Shown piece after piece: positions 1 to 64,000 of a stretch of DNA of 64,000 nt. A program made the translations under genes and the position numbers. This DNA is from Nitrososphaerota archaeon (lineage in GTDB: Archaea; Thermoproteota; Nitrososphaeria; Nitrososphaerales; Gagatemarchaeaceae). The stretch's first letter is position 1. Each line of letters opens with the position of its first letter. The stretch is taken from positions 1 to 64,000 of the forward strand of contig JAPCJI010000007.1 of assembly GCA_027887005.1 (NCBI GenBank), given 5' to 3'. The notes under the pieces were generated by a model. That model saw nothing but the letters and a program-made list of their open reading frames with translations, did no database searches and was not told the DNA's origin.

Positions 1-8
1 CCCGCATG

Positions 9-46
9 CTTTCCCAACTATGAGAATTGTCTCCTCGTCTTATTAG
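9..46 (+). promoter_or_regulatory. Dyad operator plus TATA box of the sulfur operon (site a)
   Basis: CTTTCCCA (9-16), a 4-base spacer, then TGAGAATT (21-28). Nine bases later a TATA-like CTTATTAG begins (39-46), about 38 bases before the ATG at 80. The dyad matches the sites listed at 3248, 18939, 21313, 26068, 43976 and 58332 in sequence, spacer and distance to the TATA box. The regulator is unknown. The position just upstream of the BRE/TATA region would suit an activator at least as well as a repressor. Confidence 0.65.
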
Positions 47-79
47 CATATTCGAAAGCCCGAATATCCAAGTGAGAGA

Positions 80-580
80 ATGGCACAGATAGTAGCCACG
101 CAAACCGCAGACAGGACCGTGCAGGATTCTAAATTGCTCGTGATCCTGTCGAAGGGGACGCTGGATATGGTCTATCCCGCGTTCATGATAGCGACCACAG
201 GCGCGACGATGGGAAGGGAAGTCCACATGTTCTTCACCTTCTGGGGGATGAACGTCCTCAACAAGAAGACCGTCGGGTCACTGAAGGTCGCCCCGGTCGG
301 AAACCCAGGGATGCCCATGCCGAACATACTTGGAATGATTCCAGGGATGACGGCGATGGCAACTCGGATGATGAAGGGGAAGATCGAGAAGGCAAAGATG
401 CCGCCTATCCCGGAGATGATCAGGACGGCGAAGGATCTCGGTGTGAAGCTCCACGCCTGCTCGTCCACGCTGGAAGTCATGGGCATCAGCAAAGAGATGC
501 TGATTCCTGAAGTGGATGACATAGTCGGAGCCGCCACCATGCTGGAACTGGGCGAGGGCGGACAGATCATCTTCATCTAG
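80..580 (+). CDS. DsrE2-like sulfur carrier protein
   Basis: 166 aa, DsrE/DsrF-like family. The N-terminal half carries the FFTFWGM stretch (about residues 51-57) typical of the DsrE2 branch, and the single candidate sulfur-carrying cysteine is Cys127 in LHACSS. Members of this branch are thought to bind or shuttle sulfane sulfur in the cytoplasm together with TusA. That role fits here because tusA follows 10 bp downstream and a sulfide:quinone-oxidoreductase-like gene after it. ATG start, preceded by a purine-rich AGTGAGAG. It is the first gene of the operon, behind the dyad/TATA promoter at 9-46. No hdr or dsr reductase genes are in the window, so the acceptor of the sulfur is unknown. Confidence 0.85.
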   Translation: MAQIVATQTADRTVQDSKLLVILSKGTLDMVYPAFMIATTGATMGREVHMFFTFWGMNVLNKKTVGSLKVAPVGNPGMPMPNILGMIPGMTAMATRMMKGKIEKAKMPPIPEMIRTAKDLGVKLHACSSTLEVMGISKEMLIPEVDDIVGAATMLELGEGGQIIFI

Positions 581-590
581 GTGGAGAGAG

Positions 591-839
591 ATGTCAACAA
601 TCCAGCAGAGGAAAGTAGTCGACTCCCGGGGCAGCTTCTGCCCTGGGCCAATCACCGACCTCTTCAAGGCCTACAGAAACTCCCAGGTGGGGGACGTCAT
701 CGAACTCTGGGCGACGGACCCAGCTGCGAAGAGTGACGTGACCGCATGGGCGAGGAAGAGCGGGAACAGCGTCGTCGAAATCGTAGAGGAGAAGGACTAC
801 ACCAAGATAGTCGTCGGAATCGTCAGAAAGGGAAAGTAG
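591..839 (+). CDS. tusA: TusA-family sulfurtransferase
   Basis: 82 aa, full length for TusA. The conserved FCPGPITDLFKA segment puts the persulfide-carrying cysteine at residue 17 (CPxP motif). TusA proteins pass sulfane sulfur between enzymes in tRNA thiolation or dissimilatory sulfur oxidation. The DsrE2-like gene upstream (10 bp) and the flavoprotein downstream (13 bp) favour the dissimilatory or sulfide-detoxifying role. A GGTGGAGAG ribosome-binding stretch precedes the ATG. A close paralogue forms the N-terminal half of the TusA-cupin protein at 2562-3203; the two share the ELWAT segment and an AW-RKSGN segment, which suggests local duplication. Confidence 0.88.
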   Translation: MSTIQQRKVVDSRGSFCPGPITDLFKAYRNSQVGDVIELWATDPAAKSDVTAWARKSGNSVVEIVEEKDYTKIVVGIVRKGK

Positions 840-852
840 GGGACGGCTCAAG

Positions 853-2100
853 ATGAAGCAAATCCTGGTGGTGGGGTCGGGGACAGGGGGGACGCTAACG
901 GCCAACCTCCTTTCTTCGTCCCTTAGGGGGAGGATCAGGGATGGAGACGTTTCCGTAACTCTGGTCGGAGAGGGAGCCAAGCATCCTTTCCAGCCTGCGA
1001 ACTTGGACATCGCATTCAAGGGAGCGTCCCCTGAAAGCTTCGTGAGAGAAGAGCGCGACCTCCTCTCCGATGGAGTGACCTTCATCGAGGACCCGGCGGC
1101 GACCATCGACCTGAAGGGGAAGAGAATCCTAACGGAGGGAGGCAGGAAACTGAGCTACGACTACCTCGTAATTGCCACAGGGGCGGTCGCGGACCCCGAC
1201 AGGATATCTGGATTGAGGGAAGACTCGTTCAACTTCCACACTGGGCCTCGAGACGCCGGGCGGCTCTGGAGTGCTCTGCAGAGCTTCAAGGGAGGCACCA
1301 TAGTCATTGCGATTGCAGGAACTCCACACAAGTGCCCTCCGTCTCCGAACGAGGCAGCGTTCATGTTGGACGAACTTTTCACAAAGAGGGGAATCAGAGA
1401 CAGGGTCACCATCAAGTTCCTCACCCCCTACCCCAGGCCCTACCCAGCGGAGAAGATCTCCAATGTAGTGGCTCCACTCCTAGAGGAAAAGGGAGTCGAA
1501 GTGGTACCGTTCTTCAACGTCGATTCGGTCGACCCGAAGTCGCACACGATCTCCTCGCTTGAGGGTGAGTCATACGAATACGATATGCTGATCACTGTGC
1601 CGCCTCATCGAGGGGCAGACGTTATCCTAAGATCCTCCATCGGAGACCAGGACGGTTGGATTCCGACTGAAAGAGGAACGATGAACGTGAAGGGGTACAG
1701 CGACGTCTATGCCCTCGGAGACGCAACCGATATTCCGGTGTCGAAGTCCGGAGTGGTCGCCCACCTGCAGTCCGTGGTGGTGGCGAAGAACATAGTCTCC
1801 GATCTTGAGGGATCCACTGAACGTCTGGAGTACAATGGAAGGATAAACTGTCCAATGGAGGTCGGCGGGAGGCGGGCCATTTTCGTCTCCGCGACATACA
1901 CGTCGCCAGCGTCGGACCAGAAGCCGTCGTTCGTCAAGTACGTCATGAAGAAGTCCTTCGTGCTACTCTACTGGCGGGCACTTGGGGGGAGTCTGGAATG
2001 GATTTTCGACATCTTCTTCGGGCAGACGAGAAAGCCCGTCGCAAAGGCGGAAGAAAAGGCCATGGTCGCACCCCTTCCGCAGGTGACACAGGGGAGATAG
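853..2100 (+). CDS. Sulfide:quinone oxidoreductase-like FAD/NAD(P) flavoprotein
   Basis: 415 aa. Opens with the dinucleotide-binding motif GSGTGG (about residues 8-13) and has a second glycine/Asp motif ALGDATDIP near residue 290. Cysteines in HKCPPSP (about 160) and NCPMEVGG (about 334) sit where sulfide:quinone oxidoreductases keep their redox-active pair. The tail carries hydrophobic, aromatic-rich helices (about 365-395) suited to monotopic membrane attachment. Expected reaction: two-electron oxidation of sulfide to polysulfide or persulfide with quinone as acceptor. TusA and DsrE2 next to it could take the sulfur. A flavocytochrome c or generic NDH-2-like role cannot be excluded from sequence alone, but the HKCPP motif favours SQR. 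Confidence 0.8.
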   Translation: MKQILVVGSGTGGTLTANLLSSSLRGRIRDGDVSVTLVGEGAKHPFQPANLDIAFKGASPESFVREERDLLSDGVTFIEDPAATIDLKGKRILTEGGRKLSYDYLVIATGAVADPDRISGLREDSFNFHTGPRDAGRLWSALQSFKGGTIVIAIAGTPHKCPPSPNEAAFMLDELFTKRGIRDRVTIKFLTPYPRPYPAEKISNVVAPLLEEKGVEVVPFFNVDSVDPKSHTISSLEGESYEYDMLITVPPHRGADVILRSSIGDQDGWIPTERGTMNVKGYSDVYALGDATDIPVSKSGVVAHLQSVVVAKNIVSDLEGSTERLEYNGRINCPMEVGGRRAIFVSATYTSPASDQKPSFVKYVMKKSFVLLYWRALGGSLEWIFDIFFGQTRKPVAKAEEKAMVAPLPQVTQGR

Positions 2101-2102
2101 AG

Positions 2103-2447
2103 GTGCAGATTCTCACCAACAGGGGAGTCGAAGACGAACTTTGCAGGATGCAGGCGGAATTCTGCAAGGGGATGTCGCACCCCAAGAGGATTCAGATCCT
2201 GAACATCTTGAAGCAGGGGGAAAGAAGTGTGACCGAGTTGGTGGAAATGACCGGGATTCCACAGGCGAATCTTTCTCAGCACCTCAGTGTCCTAAGACAG
2301 TTCGGCCTGCTGGAGACAAAGAGGTCCGGGTCGAAGATATCCTACAGCCTAGCCGACGCGCGGATCGGCGAAGCTTGCAACCTTGTAAGGAAAGCTATCG
2401 AGGAAAGGCTTCGTAAGACCCGGATGTTCGCTGAAGTAGTCAAGTAG
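2103..2447 (+). CDS. ArsR-family regulator with three cysteines
   Basis: 114 aa with a GTG start at 2103, two bases after the previous stop and preceded by GGGGAGATAGA. An upstream ATG at 1998 would overlap the flavoprotein by 100 bases and is less likely. Winged HTH of ArsR type: SVTELVEMTGIPQANLSQHL (about 42-61) is the recognition region. Cysteines at 14, 21 and 92 lie in the first and last helices. ArsR relatives of the SqrR/BigR type sense persulfide through a cysteine pair and control sulfide oxidation genes, and the operon position fits that job. It is a candidate, not a proven, reader of the dyads described here. Confidence 0.85.
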   Translation: MQILTNRGVEDELCRMQAEFCKGMSHPKRIQILNILKQGERSVTELVEMTGIPQANLSQHLSVLRQFGLLETKRSGSKISYSLADARIGEACNLVRKAIEERLRKTRMFAEVVK

Positions 2448-2561
2448 CAGTCTGTCGTCGATTAGAACTAGCACCTTAGGGGAGATTCAGGGTTTCTCTT
2501 CCATAGGAATAGTTCCGAGGGAGAAGTCGGATTACAGCGTTCGGGACAATTCCTAGGCGGT

Positions 2562-3203
2562 TCAGCGTTCCAAGGAGCTGCCGTTGGAACGCTGCGAGAA
2601 GGCGTCAGCGCTTATGAGGTCGACAAACACGGATGGTTCCGCGCCGACAATCCATGCATCGTGCCCCGAGTGCACGTCGAAAACGTCGCCGGGCTCGACC
2701 TCGAGTTTGGTTCCATCGTCCATGGAGAAGGCCATTCTTCCCGAGATGACGTAGCCCACGTGGCGAATCTTGCAGGATTGAGTCTTCGCGATTGGCTTCA
2801 TAGAAGTCGACCATCTCCAGCCTGGTTGAAGGGTGCGGAGACCCAGAGTGAATCCGCCGATGCTAACTAGCTGTAGTTTCCCCTTTGGCGTCTCCTTAAC
2901 TTCGTCTGGATCGCGGATGCTCTTCTTGGCTGCGGATATCCATTCGGTCCTCTTGCCCTTTCGGGTAATCTTCACTACTATCTTGACCTGCTCGCCGTTC
3001 CTTGTGACTTGCAACAGGCGGTTGCCGCTCTTGCGCACCCACGCCTTCACGTCCTTTTCCACTCCCGGCTCCGTTGCCCATAGCTCGATTTCTTCGCCGA
3101 TGGAGGCCTCCCTCCATGCTTTGAAGAGGTCTGTCAGCGGAGTTGGAGGACACCATGTCCCTCTGGAATCTATGACCCTTCGCCGAGCGGTTATTGTCTG
3201 CAC
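2562..3203 (-). CDS. TusA-cupin fusion protein
   Basis: 213 aa. Residues 1-82 are a TusA domain very close to the free TusA at 591-839, with cysteine 18 in WCPPTPLTDLFKA, one residue longer than the canonical CPxP. Residues about 90-205 form a single cupin barrel: IRHVGYVISGRMAF is the first motif and PGDVFDVHSGHDAW the second, with few metal-ligand histidines. I know no standard function for this combination. A sulfur-carrier domain tied to a small-molecule-binding barrel could be a sulfur sensor or a dedicated sulfur transferase; that is inference. ATG start lies about 29 bases after a TATA-like TCATAAG, preceded by a perfect dyad (3248-3267). Convergent with the ArsR gene. Confidence 0.85.
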   Translation of the reverse strand: MQTITARRRVIDSRGTWCPPTPLTDLFKAWREASIGEEIELWATEPGVEKDVKAWVRKSGNRLLQVTRNGEQVKIVVKITRKGKRTEWISAAKKSIRDPDEVKETPKGKLQLVSIGGFTLGLRTLQPGWRWSTSMKPIAKTQSCKIRHVGYVISGRMAFSMDDGTKLEVEPGDVFDVHSGHDAWIVGAEPSVFVDLISADAFSQRSNGSSLER

Positions 3204-3230
3204 GCCGGTAGTCGGGGAACTGACGGCCGC

Positions 3231-3267
3231 TTATGAGGTGGAAGGTCGTTTCTCACAGTTGAGAAAC
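3231..3267 (-). promoter_or_regulatory. Perfect dyad operator plus TATA of the TusA-cupin gene (site b)
   Basis: GTTTCTCA (3248-3255), spacer CAGT, TGAGAAAC (3260-3267): a perfect 8-base inverted repeat with a 4-base spacer. Read on the minus strand, a TATA-like TCATAAG follows about 11 bases later (3231-3237), and the ATG at 3203 is about 29 bases beyond it, as expected for a leaderless transcript. This is the most symmetrical of the seven related sites. Confidence 0.7.
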
Positions 3268-3327
3268 AAAGCGCTTTGAGGTCGTCAATGGCACCGAGTG
3301 AGGCTGGTCGAGCGGTCGCACGGCAAG

Positions 3328-3425
3328 TGGCGCCGGGGGTAGGATTCGAACCCACGCGACCCGAAGGTCACGGGCTCTCTTGTGGCATCTCAAGGCCCGC
3401 GCATTAACCACTCTGCCACCCCGGC
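3328..3425 (-). tRNA. tRNA-Ser(UGA) with a 12-base intron
   Basis: Acceptor stem GCCGGGG/CCCCGGC, discriminator G73 and encoded CCA (3328-3330). T arm GTGGG-TTCGAAT-CCTAC. A long variable arm (GACC-TTCG-GGTC) marks a class II tRNA, and G73 fits archaeal serine rather than leucine. The anticodon stem CGGGC/GCCCG encloses 19 bases instead of 7. Removing 12 bases (3377-3388) after position 37 restores the loop CTTGAGA with anticodon UGA. The precursor can pair CTTG with CAAG, leaving an AGA bulge on each side with cuts AG^A and AG^A, which is a bulge-helix-bulge type splice site with almost no terminal helix. Confidence 0.9.
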
Positions 3426-3517
3426 ACGCCCGGCCCTGCCGCACAGCCCGTGCCCATTCATAAGGTGTGAAGAGGAAGAACGGAAGAATCATTTGACCGA
3501 CGTCTTAGGGGCGAGCG

Positions 3518-4729
3518 ATGGCTGGCCGTGGTAGCGGTGTCTTGACGGAACTCAGGGTTCGGCTTCACGCCCTCCTTAGTTCGCTTGCAAACAACCTAGC
3601 GAGCCCCTTCGTTGCATTCAACGTCACCTCCTCCGGTGGGAGTGACCTACTGATCGGCTACGTCCAGGCCATAAGCACCCTCGCTTCATCTATCACGCAG
3701 CTCATCGGAGGCAGGATCGCAGACCGCCTCTCCAAGCGCCTTGCACTGGCGATGCTCTTCAGTGGAGTCATGGGGACTCTTTGGCTTCTCACTTCCCTGG
3801 TAACGGCTACCACCGTCCTCGCGGTCGCCTACACGGCCATCACCCTCAGTCTAGGCTTCTATGCTGCCGGCTGGTCTTCATTCCTCGGGGAAGCCTCCGA
3901 GGGAGGTCGAAGGGGCGCGTTCCTTGCGAACTTTGCCCAGCTCGGGAGCTACGGAGCCCTGATCGCGCTTCTAATCACGACCGCGATCACCGCAGTGAAC
4001 CCGTCCTACGCCATACTCGACGCGCTCGCGGGAGTCGTATTCGTGGTCTCGGCGCTCATGCTTAGGGGCATGAAGGAGAGACCGGTGGTGCAGCGCTCTC
4101 TGGATGGTTTGGGAACCGCCCGCATGAGGAGGTACTACGCCGTCACCGGCTTCTACGGTTTCTTCTGGGGCTTCGGCTGGCCGCTTTTCACCATAACGAC
4201 GGTGAAGATTGTCAACATGTCCCTCTTCGAATACAGTGTTGCCCAGGTCATTGCGGTCGCGGCGACCATCGGATTCCAGCCTCTGGTGGGAAGGCTCGTC
4301 GACCGGGACAGGAGGAGATGGGTCTTCTGGGGACGGATGGGCCTCGTAGCCTATCCGATCGCCTACATGGTGATCGGCGCCTCCTGGGAGATCTATGCCC
4401 TGAACGTCTTTTCCGGATTCACCAATGCTCTGCTGAACATCGCCTTCGCGGCATATCTCTTCGACATCTCGCCAGTCGGACGCAGGGGGAGGTACGGTGC
4501 GGAGTTCAACCTCGTCACCGGGGTTACGACCATGACCGGCTCGCTCTTCGCTGCGTTCCTGCTGACCTCGGTCAACTCCTTCCTCGGGCTATGGGAGTCT
4601 CTGGCAATCCTATACGTCGTAGCCACCGGGGGCCGGGCGCTCGCAGCGCTGTTTCATCTCTGGCTGCCGACCAATATCGACCCGATGCCGCATGGAGACA
4701 AGGATTTTACCCCGCTGAAAGTCGTCTGA
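3518..4729 (+). CDS. Major facilitator superfamily transporter
   Basis: 403 aa, about 12 predicted membrane segments. The loop between segments 2 and 3 carries the MFS signature GGRIADRLSKR (about 67-77), and a second-half equivalent GRLVDRDRRRWVF follows near 258. Substrate cannot be read from the sequence; the family includes drug, sugar and metabolite exporters. ATG start. The neighbouring acetyltransferase begins 5 bases after the stop, so the two are probably cotranscribed. A degraded MFS fragment of similar type lies at 9850-10105. Confidence 0.85.
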   Translation: MAGRGSGVLTELRVRLHALLSSLANNLASPFVAFNVTSSGGSDLLIGYVQAISTLASSITQLIGGRIADRLSKRLALAMLFSGVMGTLWLLTSLVTATTVLAVAYTAITLSLGFYAAGWSSFLGEASEGGRRGAFLANFAQLGSYGALIALLITTAITAVNPSYAILDALAGVVFVVSALMLRGMKERPVVQRSLDGLGTARMRRYYAVTGFYGFFWGFGWPLFTITTVKIVNMSLFEYSVAQVIAVAATIGFQPLVGRLVDRDRRRWVFWGRMGLVAYPIAYMVIGASWEIYALNVFSGFTNALLNIAFAAYLFDISPVGRRGRYGAEFNLVTGVTTMTGSLFAAFLLTSVNSFLGLWESLAILYVVATGGRALAALFHLWLPTNIDPMPHGDKDFTPLKVV

Positions 4730-4734
4730 CGTCG

Positions 4735-5589
4735 TTGAGCGTAAGGATACGGGATGCCGAGCCCTCGGACAAGAATCGGCTTATGAGCTTCATCAAGGAC
4801 ATCTGGGGGGGACACGACTACATCCCCTACGTCTGGGACGAGTGGCTCGATGACAAGTCGGGGAGGATGTTTGTCGTGGATATAGACGGAGTCCCAGTTG
4901 GGATGAACCGGGTCAGGTTCATGGAAGACGGGTCAGCCTGGTTCGAAGGGGCCAGGATCCATCCTGATTTCAGGGGAAGGGGGTTCGCTTCGATGCTGGG
5001 GGAGAATTCGATGGGAGTCGCCAGGGGCCGAGGAGTGAAGGTATTCAGGTTGACGAGCAGCTCGTGGAACAGGACGGCCCACAGGCAAATCGCGAGGATC
5101 AGGTTCAAGGAGGCCTCAAGGGTTTCAGTCTATGAACCGGGGAAGGGGAAGAGGTTCCTTCCGAAGAAGGGCGTGCGCAAGGCAGAGAAGAGAGACCTAC
5201 GACGGGTCGTCGAGACCATACGGGGTTCGAAGGAATTCAGGCTCGGGTCGGGAGTCTTCTGGGACTCGTTTGCCGCTATCGCCCTTTCACCTCCAGTCCT
5301 CAGAGAGCTTGTGGCCCGGGGCGAGGTTTGGGTATCGGACGGCGCGGTCGTGGTGACGAGAAGGGCGAGGGAAGGCAGGGAGGTGTGGAGGCAGGTCTGC
5401 TTCCTAGCTGGAGACAAGGAAGGAGCGGGACAGCTCTTGAGCCACGTGCTCAGCCTCAGAGGAGACGCGAAGCTAACGAGGAAGCTCGTCTACCTTCCGC
5501 AGGGGTCTTCCCTCATCTGCATGGTCAGGGCCCTGGGACTCAAGCGGATGGCCAGCCTCATCCTCTTCGTGCGCGGCGCCAATGGTTAA
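4735..5589 (+). CDS. GNAT acetyltransferase
   Basis: 284 aa from a TTG start at 4735, chosen because homologous sequence begins with SVRIRDAEPSDKNRLMSFI and the preceding gene ends at 4729. Residues 3-150 form a GNAT domain: the acetyl-CoA loop is RIHPDFRGRGFASML (about 77-91). The second half (about 150-284) looks like a degenerate second GNAT-type lobe without a clear P-loop. Substrate unknown. Protein and small-molecule N-acetylation are both possible. Confidence 0.75.
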   Translation: MSVRIRDAEPSDKNRLMSFIKDIWGGHDYIPYVWDEWLDDKSGRMFVVDIDGVPVGMNRVRFMEDGSAWFEGARIHPDFRGRGFASMLGENSMGVARGRGVKVFRLTSSSWNRTAHRQIARIRFKEASRVSVYEPGKGKRFLPKKGVRKAEKRDLRRVVETIRGSKEFRLGSGVFWDSFAAIALSPPVLRELVARGEVWVSDGAVVVTRRAREGREVWRQVCFLAGDKEGAGQLLSHVLSLRGDAKLTRKLVYLPQGSSLICMVRALGLKRMASLILFVRGANG

Positions 5590-5614
5590 AACGAGCACCG
5601 GGCCGAGGAGCCCC

Positions 5615-6505
5615 ATGCAGCGGGAAGTAAGCAAAGTCGCAGTCTTGGGAGCGGGGCTTATGGGTCACGGAATAGCCCAGGTGGCCTCTCAGGTCGGAGG
5701 GTACGAAGTGTCCATGCTCGACATCAACCAGGAGCTGGTCGACCGAGGGATGAAGATGCTCGATGGGAGCGTTTCAAAGTTCGTCGAGAGGGGCAAGCTT
5801 ACGAAGGAGCAGGGGGAGGCACTCATTTCGAGAATCCACCCGACGACCGACTTGGCTGAGGCCATCGGTGGGAGCCAGTTGGTCATCGAAGCTGCGACCG
5901 AGGACCCAAAGCTGAAGCTCGAACTCTACAGGCGCGTCTCCGAACTCGTCGGCCCCGACACTGTCGTCGCCTCGAACACGTCTTCGATCAGCATAACCTT
6001 GCTCGCGTCTGCGACTAGGCACCCGGAGAACGTCTGCGGCATGCACTTCTTCAACCCGCCCCAGCTCATGCCGTTGGTCGAGATAATCAAGGGGAACAGG
6101 ACCTCGGCCCAGACCCTCGATATCGTGAAGGGGGTTTCCGTCAAGATGGGGAAGGAAACTGTTCTGTGCAAGAAGGATTCACCGGGCTTCATTGTCAACA
6201 GGATCCTCGTGCCGGCTCTCAACGAAGCCGTCTTCCTGGTGCAGGAGGGGGTCGCCGACCCAGAGGACATTGACAAGGCAGTGAAGCTCGGTCTGAACTG
6301 GCCCATGGGGCCTCTCCAGCTTCTCGACTACGTAGGCCTTGACACGACGTTCAATATCACGCAGGTGTTCATGCAGGAGCTCCAGGACAGCAAGTACCGG
6401 CCCTCGCCGATGCTCCGTGAAATGGTCCGGGCCGGCCTTTTGGGGCGAAAGAGCGGAAAGGGGTTTTACGAATGGAATTCGCCCGGCTCGACTAAGACGA
6501 AGTAA
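5615..6505 (+). CDS. 3-hydroxyacyl-CoA (3-hydroxybutyryl-CoA) dehydrogenase
   Basis: 296 aa from the ATG at 5615, which has GAGGAG just upstream and gives the family's usual start (MQREVSKVAVLGAG). An in-frame ATG at 5582 would add 11 residues and overlap the previous gene. The Rossmann motif GAGLMGHG is at the N-terminus; the catalytic histidine lies in MHFFNPP; PGFIVNRIL and GLNWPMGP mark the C-terminal helical domain. Oxidises (S)-3-hydroxyacyl-CoA with NAD in beta-oxidation or butanoate metabolism. The crotonases at 7461 and 8238 and the thiolase at 10816 supply neighbouring steps. Its 3' end overlaps the convergent thioesterase by 14 bases. Confidence 0.9.
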   Translation: MQREVSKVAVLGAGLMGHGIAQVASQVGGYEVSMLDINQELVDRGMKMLDGSVSKFVERGKLTKEQGEALISRIHPTTDLAEAIGGSQLVIEAATEDPKLKLELYRRVSELVGPDTVVASNTSSISITLLASATRHPENVCGMHFFNPPQLMPLVEIIKGNRTSAQTLDIVKGVSVKMGKETVLCKKDSPGFIVNRILVPALNEAVFLVQEGVADPEDIDKAVKLGLNWPMGPLQLLDYVGLDTTFNITQVFMQELQDSKYRPSPMLREMVRAGLLGRKSGKGFYEWNSPGSTKTK

Positions 6506-6920
6506 GTTTCGCTTTCAGGTCGACGGGGATGGGGACGGAGCGGCCGCCCTTGCCGATCAGGGCGTGGACGGTGTGGCCAGCGCAGAGAAGTTCCATCTGA
6601 GGGAGCTTGAAGATTTCGTTTTCGAAGCGGATGCTGCTGGTGCCCGCCGTGCCTATGCGGGTCTTGACCACGATTTCGTCGTCGAATCTCGCCGACGACT
6701 TGTAGTCTGCATGGGCCTGGACAACTGGGATGTGGAAGCCCTTCTTCTCCCACTCCTGATACGCCAATCCGATATCCCTGAGGAGGTTGATTCTGCCGAC
6801 CTCCATCCAGACGAAGAATTTTGAGTAGTAGACAACCTGCATTAGGTCTGTTTCCTCGAACCTGACCCTCAGTTTGCTCTCGTGCCAGGTCCCCATGTTC
6901 GCCTGGGTTTTGCCCTCCAT
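6492..6920 (-). CDS. Acyl-CoA thioesterase, hot-dog fold (YbgC/FadM type)
   Basis: 142 aa. The N-terminal VRFEETDLMQVVYYSKF segment (about 19-35) contains the catalytic aspartate of the 4-hydroxybenzoyl-CoA/YbgC thioesterase family, followed by a long helix and the PVVQAHADYKSSARF strand region. Hydrolyses short or aromatic acyl-CoA esters. It sits convergent to the hydroxyacyl-CoA dehydrogenase and in the middle of fatty or aromatic acid degradation genes, so release of a CoA intermediate is plausible. ATG start. Confidence 0.82.
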   Translation of the reverse strand: MEGKTQANMGTWHESKLRVRFEETDLMQVVYYSKFFVWMEVGRINLLRDIGLAYQEWEKKGFHIPVVQAHADYKSSARFDDEIVVKTRIGTAGTSSIRFENEIFKLPQMELLCAGHTVHALIGKGGRSVPIPVDLKAKLTSS

Positions 6921-6961
6921 CTTTTAACGTCGCGGCTGAGACTCGCGGACGAGGGAGAACC

Positions 6962-7381
6962 GTGAAGGTTAGGGAGTTCCGTCTCAGAGACTATGTTGAG
7001 GTCAGCGACCTTTGGGAGAAGAGTAGCTTCGGAACGAGTCGCGGAGATGGCCTAGGGGAGATTCGCAGGAAGCTCAAGCGCGACCCGGAGCTCTTCCTCG
7101 TGGCTGAGGAGGACGGGCGGGTGGTCGGGTCTGTCCTCGGCGCCTGGGACGGGAGGAGAGGATGGCTGTACCACCTGGGGGTGCTTCCTGAGTACAAGCG
7201 AAAGGGAGTAGCCACGAGGCTCGTGCAGGAGGTTGAGAGGAGAATGAGACGGAAGGGGGTATTGAAGGTGAACGCGGTCGTCTACAACCGGAACCGAGCT
7301 TCGTTCGCCTTCTTCAAGAGGCTCGGCTATCAGGCCGACAAAAGCATGACGTTTCACGGGAAAGTGCTGAGGGAGGACTAG
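6962..7381 (+). CDS. GNAT acetyltransferase (RimI-like)
   Basis: 139 aa, GTG start. Single GNAT domain; the acetyl-CoA site is LGVLPEYKRKGVATRLV (about 76-92), followed by the VNAVVYNRNRASFAFFKRLGY strand-helix pair typical of RimI-like N-acetyltransferases. Substrate unknown. Divergent from the thioesterase gene across 41 bases that include a TTTTAAC element. Confidence 0.8.
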   Translation: MKVREFRLRDYVEVSDLWEKSSFGTSRGDGLGEIRRKLKRDPELFLVAEEDGRVVGSVLGAWDGRRGWLYHLGVLPEYKRKGVATRLVQEVERRMRRKGVLKVNAVVYNRNRASFAFFKRLGYQADKSMTFHGKVLRED

Positions 7382-7460
7382 CCTCCAGCCGCGCCGATTA
7401 GGTGAGCAGGATGCTTGGCCCAGGCGAGAGTTTTTACAGCCGAGGAGTAGCGCACCTGGC

Positions 7461-8237
7461 GTGAACTACGAGACAATAGCGGCCTCGAAAGAGGGCGCGC
7501 TGGGTGTGATTACACTCAGCCGGCCCGATGCGATGAACGCGCTGAACACCAAAATGGTCAATGAGCTCGTTTCTGCGCTTGGGGAGTTCGAGACGGACGA
7601 CGGGGTGAGATGCGTTGTGATTGCGGGGAGCGAGAGGGCGTTTTCTGCGGGGGCCGACATCAAAGAGATGGCGGACATGACGGCGGTCCAGATGACGATG
7701 ACTGGTCACTTCTTCCCGCTGTGGGACCGTGTGGGGAGGTACCCGAAGCCGATAGTCGGGGCATTGAGCGGTTTCGTCCTGGGAGGAGGGCTGGAGCTGG
7801 CGATGTGCTGCGACGTCCTGATAGCGTCTGAGACGGTCCAGCTCGGCCAGCCGGAAATCGACATCGGCGTCATCCCGGGGGGAGGGGGGACCCAGAGGTT
7901 GACCAGGGCAGTCGGGAAGTACAAGGCGATGGAGATGGTACTCACGGGGAAGAGGATCGGGGCAGAGGAGGCGAAGACCCTCGGGCTAGTAAGCAGGGTC
8001 GTGCCGAAGGAGGCGTACCTGACGGAAGCGAAGAAGGTGGCCAACGAGATAGCTGCGAGGTCCCCGGTGGCGGTCCGGCTGGCAAAGATGGCGGTCAACA
8101 AAGCCTTCGAGATGGGGCTCTCCGACGGCCTGGACTTCGAAAGGGAGCTCTTCTATTTGCTCTTCGCGTCCGAGGACAAGGTGGAGGGAATGAAGGCATT
8201 CATGGAGAAGCGCAAGCCGGAATTCAAGGGGAAGTAG
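7461..8237 (+). CDS. Enoyl-CoA hydratase (crotonase family)
   Basis: 258 aa, GTG start about 28 bases after a TATA-like GTTTTTAC (7430-7436), so probably leaderless. Both catalytic glutamates of true hydratases are present: in LGGGLELAM (about 113) and in QPEIDIGVIPGGGGTQ (about 133). The oxyanion-hole segment is AFSAGADIKEM. Hydrates trans-2-enoyl-CoA to 3-hydroxyacyl-CoA, the substrate of the dehydrogenase at 5615. The next crotonase starts on the base after its stop codon. Confidence 0.9.
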   Translation: MNYETIAASKEGALGVITLSRPDAMNALNTKMVNELVSALGEFETDDGVRCVVIAGSERAFSAGADIKEMADMTAVQMTMTGHFFPLWDRVGRYPKPIVGALSGFVLGGGLELAMCCDVLIASETVQLGQPEIDIGVIPGGGGTQRLTRAVGKYKAMEMVLTGKRIGAEEAKTLGLVSRVVPKEAYLTEAKKVANEIAARSPVAVRLAKMAVNKAFEMGLSDGLDFERELFYLLFASEDKVEGMKAFMEKRKPEFKGK

Positions 8238-9032
8238 TTGAACCTCGAGACTGTGAAGACGGAGGCGAAAAAAGGGGTCTACTGGATCACTCTAAACCGG
8301 CCCGACAAGCTGAACGCCTTCAATGAGCAGATGGGAATCGACCTGATGGAGGCACTCAAGGAGGGGGAGAAGGCGACTGAGGTGCGCTGTCTGGTCCTGA
8401 CCGGGGAAGGGAGGGCGTTTTCCGTAGGTGAGGACCTGAACACCAACAGGGCGAGCTACGACAGCGGGAAGCCGAACCTGCTTGGAGAGGTCCTCAAGAG
8501 GAAATACAACCCGATTGTTCAGCGGATTAGGAAGATGGACAAGCCGGTCCTGGCTGGGGTGAATGGAGTGACCGCAGGAGCGGGGCTGGGGTTGGCGCTG
8601 GCTTGCGACATGAGGGCAGCTTCGGAAAAGGCGACGTTCCACGAAGCGTTCATCAAGGTGGGCCTGGCGCCGGACTCGGGTACCAGCTTCTGGCTGACGA
8701 GGATCCTGGGCCTCGCCAAGGCGATGGAGGTGGGGCTCCTGGGGGAGCCCATCGGTTCCACCATGGCGCTGAACCTGGGCCTGGTGAACTGGGTCTTCCC
8801 TGACGACAGGTTCAGGGACGAGCTCATCGAGATCGCCGAAAGACTGGCATCAGGTCCGACCCGAGCGATGGGACTTACAAAGAGGGCTCTCAACAGGGCC
8901 ATTGTCGTGGACATGGACTCAGCCCTGGAGTATGAGACTTACCTGCAGGACATAGCGGGGAGGACGAAGGACCACGTCGAAGGAGTCAGGGCCTTCTTCG
9001 AGAAACGGGAAGCGAACTTTTCGGGTCAATAG
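8238..9032 (+). CDS. Crotonase-family isomerase, PaaG-like
   Basis: 264 aa, TTG start directly abutting the preceding stop. The glutamate of the first catalytic position is absent (TAGAGLGLALACD) and the second site reads KVGLAPDSGTSFWL, matching the aspartate-containing motif of PaaG-type 1,2-epoxyphenylacetyl-CoA isomerases and delta-enoyl-CoA isomerases. It therefore more likely shifts a double bond or rearranges a ring epoxide than hydrates. No PaaABCDE epoxidase is in the window, so enoyl-CoA isomerisation of unsaturated acids is equally possible. Translationally coupled to the hydratase. Confidence 0.8.
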   Translation: MNLETVKTEAKKGVYWITLNRPDKLNAFNEQMGIDLMEALKEGEKATEVRCLVLTGEGRAFSVGEDLNTNRASYDSGKPNLLGEVLKRKYNPIVQRIRKMDKPVLAGVNGVTAGAGLGLALACDMRAASEKATFHEAFIKVGLAPDSGTSFWLTRILGLAKAMEVGLLGEPIGSTMALNLGLVNWVFPDDRFRDELIEIAERLASGPTRAMGLTKRALNRAIVVDMDSALEYETYLQDIAGRTKDHVEGVRAFFEKREANFSGQ

Positions 9033-9062
9033 GAGGCGGCGCTTCTGGACACAGCAGGAATA

Positions 9063-9848
9063 ATGCAGCTCGCTCTGGGCATGGCCAGGATGTCGAAGGT
9101 CCCCGCGGACAGCGGGGTCTGGGTCCCAGGGAAGGATATCCAGAAGGTCCTCTTCGCATTGGACGCGGGAGCGCCCGAGCTCATTCTGGCGAAGGAAAAA
9201 GGATACGACCTGCTCATTGCGCACCACCCCGTCGGGCCGGCGAGGCTCACGTTCCCCCGGGTGGTCGAGAGACATGTCGGATTCATGATGGAGAAGGGAG
9301 TCCCAGAAGAGGTCGCGGAGAGGGCAACCGAGGAACTGGTGAGTAGGATCGAGGTCAAGGCCCATCCGACCAACTACCAGCAGGACGTGGACTTCGCGAA
9401 AAAGCTCGGGATCCCCTTCATGAACATACACTTGCCCATCGACCAAGTCACCAGGGAGTTCCTCCTGGGCGCCATCGGGAGGTCGAGGGCGAGGACGGTG
9501 GGGGAGCTCGTGGACAAGCTAGAGAGGATTCCAGAGTTCAGGAAGGCGAAGACACGAATCGAGGTCAGGATGGGGGAGAGGAAGGACCCCCTGGGCAAGT
9601 GGGTTCTCGTCTTCGCGGCAGGGACCAACGGCGGATTCCCGGTCGCGACAGCGTACTTCGACCACGGCATCGATACGGTGATCTACCTTCACATCGACTA
9701 CGACGAGCTCATTAGACTGAGGAAGGACTCCAAGGGAAGCCTTGTCGTGCTGGGTCACATGGCCGGAGATTCGATCGGGATCAACCTCTTTCTTCGGAAG
9801 CTGCGCACCAGGGGAATCAGGTCGGACACCCTCGGGGTAGTGCGCTAG
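9063..9848 (+). CDS. NIF3-like (NGG1-interacting factor 3) protein
   Basis: 261 aa. LLIAHHPVG (about 50-58) and LGHMAGDSIGINL (about 229-241) match the two metal-binding ends of the Nif3/YqfO fold, a dinuclear-metal protein of uncertain biochemical role. ATG start at 9063. It follows the PaaG-like gene by 30 bases in the same direction and may be part of that transcript, but its function does not connect clearly to acyl-CoA metabolism. Confidence 0.7.
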   Translation: MQLALGMARMSKVPADSGVWVPGKDIQKVLFALDAGAPELILAKEKGYDLLIAHHPVGPARLTFPRVVERHVGFMMEKGVPEEVAERATEELVSRIEVKAHPTNYQQDVDFAKKLGIPFMNIHLPIDQVTREFLLGAIGRSRARTVGELVDKLERIPEFRKAKTRIEVRMGERKDPLGKWVLVFAAGTNGGFPVATAYFDHGIDTVIYLHIDYDELIRLRKDSKGSLVVLGHMAGDSIGINLFLRKLRTRGIRSDTLGVVR

Positions 9849-9849
9849 G

Positions 9850-10105
9850 CTAAGCGGTCGGGAAGTCGCGAACTTTCCGCAGCGGCGAGAAGACGACCCA
9901 CAAGAAGGCGAAGGAAGCGAAGACTATCATGAGGCCAATCGTTAGATGAATCCCCAGAACAATGGAAAGCACTCCTCCGACAATCGAGCCGAGGGGATTG
10001 ACCCCCCAGACTATGGTCCGCATGGTGGCGTTCATTCTCCCCTGAAGTTCCCGGGAGACCAGGGTCTGTCTGTAGCTGACCTAGGTCATGTTGTAGATCA
10101 ATACC
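9850..10105 (-). pseudogene. C-terminal fragment of an MFS transporter, with a nonsense codon
   Basis: Reading the minus strand, about 85 codons give PVLIYNMT, then TAG, then VSYRQTLVSRELQGRMNATM and a hydrophobic tail ending at 9850. The YNxTQVSxRQ...RMNAT pattern is the typical junction of an MFS half, so the TAG has replaced the glutamine codon. Everything upstream of about 10105 is missing and replaced by unrelated sequence next to a transposase scar. This is a decayed gene, not a short functional protein. Confidence 0.7.
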
Positions 10106-10166
10106 GGTTCTGGGTAATCTGCGTCGGATTTCGGCGTCAGAGCAAGACTGGAAACTCTCGTCGAAT

Positions 10167-10394
10167 TCATACATCAAACTTCACCATCTTGGTTTCTGTC
10201 CACTCATGTCCGCAGTGTCTGCACTTGCAGGAATGCCTGTATTCCACGACCGCCTTTGGAATATCGATTGAATAGGGACGTCCTCGTGTTCCAGCGAAAG
10301 GCTCTCCCTTGTGGATTTCATCGCTCGCAACCTCTCTCTTGACTACCTGTTTCGTGAATGGTCGGTGGCATTTAGGGCAGAGGATGCTCAACAC
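10167..10394 (-). CDS. Small zinc-ribbon protein
   Basis: 75 aa from a GTG start. Two CxxC knuckles, CPKC (residues 6-9) and CRHC (about 58-61, preceded by another cysteine), are separated by about 48 residues rich in charged amino acids, and the chain ends in GHEWTETKMVKFDV. This is the layout of a four-cysteine zinc ribbon. It lies between a broken transporter and a broken IS6-type transposase on the same strand, so it may be cargo or debris of a mobile element. No function can be assigned. Confidence 0.5.
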   Translation of the reverse strand: MLSILCPKCHRPFTKQVVKREVASDEIHKGEPFAGTRGRPYSIDIPKAVVEYRHSCKCRHCGHEWTETKMVKFDV

Positions 10395-10427
10395 TCATTC
10401 TTGCCTTGCTTGCGTTCTGTATTAGGG

Positions 10428-10815
10428 TTAGACATTTGTTCTCCCCTGGGACTTCGATTCCCGCAAAGTCGGGTGGGTCTTTTCCTTCAAGGCCTCGTGA
10501 GGCCTAATGAAGTTGTGGAAGATTCGATAGCCAGTCAGGATGGGCGTGTCGGCTCTCTTGAGGCCTCTGAAGGTCTTTTCCCTGTCCCGAATCTCCCCGT
10601 TGAGCCTCTCCATCTTGTTGTTGTGGATTCTCCCCGCGAGGCGAATCTCCTTGATGTGGACTGGCTTCACCGCGTCGTCGTTGTAGGCGTTCCTGTATTC
10701 CTTCTTGAACGCCCGATGGTATGAGCCGAGGCCGTCAGTGATGAGGGTCTGAGGCTTTTTCCCCGCGACTTCCGCGCTCTTGACGAAGAGGCTTCTCGCA
10801 CGAAGAAGATAAGAG
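10428..10815 (-). pseudogene. IS6/IS240-type transposase fragment
   Basis: About 129 codons of the C-terminal catalytic half of a DDE transposase: TDGLGSYHRAFKKEYRNA contains the second Asp region, and HNNKMERLNGEIRDREKTFRG with the final Glu, then FHNFIRPHEAL, are hallmarks of archaeal IS6/IS240-like enzymes. The N-terminal HTH and first Asp are missing; homologous sequence stops at the start of the thiolase gene. No intact terminal inverted repeats are evident. The insertion scar therefore directly abuts, or provides, the thiolase promoter region. Confidence 0.75.
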
Positions 10816-12042
10816 ATGGCCGGTCGGCTCGAACCCATGGACGAAGCCAAGGCTGCCTACGTGGTAGAGGCAGTCAGGACACCGATCGGAAAGTACGGCG
10901 GGATTCTCCGCGACGTCAGGCCAGACGACCTCGGCGCACTCATGATTAGGAAGATTGTGGAGAGAACAAGGCTCGATTCTTCGGCGGTGGATGATGTTTA
11001 CTTTGGGTGCTCGAACCAGGGGGGAGAGGATAATCGCAACGTGGCGAGGATGGCGGTGCTTCTCGCAGGATTGCCTCACACGGTTCCCGGTGCGACTGTC
11101 AACAGGCTCTGCGGATCGGGGCTTGAGGCCGTGAATGACGCCGCCAGGGTCGTTCTCTCAGGAGAGGGAGATCTTTTGATCGCAGGAGGGGTCGAGAGCA
11201 TGACAAGGGCTCCTCTGGTTGGGCTCAAGCCAGAGCACGCTTACAAGAGGGGCGGCCTGACTCTGGTCGATAGCACCATAGGGTGGAGGTTTGCGAACCC
11301 CGCGTTCCCATCGGAGTATCCGCTCTACTCCATGGGGGAGACCGCAGAGAACCTCGCGGAGAAGTACAAGATCAGCAGAGAGGCACAGGACGAATTCGCA
11401 TTTGGCAGTCATCGGAAGGCCGTGGGGGCACAGGAATCGGGAAGGTTTGTTGAGGAAGTCATCCCCGTAAACACCTCAGAGTCGCCGGACGGAGTGGATT
11501 CTGACGAGGGGCCACGAAAGGACACGTCCCTTGAGAAGCTCGCGAAACTCAAGCCGGCGTTTAGAGAGCGGGGGACGGTCACAGCCGGGAACTCGTCCGG
11601 GATCAACGACGGGGCGGCCGCCATGTTGATAGCAAGTCATCAAGCGATCGAGAAGCATGGTTTGAAGCCCGTTGCCAAGTATCTGGGGAGCGTTACTGCG
11701 GGCGTCCACCCGAGCTACATGGGCATAGGACCTGTAGACGCTACGAATAAGCTGCTAGGGAGACTGGGAATGAAACTGGAGGAGTTCGGGGTCATCGAGA
11801 TCAACGAGGCGTTCGCAGCCCAAGTCCTCGCCTGCGTCGAGGAGATGCCAGGATTCGGGACGGAGAAAGTGAACCCGAACGGTGGAGCTATCGCGCTGGG
11901 GCACCCCCTGGGATGCAGCGGTGCGAGGCTGGTGACCACCCTTGTCTATGAGATGAAGAGGACGGGAAGTAGGTACGGCCTGGCGACCATGTGCATCGGG
12001 GTAGGCCAGGGAATCTCGACGGCCTTCGAGCTAGTGAAGTAA
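10816..12042 (+). CDS. Acetyl-CoA C-acyltransferase (thiolase)
   Basis: 408 aa. Catalytic cysteine in NRLCGSG (about 98), histidine in ALGHPLGCSG (about 361) and the second cysteine in TMCIGVGQG (about 392): all active-site residues of a biosynthetic/degradative thiolase are present. Catalyses thiolytic cleavage of 3-ketoacyl-CoA or condensation of acetyl-CoA. It completes the beta-oxidation set at 5615-9032. ATG at 10816 follows a purine-rich stretch; an ATG 21 bases further on (10837) is an alternative start closer to the family N-terminus. Its upstream region is formed by a truncated transposase. Confidence 0.92.
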   Translation: MAGRLEPMDEAKAAYVVEAVRTPIGKYGGILRDVRPDDLGALMIRKIVERTRLDSSAVDDVYFGCSNQGGEDNRNVARMAVLLAGLPHTVPGATVNRLCGSGLEAVNDAARVVLSGEGDLLIAGGVESMTRAPLVGLKPEHAYKRGGLTLVDSTIGWRFANPAFPSEYPLYSMGETAENLAEKYKISREAQDEFAFGSHRKAVGAQESGRFVEEVIPVNTSESPDGVDSDEGPRKDTSLEKLAKLKPAFRERGTVTAGNSSGINDGAAAMLIASHQAIEKHGLKPVAKYLGSVTAGVHPSYMGIGPVDATNKLLGRLGMKLEEFGVIEINEAFAAQVLACVEEMPGFGTEKVNPNGGAIALGHPLGCSGARLVTTLVYEMKRTGSRYGLATMCIGVGQGISTAFELVK

Positions 12043-12078
12043 GAGTTATCTCCCAGCGAAGCTCTCCCGGCATTCGTC

Positions 12079-13539
12079 GTGCAGGCAGAAACTGTCCCCA
12101 CCTACGAGATGTTCATCGGGGGGGCCTGGGTCCCTTCGCATTCAGGCAGGATCTACCCAGTCTTCAATCCCGCATTGGGCCAGGTGCTCGCGCACGTTCC
12201 GAAGGGAGACGTGGACGACGTGAACACTGCGGTGGACGCGGCCAAGAAGGCGTTCGAGAACCCAGCCTGGAGGTCGATGGACCCAAGCAAGAGGGGGAGA
12301 ATCCTCTACAAGGTGTCGCAGGCCCTTCGGGAAAGGCTGGCCGACTTCGCGAAGCTTGAGACGTCGAACAATGGCAAACCCCTGGGCCAGGCGAAGGGGG
12401 ACGTGGCCATGGCAGCGCGCCACTTCGAATACTTCGCGGGGCTCGCCGACAAGATACAGGGGAGCACCATATCCGTGCCCGGAAACCGCCTTGATTATAC
12501 CGTCAAGGAACCGCTGGGGGTGACTGCCCATATCGTTCCCTGGAACTACCCCCTCGTGATGGCCGCGAGGAGCATGGCCCCTGCTCTGGCAGCTGGGAAT
12601 ACGGTTGTCGCGAAGCCGGCCTCTTTCACTCCGATAACCCTGCTCAAGTTCGCAGAAGTCTGCAAGGAAGCTGGACTTCCGGACGGAGTCGTCAATGTCA
12701 TCACCGGGGGCGGGGATGAGGTGGGGGGAGCACTGGCGAGGCACAGGGACGTCAAGCTGGTGGCTTTGACCGGGTCCGTGGAGACCGGGATGAGCGTGAT
12801 GGCCCTCGCCTCGACGAATCTGACCAGGACAGTGATGGAGCTGGGGGGGAAGAACCCGACAATGGTCTTCGGCGACGCCGACTTGGTCAAAGCTTCCAGG
12901 GGAGTGCTCAACGGGATATTCACCAACGCAGGGCAGATGTGTTGGGCGGGGTCGAGGCTTCTGGTGGAATCAGGGGTGAAGGACGCCCTCATGACCAAGC
13001 TCGTGGGCGGAGCGAAGTCCATGCGGCTCGGGAACGGTATGGAACCAGAAACGACCATGGGACCGCTGGTCGCAGACTCGCACAGGAGGAAGGTGGGCGG
13101 GTACGTGGAGCTTGGAATCGCCGAGGGGGCCAAGGTGGCGACGGGGGGGTCGGCCCCAGAGTCGGAGGGGCTCGGGACGGGCTACTTCTACAGCCCGACG
13201 ATACTCGACGAAGTTTCGCAGGACATGCGGGTGGCGAGGGAGGAGATTTTCGGACCGGTGCTCACGGTCACGACCTTCGAGACTCAGGATGATGCGGTGG
13301 CGAAAGCCAACGATTCGGACTACGGCCTATGGGCGGGCGTGTGGACAAAGGACTTGGCAAGGGCCCACAGGGTCGCAGGGTCGGTCGAGGCCGGGATAGT
13401 CACGATCAACGAAGAACCTCTCACGTTCCCGCAGACGCCCTTTGGGGGGTTCAAGAGGAGCGGGAACAGCTCGGAGCAGGGGATGGATGCGATTCATTCT
13501 TACGTCCGCGTGAAGAACGTCTCCGTGAACCTGGACTAG
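12079..13539 (+). CDS. NAD(P)-dependent aldehyde dehydrogenase
   Basis: 486 aa, GTG start. Standard ALDH fold with IVPWNYPL (about 152-159), general-base glutamate in ELGGKNP (about 254) and catalytic cysteine in NAGQMCWAG (about 288). Most like betaine-aldehyde or gamma-aminobutyraldehyde dehydrogenases in overall pattern, but substrate cannot be fixed. Follows the thiolase by 36 bases and probably shares its transcript. Convergent, with a 4-base overlap, with the cobalamin adenosyltransferase gene. Confidence 0.88.
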   Translation: MQAETVPTYEMFIGGAWVPSHSGRIYPVFNPALGQVLAHVPKGDVDDVNTAVDAAKKAFENPAWRSMDPSKRGRILYKVSQALRERLADFAKLETSNNGKPLGQAKGDVAMAARHFEYFAGLADKIQGSTISVPGNRLDYTVKEPLGVTAHIVPWNYPLVMAARSMAPALAAGNTVVAKPASFTPITLLKFAEVCKEAGLPDGVVNVITGGGDEVGGALARHRDVKLVALTGSVETGMSVMALASTNLTRTVMELGGKNPTMVFGDADLVKASRGVLNGIFTNAGQMCWAGSRLLVESGVKDALMTKLVGGAKSMRLGNGMEPETTMGPLVADSHRRKVGGYVELGIAEGAKVATGGSAPESEGLGTGYFYSPTILDEVSQDMRVAREEIFGPVLTVTTFETQDDAVAKANDSDYGLWAGVWTKDLARAHRVAGSVEAGIVTINEEPLTFPQTPFGGFKRSGNSSEQGMDAIHSYVRVKNVSVNLD

Positions 13540-14072
13540 GCCGACTTCCAGAGGTCTTCCTTCTTTCCTGCCTTCCTGTTCACACTCCGGGACAGGTTGA
13601 ACAGGTAGGACGAGAGCCTGTTGAAGAATGGCACCAGTTCAGTGTTCATGGGCTCGGCCTTCGAAGCGGTCAGTATCCGTCTTTCTGCCCTCCGGCAGAC
13701 GGCCCTGGCCAACTGCAGGTTGGCCCCGACGAGGGAACCGCCTGGAAGAATGAAGTTCTTCAACGTCGGCTGGCCCGCCAGGAGTCTGTCGGTCATGATC
13801 TCGAGCCGGGCGGTGTCTGCGCTGGAGATCCGCGGAACCGCCGTGGAGACTCCGAGCTCCGAAGCGGCGTCGGCGCCCGCCACAAAGAGCCATCGCTGGA
13901 CCTCCCTCAACTCAGCGTTGATCTTCCTGTTCTTCGACTGCGCTATGATGACCCCGAGAAGACTGTTGAGCTCGTCGATGGTGCCGTAGGCTTCGACGCG
14001 CGGAGAATCTTTTGGAACCCTTTTCGGCCCGTAGAGCGATGTCTCGCCCCTGTCGCCGCGCCGCGTGTACAA
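13536..14072 (-). CDS. Cob(I)alamin adenosyltransferase, PduO type
   Basis: 178 aa. The N-terminal TRRGDRGETSLYG (about 3-15) is the ATP-binding signature of PduO-type adenosyltransferases, and CRRAERRIL (about 126-134) is the conserved second motif. Makes adenosylcobalamin, needed for example by methylmalonyl-CoA mutase in propionyl-CoA use. TTG start at 14072; a TATA-like TTTATTTG lies about 25-30 bases upstream (14096-14103 on the minus strand), consistent with a leaderless transcript. Confidence 0.9.
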   Translation of the reverse strand: MYTRRGDRGETSLYGPKRVPKDSPRVEAYGTIDELNSLLGVIIAQSKNRKINAELREVQRWLFVAGADAASELGVSTAVPRISSADTARLEIMTDRLLAGQPTLKNFILPGGSLVGANLQLARAVCRRAERRILTASKAEPMNTELVPFFNRLSSYLFNLSRSVNRKAGKKEDLWKSA

Positions 14073-14167
14073 CGGGGTTCGGATTTAATCGCGTCAAATA
14101 AACAATGTTAAACCAAACAAGCACATCTTTTCCAGTAGGAAGGAATTTATGCGAACCTTCCAGGAAG

Positions 14168-14602
14168 ATGGAGGCGAATCGCACAACGACGTTCGACTTT
14201 GAAGCCGGACATCTGTACACCCCCCAGGAAGCGTCCAAACTCCTCCCGGACATCAAACCCAAGGTGAAGGAGCTGATCGAGAGGAAGAAGATGGTCGTCC
14301 AACTTCACACCGAGCTCGAGAGGTACAACCTTCTTGGCTTCAGGACGGCCGAGGTGGCGGAGAAGGCGGCCATCCTGGATGCGTTGGTGGAAGGGATGAC
14401 CAAGAAGATCGAGGAGTTGGAAGACCTTGGAGTGCAGGTGAAGGACCTGGACTTTGGGCTGATAGATTTCCCTGCCGAGAGGTATGGAGAACATGTGATG
14501 CTCTGCTGGAAGTATGGGGAAGCTGATGTCTCCTACTGGCACAAGCCCGACGAAGGCTACAACGGGCGCAAGCCGTTGAAGATTCAGCTCATCCAACCCT
14601 AG
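14168..14602 (+). CDS. DUF2203 family protein
   Basis: 144 aa from the ATG at 14168; homologous sequence starts with FDFEAGHLYTPQEASKLLPD. A long charged helical hairpin (about 25-90) is followed by DFGLIDFPAERYGEHVMLCWKYGE, the conserved end of DUF2203 proteins. No biochemical role is known for the family. An in-frame ATG 63 bases upstream gives residues unlike the family. Convergent with the amidohydrolase, overlapping by 4 bases. Confidence 0.75.
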   Translation: MEANRTTTFDFEAGHLYTPQEASKLLPDIKPKVKELIERKKMVVQLHTELERYNLLGFRTAEVAEKAAILDALVEGMTKKIEELEDLGVQVKDLDFGLIDFPAERYGEHVMLCWKYGEADVSYWHKPDEGYNGRKPLKIQLIQP

Positions 14603-15471
14603 CCGGCAAGGATTCGCCTGGCGTTCGTCGTAAGTAGCTTTTCTGCCACCCCGGGCTTCAGTCTCGGCCTGAGGTTCGCCTCGAAATCGTCCATCCATTC
14701 CTTCTGTCTCAGCATCGGGTAGTCTGTTCCGAACAAGAACCTGTCCTTGAGGATCCCGTTCAGGTAGGGCAAGACGCTCTGGGGGATGTATTTGGGTTTC
14801 CAGCCGGAAACGTCGATGGAAACATTGGGGTTGCGCAGGGCAGTGGCGATGGTCACGTCCGGCCAGGGCCACCCGAAGTGCGCCATGATGACCTTCAGGT
14901 CTGGGAAGTCCTGGCAGACTTCGTCGAAGAACTCCGGCTTGCTGTACTTGATGTCGCAGTCGCCAAGCCCGGTCGTGCCCGTGTGGAACAGAATCGGGAC
15001 CCCCGCATCCTGGCAGAACTCGTAGAGTGGATACATCCTCCGCTGGTCGTTGGGATAGACTGAGTTGGCGCTGCTGTGGATTTTCAAGCCACGGAGGCCG
15101 AGGTTCTTGACAGCCCTTCTAAGCTCGCGCACCCCCTCCGCGCCCGCATTGGGGTCGACCCCGGCGAAGGCTACGAGCCTGTCCCCCGACTTGCGTGCGA
15201 GTTCAGCGAGCTGGTCATTCTTCATGGTGTAGTTCCTGAAGCTGGAATTGTTCGTTGCGTGTGTGTCCTGGCCGAGGATGACCGCTATGTGGACTCCCGC
15301 CTCGTCCATCTCCTCCAGGAGCTGGTCTGTAGAGCTGGGAAGCTTTGACACGTCCACTTTGAAGAACCGACAGGCCTTCATGATGGGCCCGTTCTTCTTC
15401 ATGAAACTCCTCGTCCATGGATGGACATGAAAATCGATGGGCACGGGCCTCGCGGCCGGAGGTGCAATCAT
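14599..15471 (-). CDS. Amidohydrolase family (TIM-barrel metal-dependent hydrolase)
   Basis: 290 aa from the ATG at 15471, chosen because the barrel starts right after (PVPIDFHVHPW with the HxH metal motif, about residues 10-15) and longer starts run into the divergent peroxiredoxin gene. Further motifs: HSSANSVYPND, HFGWPWPD and FGTDYPML near the C-terminus carry the remaining metal and catalytic residues. The family (amidohydrolase 2) includes gamma-resorcylate and ACMS decarboxylases and lactonases. Role in aromatic acid metabolism is possible but unproven. Confidence 0.82.
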   Translation of the reverse strand: MIAPPAARPVPIDFHVHPWTRSFMKKNGPIMKACRFFKVDVSKLPSSTDQLLEEMDEAGVHIAVILGQDTHATNNSSFRNYTMKNDQLAELARKSGDRLVAFAGVDPNAGAEGVRELRRAVKNLGLRGLKIHSSANSVYPNDQRRMYPLYEFCQDAGVPILFHTGTTGLGDCDIKYSKPEFFDEVCQDFPDLKVIMAHFGWPWPDVTIATALRNPNVSIDVSGWKPKYIPQSVLPYLNGILKDRFLFGTDYPMLRQKEWMDDFEANLRPRLKPGVAEKLLTTNARRILAG

Positions 15472-15505
15472 TAAGTTTTTGTGATGGCTCGTTTGGGTTG
15501 GACAC

Positions 15506-15979
15506 ATGAAAGCATCCAAGGATTTGAAGGAAGGCGACCACGCCCCAGATTTCGAACTGCCGTCGTCCTCCGGGAACCCGGTCAGGCTCAGCTCACTTAG
15601 GGGCAAGAACGTCGTTCTCTACTTCTATCCCGAAGACGATACGTCCGGGTGTACGAGGGAGGCATGCTCGTTCCGGGACAACCTCCCCAAGTTCAAAGGC
15701 GTGGACGCTGTAATACTGGGCGTAAGCAAGGACTCGTTGGAGTCCCACAAGAAGTTCATCGACAAGTACTCTCTGAACTTCACGCTCCTGAGCGACGAAG
15801 GGCTGAAGGCGCACAAGCTCTACCACACTTGGAAGGAAAAGAACAACTACGGGAGGACCTACTGGGGAACCGAGCGGTCGACCTTCGTCATCGACAAGGG
15901 CGGGAAGATACGCAGAATATTCAGAAAGGTGAAGGTCGACGGGCACGACGCCGAAGTGCTCGAGACCCTGAGTTCTTAG
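15506..15979 (+). CDS. bcp: Peroxiredoxin, Bcp/PrxQ type
   Basis: 157 aa. The peroxidatic cysteine is in the DDTSGCTREACSF segment (about 46-58), with the resolving cysteine five residues later, the arrangement of atypical two-cysteine Bcp/PrxQ enzymes. Reduces hydroperoxides using thioredoxin-like donors in the cytoplasm. ATG start about 31 bases after an ATTAAGTTT element. Divergent from the amidohydrolase; the next gene starts 12 bases after its stop. Confidence 0.92.
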   Translation: MKASKDLKEGDHAPDFELPSSSGNPVRLSSLRGKNVVLYFYPEDDTSGCTREACSFRDNLPKFKGVDAVILGVSKDSLESHKKFIDKYSLNFTLLSDEGLKAHKLYHTWKEKNNYGRTYWGTERSTFVIDKGGKIRRIFRKVKVDGHDAEVLETLSS

Positions 15980-15991
15980 GAACGGAACCTC

Positions 15992-16714
15992 TTGGGCTCG
16001 TTCTTCGCGGGAATCAAGGCAGGGACCCTCGCAGGGACGGTCTATCTCGGTGGGTTTGCTCTCTTCAATGTGCTTCTACTGTTTGCCCTGAAGGCAGACG
16101 CCTTGGCCATCATCTCCCAGAACTTCTCCCAGAGCTGCCTCCCCGCGACGCCCGGGACCAGCGTCGAGGACTGTTTCGACTCAGTCGTCGCAGTCTACAT
16201 TCCGTTGATAGCCGTCATCGGGTTCTTCGTCGCCCTCCTGTACGCTGGTCTCTTCGGCCGCTTCTACGAGCGCATTCCGGGGAGGACACAGCTGTTCAAG
16301 GGAGAGGTGATCGCGGTGGTAGTCGGTCTCAGCCTGCTCTTCATTGGCCTCACAGGTTTCGCCTTCGACTACATAGCGAGGGTAAGCCTTGGGGTCTTCT
16401 TCTTCGTCTGGACTGTCCTCTATGGGTACTTCCTAGCCAGGCTTTACAGGAAGTACACCAGGTTAGTGAGGTTCGAGAGCCAGGACCCGACTTCGATTCG
16501 CGTCCTGGTCGGCAGGAAGGACTACACCGGGAAGGCGGTGACCCTTGCTCACACCTCGACCCATCAGATCAGGGCCGAGGTGGCAGACGACGCATCGTTC
16601 AAGGAATGGACGGTGAGCGGGGGAATCACGGTGGACGACGCGAGGTCCTTCGAAACTGCCATGGAAATCGGTGGGGACGGACTTCTCAAGGTCCAGGGTG
16701 GCAAGAAGTATTAG
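15992..16714 (+). CDS. Uncharacterised four-helix membrane protein with soluble C-terminal domain
   Basis: 240 aa, TTG start. Hydrophobic segments at about 8-34, 66-90, 103-126 and 129-150 precede a soluble domain of about 85 residues rich in beta-strand-like sequence (IRVLVGRKDYTGKAVTLAHT). Two cysteines (in SQSCLPAT and EDCFDSV) lie in the loop after the first segment, probably outside the membrane, and could form a disulfide. No family recognised. Probably cotranscribed with the peroxiredoxin. Confidence 0.6.
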   Translation: MGSFFAGIKAGTLAGTVYLGGFALFNVLLLFALKADALAIISQNFSQSCLPATPGTSVEDCFDSVVAVYIPLIAVIGFFVALLYAGLFGRFYERIPGRTQLFKGEVIAVVVGLSLLFIGLTGFAFDYIARVSLGVFFFVWTVLYGYFLARLYRKYTRLVRFESQDPTSIRVLVGRKDYTGKAVTLAHTSTHQIRAEVADDASFKEWTVSGGITVDDARSFETAMEIGGDGLLKVQGGKKY

Positions 16715-16780
16715 TCGAATGACGAACAGTCATCCGGTTTTGGTCTAACATAAATACGCAATAGGTGTTCGGGGTGTCAG

Positions 16781-16933
16781 ATGTTGCTGCTGGCACTTCA
16801 GGACGAGACCTACTGTCTCAAGACTCAGGTACACCCGGCGGCCTGCGGTGGAACGAACCACCACTGTTACCGATGTGGGATGCACCTAGGCGAATGCGAT
16901 TGTCCGAAGCTGGGAACCGCACTCGACTATTGA
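16781..16933 (+). CDS. Cysteine-rich 50-residue protein, putative zinc binder
   Basis: 50 aa, ATG start. Six cysteines at 12, 22, 29, 32, 39 and 41; the second half reads HHCYRCGMHLGECDCPKLG, a compact CxxC...CxC metal-binding pattern. A clear TATA-like ACATAAATAC (16748-16757) lies about 28 bases before the ATG, which supports a real leaderless gene despite its size. Its 3' end overlaps the convergent acetyltransferase by 7 bases. No family recognised. A zinc-ribbon-like regulator or metal-buffer peptide is possible. Confidence 0.6.
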   Translation: MLLLALQDETYCLKTQVHPAACGGTNHHCYRCGMHLGECDCPKLGTALDY

Positions 16934-17400
16934 GGAACTTGGGCGAAGGTTTCGATTAGGCGCCTGAAACCCCTCTTCGTGTAGAAGTGGACCCCGATTT
17001 CATTTCGCGACGGCAGTTCGGCCACTATGATCTCAGCCCCCATCTTGACGAGTTGCGACGTCCCCTGCTCCAGTATCTCATGTCCTATTTGCTTGCGCCG
17101 ATGTTCGGGGAGTACGTACATGTCAGTGATGTGGCCTTCCTTGCTCGGTTCGTAGAAGAGCCTCTCCCGCAGTTCGGCCCGAAGGAACCCGATGAGCTTG
17201 TCCCCCTTGGTCACCGACAGGAGCAGGGTCTTCTCCGACCCGATGCTCTCTGAAACGTACTTGACCGCCCGGTGCTTCGCGTCCTCCTTGACTGTGAAAA
17301 GCGGGTCGAACTCGCTGTTGAGCTTCTTGAGCCTCACGACCAGGTCTGCGATGACATCCACTTCTGCCTTCGTCGCCCGCCTGATGTTGATTGGCTCCAT
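16927..17400 (-). CDS. GNAT acetyltransferase
   Basis: 157 aa. One GNAT domain: acetyl-CoA loop VLPEHRRKQIGHEIL (about 96-110), preceded by the ITDMYV strand and followed by IGVHFYTKRGFRRL. Substrate unknown. ATG start. Same strand as, and 31 bases downstream of, the malic enzyme, so the two may be cotranscribed. Confidence 0.8.
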   Translation of the reverse strand: MEPINIRRATKAEVDVIADLVVRLKKLNSEFDPLFTVKEDAKHRAVKYVSESIGSEKTLLLSVTKGDKLIGFLRAELRERLFYEPSKEGHITDMYVLPEHRRKQIGHEILEQGTSQLVKMGAEIIVAELPSRNEIGVHFYTKRGFRRLIETFAQVPQ

Positions 17401-17431
17401 GGTGAAGGGTCCCCACTGAGTCGTTTTAGGC

Positions 17432-18763
17432 TTATTCTGGTGGCTCAGGAATAACGCCTGATTTCCTCAGCGCGTCCATGGTCTTTCGGGAGTGGCTGAT
17501 CATGTCCATGGCCGTCTGAAGGAGCTCGTCACGGGTCGCCTTCTTTCGCGCGACGCCCTCTCTAACGGCGAGGTCACCCACTGTGGCCGCGACCTGCGGA
17601 TAGACCTCCCATTCCACCATGGTCGGGATGATGTGGTCCTTGGTGAGCCCCTTGTCCTTGGCGTGCCTGGCCAGCTCCTTGGCGGCCCCGATGACCATGG
17701 TGTCTGTGATGGTCTTTGCGCGGACGTCCAGGGCACCACGGAATATCGCGGGGAAGAGCAGACTGTTGTTCACCTGGTTGGGGTAATCGGACCTCCCGGT
17801 GGCCACGATCTCGGCTCCGGCAGCGATCGCGTCGGGGGGCAGCATCTCGGGGACCGGGTTGGCCAGAAGGAAAACGATGGAACGCTTGTTCATCTGGGCG
17901 ATTTCATCCTTCTTGATCATGTTGGGGCCAACGCCTGCTGCGGCGATGAGGACGTCAGCGCCCTTCAGGGCGTCCTTGAGCACCCCCTTCCTCCTGTCTC
18001 CGTTGGTCTTGATCGCCAGCTCGTACTTCCACTTGTTCTTGAGCATAAGCTGGTCGATGTCCTCCCTTTCTGGGTGGAGGATTCCCTTCCTGTCGACCAC
18101 CAGCATTTCTTTGGGGTTCGCGCCTGCCTTGAAGAGAAGCCTCGCAGTGGCCACGTTCGCCGCCCCGGACCCGAAGAGGACGATGTGAGCGTCCTCGATG
18201 GTTCTCTCGGTGAGTTCCAGGGCACTGTAGAGTCCGGCGAGAGAGACCCCGGCCGTCCCCTGCTGGTCGTCATGCCACACGGGGATGTTCATCTCGGCCC
18301 TGAGCCGGTCGAGGACCTCGAAACACTTCGGGGACTCGATGTCCTCGAGGTTAACGCCTCCGAGGGAGGGCTCGAGGGCCTTCACGAATGAGATCAGATG
18401 CTCCTCGTCCCTCGTCCTTACGGGAAGGGGTATCGCGTTCACCCCGCCGAGGTAGTTGTAGATCAACGCCTTGCCCTCCATGACTGGGAGGGAACCCTCG
18501 GGGCCGATGTTTCCGAGGCCGAGCACCCGGCTTCCGTCCGAGACCACCGCGACGGTGTTCCAGCGGCCCGTATACTCGAAGGAAAGTTCAGGGTCCGCCT
18601 CGATCAGGCGCGAAACCGCAGCGACCCCCGGCGTGTACCAGATGGAGAAGTCCTCCAGAGACCTCACCGGGACCTTCGGGGCAGTCCCCACCTTGCCCCC
18701 GTAGAACTTGGAGTAGGCGATCGCCTTCTTGGAGACCTCGTCCTTGGGTGCCGCTTGGGGCAT
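17432..18763 (-). CDS. Malic enzyme (NAD(P)-dependent, decarboxylating)
   Basis: 443 aa from the ATG at 18763. Motifs: the catalytic tyrosine in IWYTPGVAAVS, lysine in EGKALIYNYLGG, metal-binding WHDDQQGTAGV, and dinucleotide-binding VLFGSGAANVATARL. Converts malate to pyruvate and CO2 with NAD(P)H formation, linking the citric acid cycle to pyruvate, which the dikinase at 41309 can turn into PEP. An in-frame TTG at 18889 lies only about 35 bases after the TATA box of the regulated promoter (18922-18958). If the transcript is leaderless, the protein gains 42 poorly conserved residues. Confidence 0.9.
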   Translation of the reverse strand: MPQAAPKDEVSKKAIAYSKFYGGKVGTAPKVPVRSLEDFSIWYTPGVAAVSRLIEADPELSFEYTGRWNTVAVVSDGSRVLGLGNIGPEGSLPVMEGKALIYNYLGGVNAIPLPVRTRDEEHLISFVKALEPSLGGVNLEDIESPKCFEVLDRLRAEMNIPVWHDDQQGTAGVSLAGLYSALELTERTIEDAHIVLFGSGAANVATARLLFKAGANPKEMLVVDRKGILHPEREDIDQLMLKNKWKYELAIKTNGDRRKGVLKDALKGADVLIAAAGVGPNMIKKDEIAQMNKRSIVFLLANPVPEMLPPDAIAAGAEIVATGRSDYPNQVNNSLLFPAIFRGALDVRAKTITDTMVIGAAKELARHAKDKGLTKDHIIPTMVEWEVYPQVAATVGDLAVREGVARKKATRDELLQTAMDMISHSRKTMDALRKSGVIPEPPE

Positions 18764-18921
18764 CGAACTCGGCCGTTTGGACTCGGCTATTAGAGGTTCC
18801 CCCGCGCACTGTGTCGAGGGTGCCTGCGTCTGGTTCGGAAGAGCGATGAATTTTCGCTTGTCGTCGAGCTCTGGAGGTGCAGTGGACAAAGTAAGCTCGC
18901 AGTGTCGCGACCTGGTTGCCT

Positions 18922-18958
18922 CTTTAAGGACGGAAGGCGATTCTCAGAGTTGGAAATC
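18922..18958 (-). promoter_or_regulatory. Dyad operator plus TATA upstream of malic enzyme (site g)
   Basis: Read on the minus strand: GATTTCCA (18958-18951), spacer ACTC, TGAGAATC (18946-18939), nine bases, then TATA-like CCTTAAAGA (18929-18921). Same order, spacer and distance as the other dyad promoters. It points at malic enzyme. The predicted transcript start is near 18897. Confidence 0.6.
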
Positions 18959-18971
18959 GAACCTATCTGGT

Positions 18972-19121
18972 TTAGGGGCGGGGCGCGTGGCTTGCAGGGT
19001 CCTTGTCGAAGGACTTTTTGCATCCCGGGGAGCAGAAGTATACCATAGTGCCTTGGTATTCGGAATGGAACGGAGTCCTACCGGGGTCGACGGTCATCCC
19101 GCAGATGGGGTCGATTGCCAC
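18972..19121 (-). CDS. YHS-domain mini-protein
   Basis: 49 aa from a GTG start at 19121. Contains DPICGMTVDP (residues 4-13) and VYFCSPGCKKSF (27-38), the complete cysteine pattern C-x(22)-C-x(3)-C of a YHS domain, a short metal-binding module found near copper ATPases. A TATA-like GTTAAATCAC lies about 25 bases before the start. The same A/T-rich block serves the divergent copper ATPase gene at 19186, whose own N-terminus is also a YHS domain. Probably a copper chaperone or sensor for that pump (inference). Confidence 0.75.
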   Translation of the reverse strand: MAIDPICGMTVDPGRTPFHSEYQGTMVYFCSPGCKKSFDKDPASHAPRP

Positions 19122-19185
19122 TGGCCCATGAAGCGGAAGGGAGTGATTTAACTTCGACTGAATTCAGCTGGTCCTAGGAAAGAGC

Positions 19186-21240
19186 TTGGCCAAGGACCCT
19201 GTCTGTGGGATGTATGTTGAAGAGAAGCAAGACGCACTGAAAGCGGTTCGGAGTGGGTCCACGTACTACTTCTGTAGCGATGTCTGCCTTCAGACATTCG
19301 TTGCTCCGGCGAGAGAGCTCAGGAGGATTAGAAGCCTTGCACTTCTGAGCTTTGCCCTGGGGATACCCGTCCTCCTGTTTACTTGGTTCGTCGCCACGCC
19401 CGGTTGGCTACCTAGGGACCTGCTGCTCTTCGTCCTCGCGACCCCGGTCCAGTTCATCGCCGGCTGGGTGTTCTACAGGGGAGCGTGGCACGCGATAAGG
19501 GCAAGAGTCGCGAACATGGACACTTTGGTTGCCCTAGGCACTAGCGCAGCATGGTTTTACAGCACCGTCGTGGTCTTCGTGCCCGGAGTTCTCCCGGAGG
19601 GGGTCTACTTTGACGCGTCCTCCCTGATAATCGGATTCATCCTGCTTGGGAAGGTTCTGGAGCATTCTGCCCGGGGGCGGGCTTCGGATGCCGTGAGGAA
19701 GCTGCTCGACCTTAGCCCGAAGTATGCAGTCGTCATCAGAGATGGCATCGAAGTCGAGGTACCAGTTGAAGAGGTTCAGGTCGGTGACCTCATCAGAGTA
19801 AAGCCAGGCGATAAGATTCCGACGGACGGTGTCGTTGCCGAGGGAAGCGGGGCAGTGGACGAGAAGATGCTGACGGGCGAGAGCATACCTGTAGGGAAGC
19901 AGGTCGGGGACGAGGTCTACGGGGCGACCATCAACAAGTCCGGGCTGCTCAAAGTCAGGGCCACTAAGGTGGGAAGCGACACGGCTCTGGCCCAGATAGT
20001 GAAGCTGGTCGACGAAGCCCACGCTGGACAGGTCCCGGTCCAGAGGCTGGTGGACAGGATAGCGTCCTATTTTGTGCCGACTGTGGTCCTTGTGGCGGTC
20101 GGTGCATTCGTCGCCTGGGACTTCTTGCTCGGCAGGGGGGTACTATACGGGTTCACTGCGTTCATAGCAGTCCTCATCGTCGCCTGTCCGTGCGCCCTTG
20201 GCCTCGCCACTCCCGCCGCCATCGTGGTCGGGACTGCCAAGGGGGCCGCGAACGGCATACTCCTGAAGGGGGGAGAGCAGCTCGAGCGGGCTAGCAAAGT
20301 GGATCAGGTCGTTTTCGACAAGACCGGGACCATAACCCGGGGCGACCCCTCAGTCACCGACCTCGTCATCTTCGGAGAGGAGACAGAACAGGAGCTCCTG
20401 GGGCTGGCGGCGTCGGCTGAGGAGGGGTCGGAGCATCCGCTGGGAAAGGCTATCCTCAGGCGGGCGAGGCACAGTGGCGGGAGTATCTCCCCATCAAATG
20501 ACTTTCAGGCGGAGGCAGGCTCAGGGGTCACGGTCAGAATTCATGGGAAAGAGGTGCTTGTGGGCAATAGGAGACTCTTTGCTAGCCGAGGAATCGTGCT
20601 CGGAGAGGCAGACGCCGCGATTTCGTCACTTGAGGCACAGGGGAAGACCGCAATAATCGTGGGTCTTGAAGGCAGAGTGGTTGGAGTGATAGCAGTCTCA
20701 GACACTGTGAAGCCAGGTGCCAAGGAGGCTGTAGGTTCACTCATGAAGTTGGGGGTCAGGGTCGCCATGCTCACAGGGGATAACACCCGAACGGCGAGGG
20801 CAATTGCGGACGAAGTAGGCATAAGGGAGGTTTACGCGGAGGTGTTCCCCGCTCGGAAATCAGAAATCATCAAGAAGCTCAAAGAAGAGGGGCGGGTGGT
20901 TGCGATGGTGGGGGATGGAATCAACGACGCCCCCGCCCTGGCCGAGGCTGACGTGGGCATGGCCATAGGGAGCGGTACCGACGTTGCAATCGAAACGGCT
21001 GGAATTGTGTTGATGAAAGACGACCTGAAGGATGTAGTCGGCGCGATAAGGTTGAGCAAGGCGACCATGGCCAAGATCAAGCAGAACCTTTTCTGGGCAT
21101 TTGCCTACAACACTGTCCTGATTCCCGTCGCAGCACTAGGCATCCTCAATCCCATATTGGCGGGGGTCGCGATGGCGTTGAGCTCCGTGAGCGTCGTTGC
21201 CAATTCGCTCTCGATTAGAAGGGTCAAATTGACACCCTGA
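19186..21240 (+). CDS. copA: Copper-transporting P1B-type ATPase with N-terminal YHS domain
   Basis: 684 aa, TTG start. Residues 1-40 form a YHS metal-binding domain (DPVCGMYV and YFCSDVCL) instead of the usual CxxC HMA domain. Then eight membrane segments with the CPC metal site (about 333-335, VACPCALGLATPAA), the actuator TGES loop, the phosphorylation site DKTGTITRGD (about 378), the HPLGKAI nucleotide motif and GDGINDAPALAEADV (about 575). Exports Cu(+) from the cytoplasm, or delivers it to the cupredoxins and oxidases encoded next to it. TATA-like GATTTAAC about 35-40 bases upstream, shared with the divergent YHS mini-gene. Confidence 0.93.
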   Translation: MAKDPVCGMYVEEKQDALKAVRSGSTYYFCSDVCLQTFVAPARELRRIRSLALLSFALGIPVLLFTWFVATPGWLPRDLLLFVLATPVQFIAGWVFYRGAWHAIRARVANMDTLVALGTSAAWFYSTVVVFVPGVLPEGVYFDASSLIIGFILLGKVLEHSARGRASDAVRKLLDLSPKYAVVIRDGIEVEVPVEEVQVGDLIRVKPGDKIPTDGVVAEGSGAVDEKMLTGESIPVGKQVGDEVYGATINKSGLLKVRATKVGSDTALAQIVKLVDEAHAGQVPVQRLVDRIASYFVPTVVLVAVGAFVAWDFLLGRGVLYGFTAFIAVLIVACPCALGLATPAAIVVGTAKGAANGILLKGGEQLERASKVDQVVFDKTGTITRGDPSVTDLVIFGEETEQELLGLAASAEEGSEHPLGKAILRRARHSGGSISPSNDFQAEAGSGVTVRIHGKEVLVGNRRLFASRGIVLGEADAAISSLEAQGKTAIIVGLEGRVVGVIAVSDTVKPGAKEAVGSLMKLGVRVAMLTGDNTRTARAIADEVGIREVYAEVFPARKSEIIKKLKEEGRVVAMVGDGINDAPALAEADVGMAIGSGTDVAIETAGIVLMKDDLKDVVGAIRLSKATMAKIKQNLFWAFAYNTVLIPVAALGILNPILAGVAMALSSVSVVANSLSIRRVKLTP

Positions 21241-21312
21241 GGGACCCGGACATCTTCCGAAGGGAACTCAAGATTCGTCAGGGGGAAGGAGCAAGTCAAG
21301 TCGCGTTAAGAC

Positions 21313-21350
21313 GTTTCTCAGGGGTGAGAATCGTCTCCCGCATTAAATAC
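21313..21350 (+). promoter_or_regulatory. Dyad operator plus TATA of the cupredoxin/Rieske/cytochrome b operon (site c)
   Basis: GTTTCTCA (21313-21320), spacer GGGG, TGAGAATC (21325-21332), nine bases, then ATTAAATAC (21342-21350). The ATG of the cupredoxin follows at 21388, leaving a short leader. The arrangement and even the bases between dyad and TATA (GTCTC) resemble site a at 21-33. Confidence 0.75.
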
Positions 21351-21387
21351 ACCTCCTTCGTTTCCTAAAGGGTTAGGTAAGAACAGA

Positions 21388-22056
21388 ATGAACACGAATA
21401 CCCTAGTGGGGGCTTCGATGGTAATCCTTCTTGCCTTGGGGGTGGGCATTGGATGGGGCTTCAGGACGACGGTGTCACCCAACTTGGTATCGACGAACAC
21501 GGAGACTACGAGCACCACGACCGCAGGGGTGACTCCCTATTCGTTGGCTATTCCCGAGACAATGGGGAACCTTTGGAACTCGACTGTTGGAATGCAACCG
21601 AAATACTTCGTGGAGGGAAGTAATGGTTTCCAATCCTCCGCGAACATCACACTGCCGGCAAACAGGCTGATCCAGCTGACCATAGTCTCCTATGACACGC
21701 CTACTGCGAATTCGACGGCGAGTGAAGCCCTAGTCAGCGGAACTGTCGGCGGAGTCGTCTATCTGATTAACGGGACCCTGGCGAGTGCTACCACCCCGAG
21801 CATGGATAGTTCGATGGGTTGGGGACAGAACGTTACATCTGTTCCAGTGGGCTCGTTGGCCCATACCTTTACTATTCAGCAACTCGGTATCAACATTCCT
21901 GTGGTTGGAGGGTCCACTGTGATAGCCTACCTTTACTTCGATAAACCAGGTGTGTACACATGGATCTGTCTGACACCCTGCGGTTATGGAAAGGATGGCC
22001 TGTCCGGCGCTATGAGCACGTCGGGATGGATGACTGGCACCCTGACGGTTAAATGA
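21388..22056 (+). CDS. Membrane-anchored cupredoxin, degenerate CuA/COX2-like
   Basis: 222 aa. One N-terminal membrane anchor (about 6-26) and a Thr/Ser-rich linker are followed by a cupredoxin barrel facing outside. His159 in SLAHTFTI and a Cys194-x3-Cys198-Gly motif in WICLTPCGYGK resemble the CuA site of oxidase subunit II, but the glutamate, second histidine and nearby methionine of CuA are not at the normal spacing. It may bind a single copper, a modified centre, or hold a disulfide. First gene of an operon with Rieske and cytochrome b, so a role in quinol-to-copper electron transfer is likely. Confidence 0.65.
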   Translation: MNTNTLVGASMVILLALGVGIGWGFRTTVSPNLVSTNTETTSTTTAGVTPYSLAIPETMGNLWNSTVGMQPKYFVEGSNGFQSSANITLPANRLIQLTIVSYDTPTANSTASEALVSGTVGGVVYLINGTLASATTPSMDSSMGWGQNVTSVPVGSLAHTFTIQQLGINIPVVGGSTVIAYLYFDKPGVYTWICLTPCGYGKDGLSGAMSTSGWMTGTLTVK

Positions 22057-22075
22057 CACGCACCGGAAGACAGCC

Positions 22076-22744
22076 GTGGCGCGATTGGTAGACGAGAGCA
22101 ACCCGACCAGTGAAGGGAAGGATGGAGAGGCGAAAGAGACGGAGAAGACACGCAGGGATTTCCTCAGAATCGCGATCGCCTCTTCTTTGGTCTTGGTAGC
22201 AGGCGGTATAGCCGCTGTGACAAAGTCGCTGTGGAATCCCCTACAGCAGTCGGCGGCGACGACGGGCCCGACGTTTCCAGCTGTGAAGGTCGCCAACATC
22301 GGCGACCTGAAGGTGAACGCCCCTTTGTTCTTCAACTATCCGTTGGACGACGAGCCGAACCTGCTGGTGAAGATGGGGGTGCCCGGGCTTGGTGGAGTCG
22401 GACCTCAGGGTGACATCGTAGCCTTCAGCCAGGTCTGCCAGCACCTTGGATGCACATCCGTAGGTTTTGTGCCAGAAGGCGGTGCGCCGCAATGCAACCC
22501 TGCCTACAAGGCGCCCGGCCCTGTGGCGTATTGCTGCTGCCATGGGAGCGTCTTCGACTTTCAGAACGCTGCCAAGGTGATAGGAGGTCCTTCACCGAGG
22601 CCCCTGCCGGAGGTGGTCCTCCGGTACGACTCTTCGAATGGAGACATCTATGCCATCGGAATGAAGGCCCCCACGATCTTCGGCCACGACACAGGGTCCA
22701 ACGACGTTTCCGCAGACCTGCAAGGCGGGTCGTTGGTGAGCTAG
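22076..22744 (+). CDS. Rieske iron-sulfur protein with Tat signal
   Basis: 222 aa, GTG start. TRRDFLRIAIASS (about 23-35) is a twin-arginine signal followed by the membrane anchor. The [2Fe-2S] ligands lie in CQHLGC (about 121-126) and CCCHGS (about 152-157), each with the Cys-His pair. Accepts electrons from quinol in a cytochrome bc-type complex. The adjacent cytochrome b (4 bases downstream) is its partner, and the preceding cupredoxin may be the electron acceptor. No cytochrome c1 gene is present. Confidence 0.93.
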   Translation: MARLVDESNPTSEGKDGEAKETEKTRRDFLRIAIASSLVLVAGGIAAVTKSLWNPLQQSAATTGPTFPAVKVANIGDLKVNAPLFFNYPLDDEPNLLVKMGVPGLGGVGPQGDIVAFSQVCQHLGCTSVGFVPEGGAPQCNPAYKAPGPVAYCCCHGSVFDFQNAAKVIGGPSPRPLPEVVLRYDSSNGDIYAIGMKAPTIFGHDTGSNDVSADLQGGSLVS

Positions 22745-22748
22745 GTCA

Positions 22749-24230
22749 ATGGCCTCCAAAGACGGCCTGTTGGCTCGGCTCACCCAGTGGATCGATTCCA
22801 GGCTTGGACTGTCGCATGAAATGCTGCGGCCGGTGCCTGCCTATGCCATCAATCCCTTCTACTGGCTGGGGGCTCTCGCGGTGGTCGCTTTCGCAATTCA
22901 GGCTGTGACAGGGATGCTCATGCTGCTGTACTACGTGCCGAGTCCTACGGCGGCTTACTCGTCGACGCAGTACATCTTCCAGAGCGTGAGCTACGGTCGG
23001 TTCCTCGAGACAGTCCACCTCTACACGGCCTACGCGATGATCATGCTCGCATTCATGCACATGATGAGGGGGTACTTCGTCTCCGTCCACAAGAAGCCGC
23101 GCGAGGCGATGTGGTTTGTCGGAATGATAATGGGTTTCGTGACCCTCGGTTTCGGGTTCACGGGCTACCTCCTCCCATGGACGGTGGTCTCGAAGTCGGC
23201 GACGGATGTCGGTCTGGGAATGATAGACGCACTCCCCCAGCCCGTTTCTTCCTTTCTGAGCTTCCTGGCGGTAGGCGCGGGAGGAGACGCCACCGAGCTG
23301 CTCAGGTTCTTCGACTTGCACATCGTGGTCCTCCCTGCGATCCTTCTGATTCTTCTCGTCGTCAAGATGTACATGCTCGAAGTGCACGGGATCTCCGAAC
23401 CGGTCCTGGGGGCGCCGCCATCCGAGAAGAAGAGCAGGTTACTCCCAATCTTCCCGGATGTATCCCTGTACCTGCTCGAGCTGGCGGCCGCCTTTGGGGT
23501 TCTGATGCTTCTGATCTCGGTCGTATTCCCGATTGGACTTCCACCGCAGTACACCCCTCAGGCAGCTTCGCAGTACACCGCCCAGCCGGATTGGTACTTC
23601 CTGTGGGTCTACCAGATCCTGAAGCTCTCGATATTTGAGCAGGCCGGGCTCCCCGTCGCCCTCTCCATCGTCAGCCTGGTATTCATAGTCCTCTTCCTGC
23701 TGCCGATTGTCGACCGGGGGGAGCAGAGGAGGATATCTGGGAGACCACTTTTCGTCACACTTGGGGCAATTCTGGTCGCGGAGATCTCGGTGCTCACTGC
23801 ATGGGGGCTGCTTACTCCTGGACAGGCCATCCCCGATGAGCAGGCGGTGCTCGTATTAGGCGGGATAGCGCTCGCGGTGGCGATTGTGACTCTAGTTTCT
23901 TACAGGCTGGTGCTTGGTGGGCTGGGCAAAGCACACGCACCGGATGGAGCAGCTTCCTCCCCCACCTTGCGCTCGGCTGCGGCCTGGACATCGGGGGCAT
24001 TCGTGCTCCTGCTCGGGTTAGGGACCCTGGCGATAGCGGCGGTGTTCAACTCCCTCGTGGGTCTCGCACTCGACGGGGCCGACGCCGCTTCGATCGAGTC
24101 CCTCGGGTTTTCCCTAGGGGCCCTCGCTCTGACCGTAACTGGAACCATCGCCCTCATTTACAGGTTGGATCTTGGGATAGGAGCAGTCAAGAGGCACGTC
24201 AAGTTCCTCGAGAAGGGGTGGGGGGAGTAG
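22749..24230 (+). CDS. Cytochrome b of a bc-type quinol oxidising complex
   Basis: 493 aa, ATG start. N-terminal four-helix bundle has the haem-ligand histidines: HLYTAYAMIMLAFMHMM (about 91 and 105), DLHIVVL (about 190) and EVHGI (about 212). The quinol-site signature appears as PDWY (about 279) rather than PEWY. The C-terminal part adds extra hydrophobic helices after about 320, longer than a simple b6 plus subunit IV fusion. Oxidises quinol with the Rieske protein upstream, contributing to proton-motive force. With no c-type cytochrome nearby, a copper protein is the likely acceptor. Confidence 0.93.
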   Translation: MASKDGLLARLTQWIDSRLGLSHEMLRPVPAYAINPFYWLGALAVVAFAIQAVTGMLMLLYYVPSPTAAYSSTQYIFQSVSYGRFLETVHLYTAYAMIMLAFMHMMRGYFVSVHKKPREAMWFVGMIMGFVTLGFGFTGYLLPWTVVSKSATDVGLGMIDALPQPVSSFLSFLAVGAGGDATELLRFFDLHIVVLPAILLILLVVKMYMLEVHGISEPVLGAPPSEKKSRLLPIFPDVSLYLLELAAAFGVLMLLISVVFPIGLPPQYTPQAASQYTAQPDWYFLWVYQILKLSIFEQAGLPVALSIVSLVFIVLFLLPIVDRGEQRRISGRPLFVTLGAILVAEISVLTAWGLLTPGQAIPDEQAVLVLGGIALAVAIVTLVSYRLVLGGLGKAHAPDGAASSPTLRSAAAWTSGAFVLLLGLGTLAIAAVFNSLVGLALDGADAASIESLGFSLGALALTVTGTIALIYRLDLGIGAVKRHVKFLEKGWGE

Positions 24231-24233
24231 GAG

Positions 24234-24500
24234 ATGGCGTACAGTGGTTACCTGAAACTCTTCGTGATGCTTCTTCTCCTGACCCAGGCCTTCTCTGTAG
24301 TCTTTTTGTGGTCCTTGGACACGTTTACCCAGGCCAGTGAAGACCTCTTCGCGATCTTCGTTTCAATCGACCTGCTTGCTTTCGCCATGCTGTCCTACAT
24401 TTACAGGAAGCAAAGGACTGAGGAAGGGGTGGGTGGATGGGTGATAATGGCCGGTTGCACCGCAATCTTGATTCTCATGCTCGGAATAGTGTTCGCCTAG
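24234..24500 (+). CDS. Small membrane protein of the cytochrome b operon
   Basis: 88 aa, ATG start 3 bases after the cytochrome b stop. Three hydrophobic segments (about 5-25, 34-54, 64-87) with a short RKQRTEEG cytoplasmic-type loop. Tight spacing suggests an accessory subunit of the quinol oxidising complex. No recognised family. Confidence 0.6.
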   Translation: MAYSGYLKLFVMLLLLTQAFSVVFLWSLDTFTQASEDLFAIFVSIDLLAFAMLSYIYRKQRTEEGVGGWVIMAGCTAILILMLGIVFA

Positions 24501-24591
24501 GACCTGGTTGGATGCAGAGCTCGTTTCGTCTTGTGGTGCTAGTCCCCAGCCGACCCAGTGGAGAGGGAGCTATTCTGAAGAGTGGCCTACG

Positions 24592-25164
24592 ATGAATCGG
24601 ACGAGAACCTTCGCACTGCTGTTGGCGCTGGCCGTTGGAGCGTTCGGGGTGGTGGTACTGTGGTACCTCGAAGGGGTCCAGTCAGGGAATGGGTCTCTCA
24701 TTGGTACCATGGGTCAAATGATGCGGGGACAGTTCGGAGGCGGGACGATGGCGCCCATGCCGGGGTACGTTTGGGGCGGCCTGCTGGTTCTCGTCGTGTT
24801 AATCGCAGTCTCGGTAGGGGGACTGGCGTACTACCTGGCGGTGCCCGAGATCCGGACGGTGGCCACTCGATCAACTGACGGGACCGAAGGTCCGTCCGCG
24901 GCGAGGGCACCAGAGGACTGGGCAGTCGTGATCCGGACGTCAAAGCCTGAGGAAAGAAAGGTGCTTGAGGTCCTGGCGGCGCACAAAGGTAGCTATCTTC
25001 AGAAGTTCATCGTAAAGGAATCGGGCCTAAGTCGGCTGGAGACCCATCGGATAATCTCCAGGTTGGTCGAAAGAGGTGTCGTGACAGCAACCCCGAGCGG
25101 GAATACCAACGCGATCTCCCTGGCTCCGTGGATTGCGCGACTTCCTGCGGCCCAAACCACATAG
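24592..25164 (+). CDS. Membrane-anchored winged-helix regulator
   Basis: 190 aa from ATG 24592. Two membrane segments (about 6-26 and 61-83) bracket a Gly/Met-rich external loop (GTMGQMMRGQFGGGTMAPMPG), then a linker and a cytoplasmic winged helix (about 118-185) with KFIVKESGLSRLETHRIISR as recognition region. This layout occurs in archaeal membrane-bound HTH proteins. The methionine-rich loop could sense copper outside the cell and the HTH transmit it to DNA. This is inference, but fits its place between cytochrome b and a methionine-rich cupredoxin. An upstream in-frame ATG (24508) adds a non-hydrophobic tail and is less likely. Confidence 0.7.
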   Translation: MNRTRTFALLLALAVGAFGVVVLWYLEGVQSGNGSLIGTMGQMMRGQFGGGTMAPMPGYVWGGLLVLVVLIAVSVGGLAYYLAVPEIRTVATRSTDGTEGPSAARAPEDWAVVIRTSKPEERKVLEVLAAHKGSYLQKFIVKESGLSRLETHRIISRLVERGVVTATPSGNTNAISLAPWIARLPAAQTT

Positions 25165-25220
25165 TTGATTTTTCCCGAGAATTAGGACATATTTCTGAAA
25201 GAATCCCAAACAAATGCACC

Positions 25221-25256
25221 GAAACGTGGAGTGAAACCGTTTCAGTGTTTCGTTTC
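25221..25256 (+). promoter_or_regulatory. Nested GAAAC/GTTTC palindrome upstream of the methionine-rich cupredoxin
   Basis: GAAACG (25221-25226), GAAACCGTTTC (25233-25243) and CGTTTC (25251-25256) form two concentric inverted repeats around about 25238. This is unlike the TGAGAATC dyads and likely marks a separate operator for the gene at 25310, about 55 bases downstream. Confidence 0.45.
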
Positions 25257-25309
25257 AGCGAACCACCATAACCCTAGGCCGCCTATGCTGGGCCGAGGTC
25301 GACAAGAAA

Positions 25310-25900
25310 ATGAACAAAACCGAAAAAATCCTGTTGGGACTGGCTGCAGCGGCTGCGCTCTTCCTCTCTCTAGGCGTTGCCTACAGTGCGACGGCAGCAC
25401 ACCAATACCGTCAGACTGGAACCGTCGGAGGAATGATAGGAGGAGGATCCAACGGTGGAATGATGGGGAGGTCCTACCCGGGCGGGACGACCGGAGTACC
25501 CTCCATGGGAGGGATGATGGGCGCAGCATCCTATGCGAACGGAATGATGGCAGGGTTCGGAAGCATGACCACTTGGATGACTCAGCACATGGTCGGTTTC
25601 TGGAACCAGACCTGGGGGGGTAGCCACGGAGGAGCTAGCGCATACGTCGTCATGGTTGGGCACTCCTTCTATCCGGCCAACATCAGCATAGCCACTGGCA
25701 CCACGGTGACCTGGGTGAATATGGACTTCGTCCAACACACGGTGACTTCGGGGGCGGAGGGAGCTCAGACTGGCCTCTTCGACTCGCATGAGCTGAACCA
25801 AATGCAGAGCTTCAGCTACACGTTCAGCACACCCGGCACCTTCGCGTACTACTGCGGCATCCATCCCGGGATGATCGGTACAGTGTCAGTCACAGGCTGA
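25310..25900 (+). CDS. Plastocyanin-like blue copper protein with methionine-rich N-terminal region
   Basis: 196 aa. N-terminal hydrophobic signal or anchor (about 5-24), then a Gly/Met-rich stretch (about 36-95) with MMG and GMM repeats like copper-scavenging proteins, then a type I cupredoxin domain. Copper ligands: His143 (QHTV), Cys182, His185 and Met188 in YYCGIHPGM. Likely an extracytoplasmic electron carrier between the Rieske/cytochrome b complex and a terminal oxidase (not in the window), possibly also a copper buffer. ATG start with AAGAAA before it. A hairpin terminator follows. Confidence 0.88.
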   Translation: MNKTEKILLGLAAAAALFLSLGVAYSATAAHQYRQTGTVGGMIGGGSNGGMMGRSYPGGTTGVPSMGGMMGAASYANGMMAGFGSMTTWMTQHMVGFWNQTWGGSHGGASAYVVMVGHSFYPANISIATGTTVTWVNMDFVQHTVTSGAEGAQTGLFDSHELNQMQSFSYTFSTPGTFAYYCGIHPGMIGTVSVTG

Positions 25901-25908
25901 TTTACGAG

Positions 25909-25942
25909 ACTCGCCTCAAGAGGGGCGAGTTCCACCTTTTTT
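25909..25942 (+). terminator. Hairpin followed by T-run
   Basis: ACTCGCC (25909-25915) pairs with GGCGAGT (25924-25930) across an 8-base loop, followed shortly by TTTTTT (25937-25942). It directly follows the cupredoxin stop. In archaea the T-run is the main termination signal; the hairpin may stabilise the 3' end. Confidence 0.6.
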
Positions 25943-26067
25943 CTTGACAAAGGACCTCGGGAGAACAGTTCGCTGGTAGACCTTGTGCGGCTGTTCTTGG
26001 CCGAACCGCGGGCGGAGGAAACCGTCCGTTGTCGCCTCAGGTGCCGTCTTGAACTGGGTTCGAACTC

Positions 26068-26102
26068 GTTTTCGAAACTGAGAATCGTGTCTTCAGTTTA
26101 AG
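26068..26102 (+). promoter_or_regulatory. Dyad operator plus TATA near the VKOR-like gene (site d)
   Basis: A weak left half GTTTTCGA (26068-26075), a 3-base gap, TGAGAATC (26079-26086), nine bases, then GTTTAAG (26096-26102). The right half and TATA distance match the other sites exactly; the left half is the weakest of the seven. The TATA box is only about 12 bases before the ATG at 26112, which argues for translation starting further downstream. Confidence 0.5.
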
Positions 26103-26111
26103 GGGCAAAGC

Positions 26112-26735
26112 ATGGCTCGAAGGGTTGTTGCAAAGGGTTCCCGACGCCAAGTCATACCCGAGGGGTTTCGATCATTGAGTAACGCCGCCAAGGGCTTCGT
26201 TCTCGTTTCTGTCCTTGGGGTCATAGGATCGTTCTACCACGCTTGGTCGGAGGGGGCCTTCACCACCAATTACAACACGGTCAGCTTCACTCCCTACGCT
26301 TCATTCTTCGGAGTTCCGTACTGGGCATTTGGTGTGGTCTGGTTCCCTCTCGTCTTGGTTATCGCCCTTTGGAGGACGGGGATGGGCAGAAGTCGCATCG
26401 GGATGGAGTTCCTGCTGATTCTGACCGTGGGGAATGTCTTCACCGGCTACCTCTGGTACCTGGACCTGGAGGTAGTCAGAGCGTTCACCCTGGTGTACGT
26501 GGCGCTTTATGCGGCGAACTACACCCTGACTGGATTGGTGGTGCTCGAGAATCGAAAGCGCGACGTAATGCACGGATATGCCTACGGGACCGGGACCGGG
26601 GCAGTCGTCGGATTGCTCTTCGGACCCTACGGCGTGGCAGCTTGCGCAATCGGAGGAGGAATCTTCGGTGCCCTAAGGAACTTCGCAATCCCGATGAGGT
26701 CCGCAGAAAGCTCCAGGCAATCCCCTGTCGCCTAG
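26112..26735 (+). CDS. VKOR-like integral membrane protein lacking the redox cysteines
   Basis: 207 aa, four to five membrane segments. SFTPYASFFGVPYWAFGVVWF (about 59-79) aligns by pattern with the S-x-Y-A-x-x-x-G-x-P segment of vitamin K epoxide reductase/DsbB-like proteins, but the cysteines normally flanking it and the CxxC in the fourth helix are absent. The only cysteine is in the glycine-rich tail (GVAACAIGG). It therefore cannot do the usual disulfide chemistry; quinone binding might remain. The TATA position suggests the real start may be the TTG at 26175, which removes 21 basic residues. Preceded by a regulon dyad. Confidence 0.55.
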   Translation: MARRVVAKGSRRQVIPEGFRSLSNAAKGFVLVSVLGVIGSFYHAWSEGAFTTNYNTVSFTPYASFFGVPYWAFGVVWFPLVLVIALWRTGMGRSRIGMEFLLILTVGNVFTGYLWYLDLEVVRAFTLVYVALYAANYTLTGLVVLENRKRDVMHGYAYGTGTGAVVGLLFGPYGVAACAIGGGIFGALRNFAIPMRSAESSRQSPVA

Positions 26736-26835
26736 TCGCCCTAGTCGGCCGAACAGTGACCGATTCAGGCCGAAGGCCCCATGCTAGCTTTTATCTTGGG
26801 TGGAGGACGGCCTGAGGGAAGGCGTTGTCGCAGCG

Positions 26836-28194
26836 ATGGTAGACAAGAAGTTCGACCAATATGTCAAGGACAACACGGGCAGGTTTGCCGACCAGATAAT
26901 CAGGCTCGCTTCTCAGCCCAGTGTATCGGCCCGGAAGGAAGGCATCGAGGAATGCGCCGTGATGGTCGAGAAGATGCTGAAGGAGATAGGCGCCACCACC
27001 AAGGTCCTCAGGTTGGAGGGAACAGCCCCGCTCGTCTACGGGGAGATCAGATCGAACCGCTCCAGCAAGACCATGCTGTTCTACAATCACTACGACGTCC
27101 AGCCGGAGGAGCCTCTGGAGCTCTGGAAGTCGCCGCCGTTCAAGCCTGAGATCCGAGACGGCAGGATATACGGCCGGGGAGTCTCTGACGACAAAGGGGA
27201 GCTAGTGTCGAGGCTCAAGGTAGTCGAGTCATTCCTGAAGACCGGAGGGGAGCTCCCGTGTAGCGTGAAGTTCTGCTTCGAGGGAGAGGAGGAGACTGGG
27301 AGCGTGCACCTAGAAGAGTATGTCAACAGGAACAGCGACCTGTTCAAGGCGGACGCCGTGGTCTGGGAGTACGGGACCGTGGACCTGGAGGGGAGGCCGA
27401 TGGTGAGCCTAGGTGTGAAAGGGATGATCTATCTGGAGTTCATCGTGCAATCCCTTTCGCAGGACGCCCACAGCAGCTACGCCGCGGCCCTGCCAAGTGC
27501 CCCCTGGAGACTGGTTAGGCTGTTGAACATTCTGAAGGACGAAAACGAAAGGATTCTGGTCCCCGGCTGGTACGACGGAGTGGAGACCATATCGGACGAG
27601 GAGCTGACTGTCCTGAAGGAAATGCCCTTCGACACCGAGGCTTTCAGGAAGAACTACGGGGCTGAGAAGTTTCTTGGGAACATGACAGGCGACCAGGCGA
27701 AGAAGGCGCTCGTCCAAAGGCCGACGGGGAACATCGCCGGGATATGGGCAGGATACCAGGGGCCGGGTTCGAAGACCGTCCTCCCGAAGGAGATCCACGC
27801 GAAAATGGACTTCCGCCTCGTCCCCGACCAGGACCCCGCCGAACTCTTGAAGAAGCTCAGGAAGTACCTAGACGACAACGGGTTCTCCGACGTGAAGTAC
27901 GAACTCGAGAGCATGGAACCCGCAGCGAGGACATCGTTCAGGGACCCGTTTGCCCAGGCTGCGATCACGGCCGCGGAGAAGGTTTACGGGAAGAAGCCAG
28001 TGGTCGAGCTCTCTTCCCCGGGGACAGGACCCCTGTACATTTTCACCCGGAGATACAAGATGCCGTCGGTTGACATAGGGGTGTCCGCCATGGATGGAGG
28101 GATCCACGCGCCCAACGAGAACCTGAGGCTCGACCTACTTCAGAAAGGGATCAACTGGGTGGCTGAGACGATGGAGCTATTCGCCGCTTCCTGA
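26836..28194 (+). CDS. M20-family metallopeptidase
   Basis: 452 aa from the ATG at 26836. A TATA-like CTTTTATC at 26788-26795 places transcript start near 26818, so the earlier GTG at 26800 is excluded if that promoter is used. Metal and catalytic motifs: YNHYDVQP, GRGVSDDKG, EGEEETGS and, near the C-terminus, GIHAPNENL. Dimerisation domain in the middle (about 190-320). Cleaves dipeptides or deacylates amino acids; the closest pattern is that of CNDP-like dipeptidases. Ends 1 base before the convergent CBS gene. Confidence 0.87.
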   Translation: MVDKKFDQYVKDNTGRFADQIIRLASQPSVSARKEGIEECAVMVEKMLKEIGATTKVLRLEGTAPLVYGEIRSNRSSKTMLFYNHYDVQPEEPLELWKSPPFKPEIRDGRIYGRGVSDDKGELVSRLKVVESFLKTGGELPCSVKFCFEGEEETGSVHLEEYVNRNSDLFKADAVVWEYGTVDLEGRPMVSLGVKGMIYLEFIVQSLSQDAHSSYAAALPSAPWRLVRLLNILKDENERILVPGWYDGVETISDEELTVLKEMPFDTEAFRKNYGAEKFLGNMTGDQAKKALVQRPTGNIAGIWAGYQGPGSKTVLPKEIHAKMDFRLVPDQDPAELLKKLRKYLDDNGFSDVKYELESMEPAARTSFRDPFAQAAITAAEKVYGKKPVVELSSPGTGPLYIFTRRYKMPSVDIGVSAMDGGIHAPNENLRLDLLQKGINWVAETMELFAAS

Positions 28195-28195
28195 C

Positions 28196-28741
28196 CTACC
28201 ACTTGCTAAGGTTGCCTTCGAGAAGCCCGGGCCCCACGTGAGAGTGGTCGATGTGTTTTGAGAGTTCCTCCTTGTCCTTCACCAGCTCCCCGCAGTATGG
28301 ACAGGCGAGCTGGCCTGGCAATGCGAGCTCCGGGAGAGCAATGCTCTGTTGGAGGCCGCCAGAGACCATCGCCTTTTGCGTCACCAGTCCCACGAGCACC
28401 TCATTCCGAGTGACGCCAAGCCTCCGTACTCCCAGCTTTGACATCTTTGCTATCGCCTCCCCGACCTTTGCCTCCTCGTCTATAGTCTTGATCGGAGAGC
28501 TCATGATCGCACTCATTGTGACAGACGATGGGTCGCGACCCAATGCCACGACCTTGTAGAGGATGTCGCGCTCCGTGACCATCCCGACGGGAGTGTCCCC
28601 CCTCATGACGACAGCCTCGGTGGCCCCTGACTTCTGCATAACTCTGGAGGCGTCGGTGACGGATGCGTCGACCCTCACTTGAACGAAATCGGTGCTCATG
28701 TAGACTGAAACTCGCTCATCCAGGGATTCCCGAAGGCCCAT
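28196..28741 (-). CDS. Tandem CBS-domain protein with C-terminal zinc finger
   Basis: 181 aa. Two CBS repeats (about 14-65 and 75-128; motifs GMVTERDILYKVV and GLVTQKAM) bind adenosyl ligands in other proteins. A C2H2-type finger follows: CPYC (about 146-149) with HIDHSH (about 162-167). ATG start, with a TATA-like TTTCTTAAG about 29 bases upstream. Such combinations usually act as energy-sensing regulators, and DNA or RNA binding through the finger is inference. Divergent from the dehydrogenase at 28822; a GGATTTC...GAAATCC repeat (28754-28777) lies between them. Confidence 0.8.
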   Translation of the reverse strand: MGLRESLDERVSVYMSTDFVQVRVDASVTDASRVMQKSGATEAVVMRGDTPVGMVTERDILYKVVALGRDPSSVTMSAIMSSPIKTIDEEAKVGEAIAKMSKLGVRRLGVTRNEVLVGLVTQKAMVSGGLQQSIALPELALPGQLACPYCGELVKDKEELSKHIDHSHVGPGLLEGNLSKW

Positions 28742-28821
28742 GACTCCTGTGGAGGGATTTCCTCTACTTAAGAAATCCGAGGGCCCAACTCTTAAACCGA
28801 AGTCCCCTGGGCGGCGGTACC

Positions 28822-29949
28822 ATGAAAGTTGCGGTCGTGGGCGCGGGATTGATGGGGTCTGTGATTGGATGGGACCTGGCTAGGTCCGAAGGCGTGGACA
28901 GCGTTGTGGTCGCCGATGTGAACAGAGAGAGGCTGGATGCGCTGAAGAAACGCGCTCCAGGGAGGAAGCTCGCCGTCGAAGTGCTGGACATACATGATAT
29001 GGCTAAGACTGTGGACTTCCTGAAGGGATTCGATGTGGCTGCGTCGGCCCTCCCCCATGGAGTGGTCCATGCGTCGGACACTGCTGCCGTCGCAGCGGGG
29101 ACCAAGATGGTCAACATCGCGTTCGAGGACGAGCAGATGGAGCTAGATGCGGCGGCGAGGAGGAGCGGGGCCCTGCTCATACCCGGGTGCGGCGTCGCGC
29201 CGGGGCTTGGGGGGATTCTCTTGGCCAGCGCACTGGAGAAGCTGGGCGGAGGAGACGAGGGCCACATCCTCGTAGGTGGGCTTCCTCGGAATCCGCAGCC
29301 GCCTTTCGGCTACAAGCTCGTCTTTTCGGTCGTGGGTCTCCTCCGGGAGTACATTGAGGACGCTAGGGTGTTCAGGAACGGCAAGCTGGTCAAGGTGAGG
29401 CCGTTCTCGACGGTCGAGACGGTGGAGTTCCCGGCCCCCATTGGCACCCTCGAGGCGTTCTGCACAGACGGGTTGGCGAGCCTTGTGTACTCCATGAAGG
29501 GGATGAGGGTGCTCGATGAGAAGACCCTGAGGTGGCCGGGGCACGCCGAGAAGATGAACCTGCTCATGGAATCCGGATTCTTCTCGAGGGAGAAGGTGAA
29601 GATTGGCCGAGCGGAAGTCTCCCCGCTGGAGATGTCCTGGGAAGTGCTCGCCAAGAAGCTGGGCGAGGGCGACCCCCACGACCTGACGGTGATGAGAGTG
29701 GTGGCGAAGTCTGGGAAGAAGGAGTTCGTCTATGACATGCTGGACCGCTACGACGACGAGTACGGAGTGACGTCCATGGGGAAGAGCACGGGGTACACCG
29801 CGTCCATAGTTACCCAGATGGTGGGTTCGGGAGAGATCTCGGGCAGGGGCACCATACCCCCGGAGAATGCTGTCGTCGGGAAAAGGGTCGAGAAACTGAT
29901 CTCCGAGCTCGGACGGCGGGGCGTCAAGATTTCTTCAGAGTCAGCCTAG
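28822..29949 (+). CDS. Saccharopine dehydrogenase-family oxidoreductase
   Basis: 375 aa, ATG start about 29 bases after a TATA-like CTCTTAAACC. Rossmann motif VVGAGLMGSVIGWDLA (about 4-19), then a catalytic domain with IPGCGVAPGLGGILLA. The family includes lysine 6-dehydrogenase and saccharopine reductases. The substrate is probably an amino acid or its imine; lysine 6-dehydrogenase is a reasonable candidate but unproven. Convergent with the aldehyde dehydrogenase, 5 bases apart. Confidence 0.78.
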   Translation: MKVAVVGAGLMGSVIGWDLARSEGVDSVVVADVNRERLDALKKRAPGRKLAVEVLDIHDMAKTVDFLKGFDVAASALPHGVVHASDTAAVAAGTKMVNIAFEDEQMELDAAARRSGALLIPGCGVAPGLGGILLASALEKLGGGDEGHILVGGLPRNPQPPFGYKLVFSVVGLLREYIEDARVFRNGKLVKVRPFSTVETVEFPAPIGTLEAFCTDGLASLVYSMKGMRVLDEKTLRWPGHAEKMNLLMESGFFSREKVKIGRAEVSPLEMSWEVLAKKLGEGDPHDLTVMRVVAKSGKKEFVYDMLDRYDDEYGVTSMGKSTGYTASIVTQMVGSGEISGRGTIPPENAVVGKRVEKLISELGRRGVKISSESA

Positions 29950-29954
29950 GACGG

Positions 29955-31442
29955 TTATCTTCTGACTCGCTCGGAAGAGTCGGTGAGCTGAAGGCTGATG
30001 TGCTTGGTCTGCAGGAACTCGGCCAGTCCCTCCATCCCCGTCTCCCTTCCCAGCCCGCTCTGCTTGTAGCCCCCGAAGGGTACCTCGGGACCTGGGTTGA
30101 GGTGACGGTTCACCCAAATTGTCCCCGTCCTGATCCCCTGAGAGACCTTCATTATCCTCGGGAGGCTACGAGACCATAAGTCCCCTGCGAGACCGAACTT
30201 CGAGTCGTTGGAGATCTCTATGGCTTCTTCTTCGTCGTGGAACGGGAGTACGCAGAGGACGGGCCCGAAGATCTCCTCCTGGAAGATCCTCATCTTCCGC
30301 TCGACCCCCTCGAAGATCGTGGGCTGGACGAAGAACCCCTTCGAGTAGTCACCGTCGACGAGTCTGTTCCCGCCCCCCGACAGGCGCGCTCCCTCCTCTT
30401 GTCCTGACTTCACGTAGCCCAGCACCCGGTCGAGCTGTTGCTCGGAAATGATGGGTCCCATCTCGGTCTTCGCGTCGAGCCCGTTCCCGACACGGATTGA
30501 GGCGGCAGCCTGTCTGTACTTGCGCATGAACGAATCGTAGATCGTGTCCTGGACCAGAAGTCTGGAGCCGGCGTTGCAGGACTGGCCCGCGCTCCTAAAG
30601 ATAGACCACACAGCGCCGGGGAGCGCCGATTCAAGGTTCGCGTCGTCGAAGATGATGTCCGTCGACTTGCCCCCGCACTCGAGGTTCACCTTCTTCAGGT
30701 TGGAGGAGGCCATTTCCATGATCTTCCTCCCGGTCTCTGTGGAGCCGGTGAAAGATACCTTGTCGACCTTGGGGCTCCTGACCAGTTCGGATCCGACCGG
30801 GTCACCAGGCCCTGTGACCGCGTTGACGACCCCAGGCGGGACCCCCTCGAGGGTGCTGAGGAGCCGGACGAACTCCATCGAAATGCCGGGGGTGTTCCCC
30901 GAAGGCTTGATGACGACGGTGCAACCGGCGGCGAGGGCAGGACCCAGCTTCCATGAGAGGAGCGAGATCGGAGAGTTCCAAGGCACGATCAGGGCGCAGA
31001 CGCCGATGGGCTCCTGGACCACGATGCTGACGTCGGTGCCGCTGTAGCGAGGGACCTTGCCCACGATGTGCCGAGCTGCGGTGGAATAGTACTCTAGCAC
31101 GTTCGCTGCGTTGGCCAGCTCCCCCTTCGCGTCGGCCAGGGGCTTCCCGTTTTCGAGAGTGAGTAGAAGCGACAGGCTGTCGAGCTCCTTTCTGATCAGC
31201 TCAGACATCTCGCGCAGGACCTTGGACCTCTCAGTGGGCCTCTTGGAGGTCCAGACTCCGGAGTCGAAGGCTCTTCGTGCCTCTTCGACTGCCTGACCGA
31301 CGTCGTCGGGGGTGGACCTCGAGGCCCTGGCGACAGTGTCTCCGGTGGCAGGGTTCTTGCTCTCAATCGTCCCCCCAATGGATTCGACCCACTTTCCCCC
31401 AATGAAGTTCGAGTAGGTCTTTGCTTCGTACTTCGTTTGCAA
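29955..31442 (-). CDS. Aldehyde dehydrogenase, HpaE-like candidate
   Basis: 495 aa, TTG start about 28 bases after TATA-like CTTATATC (31468-31475), leaderless. ALDH motifs: VPWNSPISLL, general base in ECGGKS (about 261), catalytic cysteine in RSAGQSCNAG (about 295). In a homoprotocatechuate pathway the semialdehyde made by ring cleavage is oxidised by HpaE (5-carboxymethyl-2-hydroxymuconate semialdehyde dehydrogenase). The dioxygenase, monooxygenase and fumarylacetoacetase-like genes beside it make this the best guess, but ALDH substrates cannot be read from sequence. Confidence 0.85.
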   Translation of the reverse strand: MQTKYEAKTYSNFIGGKWVESIGGTIESKNPATGDTVARASRSTPDDVGQAVEEARRAFDSGVWTSKRPTERSKVLREMSELIRKELDSLSLLLTLENGKPLADAKGELANAANVLEYYSTAARHIVGKVPRYSGTDVSIVVQEPIGVCALIVPWNSPISLLSWKLGPALAAGCTVVIKPSGNTPGISMEFVRLLSTLEGVPPGVVNAVTGPGDPVGSELVRSPKVDKVSFTGSTETGRKIMEMASSNLKKVNLECGGKSTDIIFDDANLESALPGAVWSIFRSAGQSCNAGSRLLVQDTIYDSFMRKYRQAAASIRVGNGLDAKTEMGPIISEQQLDRVLGYVKSGQEEGARLSGGGNRLVDGDYSKGFFVQPTIFEGVERKMRIFQEEIFGPVLCVLPFHDEEEAIEISNDSKFGLAGDLWSRSLPRIMKVSQGIRTGTIWVNRHLNPGPEVPFGGYKQSGLGRETGMEGLAEFLQTKHISLQLTDSSERVRR

Positions 31443-31478
31443 ACTTGCGAAATCGACTCTCGAGTTGATATAAGAATG

Positions 31479-32249
31479 CTATGCGCCGAGGACTCTCGAA
31501 CCGGATATCGTGAAGCCCGACCGGTAGACGGCGCCTCTCTGGACTTCGACTCGCCCCACATCAAGGGTTGTATCGAGGGTCCCCTCCCCGAGCCAGACAT
31601 CCGAAATCCGTGAATTGGACTTCGAGATCTCGACCGGCTCTTTGACGTGACCCTGGCTCCCGTCGGTCTGAGGGAAGACCCGCATTCCGAAGGTTGCCCC
31701 GAAGCTGGGCAGGTCGGAAGCGGACCCCTCTTTCCCCACCGTCACCCTGACGGCCAGGGTCGTCAGACCTCCTTTGACGCAGAAACCGGAGAAAGCTGTG
31801 CCAGGACCGAGAGGCTTCAGTCCCGGGTTCAGGGGATGGAGCCTCGTGAGGGCAATCATGTCGGCCAGGCGTTTCTGGTAGCCGTTGACCAGGCCCCTGA
31901 GGAGGGACCATTCGGTGGTGACCCACATTACAGGGAAGAAGACTCCCTGCTTGCCTTTGTAGGCACACTTGACTCCAATCGCGGCCTCCTGATAGAGCGT
32001 CCTTTCGGGAGCTGACGCGACCATGCCGACACCCGAGTCGCTCACTGAGATGATTTCGCAGACATAGGCCATGCACTGGCCGTCCCCGACCGCGAAAGGA
32101 GCGGGCACGAGGCGAGCCAGGCTTCCGGGTTCTCCCTTGAAGTAGACGGTAATGTAGTCAGCTCCGTAGTGCCAGGGACCCTTCTCTATGGCGGAGGTGT
32201 CGCCAGGCTGAAGCGGGTGGTCGAGCAATGGTCTCGCCGACCCTGCCAA
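31479..32249 (-). CDS. Acetoacetate decarboxylase-family protein
   Basis: 256 aa. The YQEAAIGVKCAYKGKQGVFF segment and the downstream NGYQKRLADMIAL match the ADC fold, the lysine in YQKR being near the Schiff-base lysine position. The family decarboxylates beta-keto acids or, in distant members, performs aldol-dehydration chemistry. Within the aromatic cluster it could process a keto acid from the meta-cleavage pathway; that is inference. ATG start. Divergent from the FAH-family gene 36 bases away. Confidence 0.72.
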   Translation of the reverse strand: MAGSARPLLDHPLQPGDTSAIEKGPWHYGADYITVYFKGEPGSLARLVPAPFAVGDGQCMAYVCEIISVSDSGVGMVASAPERTLYQEAAIGVKCAYKGKQGVFFPVMWVTTEWSLLRGLVNGYQKRLADMIALTRLHPLNPGLKPLGPGTAFSGFCVKGGLTTLAVRVTVGKEGSASDLPSFGATFGMRVFPQTDGSQGHVKEPVEISKSNSRISDVWLGEGTLDTTLDVGRVEVQRGAVYRSGFTISGSRVLGA

Positions 32250-32285
32250 AGGTAGAAAAAGCCTTGCTGGGCTCAGGAGCGTAGG

Positions 32286-33182
32286 ATGAAGCTCTGTTCC
32301 TTCAGCCTAAGAGGAGAGCCAGGAAACGCAACTCGCCCAGGACTGCTCCAGGGTGGACGAGTCTTCGAGGTCAACGGGGCCTTGACAGTTTGGGACGCCA
32401 TCCGATCTGCGGGAGAGGTAAGTCCTATTGGGAGTGGACATGATATCGAAGAGGTATTGCTGAGTGCGCCGCTCCCTAGACCCGGGAAGATCATCACGAC
32501 CATAGTGAACACCGAAGGTATGCTGGGAGGCCGGGACGTCAGGCTCGGCAGGCCGAGGCTCGACATGAAAGCGCCGAGCACCGTGATAGGGCCGGGGGAA
32601 GCCATACTTGCGCCGAAGTCGGGAGTCAGGCCGGAGGTAGAGCTCGCCGCTGTCGTCGGGGCGAGAATCGCCAAAGCCACCTCGCTACAGGCCGGAAAGG
32701 CAATCATGGGTTTCACTGTGCTGAACGACGTCACTGCTCCGAGCGACTCCCGGGAGGACGCGTACGAAGCCTACAGAAGGGATCAGAGGACAGGGAGGAT
32801 AGAGAAGAAGACACTAAGGGGCCCGCTCTTCCGCTCAAAGAACCATGACACATTCTGTCCCATCGGACCCTGGATTGTGACGGCCGACGAACTCAAGGAC
32901 ACGAGGAGGCTGAGGATGACGACAAAGTTCGACGACATGCTGGTTCAGGATGGGAGCACGGCAGAGTACATTTTCACCCCCGCGGACATAGCGTCCTACG
33001 TTTCTGGCTTCCTTACCCTCGAGCCAGGAGACGTCATTTCGTGCGGCAGTGTGGGTTGGACCCCGGAGGCGCTGGGAGGATTGGACCCCACGGAATTCCT
33101 GCTCCCCCAAAGAGAAGGGACCTTGAGGCTGGAGGTCGAGGGAATCGGCGAACTCGTGAACCCAGTGCGCATCGAGAGCTAG
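32286..33182 (+). CDS. Fumarylacetoacetate hydrolase-family isomerase/decarboxylase (HpaG-like)
   Basis: 298 aa, ATG start. C-terminal FAH catalytic domain from about 80: PEVELAAVVGARIAK holds the Glu metal ligands, followed by GFTVLNDVTA, FCPIGPWIVTADEL and PGDVISCGSVGWTP, all family hallmarks. The N-terminal 75 residues are the small domain typical of HpaG and 2-oxo-hept-4-ene-dioate enzymes. In this context it probably isomerises or decarboxylates 5-carboxymethyl-2-hydroxymuconate. The monooxygenase gene follows 83 bases downstream in the same direction. Confidence 0.82.
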   Translation: MKLCSFSLRGEPGNATRPGLLQGGRVFEVNGALTVWDAIRSAGEVSPIGSGHDIEEVLLSAPLPRPGKIITTIVNTEGMLGGRDVRLGRPRLDMKAPSTVIGPGEAILAPKSGVRPEVELAAVVGARIAKATSLQAGKAIMGFTVLNDVTAPSDSREDAYEAYRRDQRTGRIEKKTLRGPLFRSKNHDTFCPIGPWIVTADELKDTRRLRMTTKFDDMLVQDGSTAEYIFTPADIASYVSGFLTLEPGDVISCGSVGWTPEALGGLDPTEFLLPQREGTLRLEVEGIGELVNPVRIES

Positions 33183-33265
33183 GCGTGTACCTTGAGTCCG
33201 CACAAAGCTAAAGTAGAGTAGGACGAGAAGTCGGCTCCAGCGTGAGATACTGGGGAGCGGCCTAG

Positions 33266-34714
33266 ATGGGAGCCCGGACCGGAAGCCAGTTCCTGTCAAG
33301 GCTGGATGATACGCCTCGTGAATTGTGGTACGGAGAAGAGAGGATCACAGGAAGCGTCTCGAAGCACAGGGCGTTCAGCAGCATAGCGAAGTCGATAGCC
33401 GAGCTCTACGACATGCAGAGCAAGGAGGGCCTCGAGGAGACGATGACCTACCCTTCTCCATCAACGGGAGAGAGGTTTGGCGCGAGCTTCCTACAGCCGA
33501 AAACAAGGGAGGACCTGGCGAAGAGGACGAAGATGATGAAGACCTGGGCCGATTATTCAGGAGGGGTGCTTGGGCGGACGCCCGACTATCTGAACAGCTC
33601 AGTAATGGCCATGGCAGCGGCTGCGGAATTCTTCGGAAGAGAGGGACACGATTTTGCAGGGAACGTCACGAAGTACTATGAATACATCAGAGAAAATGAC
33701 CTGCTTCTTACTCACACACTGATCAATCCCCAGACGAACAGGGGGGTGGGCCCGTCGAAACAGGCGGACCCTTTCACCGCTGCCAGGGTTCTCGAGAAGA
33801 ACTCCGAAGGGGTGATCGTAAGGGGGGCGAGGATGCTTGCGACCCTTCCGATTGCAGACGAGATAATGGTCTTCCCGTCGACGGTGGTTCGCTCTGGTCA
33901 GGACGACATGCCCTACTCTATTGCGTTCGCACTGCCTGTGAGCGCAAAGGGCCTGAAGTTCATTTGCCGCGAGTCCTTCGCGGCCACCTCGACCTACGAC
34001 CATCCGCTGGCCTCCCGATTCGACGAACAGGACGCGGTGGTCGTATTCGAGGATGTGCTCGTCCCCTGGGAGAGGGTCTTCATCCTTGAGGACCCAGAGA
34101 GGGCGAACAGGGTGAGCGAGGCGACGGACGCGATTGTGTTCATGGCGCATCAGGCGACCGTCAGGGAGATAGCGAAGGCGGAATTCATCGCAGGGCTCGC
34201 TACGATAGTGGCTGAGACCATCGGGGCAGACCAGTTCCCCCACGTTCAGGAGAAGATCACGGACATCCTTCTAACAGTGGAATCGATGAAGGCTTTCCTG
34301 GCCTCGAGCGAGGTGAATGCGAAGCAGAACCGCTGGGGTCTGCTAACTCCGGACTACGTGCCCATCAACTCGGCAAGGAACCTTTGGCCCAGGGTGGCGC
34401 CCAACCTCGCCGTCGTGATAAAACAGATTGGCGCGAGCGGGCTGATGGCGATACCGCCGGAGGAAGTACTGCGGGGCGGCGCACGGCCGGATGTCGACAG
34501 GTACTATCAGGCCAAGCTGGCTGGCGCCCAAGATAGAATACGGCTGTTCAAGCTCGCCTGGGACGCGGTCGGGAGCTCGTTTGGAGGGCGGCAGGAGCTG
34601 TACGAGAGGTTCTTCTTTGGCGACCCCGTGAGGATGGCGAGCGCATATTACAACTGGTACAACAAGGAACCCTACAAGGAACGGGTCAGAGGCTTCCTGA
34701 AGAGGGAACAATAG
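33266..34714 (+). CDS. FADH2-dependent 4-hydroxyphenylacetate 3-monooxygenase, HpaB family
   Basis: 482 aa, ATG start. HpaB-type acyl-CoA-dehydrogenase fold: THTLINPQTNRGVGPS (about 150-165) matches the flavin-binding arginine segment, EDVLVPWERVFILED (about 264-278) the central motif, and SSFGGRQELYERFFFGDP the C-terminal signature. Hydroxylates a phenolic ring ortho to the OH using FADH2 and oxygen. The reductase partner is probably the HpaC-like gene at 35733. The related 4-hydroxybutyryl-CoA dehydratase is less likely: its cluster-ligand cysteines are not seen and an extradiol dioxygenase follows 13 bases downstream. Confidence 0.85.
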   Translation: MGARTGSQFLSRLDDTPRELWYGEERITGSVSKHRAFSSIAKSIAELYDMQSKEGLEETMTYPSPSTGERFGASFLQPKTREDLAKRTKMMKTWADYSGGVLGRTPDYLNSSVMAMAAAAEFFGREGHDFAGNVTKYYEYIRENDLLLTHTLINPQTNRGVGPSKQADPFTAARVLEKNSEGVIVRGARMLATLPIADEIMVFPSTVVRSGQDDMPYSIAFALPVSAKGLKFICRESFAATSTYDHPLASRFDEQDAVVVFEDVLVPWERVFILEDPERANRVSEATDAIVFMAHQATVREIAKAEFIAGLATIVAETIGADQFPHVQEKITDILLTVESMKAFLASSEVNAKQNRWGLLTPDYVPINSARNLWPRVAPNLAVVIKQIGASGLMAIPPEEVLRGGARPDVDRYYQAKLAGAQDRIRLFKLAWDAVGSSFGGRQELYERFFFGDPVRMASAYYNWYNKEPYKERVRGFLKREQ

Positions 34715-34727
34715 GAGTAGAAACTTC

Positions 34728-35729
34728 GTGGAAGCAGGCTTCAATATCGTCAAGGCAGGGCATATCGAATTCCTCGTAACAGACCTGAAAGAGGCAACCC
34801 GCTTCTACGTCGACACCCTTGGTTTCGTCGTCACCGAGAGGGACGCGTCCCACGCTTACCTCCGAGGCCTCGAGGACAGGCAGCATCACTGCCTATTGCT
34901 CACGAAGTCCCCTTCCCCTGGCGTCGGACATCTAGCATTCAAGGTCGCCGAAGATGGAGAGCTAGAAGCGCTGGAGCGGGCCTACGCGAGGAAGGGAGCG
35001 TTCACTAAGTGGGTGAAGGAGGGCGAGGAAAGGGGGCAGGGAAGGGCGCTTGTGGTCGAGGACCAATTCGGATTCCCGGTGGAGTTCTATTCGAGGATGA
35101 AGCATGAAGAATGGATGCTGCAGAAGTACGACAGGTACAGGGGAGCGAAGGTGATGCGGCTGGACCACTTCAACATCATGCTCCCCAGCGCGGCCTCCGC
35201 CTTCGATTGGTATGTGAAATCCTTGGGCTTCGGTTGCACGGAGATCACGGAGACCGAGGGTCCGAAACCTTCGATGTGGGCGGCCTGGCTGAGGCGGAAG
35301 CACACATGCCACGACCTCGCCCTCACCACGGGGAAGGGGCCTAGGGTCCACCATGCGGGCTTCACCGTGGCTGACAGGATGTCGATCATGGACTGCGCCG
35401 ACCTCCTTGCGTCGACGGGATACCTTGAGAGCATGGAGCGGGGACCCGGAAGGCACGGAGTCTCGAACGCCTTCTTCCTGTACCTCAGAGACCCAGACGG
35501 GAACAGGCTCGAGCTTTACACTGGGGATTACCTCAGCGCGGACCCTGATTGGAAGCCGATCAGGTGGAAGCTAAACGACCCACAGAGGCAGACGTTCTGG
35601 GGAGCGAAGACGCCGGAGAGCTGGTTCAATGAAGCGATGCTCGTGAAGTCACCGAAGACCGGGAAGCTCTTGCAGGTCTCCAGTCCCAAGATCCAGGACC
35701 GGCCGGACTACCTTCTCTCGGCGCACTAG
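34728..35729 (+). CDS. Homoprotocatechuate 2,3-dioxygenase-like extradiol dioxygenase
   Basis: 333 aa, GTG start. Two vicinal-oxygen-chelate domains. The second holds the metal triad in MRLDHFN (His about 144), RVHHAGF (His about 206) and NRLELYTGDY (Glu about 259). MERGPGRHGVSNAFFLYLRD and the tail NDPQRQTFWG match the Mn/Fe homoprotocatechuate 2,3-dioxygenases closely. Opens the ring of 3,4-dihydroxyphenylacetate, the product expected from the monooxygenase just upstream. It needs oxygen, so the organism must meet oxic conditions. Closely spaced after hpaB-like, which implies an operon. Confidence 0.87.
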   Translation: MEAGFNIVKAGHIEFLVTDLKEATRFYVDTLGFVVTERDASHAYLRGLEDRQHHCLLLTKSPSPGVGHLAFKVAEDGELEALERAYARKGAFTKWVKEGEERGQGRALVVEDQFGFPVEFYSRMKHEEWMLQKYDRYRGAKVMRLDHFNIMLPSAASAFDWYVKSLGFGCTEITETEGPKPSMWAAWLRRKHTCHDLALTTGKGPRVHHAGFTVADRMSIMDCADLLASTGYLESMERGPGRHGVSNAFFLYLRDPDGNRLELYTGDYLSADPDWKPIRWKLNDPQRQTFWGAKTPESWFNEAMLVKSPKTGKLLQVSSPKIQDRPDYLLSAH

Positions 35730-35732
35730 GAG

Positions 35733-36230
35733 CTACCAGATGATGTCCGAGGGCGGAGCCGGGTGCTCGGGCGTCTCTGTCGTGGTGTATTGCTGGACAT
35801 AGTAGACAAGGGGCTTCTTTCCGTTCAGGGCCTTGGCGGAGACCACCTCACCTACTATCAGCGAATGGTCGCCCCCCTGGTAGACCTTCCAGGCCTTGCA
35901 CTCGATCACTGCCCGGGCTCCGTCGATGATGGGCGACCGCGTGACCCCTTGGATGAATTTCAGTCCGTCAAACCTGTCGCGTGCCTCGGTCCTGCCTGCG
36001 AACTTGTCCGAAACAGACCTCTGGTCGTCGGCGAGGAAATTCACTGCGAAGGCCTTGGCCGCGATGAACAGGTCGTGGAGTTGGGAACTCTTCGCGATGG
36101 AAACGAGGACGAGAGGGGGTTCGAGCGAAACGCTCGTGAAGGAGCTCACGGTGATCCCCTTGGGGCCGTCAGTGTCCTGCGCGGTGACGACCGTGACGCC
36201 CTGTGGGAAGACACGCATCGCCTGCTTCAT
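35733..36230 (-). CDS. Flavin reductase, HpaC-like
   Basis: 165 aa, ATG start. Flavin reductase fold: FPQGVTVVTAQDTDGPKGIT (about 8-27) with TVSSFTSVSLEPPLVLVS is the FMN/FAD-binding signature, and GDHSLIVGEV the C-terminal motif. Supplies reduced flavin to a two-component monooxygenase, most likely the HpaB-like enzyme at 33266. Convergent with the dioxygenase gene, 3 bases apart. The 172 bases upstream, to the permease stop at 36403, hold its promoter; a GTTTATAG lies at 36302-36309, but the box position is not clear. Confidence 0.85.
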   Translation of the reverse strand: MKQAMRVFPQGVTVVTAQDTDGPKGITVSSFTSVSLEPPLVLVSIAKSSQLHDLFIAAKAFAVNFLADDQRSVSDKFAGRTEARDRFDGLKFIQGVTRSPIIDGARAVIECKAWKVYQGGDHSLIVGEVVSAKALNGKKPLVYYVQQYTTTETPEHPAPPSDIIW

Positions 36231-36402
36231 ACCCGCCTGGAGGTCAGGTTCCAGTTCTGTTCACCCGCTCAGCTCCCACGTTTAGGAACCGAATCTAGGC
36301 TCGTTTATAGTATTGCAGCGACTACGAGCAGTCGGTCTTCCAAGAGGGTCGGCTGTCCCCTGTCTTTGTCCCCGTCACCCTTCGCCTCGAGTTTAGGTTC
36401 CC

Positions 36403-37845
36403 CTAGCTCGGAGGTGAATTCCTAGGCCTGAACTTCCTGTAGATTCTCCAGATGAGAACGATGAAATCTCCAAGGAATTTGTTGTCCCTCCTCAGGTTTC
36501 TTGAGAAAACGGCCTCTTCTGACGTGAACTCGTGCTTGAGTTCGTGGATGTCCGTCTTCTTGGAGAAGTAGAGGTAGATCGGAATACCCAGCAGAACGAA
36601 TAGCGACCCAACGACCTTGTCGAAGAGTGACGTAGAGTACAACAGGTAAGCGCTGACCCCCACCCCAAGCCATGGAAGCACTGTTTGACCGTGAAGACCG
36701 TGTTCCCCAGGTTTCTTCAGAACGAGGAGAGAAAGACAAACGAGCAGATAGCACACTCCGAGATTGAAGACCGCGAACGAGATGAGCGCGGAAATGCCGG
36801 AGAAGGGCATAAGGACCATTGCGACCACAGCCTCGAGGATTACGGCGACGTAGGGCGTCTTGAAACGAGGATGAACCTTCTGGAGCCCTTTGGGTAGCAA
36901 CCCTTCGGCCGACATGGCGTATATCAGACGGGCGGTGCCCAGGACTTCGGTCTCGTCCGTGCCTGAGACCGACGCGAGGGCGCCCACGCTGGTGATTATG
37001 GCCCCCGCCGTGCCCAGGAGCGTTGTGCTGACCAACACCAGTGGTATTGGGCTTGTCGCAAGCTCGGCCCAGTTGATTACCCCGGAGACTGCGAAGTTGG
37101 TCATCACATAGAAGAATATCACGATGGCCATGCCGGTGATCAGCGCCTTTGGAATATTCTTCTTTGGGTTTACGACTTCACTGGCAGGAAGGCTCCCCAG
37201 TTCGAACCCTGCGTACGCCCAGAAGATCAATACCAGTACGGTGCTGAAGTTATTCAAACCGAGGGGCGCGAGGGGGGAATAATTCCCAAGCAAGCCGGGC
37301 TTGACTACCATCAAGCCCACGCCCAGGAGGATGATGAGGAGGAGGGGGGTTAGCTTCGCAATCGTCAGGACATCATTAAGTCGACCAGCGGCTTTGACCC
37401 CGAAGATGTTGATCGCGGTGATCGCTAGTATGAAGACGACTCTCACAATCAGTTGTGCTCCGAAGTTCAATGGGACGAAGTACTGGAGGTAGTTCGTGAA
37501 CACTATCGCGAAGACGGGTAGCGCGATTATCTCAGCAATGGTCATGCTCCATCCTGCTATGAACCCGTAGAAGTCGTCGAATGCTTCTGAGACGTAGGCG
37601 AACGACCCACCGACGTTTGGAACGTAGTATGCACAGTATCCGAAAACCAGAACCAGCACCATCGAAATTGCCCCGCCGATTATCCAGACAACCAGGGAGA
37701 AGGGGCCTATCAGGCCCGCGACGAGACCCGGGACGATGTAGATGTCGCTCCCGACGATGGCACCGATTACGATGTTCATCAGGTCAAAGTAGGACAGCTC
37801 TCGCTTTAGTTCCAACGACGAGTGCCATGGGGCGATTCCTCCCAC
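36403..37845 (-). CDS. APC-superfamily amino-acid permease
   Basis: 480 aa, GTG start, about 12 membrane segments. NIVIGAIVGSDIYIVPGL (about 25-42) is the first-helix substrate-binding motif of amino acid/polyamine/organocation carriers, and PVFAIVFTNYL and FWAYAGFELG follow in helices 3 and 6. Imports an amino acid or amine. Its position after the aromatic catabolic genes suggests an aromatic amino acid, without direct proof. Confidence 0.85.
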   Translation of the reverse strand: MGGIAPWHSSLELKRELSYFDLMNIVIGAIVGSDIYIVPGLVAGLIGPFSLVVWIIGGAISMVLVLVFGYCAYYVPNVGGSFAYVSEAFDDFYGFIAGWSMTIAEIIALPVFAIVFTNYLQYFVPLNFGAQLIVRVVFILAITAINIFGVKAAGRLNDVLTIAKLTPLLLIILLGVGLMVVKPGLLGNYSPLAPLGLNNFSTVLVLIFWAYAGFELGSLPASEVVNPKKNIPKALITGMAIVIFFYVMTNFAVSGVINWAELATSPIPLVLVSTTLLGTAGAIITSVGALASVSGTDETEVLGTARLIYAMSAEGLLPKGLQKVHPRFKTPYVAVILEAVVAMVLMPFSGISALISFAVFNLGVCYLLVCLSLLVLKKPGEHGLHGQTVLPWLGVGVSAYLLYSTSLFDKVVGSLFVLLGIPIYLYFSKKTDIHELKHEFTSEEAVFSRNLRRDNKFLGDFIVLIWRIYRKFRPRNSPPS

Positions 37846-37864
37846 TATTTTGGTTTGGGGGAGA

Positions 37865-38866
37865 CTAGACCGAGACGATAAGGAGGTAGGTTCCGGCAGC
37901 TATGATGGCCGCCACAGGTATTGTAATGATCCACGCCCAGACGATTCTCCGCGCGACGCCCCACTTGACAGTCGACGCCCCCATGGTCGCGCCCGAGCCC
38001 ATCACACTTCCGCTCACGACGTGAGTGGTGCTCACCGGGATTCCAAAGAAGGAGGAGCCGATTATCGTCGCTGCAGACGCCGTTTCGATGGAGAAGCCGT
38101 GGACCGGGTCGAGTTTGGTCATCCTAAACCCAAGGGTCCTTACAATCCTCCAGCCTCCGAAGAGCGTTCCCAGGGCTATGGATGATGCGGCCAAGACTGC
38201 CACCCAGAGGGGGACTGCGAAGGAGGGAATCCAGTTAACCGAGACAAGAAGAGCTGTGACCACACCCATCGTCTTCTGTGCGTCGTTGGTGCCGTGGCTA
38301 AGGCTGACCAGAGCGGAAGAAACGAGTTGGAACCGCCTGAAGTACCGGTTGACTACGTGAAGTGGGATGGTGAAGAAGGACCTGATCAAGACAATCATTA
38401 GCACGAAGGCCGCGGCGAAACCGATGATCGGGGACAAGACCATGAAAGTGAGCGTCTTATCGAGCCCGGCCCAGGCGAGGGACCCTATCCCGGCTCTTGT
38501 TATGGCCGCGCCAACCAACCCACCAATGAGGGCGTGGGACGAACTGGAAGGAAGGCCCAGATACCAGGTGATTAGGTCCCAGGTGATTCCACCCACAAGG
38601 GCGGCCAGGATCAGATCAGGAGTAACGACGGACGGATTGATTATTCCTTTCCCCACCGTGGTGGCTACTGCGACGCCGAACAGACCAAAAGCTACGAAGT
38701 TGAAGAAGGCTGCCATCGACACAGCGGCGAAGGGCGGGAGCACCTTGGTCGAAATGACCGTGGAGACAGAATTTGCGGCGTCATGGAAGCCGTTGACGAA
38801 GTCGAAGCTGTATGCCACGACGATTATGCCCAGTATGTAGACTGCCTGAAGGTCCATTAGGCCCAC
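37865..38866 (-). CDS. pitA: PiT-family inorganic phosphate permease
   Basis: 333 aa. The two PiT signatures are present: FDFVNGFHDAANSVSTVISTKVL (about 21-43) and, in the second half, ALVSLSHGTNDAQKTMG (about 186-202). About ten membrane helices. Symports phosphate with H+ or Na+. The DUF47/PhoU-like gene directly upstream (1-base gap) is its usual regulator and partner. Confidence 0.93.
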   Translation of the reverse strand: MGLMDLQAVYILGIIVVAYSFDFVNGFHDAANSVSTVISTKVLPPFAAVSMAAFFNFVAFGLFGVAVATTVGKGIINPSVVTPDLILAALVGGITWDLITWYLGLPSSSSHALIGGLVGAAITRAGIGSLAWAGLDKTLTFMVLSPIIGFAAAFVLMIVLIRSFFTIPLHVVNRYFRRFQLVSSALVSLSHGTNDAQKTMGVVTALLVSVNWIPSFAVPLWVAVLAASSIALGTLFGGWRIVRTLGFRMTKLDPVHGFSIETASAATIIGSSFFGIPVSTTHVVSGSVMGSGATMGASTVKWGVARRIVWAWIITIPVAAIIAAGTYLLIVSV

Positions 38867-38867
38867 C

Positions 38868-39494
38868 CTAGGTGTGCTTGATTAGGACGTCTCTGAGGAC
38901 GAAGCTTACGTCTTCGCATCGGTCTGTCACAGTCTCCAGGTGCTCGTAGATCTCCTTGAGCTTCAGGATGACTATCACGTCCTGGCTTTTGAAAAGGGTC
39001 GCAACGGACTCGTTGAGAAGGACGTCCGCCTCGTTTTCAAGCCTGTCAACTTCGATCAGCCTCTTGTCGATTTCCTTCTTGTCCAGCTTTCTCATGGACA
39101 GGAAGGCCTGATGCATTTGTTCGACCGAAGCCCGGACTATGCCGGCGAACCTGATCATTGACTCCGTCGGGCCCGTGATCTCGAAGAGAACGATTCTGTT
39201 CATCACCGAGTACATGTAGTCGAGGACGTCATCGTAGAGGGAAGCGAGCTTCGTGAGGTCGTCCTGGTCGATGGGAGTGATGAAGCTCCGGTTTACCCTT
39301 TCGTAGACGTCATGGACGATGTTGTCCCCAGCGTGCTCGATTCCTTTGAATTCATTCCTGCGCTCGTCCATGTTGTCAAAGGAGGTGATCGCGGCTTCGA
39401 GCTTTGTCGCCCCCAGGAGGACGTTTGCAGATTCCTCTTCAAGAACGTCGAAGAAGGCCTTGTCCTGAGGTATGATCCATTCCTTGAGGCCCAT
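38868..39494 (-). CDS. DUF47 (PhoU-like) regulator of the phosphate permease
   Basis: 208 aa from ATG 39494, chosen because a TATA-like AAGATATTAC (39521-39530 on the minus strand) lies about 30 bases before it and homology begins with MGLKEWIIPQDKAFFDVLEEES. All-helical PhoU-like bundle with the metal-binding repeats GIEHAGDNIVHDVYERVN and RLENEADVLLNESV. Works with PiT transporters; the permease start follows 1 base downstream. Confidence 0.9.
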   Translation of the reverse strand: MGLKEWIIPQDKAFFDVLEEESANVLLGATKLEAAITSFDNMDERRNEFKGIEHAGDNIVHDVYERVNRSFITPIDQDDLTKLASLYDDVLDYMYSVMNRIVLFEITGPTESMIRFAGIVRASVEQMHQAFLSMRKLDKKEIDKRLIEVDRLENEADVLLNESVATLFKSQDVIVILKLKEIYEHLETVTDRCEDVSFVLRDVLIKHT

Positions 39495-39629
39495 CTGAAC
39501 CCGGCCCGCCTGGAAGGACGTAATATCTTTTCCATCCACACGGACTAGGATCGCGAAGAGCGGGTGCCATGAACCGACAGCGTCGGCAGGTGAGTTGACT
39601 TTGATTCGATAGACGGTGGTGCCGCCTGG

Positions 39630-40076
39630 TTACGATGGGCTCTCGGATTCGCCTTCCCCCGCGATGTCTGCAAGACGTCTTGAAAGGGCCCTCAGCTTCG
39701 CCAGGTGAGGCCGGAGATCGGAGCTTCTAGACTTGCTGAGGTCTTCGGCGTATGATACGAAACCGCTCATCTCGTTCATCATGTCGTCGACCGTTTGAGG
39801 TCTCCTGAACCTTGGGCCGAAGGATGTTTCGAGGCCCTCGCTGGCCTTTGCCGTCAGCTGGTACCTTCCGTCGTCCTTCGCCTTGACGAGCCCGTCCTCA
39901 TCGAGTTGTTTGAGGAGCGGGTATATTGAGCCCGGGGAGGGACGCCACCACCCTCGGGTCATGGATTCGATTCCGTCCATTATTTCCACTCCGTTCTTCG
40001 GAGAGGTGCGAAGGATCGTGAGAACCATCATTCTGAGCCCTCGTTTCCTGTGGGGTCCGAATCGGAAGGGCCACAT
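39630..40076 (-). CDS. PadR-family transcriptional regulator
   Basis: 148 aa, ATG start with TATA-like CTTATATCC about 25 bases upstream. N-terminal winged HTH (about 10-85): RMMVLTILRTSPKNGVEIMDGI and RPSPGSIYPLLKQLDEDGLV are the PadR signatures. The C-terminal helix (about 100-140) serves dimerisation. Two tandem ATCGSTTTTCCGAT repeats at 40111-40140, between this gene and the divergent SHOCT gene, are its likely operator. PadR proteins usually repress membrane transporters or stress proteins. Confidence 0.88.
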   Translation of the reverse strand: MWPFRFGPHRKRGLRMMVLTILRTSPKNGVEIMDGIESMTRGWWRPSPGSIYPLLKQLDEDGLVKAKDDGRYQLTAKASEGLETSFGPRFRRPQTVDDMMNEMSGFVSYAEDLSKSRSSDLRPHLAKLRALSRRLADIAGEGESESPS

Positions 40077-40110
40077 ATCGATCCGAACCTCGTCGTCGGA
40101 TATAAGAGAC

Positions 40111-40140
40111 TATCGCTTTTCCGATTATCGGTTTTCCGAT
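40111..40140. promoter_or_regulatory. Tandem 15-base repeat, likely PadR operator
   Basis: TATCGCTTTTCCGAT (40111-40125) is immediately followed by TATCGGTTTTCCGAT (40126-40140). The second copy contains the palindrome ATCGG-TTTT-CCGAT. It lies between the divergent TATA elements of the PadR gene (about 40098-40106) and of the SHOCT gene (CTTAAGA, 40144-40150), so a bound protein would affect both. Confidence 0.65.
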
Positions 40141-40188
40141 ATGCTTAAGAGGAGAACCTGAGGGAGGTCACCAAGAGGCGAAAACAAA

Positions 40189-40572
40189 GTGAATCCATAC
40201 AACAATGAGATGCTCCACAGGCGGAGGGCCGTTGTCTGGGTAATAGGGGGCCTGATTGTACTTGTCGCCGCAATTATTGCGGTCGCTGGGCTGGCGAGGC
40301 TCTACTGGTATCCTAGCGTGATGGCCTACAACGGAGCCTATGGCGGCTGGTTCTTCTTCCCGTTCTTCTTCCCATTCGGGTTCCTGTTCTTCTTCTTCGT
40401 CATCTTCGCCCTTGGCAGGCTGTTCTTCTGGCCATGGGGCTGGGGTGGGAGGAGAGGCTACTGGTATCAATACAGCGGGGCTGAAGAGATCCTTCGGGAA
40501 AGATATGCGAAGGGGGAGATAACCAAGGAGCAGCTCGACCAGATGATGCGAGACCTGTGGCAGCACCGGTAA
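40189..40572 (+). CDS. Membrane protein with C-terminal SHOCT domain
   Basis: 127 aa, GTG start. Two hydrophobic segments (about 13-35 and an extremely Phe-rich one at 54-80, with FFFPFFFPFGFLFFFF), then a SHOCT motif EEILRERYAKGEITKEQLDQ (about 99-118). SHOCT modules often occur on membrane or regulatory proteins with unclear roles. Divergent from, and probably controlled by, the PadR gene. Confidence 0.78.
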   Translation: MNPYNNEMLHRRRAVVWVIGGLIVLVAAIIAVAGLARLYWYPSVMAYNGAYGGWFFFPFFFPFGFLFFFFVIFALGRLFFWPWGWGGRRGYWYQYSGAEEILRERYAKGEITKEQLDQMMRDLWQHR

Positions 40573-40662
40573 CCGCAGGTCTCGCCGGACTTTCTTGTTC
40601 TCTCACCTAACCTCCGACGATTGCGAACCGATTTATCAAGGCCGATTGGACGAACGCCGTAG

Positions 40663-41148
40663 ATGGATGACGTAGTGGTCCGGAGGGGCACCAGAGCGGA
40701 CACGGGTCCTTTCCTCCGACTGCTTGGTGCATTGGCCGATTTTGAGCACCTAGAACCTCCCACGCAGGAAGGCAAGAAACGAATCATCAAGGACATCTTC
40801 GTCAACAAGAGGGTGAACTTGCTGATGGCCCAGACGCACGGGGTGCACGTTGGCTACGCACTGTACTTCTACACCTATTCGTCGTTCCTGGCGAGGCCAA
40901 CGCTGTACATTGAAGACCTGTTCGTCCTCGAGGCCTACAGGAAGCACGGGATAGGTCTCGCACTCTTCAGGCGGTGTGCGGAAGAAGCAATCAAGACGGA
41001 GTGCGGGAGGATGGAGTGGTCGGTGCTGGGTTGGAATACGAAGGCAATCGTCTTCTATGAAGGTCTGGGCGCGCGTCACCTAAGAGAGTGGCAGGTGTTC
41101 AGGCTCACCAGGGACAAGTTCGGGTCTGCCTCACTCAAGGCCTCCTGA
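40663..41148 (+). CDS. GNAT acetyltransferase, diamine acetyltransferase-like
   Basis: 161 aa, ATG start about 30 bases after TATA-like GATTTATC. The pattern RPTLYIEDLFVLEAYRKHGIG (about 84-104) with MEWSVLGWNTKAIVFYEGLGA (about 125-145) matches spermidine/spermine and thialysine acetyltransferases, where the glutamate-aspartate pair and the W-N-x-x-A-x-x-F-Y segment are conserved. Polyamine or lysine-analogue acetylation is likely. The following 150 bases hold only a GGCCG-CTCCTT-CGGCC hairpin and the dikinase promoter. Confidence 0.8.
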   Translation: MDDVVVRRGTRADTGPFLRLLGALADFEHLEPPTQEGKKRIIKDIFVNKRVNLLMAQTHGVHVGYALYFYTYSSFLARPTLYIEDLFVLEAYRKHGIGLALFRRCAEEAIKTECGRMEWSVLGWNTKAIVFYEGLGARHLREWQVFRLTRDKFGSASLKAS

Positions 41149-41308
41149 GAACCTAGCTGGAACAAGGCCGCTCCTTCGGCCCTCTCAAGCGCCGGGACCA
41201 GCTTCCAGTTAGCCCGAAGGGTGTCGGTCGGTAGGATAGACAATCCCATATTCGATTCAAAGGGAATATTACAAATATACGCCCCGATTGTGAGCCTTGC
41301 TACAGCCT

Positions 41309-43957
41309 ATGAAACGGGTCGTCCTATTCGAGGAAGCAAAGGGCGCGGACAAGTTTCTTCTCGGGGGCAAAGGATTCGGCCTCGTTGAGATGACTTCCAT
41401 GGGGCTCCCAGTGCCTCCCGGGTTCACCATCACGACCGACGTTTGCAAGGATTACTACTCAGCTGGGGGGAAGGTCCCACTTGGCCTCTTCGATGAAGTG
41501 AGGGAAAAAGTGGAGGAAGTGGAGGTCAAGACGGGAAAGAAATTCGGTAGGGACCACGAGCCGCTGCTCTTCTCGGTGCGGTCCGGGGCTCCCTATTCGA
41601 TGCCCGGGATGATGGACACGATCCTGAACCTAGGGCTCTCTGACAAGACTGCTGAGTGGCTAGCGAGGGATACTCGCAACGAGCGTTTCGTCTACGACTC
41701 CTACCGCAGGCTGGTCCAGATGTTTGGGAAGGTCGCCCTCGGGGCAAAGGCGGAGAAGTTCGAGAGCGAACTCGAGGCGCGGAAGAAGAAGGCTGGAGTC
41801 AAGATGGACATCGACCTTCCTCCGGAGGAGCTGAGGAGTTTGGTCACCAGGTTCAAGGAGATAGTCGTGGAGGAGACGGGGTCGGAATTCCCCCAGGACC
41901 CCCACGTTCAGCTGCAGATGGCGGTCGAGGCGGTCTTCAGGTCTTGGAACAACGCCAGAGCCAAGGAGTATAGGAAGTACTACGGGATTGGAGACGACAT
42001 CGGCACAGCGGTCAATGTGCAGACAATGGTCTTCGGGAACATGGGGCCGAACTCCGGGTCCGGGGTCGGTTTCACTCGCAACCCTTCCACGGGAGAAAAG
42101 GTGCTCTACGGAGAATATCTTCCGAACTCCCAGGGCGAAGACGTGGTCGCAGGAGTGAGGACTCCCCTGAACGTCGAGAAGGTTGAGCCGGCCCTCCGGG
42201 GGCAGCTGGTTGCTCTTGCGAACAAACTCGAGGCACACTTCAAAGACCTCCAGGACTTCGAGTTCACGGTGGAGGACGGGACGCTCTACCTGCTGCAGAC
42301 GCGCAACGGGAAGCGGACCGCCCAGGCTGCTGTGAAGGTCGCGGTGGACATGGCCGAGGAAGGTCTGATAGGAGAGGAAGAGGCTGTGATGAGGGTCGAG
42401 CCGGAGATGCTCGACGCCCTTCTCCACAGGAGGCTTGACCCGACTGCGGGCGACAAACCAGTCGCAAAGGGACTCAACGCGTCACCTGGAGCTGCCTCTG
42501 GGAAGGTGGTGTTCGACACCGACGAGGCTGCGGCTTCCGGTGGTCACGAAAAGGTGATCCTGGTCAGGCCGGAGACTACGCCTGAAGACATCAAGGGTCT
42601 CATCGCGTCGCAGGGGGTTCTGACTGTGAGAGGGGGGATGACCTCGCACGCGGCCGTCGTCGCCCGGGGCATGGGGAAGCCCGCCGTAGTCGGCTGCAGC
42701 GAAATCGAGATATCTCAGGATGGGACCGTTTTCATCACCAAGGGAGGGGAGAGGGTCGCCAAGGGAGAGATAATCACCATCGACGGTACCGCTGGGACGG
42801 TGTACAGAGGGGAGGTAAGGACCGTCGAGCCGGAGATCTCGCCCGAGTTTGCGAGGCTCCTGGACATGGCCGACCGGATCAGGCGCCTGGGCGTCTGGGC
42901 CAATGCGGACACTCCAGAGGCGGCCGCCAGGGCCAGGGGCTTCGGCGCCGAGGGCATCGGACTCTGCCGGACAGAGAGGATGTTCAACGCCCCGAACAGG
43001 CTCCCCATAGTGCGCGGGATGATAATGAGCAGGACGGCGGAGGACCGGAGGAAGCATCTCTACCAGCTATTCCCCTTCCAACTAGCCGACTTCAAGGGAA
43101 TATTCTCCGCCATGCAGGGGAGGCCGGTCGTAGTTCGTCTCCTCGATTTGCCGCTGCACGAGTTCCTTCCCCCGCTTGAGGAGCTGATTGTCCAGCTGCA
43201 GACTTTGCAGAACGAGCACGCGCCTCCTCAGGAAATCAAGACGATGGAGGCCGTTCTCGGACGGGTAAGGCAGCTCTCGGAGCACAATCCCATGCTGGGG
43301 CACAGGGGGTGCAGGCTGGCAGTTACGTATCCGGAAATCTACGAGATGCAGACCAAGGCCATACTCACGGCTGCAGCAGAGCTGACCCGCGGAGCGGGTG
43401 AGAAGCCCAGAGTCAAGATAATGGTCCCCCTGGTCGCCCACGCTGGTGAATTCCGGTTCCTCCGGTCGGTGATCGACAGGGCTGCCTCGGAGATCTTCGC
43501 GGAGCTCGGGGTAATGCTGCAGTACCAGGTCGGGACCATGATCGAAACTCCCCGGGCCGCGCTGACTGCGGGGGAGATTGCGAAGGATTCAGACTTCTTC
43601 TCGTTCGGAACGAACGACCTCACCCAGACCACCTTCGGGTTCAGCCGCGACGACGTGGAGGCGAAGTTCATTCCGCAGTACATCGAAATGGGGATTCTCG
43701 ACAGAAGCCCGTTCGATTCGGTGGACGTCCAGGGCGTCGGAAGGCTCGTCAGGATGGCGGTGGAAGCCGGGAGGAAATCGAAGCCCACGCTCGAGGTGGG
43801 GATCTGTGGAGAGCACGGAGGTGACCCGAAGAGCATCGCATTCTTCAACGAGGCAGGCCTGGACTACGTGAGCTGTTCGGCCTTCAGGGTTCCGATAGCC
43901 AGACTCGCAGCGGCCCAGGCTACGATGGCGAGAAAGACCACGTCCACCACAGCCTAG
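41309..43957 (+). CDS. ppdK: Pyruvate, phosphate dikinase
   Basis: 882 aa from ATG 41309, near a TATA-like ACAAATATAC (41270-41279). An alternative TTG at 41297 adds four residues. Domains: ATP-grasp (about 1-340), swivelling phosphohistidine domain with GGMTSHAAVVARGMGKP (about 441-457), and a PEP/pyruvate TIM barrel ending in the catalytic cysteine segment GICGEHGGD (about 830). Interconverts pyruvate + ATP + Pi and PEP + AMP + PPi. With malic enzyme and the 2-oxoacid oxidoreductase it links C4, C3 and acetyl-CoA metabolism. Confidence 0.95.
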   Translation: MKRVVLFEEAKGADKFLLGGKGFGLVEMTSMGLPVPPGFTITTDVCKDYYSAGGKVPLGLFDEVREKVEEVEVKTGKKFGRDHEPLLFSVRSGAPYSMPGMMDTILNLGLSDKTAEWLARDTRNERFVYDSYRRLVQMFGKVALGAKAEKFESELEARKKKAGVKMDIDLPPEELRSLVTRFKEIVVEETGSEFPQDPHVQLQMAVEAVFRSWNNARAKEYRKYYGIGDDIGTAVNVQTMVFGNMGPNSGSGVGFTRNPSTGEKVLYGEYLPNSQGEDVVAGVRTPLNVEKVEPALRGQLVALANKLEAHFKDLQDFEFTVEDGTLYLLQTRNGKRTAQAAVKVAVDMAEEGLIGEEEAVMRVEPEMLDALLHRRLDPTAGDKPVAKGLNASPGAASGKVVFDTDEAAASGGHEKVILVRPETTPEDIKGLIASQGVLTVRGGMTSHAAVVARGMGKPAVVGCSEIEISQDGTVFITKGGERVAKGEIITIDGTAGTVYRGEVRTVEPEISPEFARLLDMADRIRRLGVWANADTPEAAARARGFGAEGIGLCRTERMFNAPNRLPIVRGMIMSRTAEDRRKHLYQLFPFQLADFKGIFSAMQGRPVVVRLLDLPLHEFLPPLEELIVQLQTLQNEHAPPQEIKTMEAVLGRVRQLSEHNPMLGHRGCRLAVTYPEIYEMQTKAILTAAAELTRGAGEKPRVKIMVPLVAHAGEFRFLRSVIDRAASEIFAELGVMLQYQVGTMIETPRAALTAGEIAKDSDFFSFGTNDLTQTTFGFSRDDVEAKFIPQYIEMGILDRSPFDSVDVQGVGRLVRMAVEAGRKSKPTLEVGICGEHGGDPKSIAFFNEAGLDYVSCSAFRVPIARLAAAQATMARKTTSTTA

Positions 43958-43975
43958 GGTACAGGGACCCGTTTC

Positions 43976-44014
43976 AATTATCACAACTGAGAATCTGCTA
44001 CCCGTGTTAAATAC
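43976..44014 (+). promoter_or_regulatory. Dyad operator plus TATA of the 2-oxoacid oxidoreductase operon (site e)
   Basis: AATTATCA (43976-43983), spacer CAAC, TGAGAATC (43988-43995), ten bases, then GTTAAATAC (44006-44014), nearly identical to the TATA of site c. The ATG of the ferredoxin subunit at 44038 is about 28 bases beyond the box, so the transcript is probably leaderless. Confidence 0.7.
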
Positions 44015-44037
44015 GCGAAAGGTCTGCGAAGCGAAAT

Positions 44038-44289
44038 ATGGAAAGGGCGATGGGGACTGTCCAACAGTCATTCGTGACGGTGGACCGAGAGGTCTGCAAG
44101 GGATGCAGCCTTTGCGTGGTCACCTGTCCGATGAAGAACTTCACACTTTCCGATTCTCTGAACAGAAACGGCTACCACCCGGCTGAGTTCCACTACCACG
44201 GGGAGAAGGGGGACTGCACAGCCTGCGGCATATGCTACTGGGTCTGTCCCGACTTCGCGGTCGCTGAAATCCGGAGGTTGAAGAGGTGA
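44038..44289 (+). CDS. 2-oxoacid:ferredoxin oxidoreductase delta subunit (2x[4Fe-4S])
   Basis: 83 aa, ATG start. Two complete cluster motifs: CKGCSLCVVTCP (about 20-31) and CTACGICYWVCP (about 60-71). Such a small ferredoxin-like subunit passes electrons from the TPP site to free ferredoxin. It overlaps the alpha-subunit start by 4 bases and is the first gene of a four-gene operon behind dyad site e. Confidence 0.92.
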   Translation: MERAMGTVQQSFVTVDREVCKGCSLCVVTCPMKNFTLSDSLNRNGYHPAEFHYHGEKGDCTACGICYWVCPDFAVAEIRRLKR

Positions 44290-45353
44290 CCACTCAGAAG
44301 GATTTTGTCAAGGGGAACGAGGCCCTAGCGCTAGGTGCACTGAAGGCAGGCATGAACGCCTACTTCGCCTACCCGATCACGCCGTCGAGTGAAGTGCCTG
44401 AGACCCTGGCGAGGGAGTTCAGGAGCCCGGAGTACCCAGAGTTCAAGGTCTTCCTCCAGGCCGCGAGCGAGCTGGAAGCTATCAACATGGTGATCGGCGC
44501 AGCTTCCACAGGCGCCAAGGTGATGACTGCTACCTCCGGTCCCGGCTTCAGCCTCAAGCAGGAGGGGATATCCTATGCCGCCGGGATGGAACTGCCCATC
44601 CTTGTTTCGAACGTGAACAGGGCGGGGCCCGGCCTCGGCAACCTCGGGCCGGAGCAGAGCGACTATTTCCAGACGACAAAGGGAGGGGGCCACGGCGGCT
44701 ACAAGAACATCGTACTCGCGCCGAACTCGGTCCAGGAGATGGCCGCGTTTCCTGGGCTTGGGTTCTCCCTTGCGTTCAAGTATAGGAACCCAGTCATAAT
44801 ACTCACCGACGCGTTCCTGGGGCAGCTGAAGGAAGACATTGTTTTCCCGAAGATACCTCAGGAGAAGTTTGAGACGCCCTGGGCTGCGACGGGAGCGAGG
44901 GGGGCAGAGAGACATGTCCTGGCCTCGATGCACCTGGAATTCGTGGACCAGAACATACACGCAGAACATCTGATGAGCAAGTACGAGGAGATCGACAGGT
45001 CGGAGCAGCGGTCGGAGATGTACATGACGGATGACGCGGAAATCGTGCTCGTAGCCTACGGGATAGTATCGAGGTTGGCTAGGCGCGCGGTCAACGAGCT
45101 CAGGGCCAAAGGGGTCAGGGCGGGCCTTTTCCGGCCCGTGACCCTCTCGCCGTTTCCGGCGGTGGAGCTTGGGAAGTTGGCCGAGAAGGGGATCGGGAAG
45201 TTCATCGTCGTCGAGCTGAACATGGGTCAGATGATACAGGACGTGAAGCTGGCAGTTGGAGGGCGGGCAAGCGTGGAGCTGGTCCATAAGCTCGGAGGGC
45301 TTCTGCCCACTTCGAAGGACGTGGTGGGAAGGGTGGAGGTGGCGGTCAGATGA
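44286..45353 (+). CDS. 2-oxoacid:ferredoxin oxidoreductase alpha subunit
   Basis: 355 aa, GTG start overlapping the delta subunit by 4 bases. YPITPSSEVPETLA (about 24-37) is the substrate-binding signature of KorA/VorB-type alpha subunits; ATSGPGFSLKQEGI follows. The lack of a fused gamma domain fits the four-subunit form. Oxidatively decarboxylates 2-oxoglutarate or branched 2-oxoacids to acyl-CoA, reducing ferredoxin; which acid cannot be told. Overlaps the beta gene by 4 bases. Confidence 0.93.
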   Translation: MTTQKDFVKGNEALALGALKAGMNAYFAYPITPSSEVPETLAREFRSPEYPEFKVFLQAASELEAINMVIGAASTGAKVMTATSGPGFSLKQEGISYAAGMELPILVSNVNRAGPGLGNLGPEQSDYFQTTKGGGHGGYKNIVLAPNSVQEMAAFPGLGFSLAFKYRNPVIILTDAFLGQLKEDIVFPKIPQEKFETPWAATGARGAERHVLASMHLEFVDQNIHAEHLMSKYEEIDRSEQRSEMYMTDDAEIVLVAYGIVSRLARRAVNELRAKGVRAGLFRPVTLSPFPAVELGKLAEKGIGKFIVVELNMGQMIQDVKLAVGGRASVELVHKLGGLLPTSKDVVGRVEVAVR

Positions 45354-46162
45354 CAATCGCGCAAGAAGTTGCCGCGCCTGAATTCGAGGTGAAGCTTGGG
45401 AGGCTCACGACCCTGACGGGGAAGCCCACACACTACTGCGCTGGCTGCGAGCATGGAATCCTCACGAGGCTAGTCGCCAACGCGATCGAGGAACTGGACA
45501 TGAGGGAGAAGACAGTGTATGTGGACTCGGTGGGATGCAGCGTCTTCGCCCACGAGTACTTCAACACGGATGCGGTGCAGGCCCCTCACGGACGGGCCCC
45601 CGCGGTCATGTCTGGCATCAAGCGTATGAGGCCGGACCTCCTGGTGCTGTCGGTCCAGGGGGACGGGGACGCAGTCTCGATAGGGCTGCTGGAGCTGGTG
45701 TATTCGGCAAGCAGGGGGGAACCAATTACCGTTTTCCTCGTCAACAACGGCATCTACGGAATGACAGGGGGTCAGATGGCCCCGACCACTCCCGGTGGGA
45801 TGGTCACCACGACTACCCCCTACGGAAGGGACACGAAGTACACCGGGACCCCAATGGACGCGTCGAAGCTGCTTGCGGGACTGGAGGGACCATCGTATGT
45901 GAAGCGGGTCTTTCTGCCCGTCTCCCCCATCGGCTCGACAGAGATGTACAGCGCGCGCGGCCCCCTGGAGGGCGCGAAGAGCGTGCTGAACGCGCTGAAG
46001 GTTCAGATGATGGGGGGCTTCTCGTTCGTTGAGTTCATCAGCACCTGCAGCATCAACTGGAAGATGTCCGTTCTGGAGTCAAAGCGCTACTCAAACGACG
46101 TGCTGGCCAAGGCGTTCCCGCCCGGCCTCTTCAAGGACAAGTTCGGAGTCGAGAAGAAGTGA
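45350..46162 (+). CDS. 2-oxoacid:ferredoxin oxidoreductase beta subunit
   Basis: 270 aa, ATG start. Carries the thiamine-diphosphate site: GDGDAVSIG (about 101-109) through NNGIYGMTGGQMAPTTP (about 128-144). Cysteines in HYCAGCEHG (about 25-33), VGCSVF and CSINW provide the internal [4Fe-4S] cluster. Forms the catalytic core with the alpha subunit. The YGMTGGQ motif is typical for KorB/VorA rather than pyruvate-specific PorB. Overlaps the gamma gene by 4 bases. Confidence 0.94.
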   Translation: MTIAQEVAAPEFEVKLGRLTTLTGKPTHYCAGCEHGILTRLVANAIEELDMREKTVYVDSVGCSVFAHEYFNTDAVQAPHGRAPAVMSGIKRMRPDLLVLSVQGDGDAVSIGLLELVYSASRGEPITVFLVNNGIYGMTGGQMAPTTPGGMVTTTTPYGRDTKYTGTPMDASKLLAGLEGPSYVKRVFLPVSPIGSTEMYSARGPLEGAKSVLNALKVQMMGGFSFVEFISTCSINWKMSVLESKRYSNDVLAKAFPPGLFKDKFGVEKK

Positions 46163-46770
46163 AGATTGAAGCGATCATAGCCGGACACGGAGGACAGGGA
46201 GTCCTTGAGCTCGCCAATTACATCTCCTACTTTCACCTCCTGAAGGGAAGGCACGTGGCCTACACCCCTTCCTACGGCCCCGAAACAAGGGGAGGAAAGG
46301 TGAAGTGCTACGTGGTCGGTTCGGACGGGTTGATCGATTCGCCCATAGTGGAGGAGCCGGACCTGCTTGTGGTCATGAACATCCCGTCCATGGACTTCGT
46401 CCCCATGCTCAAGACCGGAGGTACCCTGCTGATCAACAGCTCTCTAGTAGCGCAGCCACCGGACAGGAGCGACATCAGGTCGGTTATGGTCCCGGCAACC
46501 GAAATTGCCTCAGGGCTCAAAGAACTCGGGCCTCCAGGGGGCAAGGACACGGTCATAGTTGCGAACTCGGTGATGTTCGGAGCCTACCTGGCCCTCACAG
46601 AGGGATCCCCGGAGAAGGAAATGGGGACCATTCGTGAGGTCTTCGAGCACTTCCTGACGGAACGGAAGGCGGCCTACATCCCGCTCAACCTCAGGGCAGT
46701 GGAACGGGGCTACGAGCACGTGAAAGAGAACGGAGATCGAGTCTGGGCATCAAAAGAGATGCCCGCCTAG
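46159..46770 (+). CDS. 2-oxoacid:ferredoxin oxidoreductase gamma subunit
   Basis: 203 aa, GTG start. AGHGGQGVLELANYISYF (about 7-24) and the PSYGPETRGGKVKCYVV segment (about 38-54) are the conserved CoA-binding features of gamma subunits. Completes the delta-alpha-beta-gamma operon, whose genes all overlap by 4 bases, implying translational coupling and equal stoichiometry. Confidence 0.93.
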   Translation: MKIEAIIAGHGGQGVLELANYISYFHLLKGRHVAYTPSYGPETRGGKVKCYVVGSDGLIDSPIVEEPDLLVVMNIPSMDFVPMLKTGGTLLINSSLVAQPPDRSDIRSVMVPATEIASGLKELGPPGGKDTVIVANSVMFGAYLALTEGSPEKEMGTIREVFEHFLTERKAAYIPLNLRAVERGYEHVKENGDRVWASKEMPA

Positions 46771-46801
46771 GTCTCAAGTTTATCCGCGCACTCCTCGCCA
46801 G

Positions 46802-48076
46802 GTGACAGGCTTGGCGTCGCAGGAAGGCACTTCTGCCGAGACGGTCTCATCTCTCGCCAGGAGCGCCCCCGGGTCGGCACTTTTCCTGGCAGTCATGTTC
46901 GTGGGCTACGCGGCCTACGCTGCTGACAGGAGCGTCCTTTCTTCCATGCTGAAGCCGCTTTCGACCGTTCTCGACCTCACCGACCTGCAGAAGGGACTCC
47001 TCAGCTCGGCGCAGTACGTCGGGGTCCTCGCCTTCGTGTTCCTGGCCGGCCACCTGTCTGACAGGTACGGGACGAGGAAGATCATCATCCTGGGTGTCTC
47101 GGTCTTCACGGCGTTTACCTGGCTGATCGGCCTCTCCACCGACTTCTACCAGGCGTTCTTCTTTCGGCTCGTCAGCGGGTTCGGAGAGGGGATATTCTGG
47201 CCCGTGGCTATGGCGGCAGTGGCCAACTACTTCCGGATGAGGAAGGGGTTGGCCCTGGGGATATTCTACGTGGGGTTCGACGCGGGGATGGCGACCGGGC
47301 TCACTGTCGGGGGGACGGCCTTCGCCCTGACCTCGGACTGGAGGTACGCTTTCTTCGTGGCCCCGCTCCTCGGGATCGCAGTGGTGGCAGGAGTCTTCGC
47401 AGCCAGAGGCGCATTCGCTTCGGCGGACGGTAGAGTGGGGAGGATCGCCCTGGGGAGGGATGCGCTGGAGCTCTTGAAAGGGAGAAGGACCCAGGTTCTG
47501 ATGCTCTTCGCCTTCCTCGCAACCTGGGCATCGGTGTGGCAGGTGGTCTTCCTTCCCTACTACTACTCGGCTGTCCTAGGACTCAGCATCCCACTGGCCG
47601 CGTTCCTCGCCTCCGCCGTGGCGATCTCCGGAGGACTCGGGAAGGTGATCCTAGGGGGCGCCTCCGATTCCTGGCGGAGGGACAGGATGCTCGTCGCAAT
47701 CTCCGCCGTCGTCGTGATCCTATACGCTGGGTTCTTCTCGGCCCCCAACGTCTTCGTCAGTGCTGTGATGGGGCTGGCTATGGGGTTCTTCAGCTCCTCC
47801 ATCTTCCCGGTGATGCAGGCGCTGATGGCTGATTCCTGCGATGGCAATACGGGCACTGCGCTCGGGCTGACGACAACCGCCCAGTCCGCGGCGACGGTCC
47901 TCGCGCCCGTTATCACTGCCTACCGTTTCTCGTTCGGGGTCGGAGGCTCTCTCGCCCTGAACGCCCTGGTGCCGGCCGTCGCCATGCTGGCCGTCGCCGT
48001 AGTCCTCAGGGAGCCCCGGATAGAGCCGCCGAGGCAGGGGACCCGGGGAACCATGGAAGCACCCAACCCTAAATAG
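46802..48076 (+). CDS. Major facilitator superfamily transporter
   Basis: 424 aa, GTG start, 12 membrane segments. The MFS motif GHLSDRYGTRKI (about 80-91) and LVSGFGEGIFWPVAMAAVANYF (about 122-143) resemble the anion:cation symporter and phthalate/tartrate carriers (ACS family), so an organic acid substrate is reasonable. Follows the 2-oxoacid oxidoreductase operon by 31 bases, possibly feeding it. Confidence 0.84.
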   Translation: MTGLASQEGTSAETVSSLARSAPGSALFLAVMFVGYAAYAADRSVLSSMLKPLSTVLDLTDLQKGLLSSAQYVGVLAFVFLAGHLSDRYGTRKIIILGVSVFTAFTWLIGLSTDFYQAFFFRLVSGFGEGIFWPVAMAAVANYFRMRKGLALGIFYVGFDAGMATGLTVGGTAFALTSDWRYAFFVAPLLGIAVVAGVFAARGAFASADGRVGRIALGRDALELLKGRRTQVLMLFAFLATWASVWQVVFLPYYYSAVLGLSIPLAAFLASAVAISGGLGKVILGGASDSWRRDRMLVAISAVVVILYAGFFSAPNVFVSAVMGLAMGFFSSSIFPVMQALMADSCDGNTGTALGLTTTAQSAATVLAPVITAYRFSFGVGGSLALNALVPAVAMLAVAVVLREPRIEPPRQGTRGTMEAPNPK

Positions 48077-48099
48077 AACAGGCAGGGGATTGCGACTGC

Positions 48100-48357
48100 A
48101 TGTGCATCACCAGGGTAGGCAAAGTCAGTTCGGCCTCACATGGGAGGGCAGCGGTGGAGTTCTTCGATGGAAGGGCCCTCGAAGACGTGGATGTCTCGAT
48201 GCTGAGGGACGTCGAGGCGGGCACCTTCGTCGAGGTGTACGGGAACCTCGCCCTTTCCGTCCTTGCCCCAGCTGAAGCTAGGAAGAGGAAGGCTGCCTGG
48301 GCAGAGGTTAGGAAGGCGGCGATGGTGGTGGCCCCGAGGCGTGGGAAGGGCAGATGA
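48100..48357 (+). CDS. HypC/HupF-like hydrogenase maturation chaperone
   Basis: 85 aa. Begins MCITRVGKV, placing cysteine at position 2 as in HypC, where it binds the Fe(CN)2CO precursor with HypD. The usual proline at position 6 is valine here. The rest (AAVEFFDGRALEDVDVSML, GTFVEVYGNLALSVLAPAEA) follows the HypC OB-fold pattern. ATG at 48100, 23 bases after the MFS stop. It overlaps the next gene by 4 bases. The closeness to the [NiFe]-hydrogenase operon on the opposite strand (49500-58176) supports the assignment. Confidence 0.72.
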   Translation: MCITRVGKVSSASHGRAAVEFFDGRALEDVDVSMLRDVEAGTFVEVYGNLALSVLAPAEARKRKAAWAEVRKAAMVVAPRRGKGR

Positions 48358-49118
48358 AGGAGAAGGGCATCCTGCTCCATGCAAAGCACGCGTTCATGCC
48401 CAACAGCCTTGGATACTGCGGGCCAGACGACAGGGGGCTGATCCTTCGGCACCTCGAGGAGTCCAGAGGTGGGGAGGCGCTGGTGTCCACCCTCAAGGAG
48501 TTCGAAGCGGCATACCCGTTCCTGAAGCTCATCGCGAGGAACACCGGGAGGGAGGTCTTCGACTATGCTGTGCCGGAAGCTTATTGGATCGGGAACAGCC
48601 TGCTGGACAGAGTCCCCGTGCAGGACTTCCATTCCTTTAGCCACAGGGAACTTGCCGGGAGGGACCCCAGGGAGGTCAAAAGGGTCTTCGGGGCCCTAGG
48701 CGGACAGGCGAGGCCCCACCATTCGTTCTATGTCATGAGCACCTATGCGAGCTCAAGCGTTGCGGACGGCCCGAATCTGGCCAACGAGAAGAGGGCCAAA
48801 CTCTCAGAGTTGATGGACAGTTGCAGGATTTCATGGGGGGAGGTCAAGAGCATCGGAAAGAGGAAGCTTACCGTCGAATACAGGCCTCTCGTGCTGGAGG
48901 AAGACCAGATTGCTCTGTCCGAGCCGAGGCAGAAGAAGGTGGATTACGACCCCGAGGTGAAACCCTTCGGGTCGCTGAAGCTGGGGGACCATGTTTCCCT
49001 GCACTGGAACTTCGCCTGCGATGTGCTGAGCCCGAGGCAGCTGAGGAACATTTCGAAGTACACGGCCCTGGACCTGGTGTCGACCAACCTCCTCCTGGCC
49101 GCGCGCCGCCGAAGATGA
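48354..49118 (+). CDS. Uncharacterised protein coupled to the HypC-like gene (DUF6390-like)
   Basis: 254 aa, ATG overlapping the HypC-like stop by 4 bases. Starts with KHAFMPNSLGYCGPDDRGLI (about 11-30), a Cys-Gly-Pro motif reminiscent of the archaeal/bacterial family DUF6390; I assign that family from memory, with modest certainty. Histidine-rich segments HSFSHREL and ARPHHSFYVMSTY may bind metal. No enzymatic motif recognised. Translational coupling to a HypC homologue beside a hydrogenase operon points to a role in hydrogenase assembly (inference). Confidence 0.6.
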   Translation: MKEKGILLHAKHAFMPNSLGYCGPDDRGLILRHLEESRGGEALVSTLKEFEAAYPFLKLIARNTGREVFDYAVPEAYWIGNSLLDRVPVQDFHSFSHRELAGRDPREVKRVFGALGGQARPHHSFYVMSTYASSSVADGPNLANEKRAKLSELMDSCRISWGEVKSIGKRKLTVEYRPLVLEEDQIALSEPRQKKVDYDPEVKPFGSLKLGDHVSLHWNFACDVLSPRQLRNISKYTALDLVSTNLLLAARRRR

Positions 49119-49131
49119 CCAAGCTTGGTGG

Positions 49132-49449
49132 TCAGGGTTCGATGCTCGAAAGTAGCTTGAGCCTTTGAACGCGTGCCCTGTCTAGTTCCTCGAACGAGCG
49201 CTGCAGGCTCGAAAGGAGCGCGATGTTCTTCTTCGACTCTTCCTGCAGCTGCTTGAAGACTGCACGCGAAGACTCGAAGCCTGATCTGTGCGCCAACGCC
49301 TCATAGCTGCTAACCAGGTCCTCCTCCACGCCAATCCACTGAAGAAGTGAATCGATGGTGGTCTCGAGGTAGCCCGTCTTGATGCTCTCCTCCACCTTCC
49401 TCGCGTCCTCGGGCGTGTTCACTTCCGAAATGAGCCGTTCGGTCTTCAT
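49132..49449 (-). CDS. Small all-helical protein at the end of the hydrogenase operon
   Basis: 105 aa, ATG start. Predicted as two or three long amphipathic helices (for example SSRAVFKQLQEESKKNIALL), without cysteines; the E-x(n)-E spacing is vaguely ferritin-like but no ExxH motif is evident. It starts 50 bases after the last hydrogenase subunit on the same strand and may be the last gene of that transcript. Function unknown. Confidence 0.55.
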   Translation of the reverse strand: MKTERLISEVNTPEDARKVEESIKTGYLETTIDSLLQWIGVEEDLVSSYEALAHRSGFESSRAVFKQLQEESKKNIALLSSLQRSFEELDRARVQRLKLLSSIEP

Positions 49450-49499
49450 AGCGTGAACCGAGACTCAGCGCCTCGGGTGTCTATTAAGCTAGTCCCGAA

Positions 49500-50948
49500 T
49501 CAGGCTAGGAGACCCAATATCAACGCAGGGACGAGTCCGCTCACAAGGCTGAGTCCGATGAGGAAGGAGGAGGGGGCCATGTCCGCGGACGGTCCTGGGG
49601 AGCGTTCTCCCCCAGACGGGCCGAAGACGACCGTGTTGATCACCCTGTAGTAGTAGCCGATTGAAAGGGCGATGTTCGCTAGCACTGCAACCGCACCCCA
49701 AAAGAAGAGCGGGGAGGAGACAAGCAGGAGCGACTGGACTAGGAGAATCTCACTCCAAAACATGCCGAAGGGGGGAGACCCGACCATAGCCAAGGACGAC
49801 GCGGTGTAGAGCATCCCCAGGGACCTGTTCTGCCTCCCTGCCCCATTCAGCTTCTCCAGGTCAGCATCCTCGGAGACCCTCCTGCCTCCCACCCCTGTGA
49901 GCATGAAGAAGGCGGACTTCACCAGTCCGTGGTTCCAGATCAGGAAGGTCACCGCTATCAGGCCGAGGGGGGTGAAGGTCGAGAGGGCGGCGAGCATGTA
50001 GCCCATCTGGGCGATGGAGCTGAAGGCGAGCATTCGCCTGAGGTTGGTCTGGGCATAGGCCCCGAGGTTCCCGACAAGCATCGTGAGCACAGCCAGGACC
50101 AGCAGGGTCACCTGAACACCCTGGATCAGGGCGGACCCTCCTGACGGAACCAATGGCTGGATCACCTTCAGCATGGCGAAGAGGAGGGTTTCGTTGACCA
50201 CCCTGCCGTGAAGGGCGCCGGTCAGCGCCGGGGCGGAGCCGTAGGCGTCCGGAAGCCAGGTGTGCACCGGGAAGATCGCGACCTCGACTCCAAGGCCCAC
50301 GAGGACAAGCAGGAGCGCGGTGATCCCGTAGGAAGGATTGGAGCCGAGAAGGAGTGCGAGGTCTGCCAGCCTTATGCTCCCCAACTGAGTGTAGATCAGG
50401 GCGACGCCCAGCAGATAGACGAGGCTCCCGGACCCGGACAGGAAGAAGTACTTCATCGCCGCCTCCAGAGAGACGTCACGCCTCTCGAAGGACACTAGGC
50501 CGTAGGCAGCGATGCTGAGTCCTTCCCAGAACAGGAACAGGGTGAGGAAGTCTCCCGAAGAGATGACCCCAATGGAGCAGCTGACGAGGAGCATCAGGAG
50601 AGCGTAGAAGGGACCGACGTTCTCCTTGGCTCTCAGGGTGAGGGCGGCGTACACGGCCACGGCCAAGGCGGCGATGAGGACGGTGAGGATGACCAGATTC
50701 CCGAGCTTGTCGACGGAGTAGACGCTGGCGAAGATGGACTGGAGCGGCTGGATGATGACCGGGCCGTGACTGAGGAGGTCGGCCCAGTTAGCAAGGAGCT
50801 CGAAGAGGGTTGCCGAGAGGAAGACCGCGGCCACGCCACCGACCACCCGCGGCCTATGCCTCCCGAGCCTCCGCTTTGCAAGGTCGACCACGAGGGCGGA
50901 GATCGCTCCCGCGAACTGGAGCTCGAGCATCGTTGCGAGCCAGGGCAT
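49500..50948 (-). CDS. Antiporter-like membrane subunit of the hydrogenase (NuoM/NuoN-like)
   Basis: 482 aa, ATG start, about 14 membrane helices. FPVHTWLPDAYGSAPALTGALHG (about 223-245) is the conserved proton-channel region of Mrp/Nuo antiporter-like subunits. The lysine normally preceding it (K-V-P) is replaced: the sequence reads VEVAIFP. The next-helix lysine of canonical LLK-G is also absent (VVNETLLF). The ion path is therefore altered compared with NuoM. Last membrane subunit of the operon, 3 bases after the NuoL-like gene. Confidence 0.85.
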   Translation of the reverse strand: MPWLATMLELQFAGAISALVVDLAKRRLGRHRPRVVGGVAAVFLSATLFELLANWADLLSHGPVIIQPLQSIFASVYSVDKLGNLVILTVLIAALAVAVYAALTLRAKENVGPFYALLMLLVSCSIGVISSGDFLTLFLFWEGLSIAAYGLVSFERRDVSLEAAMKYFFLSGSGSLVYLLGVALIYTQLGSIRLADLALLLGSNPSYGITALLLVLVGLGVEVAIFPVHTWLPDAYGSAPALTGALHGRVVNETLLFAMLKVIQPLVPSGGSALIQGVQVTLLVLAVLTMLVGNLGAYAQTNLRRMLAFSSIAQMGYMLAALSTFTPLGLIAVTFLIWNHGLVKSAFFMLTGVGGRRVSEDADLEKLNGAGRQNRSLGMLYTASSLAMVGSPPFGMFWSEILLVQSLLLVSSPLFFWGAVAVLANIALSIGYYYRVINTVVFGPSGGERSPGPSADMAPSSFLIGLSLVSGLVPALILGLLA

Positions 50949-50951
50949 GGA

Positions 50952-52676
50952 CTAGAGCACTCCCGATGCGGCCAGAAGCAGCAGTAGGATTATGATTGAG
51001 AAAAGGAGGGCGACGTTGTACCTGAGGTCGCCGGTCTGGATTGCTGTGGCGAAGCGTGTCAGAAGCCTGATGCCAGAGGTGGTCAGGTAAGAGTAGAGCC
51101 TGTCGAACCCAAGACCTTCCAGGAGGAAAGCCTTGGTGCGGCTGAGGGGGAGCGACCTCCTCAATAGGGCCTCGGTCCACGCGGGCCTTACGAGGAAGGC
51201 CGCATAGGAGACACCCAGCCCCAGGAGCATTGCGCCTAGCGAGGCTGCAGATGTGAGGGCTGAGAGGGCCTCGCTGAGAGGGGGCAGCAGGAGACTCTGA
51301 TAGCCCAGACCGAGCCAGCCGAAGGCGACCAATGCGACCAGGAACATCATGGGGAGCAGCATCAGCCATCCAGATTCGGAGGCGCTGCTGGGGCGGAAGG
51401 GACCGTGGAAGACCCTGAAGAGCACACGGAAGCCGTAGAATGAAGTGAGTGCGAAGCCTATGACCATTACCAGCCCCGGAAGGACCCCACCTGAAGTCGC
51501 CGCGCCAAGTATCTCGTCCTTGGTCCAGAACCCAATCAGAGGAGGCAATCCAGCCATGGCGAGGGTCGAGAAGAGGAATGCTAGGTAGGTGTACTTCATG
51601 CTGCGAGCGAGCCCTCCCATATCCGAGATGTTGCGCGAGCCGACCGCCTCGATGACCGAGCCGGCGGCCATGAATGCCAGCGCTTTGAACAAACCTTGGC
51701 TTATCAGATGGTAGGTCGCGCCAGACCAGGCCCCTAGGCCGATGGCAGCGAACATTAGCCCCAGCTGGCTGATGGTCGAGTAGGCAAGCACCCGCTTCAG
51801 GTCCTCGGCCGCAGAGGCGCAGGCGGCACCGACTAGGAGGCTGGTCAGGCCGACGACCAGGACGGACGAGGAAACCAGCGACGAGTAGGCTATCACAGGG
51901 GACATCCTAACGAGGAGGTAGACCCCGGCGTTCACCATCGTCGCGGCATGGATTAGCGCACTGACGGGAGTGGGCCCCTCCATGGCGTCAGGGAGCCAGA
52001 CATGGAGCGGCACCTGAGCCGACTTTCCCATGGCGCCGATCAGGAAGAGCAGGCCCACCAGCTCCCAGTTCAACGAACCTGTTTGGACCGCTGCGTTGAC
52101 GTGGTCGAGGTCGGTGGTCCCGAGGCTGGTGAGGATCAGAATGACTGCAATGAGGAGGGAGATGTCACCTATGCGGGTTACAAGGAAGGCCTTGAACCCG
52201 GCCCTGCGCGCGGATTCCCTGTCGGTCCAGAAGGCGATAAGCAGGGCTGAACAGATGCCGACGACCTCCCAGAAGATGTAGAGTTGGATGAGGCTTCCGG
52301 CCATCACTAGGGCCAGCATCGCCCCGACGAAGACGAGGATTAGGGAGTAGAACCGAGCTTGGCCTGCCTCCTTCCTCATGTTCCCTGCGGCGTAGACGAC
52401 TATGGTGAAGGAGATGAGGGAGACGAACGCTGTCAGGAGCACCGAGAGGCCATCCACCTTTACCTCGGCGAGGACGCCACGGTAGACCGACCACCCTCCC
52501 AGTCCCTCCACGTAGGGCTGGGAGAAGGAGATGGCCTGGTAGAGGCCGAGCGAGGCAGCGACCCCGCTCACGGCCATAGCGACCCATCTGCAAGCCCTCC
52601 GGTCGATCAGGTTGGAGATGGGGACGAGCAAAGCCCCCGCGAGGGGGACGAGCCAGACGAGCCAGGCGACGAGCAT
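50952..52676 (-). CDS. Antiporter-like membrane subunit of the hydrogenase (NuoL-like)
   Basis: 574 aa, ATG start overlapping the NuoK-like stop by 1 base. The central motif MGKSAQVPLHVWLPDAMEGPTPVSALIHAATMVNAG (about 212-247) retains the key lysine, histidine and proline residues of NuoL. The lateral helix region after about 500 (KAFLLEGLGFDRLYSYL) is present. Expected to translocate H+ or Na+ when coupled to hydrogenase turnover. Confidence 0.92.
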   Translation of the reverse strand: MLVAWLVWLVPLAGALLVPISNLIDRRACRWVAMAVSGVAASLGLYQAISFSQPYVEGLGGWSVYRGVLAEVKVDGLSVLLTAFVSLISFTIVVYAAGNMRKEAGQARFYSLILVFVGAMLALVMAGSLIQLYIFWEVVGICSALLIAFWTDRESARRAGFKAFLVTRIGDISLLIAVILILTSLGTTDLDHVNAAVQTGSLNWELVGLLFLIGAMGKSAQVPLHVWLPDAMEGPTPVSALIHAATMVNAGVYLLVRMSPVIAYSSLVSSSVLVVGLTSLLVGAACASAAEDLKRVLAYSTISQLGLMFAAIGLGAWSGATYHLISQGLFKALAFMAAGSVIEAVGSRNISDMGGLARSMKYTYLAFLFSTLAMAGLPPLIGFWTKDEILGAATSGGVLPGLVMVIGFALTSFYGFRVLFRVFHGPFRPSSASESGWLMLLPMMFLVALVAFGWLGLGYQSLLLPPLSEALSALTSAASLGAMLLGLGVSYAAFLVRPAWTEALLRRSLPLSRTKAFLLEGLGFDRLYSYLTTSGIRLLTRFATAIQTGDLRYNVALLFSIIILLLLLAASGVL

Positions 52677-52984
52677 CAGTGACGCAGCTTCCTGATTCCG
52701 GACGGGTCGAGGGTCCCGTACTTGCGGTAGACTGTCACGACGATTGCAAGTCCGACGGCTTCCGCCGCTGCGCCTACGAATATCGAAAGAAAGACGAAGG
52801 TGTCCGACGTGAGACGCGGTCCGCTGCCAAGACCGGAAGCGAAGAGGGCCAGGTCAGCTCCAAGGAGGACGACCTGGAACGACATGACCGTCTTGATCAG
52901 GTTCTTCGAAGACGAGATTGACGCGATGCCCAGAAGGACGAGGAGCATCCCGGTGACAAGGTAGACTGTCTGGTCGGTGAGCAT
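52676..52984 (-). CDS. NuoK-like membrane subunit of the hydrogenase
   Basis: 102 aa, ATG start adjacent to the NuoJ-like stop. Three membrane helices; GADLALFASG (about 41-50) and FVGAAAEAVGLAIVVTVYRK (about 70-89) hold the conserved glutamate of the K subunit in the AEAVGLAI context. The first-helix-2 glutamate of NuoK (normally in VE-LNLN) is replaced by aspartate in GADLAL. Part of the E-channel linking the hydrogenase module to the antiporter arm. Confidence 0.88.
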   Translation of the reverse strand: MLTDQTVYLVTGMLLVLLGIASISSSKNLIKTVMSFQVVLLGADLALFASGLGSGPRLTSDTFVFLSIFVGAAAEAVGLAIVVTVYRKYGTLDPSGIRKLRH

Positions 52985-53467
52985 CTAGTTCTCCCCCGAG
53001 AAGAGGTTCACCACTGTCACCATCGCGGCTGTGAAGACCGTAATTACTATCAACAGGTCCCAGGGTCTGAAATCCCAGAGGAAGCCGAACATCTGCAGGG
53101 ACACGTCCTGATACTCCTGGGCGAGGTTGGAGGCGAGGGTCGATGTGACGGCGAGGAGGGCGACTGCAGCGAGGACCAGGACCCCGGCCGACAGCGCGAC
53201 TGCGGTCTTCCGGGCCCCGAGGTTCAGCTTCGACTCCCCGGTCATGAGAATCACGGTAAGCAGGAGCACAGAGACAGCGCCGGCGAAGGTCGCGATCTGG
53301 ACCAGCCCTACCAATGCGTCCCCGTAGACGGTGAACGCCACTCCGAGGGTGATTGACGCGTAGAAGAGCCCGATGAGGGAGACCGACACCTTCTTCGAGA
53401 AGAGGGCCACGAGCACTGTGCCCACTAGGACCGCGGATATGGCCAGGGAGAGCAGCACGCTAGCCAA
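52985..53467 (-). CDS. NuoJ-like membrane subunit of the hydrogenase
   Basis: 160 aa, TTG start overlapping the ferredoxin-like subunit by 8 bases. About five helices; GVAFTVYGDALVGLVQIATFAGAVSVLLL (about 42-70) is the NuoJ helix-3 segment, where Y-x-D/A-x-x-V-x-x-x-Q-I is conserved. Group 4 hydrogenases of the Ech and Hyc types lack a single full-length NuoJ; here it is intact. Confidence 0.88.
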   Translation of the reverse strand: MASVLLSLAISAVLVGTVLVALFSKKVSVSLIGLFYASITLGVAFTVYGDALVGLVQIATFAGAVSVLLLTVILMTGESKLNLGARKTAVALSAGVLVLAAVALLAVTSTLASNLAQEYQDVSLQMFGFLWDFRPWDLLIVITVFTAAMVTVVNLFSGEN

Positions 53468-53852
53468 GGGTCAGCGCCTTCTTCATGACCAGCGACTCTT
53501 TCTTGAAGACGGAGAGCTCGAAGTTGTGGGTGAGGGATAGGGCCCCGAACCTGCAGTCGTCCACGCACTGGCCGCATGAAATGCAGGTGTATAGGTCGAA
53601 GGACGGCCGCCTGATGTCCACTTCCCTCTCGCCGATTTTCTTCTTCCCCACGGGGACCATGGTGATTACCTGAGCGGGGCAGACGATTTCGCAGATGCTG
53701 CATCCAGTGCACTTGACCGGGTCGATGTCCAGCTTTCCCCGGAATCTCTGCGTGACCACCTTGTCCCCGAAGGGATACTCTTCGGTGACAGGCTTCTCGA
53801 GGGCCGTGCGGAACATTTCGCCGAGGGCCTTCCCCACTTTCATTCTTGACAT
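53460..53852 (-). CDS. Ferredoxin-like subunit of the hydrogenase (NuoI-like, 2x[4Fe-4S])
   Basis: 130 aa from ATG 53852, 4 bases after the NuoH-like stop; an in-frame start 45 bases upstream would overlap NuoH. Two full motifs CTGCSICEIVCP and CISCGQCVDDCR carry two [4Fe-4S] clusters. Takes electrons from soluble ferredoxin (or another donor) toward the NuoB-like subunit. No NuoE, F or G genes are present, so NADH is not the direct donor. Confidence 0.92.
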   Translation of the reverse strand: MSRMKVGKALGEMFRTALEKPVTEEYPFGDKVVTQRFRGKLDIDPVKCTGCSICEIVCPAQVITMVPVGKKKIGEREVDIRRPSFDLYTCISCGQCVDDCRFGALSLTHNFELSVFKKESLVMKKALTLG

Positions 53853-53856
53853 TGGG

Positions 53857-54831
53857 TCACCTGAACGAGACCAGGATCGCCAGGGCGAGCTGGGCAAGGG
53901 CCAGGGGAGTCAAGATGGTCCAGAATACCCGGGCCGCCTGGTCTATTCTAATCCGGGCCAGGGCCGTCCTTATCGCGAATATCAGGAAACCTACTGCGAA
54001 GAGCTTCGCGAGGAAGTACACTGTGTACCAGAAGGACTGGACGGTCGGGTCTGCGCTGAGCACGGGCCCCCCGGGACCGCCCAGGAAGAGGCTAACGGCC
54101 AGGGCCGAGAGGAAGACGTAGCTGAGGCTCTTGGTGAGCTTCACGTAGGCCAGGGTGTTGCCGGAGAACTCCGTCATCCACCCTCCGACTATCTCTGTCT
54201 TTGCACTAGGGATGTCGAAGGGGGGCTTCTCGAGTTCGGCCAGGGAGGAAAGGATGAAGACGCCGAAGGCCACGGGAGCGAGGAAGACATACCACAGCGA
54301 GGCCTGGGCGCTGGCTATCCCCTGGATCGAAAGGCTCCGGGCCAGTATCGCAGGGGTGATCATCGAAAGTATGAGCGGGACTTCGTAGCTCGTGTACTGG
54401 ACCACGAGCCGCCCTATGGCGATGGTGGAGTACCTGCCCGCCGAGGCGTAGCCCAGCATGGTGGCCATCAGGGTCGAGAGGGAAAGGACGAAGAGGATGA
54501 AGAGCAGGTCGAGGGGGTGGTAGAGGACCGCCTGGTATCCAAGAACGGGGACGAATACGATGCCTATCGCCGGGGCTGCAAAGTAGATTGAAGGACCCCA
54601 GCGAAGGACGAACTCGTCCGCCTCGGCTGGGATTATCTCCTCCTTGGCAGCCAGTTTGAAAAAATCTGCCACAGGCTGGAAGATGCCGAAGGGGCCTGCG
54701 ACCAGGGGACCCACTCTCCCCTGCATGCGGGCGACCGTCTTCCTCTCCAGCCATTCGAACAGGAACGCGAGCCAGACGAAGAAAGTCAGGCCCGGGAACA
54801 GGAGTAGCTGGACGACCTGTAGGGGGTTCAA
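53857..54831 (-). CDS. NuoH-like membrane subunit of the hydrogenase
   Basis: 324 aa from TTG 54831, which overlaps the large-subunit stop (TTGA) and gives the normal first helix LLLFPGLTFFVWLAFLFEW. ERKTVARMQGRVGPLVAGPFGIFQPVADFFKL (about 27-58) is the strongest NuoH signature; later SLAELEKPPFDIPSAKTEIVGGWMTEFSG (about 200-228) forms the conserved acidic loop. Anchors the hydrogenase module to the membrane arm. Group 4 hydrogenases and complex I share this subunit. Confidence 0.93.
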   Translation of the reverse strand: MNPLQVVQLLLFPGLTFFVWLAFLFEWLERKTVARMQGRVGPLVAGPFGIFQPVADFFKLAAKEEIIPAEADEFVLRWGPSIYFAAPAIGIVFVPVLGYQAVLYHPLDLLFILFVLSLSTLMATMLGYASAGRYSTIAIGRLVVQYTSYEVPLILSMITPAILARSLSIQGIASAQASLWYVFLAPVAFGVFILSSLAELEKPPFDIPSAKTEIVGGWMTEFSGNTLAYVKLTKSLSYVFLSALAVSLFLGGPGGPVLSADPTVQSFWYTVYFLAKLFAVGFLIFAIRTALARIRIDQAARVFWTILTPLALAQLALAILVSFR

Positions 54832-56066
54832 CCCTTCATCCTCCTGTAATATTCGATGCCGTAGTTTCGCAGCTCCTCCCCCCCGACAGACCATTCCTTC
54901 CCCTTGCCCACGTCCAGGACCGAGACCCTGTCCATGCAGCCGAAGCACGGGTCCATGCCGGTGAGGACAACGGGCACGTCGGCGAGGGTCTGGCCCTTCA
55001 GCATCTCAGTGGCGGTGAGGAGGTTGGCCATGGTGGGAGTCCTGATCTTCACCCGCTCCGGACCGCTTCCACCTCCGGACCTCACGAAGTAGAAGAGCTC
55101 ACCTCTGGGCGCTTCGACGTGGAGGGTGGATTCCCCCCGAGGGACCGCTCTCGGGATGCTCACCTTGAAGGGACCGGAGGGGAGCTTCTCCATCGCCTCC
55201 ATTACAAGGCGGCAGGACTCCCTGACTTCGCGGAGCCGGAGCGTCAGGAGCGAAGCGATGTCGCCCGCGCTGTCCGTCTGCACCCTGGGCACGACCTCGT
55301 CGTAGGCTGCGTAGGGGTCTTCGACCCTCACGTCTCGCGAAATGCCGGTGCACCGGAGGAGGGGTCCCACTGGGGAAAGCCTCCTGGCGGCGTCCTGGGT
55401 GATCTTGCCCACTCCCCTGGTCCTCACGGCAAGGGTCTCCTCCGTCTGGACCAGCTCAGTGTAGTAGTCGACCCTCCGCTCGATGTAACGTAGTTCCGTC
55501 CGAAGTTTGTCTGCAATACCATCCGGGAGGTCCATCCGGACTCCCCCGAAGGTGGAGTACGACTTGTGGACCCTGTTGCCGGTGATCGCCTCGGTCAGGT
55601 CGAGGACGTGCTCGCGGTCCTTCCAGACCCACATGAACAGGGTGTCTATCCCCGCCCAGTGCCCGACGAGCCCGAGCCAGAGTAGATGCGAGTGGATCCG
55701 CTCGAGCTCGGCGACAATCACTCTGATGTACTTTGCCCGTTTCGGGACCTCGAATTGAGTAAGAGCTTCTACCCCCTGGGTGTAGCCGAGGCTGTGGGCG
55801 AAGCTGCAGATGCCGCAGATCCGCTCGAAGAGGTAGATGTTTTTCACCCAGGTCCTCTCCTGGGCTGCTCGCTCGATCCCCCGATGGACGTAGCCGATCC
55901 TAGGGATGACACCGACAATCCTTTCGCCCTCGAGGATGAGCTTGAAGTATTCAGGCTCCTTCAGCGAAGGGTGGACAGGGCCGAAGGGCATCATGCTCTC
56001 TGGAGAGTACTCCATGAGCCCCGCGCTCGTCTCCTTGCGCTGCGCGGGTGGATTCCCTTCACTCAA
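54828..56066 (-). CDS. [NiFe]-hydrogenase large subunit, group 4 (NuoD-like)
   Basis: 412 aa, ATG start overlapping the NuoC-like stop by 8 bases. The fold is NuoD-like (GPVHPSLKEPEYF, GYVHRGIER), but both nickel-iron ligand pairs are kept: Cys84 and Cys87 in ERICGICSF, and Cys374 and Cys377 in DPCFGCMDR. Genuine complex I subunits have lost all four. A 32-residue tail follows Arg380 (VSVLDVGKG...), just as the cleaved tail of HycE follows its DPCYSCTDR. The operon also encodes the matching protease. Catalytic site for H2 evolution or uptake. Confidence 0.93.
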   Translation of the reverse strand: MSEGNPPAQRKETSAGLMEYSPESMMPFGPVHPSLKEPEYFKLILEGERIVGVIPRIGYVHRGIERAAQERTWVKNIYLFERICGICSFAHSLGYTQGVEALTQFEVPKRAKYIRVIVAELERIHSHLLWLGLVGHWAGIDTLFMWVWKDREHVLDLTEAITGNRVHKSYSTFGGVRMDLPDGIADKLRTELRYIERRVDYYTELVQTEETLAVRTRGVGKITQDAARRLSPVGPLLRCTGISRDVRVEDPYAAYDEVVPRVQTDSAGDIASLLTLRLREVRESCRLVMEAMEKLPSGPFKVSIPRAVPRGESTLHVEAPRGELFYFVRSGGGSGPERVKIRTPTMANLLTATEMLKGQTLADVPVVLTGMDPCFGCMDRVSVLDVGKGKEWSVGGEELRNYGIEYYRRMKG

Positions 56067-56502
56067 GCCCCATCATCCTCCTGATCTTCTCTGGGTTGGC
56101 TTCCCTCCGCAGCGGGGGAGGGGCGTCAGCAGGATAGTTGTCCGGGAGCAACAGCCTCTTGCCGAGGTAGGGGTTCCCCTCGAAGGCGACGCCTAGCAGG
56201 TCCTGGATCTCAGCTTCGTACAATACGGCAGACGGTAGGTCGCTCGAGACGGACGCCAGCTTCGCCTGGGTCTTCGGCACGGAGGTCCGAACCACCGCGA
56301 ACTTCCTTCCCTGCCAGAATTGATACAGCAGCGCTATCGTTTCCCCCTCGTCTATGCCTGTGATGGTGCTGAGGTGGTAGAGGCCGGGTACGGACGAGAC
56401 AGCCAGGCACGCCTCCCTGACCCTTTCCGGACTGACGTTGATCGTCGTGGTCCTCCGCTCCTCGACGATCTTCCCGCCGAGTCTGGCGGCGATGGCCGCC
56501 AT
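56059..56502 (-). CDS. NuoC-like subunit of the hydrogenase
   Basis: 147 aa from ATG 56502, 4 bases after the NuoB-like stop (same GTGACCCAATG junction as at the NuoI start). LYHLSTITGIDEGETIALLYQF and AEIQDLLGVAFEGNPYLGKRLLLPDNY (about 98-124) are the conserved 30-kDa-subunit signature. Structural subunit of the peripheral arm, holding the large subunit. Confidence 0.9.
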   Translation of the reverse strand: MAAIAARLGGKIVEERRTTTINVSPERVREACLAVSSVPGLYHLSTITGIDEGETIALLYQFWQGRKFAVVRTSVPKTQAKLASVSSDLPSAVLYEAEIQDLLGVAFEGNPYLGKRLLLPDNYPADAPPPLRREANPEKIRRMMGLE

Positions 56503-56506
56503 TGGG

Positions 56507-56974
56507 TCACCTGGCAATTTCGATACCTCCTTCGACTTCGTCCGCTGGCCCACCGAGGACCAGCTTCATGATCCCGTAGATTATCGCCTCAGGCCTGGGC
56601 GGGCAACCGGGGATGTAGAGGTCCACCGGAACCGCGGAGTCGATTCCATTTCCGACGTTGTAGCAGTCCTTCATGACGCCTCCGCCCAGGGCGCAGGCGC
56701 CGATCGCCACGACGTGCTTCGGTTCGGGCATCTGGTCGTAGACAGTCTTGAGGCGGTCTTTCATCAGGGGGTTGAGGGTCCCTGTTACCAGGAGGACGTC
56801 TGCGTGCCTCGGGCTCGGGACCAGCTCAACGCCAAGCCTCTCGGCATCGTAGCGCGGGGTAAGCGAGGCAAGTATCTCGATGTCGCATCCGTTGCAGGAG
56901 GCCGCGTTGACGTGGAAGACCCAGATGGACCTCTTTCGCGCCCACTGGGTCAGGCCGGACCTAAAACTCGCCAC
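56507..56974 (-). CDS. [NiFe]-hydrogenase small subunit, group 4 (NuoB-like)
   Basis: 155 aa, GTG start overlapping the NuoA-like gene by 14 bases. The proximal cluster motif reads HVNAASCNGCDIEIL (Cys27, Cys30), the CxxC form of hydrogenase small subunits, not the tandem CC of NuoB and FpoB. The remaining ligands are in IGACALGGGV (about 95) and IPGCPPRPEAI (about 125). It conducts electrons from the ferredoxin-like subunit to the NiFe site. Confidence 0.93.
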   Translation of the reverse strand: MASFRSGLTQWARKRSIWVFHVNAASCNGCDIEILASLTPRYDAERLGVELVPSPRHADVLLVTGTLNPLMKDRLKTVYDQMPEPKHVVAIGACALGGGVMKDCYNVGNGIDSAVPVDLYIPGCPPRPEAIIYGIMKLVLGGPADEVEGGIEIAR

Positions 56975-57305
56975 CTCCGACCGAGATGAACCACCAGACT
57001 GTCACCGTCAGGACGCTCCCGCCTCCTACGAGGAAGAGAAGCGGGTAGAAGCTCGAGACTGCGGTGAACGACCCGGCGAGGATCAGGACGAACGCTTCGA
57101 CTACCAAGAACAACACTGCGAAGACGAAGAGGTCGGACTTGTAGAGCCCCCTGGCAGGGATGGACTCTTCCCCCCCGGAGAAGGGCTGGTACCTCGCACC
57201 CTGCCCTGAGGACCGCTTTCCGAGTCGACCGACGATAAAGAAGACGATGATGTCAGCCACTACGATGATTACGGGACCTAGGAGGGCGTCGGTGAAGTCG
57301 GTCAT
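56961..57305 (-). CDS. NuoA-like membrane subunit encoded in the hydrogenase operon
   Basis: 114 aa, ATG start overlapping the protease gene by 4 bases. Three helices with the loop YQPFSGGEESIPARGLYKSDLFVFAVLFLVVEAF (about 39-72); the PFSGG...R...Y segment and the glutamate in VVEAF correspond to the NuoA PFGS...R and D/E-x-E features. The loop cysteine of typical NuoA is missing. A NuoA homologue is not normally found in Ech, Hyc or Mbh hydrogenases, so its presence beside intact NiFe ligands is notable. Confidence 0.83.
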   Translation of the reverse strand: MTDFTDALLGPVIIVVADIIVFFIVGRLGKRSSGQGARYQPFSGGEESIPARGLYKSDLFVFAVLFLVVEAFVLILAGSFTAVSSFYPLLFLVGGGSVLTVTVWWFISVGGGEF

Positions 57306-57805
57306 TTTGCCTTCCTCGCAATCCCGGCTACGGCGGCGATGAGCCTCTTGCTCGAGGACTCGACAGGATCCGAGAGGCTCTCTCCGACGTCCACCAACCC
57401 TGACTGGATGCCGACGACGAAGGTGTCCGAAGTTCTCTCCGCCAATCCCGGGATGAGTCTGAGGGGGATGTTGTGCGTAGCGAAGAAACCGAACTTCGTG
57501 TCGTTGAGGGAAGCGCAGATTATTGCGCCCGCTTTCCTCCCTGCCTCCACGGCGTCGAAGATGACGATTCTCTCGCCCTTCGATGCGAGGGCCGAGAGGA
57601 CCCGCTCGGGGCTCATCGACGGCTGGTGGATCTGAATTGTTGGCCCTGGGGAAGGACCCAGGATGCGCAGGAGCTCGGAGACGACTCGAAGACCGACGGC
57701 ATCATCCTGCTTGATCGGGTTGCCGATTCCCACGAGGTTGACCTTCTTGCTCCCGTCGAGCATTTCAGAGAGTTGAAGGAGCCAGCCGTCGTCGTTACCC
57801 ATCAT
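57302..57805 (-). CDS. [NiFe]-hydrogenase maturation protease (HycI type)
   Basis: 167 aa from ATG 57805, 17 bases after the HypA stop; a longer frame exists but covers hypA. LVGIGNPIKQDDAVGL (about 24-39) includes the first nickel-sensing Asp/Glu site, VIFDAVEAG the second Asp, and FFATHNIPLRLIPG the conserved histidine of HycI-type proteases. It would remove the tail of the large subunit after nickel insertion. Its place in the same operon as the substrate argues for a dedicated enzyme. Confidence 0.9.
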   Translation of the reverse strand: MMGNDDGWLLQLSEMLDGSKKVNLVGIGNPIKQDDAVGLRVVSELLRILGPSPGPTIQIHQPSMSPERVLSALASKGERIVIFDAVEAGRKAGAIICASLNDTKFGFFATHNIPLRLIPGLAERTSDTFVVGIQSGLVDVGESLSDPVESSSKRLIAAVAGIARKAK

Positions 57806-57822
57806 GGTTCCTGCTGGGTCGC

Positions 57823-58176
57823 CTACTCGACCGCGATTAGTTTCGCCTCCAAGCCTTCCTGCACCCGCAGAGAGGAGCCGCAATCGGGGCACGCGAACGC
57901 CGGGTCGATGCCGTGTTCGTGCCTTTCTAGTTTCAGCCTCCCCGTGAATCCGCACCTTGGGCATTCGACCGAGCCCTTCGTGAAGCGCACCTGGAGCTTT
58001 GCCGTTTCCACCCTCGTTCCCTTCGAGAGGACCGCGAACGCCGACGTCAGAGACTCCCTGGTTAGCCCCAGCATCTCGCCGACCTCCACTCTGATCACCA
58101 GTGGGCCCCTCTTCCTTCCCCTCGTCTCCTCGAGCACCGACTGCAGTATCTTGTCTGCGAAGACGTACTCGTGCAA
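57823..58176 (-). CDS. hypA: Hydrogenase nickel-insertion protein HypA
   Basis: 117 aa from TTG 58176, chosen because HypA needs Met-His-Glu at the N-terminus (MHEYVFADKI): His2 is a nickel ligand. A TTG three codons upstream would break this. The zinc site is CPRCGF (about 71-76) and CPDCGS (about 94-99). Delivers Ni to the large subunit with HypB, which is not in the window. First gene of the operon; a TATA-like CTAAATAAC lies about 26 bases upstream, and a second, dyad-linked promoter lies at 58313-58351. Confidence 0.92.
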   Translation of the reverse strand: MHEYVFADKILQSVLEETRGRKRGPLVIRVEVGEMLGLTRESLTSAFAVLSKGTRVETAKLQVRFTKGSVECPRCGFTGRLKLERHEHGIDPAFACPDCGSSLRVQEGLEAKLIAVE

Positions 58177-58198
58177 TGAATGCAACCAAGCCTCGGAT

Positions 58199-58207
58199 GT
58201 TATTTAG
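58199..58207 (-). promoter_or_regulatory. Proximal TATA box of the hypA-hydrogenase operon
   Basis: CTAAATAAC on the minus strand, 23-31 bases before the hypA TTG, giving a leaderless transcript. No dyad lies immediately upstream of this box, unlike the distal promoter at 58313-58351, so it may provide basal expression. Confidence 0.5.
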
Positions 58208-58313
58208 ACTGTCGCAGATGGAGGTATGAATGGTCGGGAGCTCTCGCACATCTGTCGGGAAGTAGATGGTCGAAGCATTCATGATTCATTCGTTTTTGGC
58301 CGAATTGCGTCCC

Positions 58314-58351
58314 TGTTTAAGAGGACGGGTCGTTTCTTACTGTTGAGAATC
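58314..58351 (-). promoter_or_regulatory. Distal dyad operator plus TATA of the hydrogenase operon (site f)
   Basis: Read on the minus strand: GATTCTCA (58351-58344), spacer ACAG, TAAGAAAC (58339-58332), nine bases (GACCCGTCC), then TCTTAAACA (58322-58314). The TATA box points toward hypA, with a predicted transcript start near 58290 and about a 115-base leader. On the plus strand no TATA follows at the required distance. Confidence 0.65.
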
Positions 58352-58357
58352 GTCTCT

Positions 58358-58843
58358 TCAGGAACCCAGGTCTGTCAGGAATTTCTTGTTGGCCTCGACG
58401 GTCTGCTTGAGCGCGTTGTCCCAGCCCTTCCTTTCGACCGCTGATTTTGTCATCAGCCTCCTCATGGCCGCGTTGAGGTCGTCGAGGCTGGCAGCCGCCA
58501 TTCCCACTTTGTCCACCGTGGAGACGAAGTCAGGATCGTTAATCTTGATCTTAAAGCCGTTCTTGTTGAGGAAGACAAGGCCCGCCACCAGGGCGGTCCT
58601 CTTGTTCCCAGCGTGGAAGTGCTGGCCGCTCGCGATCTTGAAGACAAGGAGGGAGGCCTTCTCCGGGACAGCTTCCTCGAAATCCTGGTTGTCCGCCCGG
58701 GAGGCGACCTCCTGGAGCAACTCCTCGAGCTTCTCCCCGTCTGCCTGGGTGTACTCGTGGGGCTCCCGAGTGAGCAGGACCACTTCCTTGTTTGCTTCGA
58801 CAAGGGTTGGGAAGTCCATGTGATGGATGGGTTTTTTCGCCAC
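58358..58843 (-). CDS. Fic/Doc-family protein (death-on-curing type)
   Basis: 161 aa from GTG 58843, placed about 25-30 bases after a TATA-like CGGTTAAATGC (58866-58876). The Fic motif HFHAGNKRTALVAGLVFLN (about 75-93) matches the Doc signature HxFxxGNKRT, where the catalytic histidine starts the loop. Fic/Doc enzymes transfer nucleotide or phosphate groups to target proteins; Doc phosphorylates EF-Tu. No antitoxin gene is seen beside it (the upstream 170 bases contain no convincing frame). ATG 58819 is an alternative start. Confidence 0.8.
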   Translation of the reverse strand: MAKKPIHHMDFPTLVEANKEVVLLTREPHEYTQADGEKLEELLQEVASRADNQDFEEAVPEKASLLVFKIASGQHFHAGNKRTALVAGLVFLNKNGFKIKINDPDFVSTVDKVGMAAASLDDLNAAMRRLMTKSAVERKGWDNALKQTVEANKKFLTDLGS

Positions 58844-59015
58844 GGGCAATCGCGCCAACCTCTTGCATTTAACCGATTGAGAGGAACCAAGCGTCGGGTT
58901 CCGCAAAGTCTTTAGGAGCAAACGAAGGTCGGTGTTTGGTTGCAGCCTCCCGTCTCTGACCTCGTCGAGGAATCAACCCGGATCCTCTCGGCGGCATCCG
59001 ATTCGGGGGTCACGC

Positions 59016-60317
59016 TCAAAGGAAGGCTGCGGCAATCGACGCGTCCAGTGCGCCCGCGGCGCTCACTATCTCGTTTGCAGTGATCAACAGGGGGGGCTGA
59101 ACACGGAGGACGTTCTTGTGGATGCCGCCGACGCCTATGAGAAAACCGCGTTTCATCATCTCCGCTTTGACCGCCGCTGCCTGCTTCTTCGCTGGCGTCT
59201 TCTTCGAGTCGGTGACGAGCTCGACCCCAATCATAAGCCCCTTCCCTCTAACCTCCCCGACCTGGACCCGCTTCGTGGCGACCTCCCCCAGCAGCTTCAT
59301 TATTTGAGACCCTCTCCGGGCTGAGTTCAGGACGAGGCGCTCCCTCTTCATGACTCCGAGGGCCGCCAGGCCCGCGGCGCAGCAGACTGGGTTGCCACCG
59401 AAGGTCGAGAAGTGGTCCCCAGGGTCCATCGATCCGGAGACTTCGCTGGTAGCGAGAATCGCTGCCAGGGGGAGGCCCCCTCCTAGCCCCTTCGCTAGGG
59501 CCATGATGTCGGGCTTCAACCCCCAGTGTTCGCTCGCGAACATCTTCCCGGTGCGACCTATCCCGGTCTGGACCTCGTCGGCGATGAATGCGATGCCCCT
59601 CTCTTTGCATATGCGGAGCACAGCGGGGAGGTAGTTGTCTGGGGGAACGATGATTCCGCCTTCGCCGAGGATGGGTTCGATGATCATTGCGGAGACGTCT
59701 CCCGGCAGATAGGAATCGAGGATCTCGGACAAGGTGTCCGCGCTTCGCCTCCCGAACTCGTCAGGAGAGAGGCCGGAGCCGTATCTGTAGTGGTAGGGCG
59801 GCGGCACGTGGACGACACCAGGGTAGCTTGCGAAATTGCCGAGTTTCTCCTTGTACTTGTGCTGGCCGGTCAGGGTGAGCGAAAGGCCGAGGCGCCCGTG
59901 GAAGGACCCCTGCAGGGCGATTAGGACCATCCCGCTGTTCCCTCTAACTGTGGCCAGCTTCTTGGCGAACTTCACGCTCCCCTCGACCGCCTCGGCGCCG
60001 CTGTTCGCGAAGAAACACCTCTCAAGGCCCCTGGGTGCAATCCGGCAGAGCTCGGCTGCCAGGAGCGGGGAGATGTCGTTGTGGTAGGTGCCGGAGACGT
60101 GTATGTATCGGCGGGCCTGTTTTGAAATTGCCTTCACGACTTCGGGGTGGGCGTGGCCTACGTTGGCCACCGCGATCCCCGAGAAGAGGTCGGTGTATCG
60201 TTTGCCTGAGACGTCCCAGACATGGGTCCCTCGAGCCCTGGCGACAACCACGTCCTCCTGGGCGGGGATGCCGATGGAATGCGACTCTTCGAGGTTTACC
60301 AGAGACTCGCGTCTCAC
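59016..60317 (-). CDS. Class III aminotransferase (4-aminobutyrate/acetylornithine type)
   Basis: 433 aa. PLP-enzyme motifs: FFANSGAEAVEGSVK (about 103-117), the glycine-rich SFHGRLGLSL, IADEVQTGIGRTGKMFA (about 243-259) and the Schiff-base lysine in MALAKGLGGGLPLAA (about 278). Transfers an amino group from an omega-amino acid to 2-oxoglutarate or pyruvate. 4-aminobutyrate and 5-aminovalerate are the common substrates for this pattern. About 95 bases upstream and 170 bases downstream hold no further gene. Confidence 0.88.
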   Translation of the reverse strand: MRRESLVNLEESHSIGIPAQEDVVVARARGTHVWDVSGKRYTDLFSGIAVANVGHAHPEVVKAISKQARRYIHVSGTYHNDISPLLAAELCRIAPRGLERCFFANSGAEAVEGSVKFAKKLATVRGNSGMVLIALQGSFHGRLGLSLTLTGQHKYKEKLGNFASYPGVVHVPPPYHYRYGSGLSPDEFGRRSADTLSEILDSYLPGDVSAMIIEPILGEGGIIVPPDNYLPAVLRICKERGIAFIADEVQTGIGRTGKMFASEHWGLKPDIMALAKGLGGGLPLAAILATSEVSGSMDPGDHFSTFGGNPVCCAAGLAALGVMKRERLVLNSARRGSQIMKLLGEVATKRVQVGEVRGKGLMIGVELVTDSKKTPAKKQAAAVKAEMMKRGFLIGVGGIHKNVLRVQPPLLITANEIVSAAGALDASIAAAFL

Positions 60318-60381
60318 AGCGACGAGATGCAGTCCCTGCGGTAGTTAAGCTTGAAAGTAAAACGGCTGGAGAAGCTTTTGT

Positions 60382-60639
60382 CTATTCTGGGGGGATTTCC
60401 TTGAACGTCATGTCGTAGGGAATTCCGCCCTTGGACCTGTACCACCGCACTAGGAAGTAGTACCCGATCGCAAGGAGGAACCCTAGGACGAGGGGGCCGA
60501 TGAACCAGTTGAAGTCGCACCCGACCGCTCCGCGGCCCGGACAACCGAGGGTGTAGAAGGTCTGGTTGTAGGTGTACTCGCCTATGGTGGCTAGACCGTA
60601 GACCAAAGACACTACAGTGAAGGACCAACCACAGGGCAT
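60382..60639 (-). pseudogene. C-terminal remnant of an APC permease, or a small membrane protein
   Basis: 85 codons from ATG 60639 encode two hydrophobic segments and end in YRSKGGIPYDMTFKEIPPE. That ending parallels the last residues of the full permease at 62186 (RGKGVDVELAFREVPPL), so the unit looks like the last two helices of such a transporter. Cysteines at 33 and 41 in the loop are not in the full permease. It could be a free-standing small protein; a truncated gene is the simpler reading. Confidence 0.5.
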
Positions 60640-60679
60640 TGGGTAACGTAAAATAACACGTCGTCGAAGGAATACCAAC

Positions 60680-61123
60680 TTGCCCTCCGATAAGGACCAG
60701 GTCGGATACGTCATGTCGAAGAAGGTGGTGACAGTGACCCAGGACGCACCAATCGCCTCAGTGCTGAAGCTCATGGTGAAACATGGGATAGGTTCGGTCG
60801 TCGTCCTAGAGGGGGGAAAGCCAGTCGGGATGATCACGGAAAGGGACTTCGTCAACCAGATCTCGGAGCATGGAGCCAGGGCCCTGGAAGGAAGGGTCAG
60901 CCGGGTCGCCTCTCGGCCGCTGGTATCGGTCGGCCCGAAAACCGAGATTTGGGAGGCCTTCACCATCATGCTGCGCAAGAAGATCAGGCGCTTGGCAGTC
61001 ATGAAGGATGAGAGGCTCGTAGGAATTGTGACAGAGAGAGACCTCTTCAGGTGGGTTGTGATGGTGGCCTACGAACCGAACATCCCTGCGGAAATCAGCA
61101 AGCTGATCGCCCAGAACCCCTGA
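60680..61123 (+). CDS. Tandem CBS-domain protein
   Basis: 147 aa, TTG start about 27 bases after a TATA-like GTAAAATAAC (60648-60657). Two CBS repeats ending in GMITERDFVNQI (about 54-65) and GIVTERDLFRWVV (about 117-129). No additional domain. CBS pairs bind adenine nucleotides or S-adenosylmethionine and regulate partner proteins; the partner is unknown here. Confidence 0.85.
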   Translation: MPSDKDQVGYVMSKKVVTVTQDAPIASVLKLMVKHGIGSVVVLEGGKPVGMITERDFVNQISEHGARALEGRVSRVASRPLVSVGPKTEIWEAFTIMLRKKIRRLAVMKDERLVGIVTERDLFRWVVMVAYEPNIPAEISKLIAQNP

Positions 61124-61152
61124 GATAAACCTGGGAACCGTTCGTTTCTAGG

Positions 61153-62124
61153 CTACCCGGACGTGAACTGGTAGGATTCCATCTTGTCGTCCTTCAGGTT
61201 GATTATTACCCCACGGAGCGTCCCTTCGGTGTATTCGCTTCCGGGGTTGAAGCACATGGTCCTTCCCAGCTTGTAGAAGCACCTCGATTCGTGCACATGG
61301 CCGTGGAGGCTCAGTAGAGGCTGGTACTTTTCCAGGATGTTGAAGACGGCGTGACTGCCTATGGGGCCTTCGATTGGCTGGCCGTAGTGCTGGTACTTCA
61401 GGTCCTTGTTGAGCCAGATTGCCAGGTCCATCCCGGTGTCGAAGGGAGGGACGTGTATCGTGAATATCGCTTTCCTGCAGTTCGCCACCTTGGATACGAT
61501 CTTCTCCAGCGCGACTTCGAGCTCCTCCTCCGAAAGGTCTCGGGGCAGGTTCCAAGGGGTCATGTTCGAGTAGCCAGACGCAGCCATTTCGTATCCGAGT
61601 ACGTCTGCAATCTCTCCTTCGCAGTAGCTGACGTGGGCTGTGCCGTGCGACCTCATGAAGTCGTCAACTGCGAAGGGGTCGTCGTTCCCGCCGGTTATGA
61701 AGAGCGGTATGCCGCTCTTGGCCAGCTCCTCCTCCGCGCGGTCGACCCATCGTTCGAGCACCTCGAGCATCTTCTCAAGGAAGATCTTGTCGACCTTGCC
61801 CTTGTCGCTCTTCAGCTCTTCGTACTCCGACCTGGTGGTCGTGTAGACGTAGTATCCCGCTGTCCTGACCGTCTCTTCCATTGCTTTCATCTCGGCGTCG
61901 TCTTTGAGATGGACAGGGTTGCCCTGGAAATCCGTGAAGTACGACCCGTCTGATTCTCTTATGAAAGGGGCCAGGAATTTCCCGGTGAGGTCTCCTCCCA
62001 GAATGAGCGCGTCGGCCTTATAGTACTCCGCGGCCCTGAGGAATTTGCTGAAAGTCCGCTCGGAAGAATGGACGTCTGTGGCGAAGAAGAGCCTCTTTCG
62101 AGGAGCGGTTCCTTGAGGTGCCAT
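61153..62124 (-). CDS. Calcineurin-like metallophosphoesterase
   Basis: 323 aa, ATG start. Motifs in order: FFATDVHSSE (about 13-22), LILGGDLTGK (about 41-50), TGGNDDPF (about 149-156), HVPPFDTG (about 223-230) and SLHGHVHESR (about 278-287): the complete dimetal site of the family. A long acidic insertion (about 75-130) precedes GND. Substrate (nucleotide, phosphodiester or protein) unknown. Confidence 0.86.
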   Translation of the reverse strand: MAPQGTAPRKRLFFATDVHSSERTFSKFLRAAEYYKADALILGGDLTGKFLAPFIRESDGSYFTDFQGNPVHLKDDAEMKAMEETVRTAGYYVYTTTRSEYEELKSDKGKVDKIFLEKMLEVLERWVDRAEEELAKSGIPLFITGGNDDPFAVDDFMRSHGTAHVSYCEGEIADVLGYEMAASGYSNMTPWNLPRDLSEEELEVALEKIVSKVANCRKAIFTIHVPPFDTGMDLAIWLNKDLKYQHYGQPIEGPIGSHAVFNILEKYQPLLSLHGHVHESRCFYKLGRTMCFNPGSEYTEGTLRGVIINLKDDKMESYQFTSG

Positions 62125-62185
62125 CAGTACTCATCCGGTTCCATGCTGCATTGTGGGTGGTAGGGTCTCTTCCCAGTTGAGCGTG

Positions 62186-63829
62186 TCAGAGCGGCGGAAC
62201 TTCCCTGAAAGCGAGTTCGACGTCGACCCCCTTTCCTCTCAGGTAGTACTTGTTCCCGAACCAGTACGCCCCCAGGCCCACGATGAGGACGCCCATCATG
62301 TACAGACTTGCCGTCGAGTTGATGAACAGATTCGCGACCGTGAGCTCGTAGTAGATCAGAGTCCCCTGAAGTGCGAGGCCCGCGATGCCACCGAGAACTA
62401 TGGCCGGAACCCCGGCGATTACCCACCTCTTCGCCGGAGAGGTCTCCCAGACCGCCTTCATCCTCTTGCGGTACGGAAACAGTATCGCGGCCAGCATTGT
62501 GAAGAATTGGAAGAAGCTTGCCGCAAGGGAAGTGTACAAAGTGTAGTAATAGGCTTGGCCTACGAAGTTGTAGAGATACCCGACGATAATCCCCATGACC
62601 AGGTAGGTTATCCCGACGTTGACCAGCTGTCTGAAGCGCCTGCCTATCCTACCGAACCATTCAGGCCAGACCCTGTCCAGGCTCGCGGCGAGCATTATCC
62701 TCGAACCGCCGACGTAGTTAACCCAGCACTCCCAGATTCCGATGGCGAGCACCCCAAGGCCCACAAGGATTGCTGGAACTGCGCCAAGAGATGAAACAAA
62801 GTTCGTGTACCAGGGGTATATCGGAAATGAAATCAGACCGTTGAAGGCCGCATACCCCGCCGCTCCCAGGAAGTTCTTTCCTACAAGGTTGACGAGTTCG
62901 ACCGCCCAGATGATGCAGAAGATCGCCGCCAGCCAGAGCGACCCCAGCGTAAGGGTCGTCATCCGCTTGAGGCTCTCTGCTCCCTTGACCTCGCCCAGGT
63001 TCAGGAAGACCCACATCGGCCACGCCAGTACGATCCAGACGAGGGTGCCCATCCCGATGATGTCGTGGAGACTGCCGCCATTCCCGCTGACGAACCCGGC
63101 CGACGTAGATGCGTTGATGACGTATTGGTAGTAGTTCGTGTGGGTGGGGTCGAGCTGACCCATCAGCCCGTTATAGGATGAGACGAAGCTCGCGTGGGAC
63201 GTCACCGCCATGTACACCGTTAGGGCAGCCATCGAGATGAGGACGAAGATGAAGCCATACCTGCCGGCCTTCAGGCCCGGAGTGATGCCGGGCAGGAACA
63301 TCAGAAAGACGACGACGTTGACTGCGACTGTCCCCGCGAAGATTCCTGTTGGTGTGCCCAGCCATGTCCCCGCGTTGATCAGTCCCTGGTTTCCCAACTG
63401 GACGCCCAGGGCCGTAAGCATCGGAGAGGAGCTGAACGACGTGACCCACCAGCCATTGAGCGCGATCCAGATGAACAGGCTGAACGCCATGATCATCATG
63501 GTGACAAATCCGATCGAGCCGTGCAGAATCCTGCTCTGCCAGACGTAGTCCCCTCCGCTCCTTGGCATCGAGGAGGCGAGCATCGAATAGGCGATGAACA
63601 TGGGGGTGGCCCATACTGCGATCACCAGGATGCTGAGGGCAAGGTCCCCGTTGGGGAAGGCGAAGTATCCCTGGAGGTAGAGGTAGGCGATGCCTGGGAT
63701 CAGCAGCATCGACCAGGCCACGTTGTAGATTAGGACGTCGAGAGCGCCGAATTGCCTAGTAAGACCCGATGACGAGCGCCTGAAAACCGTGACGCCTGCA
63801 GACTTTGCCAGATCCTCCTGTTTGGCCAA
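62186..63829 (-). CDS. APC-superfamily amino-acid/amine permease
   Basis: 547 aa, about 12-13 membrane segments. Opens with TRQFGALDVLIYNVAWSMLL; the PRSGGDYVWQSRILHGSIGF segment (about 89-108) is the helix-3 signature of amino acid permeases. ATG start with TATA-like GCTTAAATAAC about 28-36 bases upstream. Longer than the permease at 36403 and of a different subgroup. Substrate unknown. Confidence 0.85.
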   Translation of the reverse strand: MAKQEDLAKSAGVTVFRRSSSGLTRQFGALDVLIYNVAWSMLLIPGIAYLYLQGYFAFPNGDLALSILVIAVWATPMFIAYSMLASSMPRSGGDYVWQSRILHGSIGFVTMMIMAFSLFIWIALNGWWVTSFSSSPMLTALGVQLGNQGLINAGTWLGTPTGIFAGTVAVNVVVFLMFLPGITPGLKAGRYGFIFVLISMAALTVYMAVTSHASFVSSYNGLMGQLDPTHTNYYQYVINASTSAGFVSGNGGSLHDIIGMGTLVWIVLAWPMWVFLNLGEVKGAESLKRMTTLTLGSLWLAAIFCIIWAVELVNLVGKNFLGAAGYAAFNGLISFPIYPWYTNFVSSLGAVPAILVGLGVLAIGIWECWVNYVGGSRIMLAASLDRVWPEWFGRIGRRFRQLVNVGITYLVMGIIVGYLYNFVGQAYYYTLYTSLAASFFQFFTMLAAILFPYRKRMKAVWETSPAKRWVIAGVPAIVLGGIAGLALQGTLIYYELTVANLFINSTASLYMMGVLIVGLGAYWFGNKYYLRGKGVDVELAFREVPPL

Positions 63830-63914
63830 GTAAGCGCCGTTGAGTAGTGGATGTTGTTATTTAAGCCTGAATTGCTTCGGAAAAATGCAAAAAGCGAGTG
63901 CTATCCGAGGTTGG

Positions 63915-64000
63915 TCATCCCCTGTAGAGGTCCTCGACGTCGTTGTACCATTTCCTCGACTCTCCGACCCTGGCCCTGACCTTCCAAGAGAGACTCTTTG
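63915..64000 (-). CDS. 3' end of a gene running off the window (uncertain frame)
   Basis: On the minus strand a frame open from the window edge ends in ESRKWYNDVEDLYRG and a TGA at 63915-63917. The composition is protein-like, but with only 28 codons the frame and function cannot be confirmed. The roughly 50 bases after it lead into the permease promoter. Confidence 0.3.
   Translation of the reverse strand, partial: KSLSWKVRARVGESRKWYNDVEDLYRG

Follow-up and report, generated by a model that had tools for sequence, protein, structure and literature searches.

A pair of overlapping genes in a Nitrososphaerota archaeon encodes a divergent HypC-like protein (HypC') and a member of DUF6390 (PF19927), a named but uncharacterised family. 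From sequence comparison and structure prediction, we lean toward reading the pair as a [NiFe]-hydrogenase maturation module, in which a scaffold or transfer complex for the iron cofactor stands in for HypC-HypD. The association of DUF6390 with NiFe-hydrogenase maturation is near certain, and replacement of HypD is likely in the lineages that lack HypD, HypE and HypF (HypDEF); that the two proteins form a complex and bind iron is what we infer from these patterns. New here are the HypC-like domain in DUF6390, the absence of HypDEF from its carriers and the loss of His51 from the partner HypCs. Literature searches, with subscription journals and preprints outside their coverage, found no paper naming DUF6390 and no earlier report of HypDEF-less hydrogenases.

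The pair lies in a window of 64,000 nucleotides, the whole stretch of DNA that was analysed, in a unit with the following features:

46802..48076, + strand: MFS transporter gene, first in the unit (PF07690, E 8.5e-45; homologue in 11 of 11 archaeal DUF6390 units)
48100..48357, + strand: divergent HypC-like protein HypC', 85 aa (PF01455, 29.5 bits; Cys2 kept, Pro6 to Val, His51 to Tyr)
48354..49118, + strand: DUF6390 protein, 254 aa (PF19927, E 3.8e-52; 25-sequence alignment; AlphaFold pTM 0.88)
48354..48824, + strand: predicted all-helical N-terminal domain, residues 1-157 (AlphaFold, Foldseek, profile comparison)
48417..48425, + strand: Cys22-Gly23-Pro24 motif (C and G invariant in 25 aligned sequences)
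48717..48722, + strand: His122-His123 (H123 invariant, H122 nearly invariant)
48816..49115, + strand: predicted HypC-like barrel and C-terminal helix, about residues 155-254 (hhalign, AlphaFold)
48816..48839, + strand: DSCRISWG motif, residues 155-162 (Cys157 at the HypC Cys2 position)
49002..49004, + strand: His217 (invariant; HypC His51 position)

Because the MFS gene ends 24 bp before the start of hypC', the unit has the order MFS-hypC'-DUF6390, three genes in all, opening with the transporter gene at 46802 and closing with the pair. HypC' is not a chance open reading frame, since the pair was found again at every one of the 11 archaeal loci and at most of the bacterial ones. Upstream of the MFS gene (41297-46770, + strand), a pyruvate phosphate dikinase-like gene and then a four-gene 2-oxoacid:ferredoxin oxidoreductase-like set were recognised by reading, and this gene set is syntenic in several related loci. 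The unit is convergent with a complex-I-like hydrogenase cluster:

49132..49449, - strand: conserved helical protein, 105 aa (homologues in most archaeal loci; no family over cut-off)
49500..54948, - strand: NuoN-, L-, K-, J-, I- and H-like membrane arm and ferredoxin subunit (PF00361, PF00420 and PF00146 in the subunits tested)
54828..56066, - strand: NiFe large subunit (RICGIC, DPCFGC, C-terminal tail)
56059..56553, - strand: NuoC-like subunit, 30 kDa (PF00329, E 3e-18)
56507..56974, - strand: hydrogenase small subunit, NuoB-like (PF01058, E 7e-33)
57302..57832, - strand: probable hydrogenase maturation protease (PF01750, E 7e-4, 19.8 bits against a cut-off of 23)
57823..58185, - strand: HypA nickel metallochaperone (PF01155, E 5e-17)

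Within this cluster, the antiporter-like subunits occupy 49500-52676 (- strand), and a putative membrane protein gene lies between the small subunit and the protease-like gene. The large subunit motifs FERICGIC and GMDPCFGC supply all four Cys ligands; by these motifs, the complex-I-like membrane arm and HypA, the neighbour is a group-4-like [NiFe]-hydrogenase. The 105-aa gene sits at the 3' end of the cluster, between DUF6390 and the last hydrogenase subunit, and its product has a weak, sub-threshold match to an encapsulin cargo ferritin-like family. Adjoining hypA is a gene for a Fic/DOC-domain protein (58358-58921, - strand, PF02661).

An earlier note, made from the sequence alone, had described much of this arrangement. 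Its 85-aa HypC-like reading frame with a Met-Cys start and Val for Pro was confirmed, with His51 to Tyr as a further change; so were the four-base overlap (ATGA, 48354-48357) and the CGP motif. The second protein is uncharacterised, as the note held, but it does belong to a family, and its supposed histidine-rich segments proved to be the conserved HH at 122-123 and HW at 217 rather than long His-rich tracts. The gap of about 380 bp to the last hydrogenase subunit on the opposite strand exists but is not empty, as it holds the 105-aa gene.

We surveyed the neighbourhoods of DUF6390 across lineages. In archaea, Chloroflexota, Patescibacteria, Actinobacteria and Sulfobacillus alike, its neighbours include hypC, a gene for a hydrogenase protease and genes for NiFe structural subunits. 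All 11 archaeal loci have a hypC gene next to it, as do 8 of the 16 bacterial loci (some of them incomplete) and 17 of 20 additional loci from Chloroflexota, and genes for a maturation protease and NiFe subunits are usually there too. In several Patescibacteria, the regions flanking DUF6390 yielded no hypC. By motif, the large subunits linked to DUF6390 are spread over several hydrogenase groups, and they retain RxCGxC, mostly EAPRG, DPCxxC and the C-terminal extension. The Arg of EAPRG is conserved and lies near the cyanide ligands. These neighbourhoods support the earlier note's proposal of a new hydrogenase assembly factor, although the company that it asked about, hypC plus group 4 enzymes, extends to NiFe hydrogenases of several groups. 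Nor is the family frequent where hydrogenase is absent, which the note had named as evidence against its proposal: of the 25 genomes located via DUF6390 (archaea, Sungbacteria, Chisholmbacteria, Roizmanbacteria, other Parcubacteria, Chloroflexi, Dormibacter and one actinobacterium), 23 encode a NiFe large subunit, and the two others are likely incomplete assemblies, given their short DUF6390 contigs (5.1 and 3.5 kb). Separately, two Dormibacter genomes each carry a second DUF6390 copy beside solute-binding and ABC transporter genes, away from hypC and hydrogenase. A transporter gene in the hypC-DUF6390 unit was seen at about 30 HypDEF-less loci, MFS in archaea and EamA in bacteria, and may import a ligand or cofactor precursor.

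HypD, HypE and HypF are thought to be indispensable for assembling the iron side of the hydrogenase metal centre. In the 25 DUF6390-located genomes, a profile search found no HypD, and neither HypE nor HypF was over cut-off. Among 61 relatives of the archaeon, DUF6390 occurs in 7, all with a HypC-like match, and HypD in 7, with no genome holding both; HypF and HypE over cut-off were confined to the 7 HypD genomes. Four-Cys large subunits are present in 13 of the 61 (6 with DUF6390, 7 with HypD), and all 13 hold exactly one of HypD and DUF6390 (p = 5.8e-4, a significance inflated by the relatedness of the genomes). The seventh DUF6390 relative, 72% complete, gave no large-subunit match, and its DUF6390 contig stops before the expected place of that gene. 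Seven other relatives have PF00374 matches with neither HypD nor DUF6390; they are not counter-examples, since the matching subunits are Cys-less and complex-I-like. In these seven genomes, six of them of the same genus, complex-I-like 49-kDa subunits without CxxC replace the hydrogenase. Across 251 Chloroflexota genomes, DUF6390 was found in 24, HypD in 101 and both in none, where an overlap of 9.7 was expected (p = 2.7e-6, again inflated by relatedness). With duplicate genomes counted once, HypD was found in 0 of 47 DUF6390 genomes tested and HypE/HypF in 0 of 27. All 11 archaeal carriers have HypA, as do many Chloroflexota. With HypA kept and HypDEF gone, the nickel arm is retained and the iron-ligand arm is missing, except in ten Patescibacteria-type genomes in which a NiFe large subunit and DUF6390 were found but HypA, HypD, HypE and HypF were not detected; as judged by profile searches, very little of the maturation set is left in these ten. 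The absence of HypD, HypE and HypF suggests that the DUF6390 pair may stand in for the HypC-HypD scaffold in this archaeon and in most carriers.

The 254-aa protein matches PF19927 at 177.6 bits (cut-off 25) over residues 2-249, and is a full-length member of a family previously without function. In the alignment of 25 sequences, 26 columns are invariant, including P16 N17, C22 G23, W78, G80 N81, H123, C157 R158, S160 W161 G162 and H217 W218. The AlphaFold model (pLDDT 88, pTM 0.88) has helices over residues 1-157, a barrel with strands at 160-225 and a long C-terminal helix at 227-252. Using hhalign, DUF6390 matched canonical HypCs of related HypD-bearing archaea at E 3.9e-7 and the local HypC-like proteins at E 8e-6, with C157 aligned to HypC Cys2. 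The C-terminal part alone matched HypC at E 5e-8, and the N-terminal part alone gave no match; as a control, the real HypC profile scored 48 against at most 20 for 100 column-shuffled HypC profiles. Compared with solved HypC chains, the DUF6390 profile gave a weak match (E 0.16) in the C-terminal part only. Foldseek against the PDB returned small OB-type barrels only (E 0.02 or worse), with neither HypC nor HypD among the 50 matches listed and none for the helical part, which leaves the N-terminal domain without a known fold relative. On the strength of profile comparison and predicted architecture, we assign the C-terminal domain as a HypC-like barrel, in which Cys157 and His217 are the equivalents of HypC Cys2 and His51. 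DUF6390 is thus homologous in its C-terminal part to HypC/HybG/HupF, but differs in that a helical domain adds about 155 residues and its Cys is internal rather than N-terminal. It is not a divergent HypD: PF19927 was its only Pfam match, and neither the predicted fold nor Foldseek pointed to HypD. No recognisable Fe-S, [4Fe-4S] or redox CxxC motif was found in its sequence or model. Like the HypC-HypD scaffold (HypD, PF01924), the DUF6390 pair is a two-protein unit with a HypC and candidate Cys/His ligands, and it is present where HypD is missing; unlike that scaffold, it has no HypD likeness in sequence or fold, and in most carriers it has no HypE/HypF partners.

HypC' itself passes the Pfam cut-off for PF01455 (28.5) narrowly, and at 31.9 bits it is below the cut-off of 48 for NCBIfam TIGR00074; its relatives, taken together as a profile, match canonical HypC at E 9e-21. 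It shares the invariant Cys2 with HypC/HybG/HupF but lacks both Pro6 and His51. The loss of His51 is common in such pairs: of the 36 HypCs that accompany DUF6390 in the absence of HypD, 27 are without it, whereas 12 of 12 canonical HypCs from HypD-bearing sets have it, a second Sulfobacillus HypC-type protein without His51 standing outside the 12 counted. In the E. coli HypCD complex, His51 of HypC has been proposed to ligate iron (PMC12134894). Its loss from the partner HypCs, together with the invariant His217 of DUF6390, suggests that DUF6390 may supply this ligand instead.

These features could fit together as follows. HypC' and DUF6390 would form a complex that holds Fe, and finally Fe(CN)2CO, between HypC Cys2 and thiol or imidazole ligands of DUF6390, for which Cys157, His217 and possibly Cys22 and His122/123 are candidates. 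The complex would pass the iron group to the apo-large subunit, after which HypA would add Ni and the protease would trim the C-terminus. The MFS transporter of the unit is a candidate supplier of a CN/CO precursor; no enzyme making CN or CO was found in this analysis. Counting against this reading are the co-occurrence of HypDEF and DUF6390 on plasmids, the lack of a HypD fold and of recognisable Fe-S or redox CxxC motifs, the failure to find a source of CN or CO, the Dormibacter copy away from hyp genes and the Patescibacteria flanks that yielded no hypC.

Plasmids of Mycobacterium intracellulare and Sulfobacillus acidophilus carry DUF6390 inside full hyp operons that include HypDEF, and in the former it lies directly 3' of hypD. 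These proteins form long branches in the DUF6390 tree, the rest of which comprises Chloroflexota, Patescibacteria, one actinobacterium and a single archaeal clade. They do not differ at the key residues, as Cys22, Cys157 and His217 are all kept. Strict universal exclusivity of DUF6390 and HypD is thus ruled out, and either HypD replacement is lineage-specific or DUF6390 is accessory. Its occurrence in full hyp operons makes DUF6390, on gene content, a general hydrogenase-maturation gene that is used without HypDEF in some lineages only.

It is possible, though we think it rather unlikely, that DUF6390 only helps to deliver an Fe(CN)2CO group already made, as an auxiliary chaperone comparable to HoxV/HupK or an additional HypC, and that the HypDEF-less lineages use unrecognised enzymes for ligand making and assembly. 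The Mycobacterium and Sulfobacillus operons fit such a role, as does a domain that is HypC-like in a protein whose fold is not HypD-like. HypC paralogues and HoxV play an auxiliary delivery role of this kind (PMC12134894), and like these factors of O2-tolerant hydrogenases (PMC12134894), DUF6390 may be an intermediate carrier working with a HypC paralogue; HoxV, however, resembles hydrogenase large subunits, and DUF6390 does not. The strict anticorrelation of DUF6390 and HypD in Chloroflexota and Nitrososphaerota would be unexpected for a protein that only assists at a later step, and the DUF6390 neighbourhoods examined showed no other conserved enzyme.

A further, unlikely reading is that HypDEF-less hydrogenases obtain an imported or scavenged iron-ligand group or precursor, with the MFS or EamA protein importing it and HypC'/DUF6390 receiving it. 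One or other of these two unrelated transporter families is represented in the unit at every one of the 11 archaeal loci (MFS) and at 19 bacterial loci (EamA), the bacterial EamA gene often sits between hypC and DUF6390, and neither HypDEF-bearing plasmid operon has such a transporter. On the other side, about half of the Chloroflexota loci have none beside the pair, and EamA and MFS are huge families; NCBIfam gave no informative match for the substrate.

We consider it very improbable that HypD, HypE and HypF are present but were missed through incomplete assemblies or extreme divergence. Most carriers are indeed metagenome assemblies, and detection was by sequence profile only, but the same searches found HypD in the 101 Chloroflexota and 7 related archaea, and three separate families are gone together. 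HypD turned up in none of the 47 carriers, one of which is the genome that the window comes from (96% complete), and incompleteness cannot explain this absence. A coincidental neighbourhood, with DUF6390 unrelated to hydrogenase, deserves next to no credence: the second Dormibacter copies would fit it, but linkage to hypC, protease and NiFe subunits is kept over many phyla, and part of DUF6390 is homologous to HypC.

Returning to HypC'/DUF6390 as a maturation module, we put at about even the chances that archaea, Chloroflexota and Patescibacteria have a route to the iron moiety of the [NiFe]-cofactor that does without HypD, HypE and HypF, with a HypC'/DUF6390 scaffold, ligands that do not come from HypEF carbamoyl chemistry and possibly a dedicated transporter. 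If this is true, there is another way to make or acquire the Fe(CN)2CO group, and HypC'/DUF6390 offers a compact pair for testing such a route. It would also rescue predictions of hydrogen metabolism for uncultured soil archaea, Dormibacteria and Patescibacteria, which would otherwise be called non-functional for having no hyp genes.
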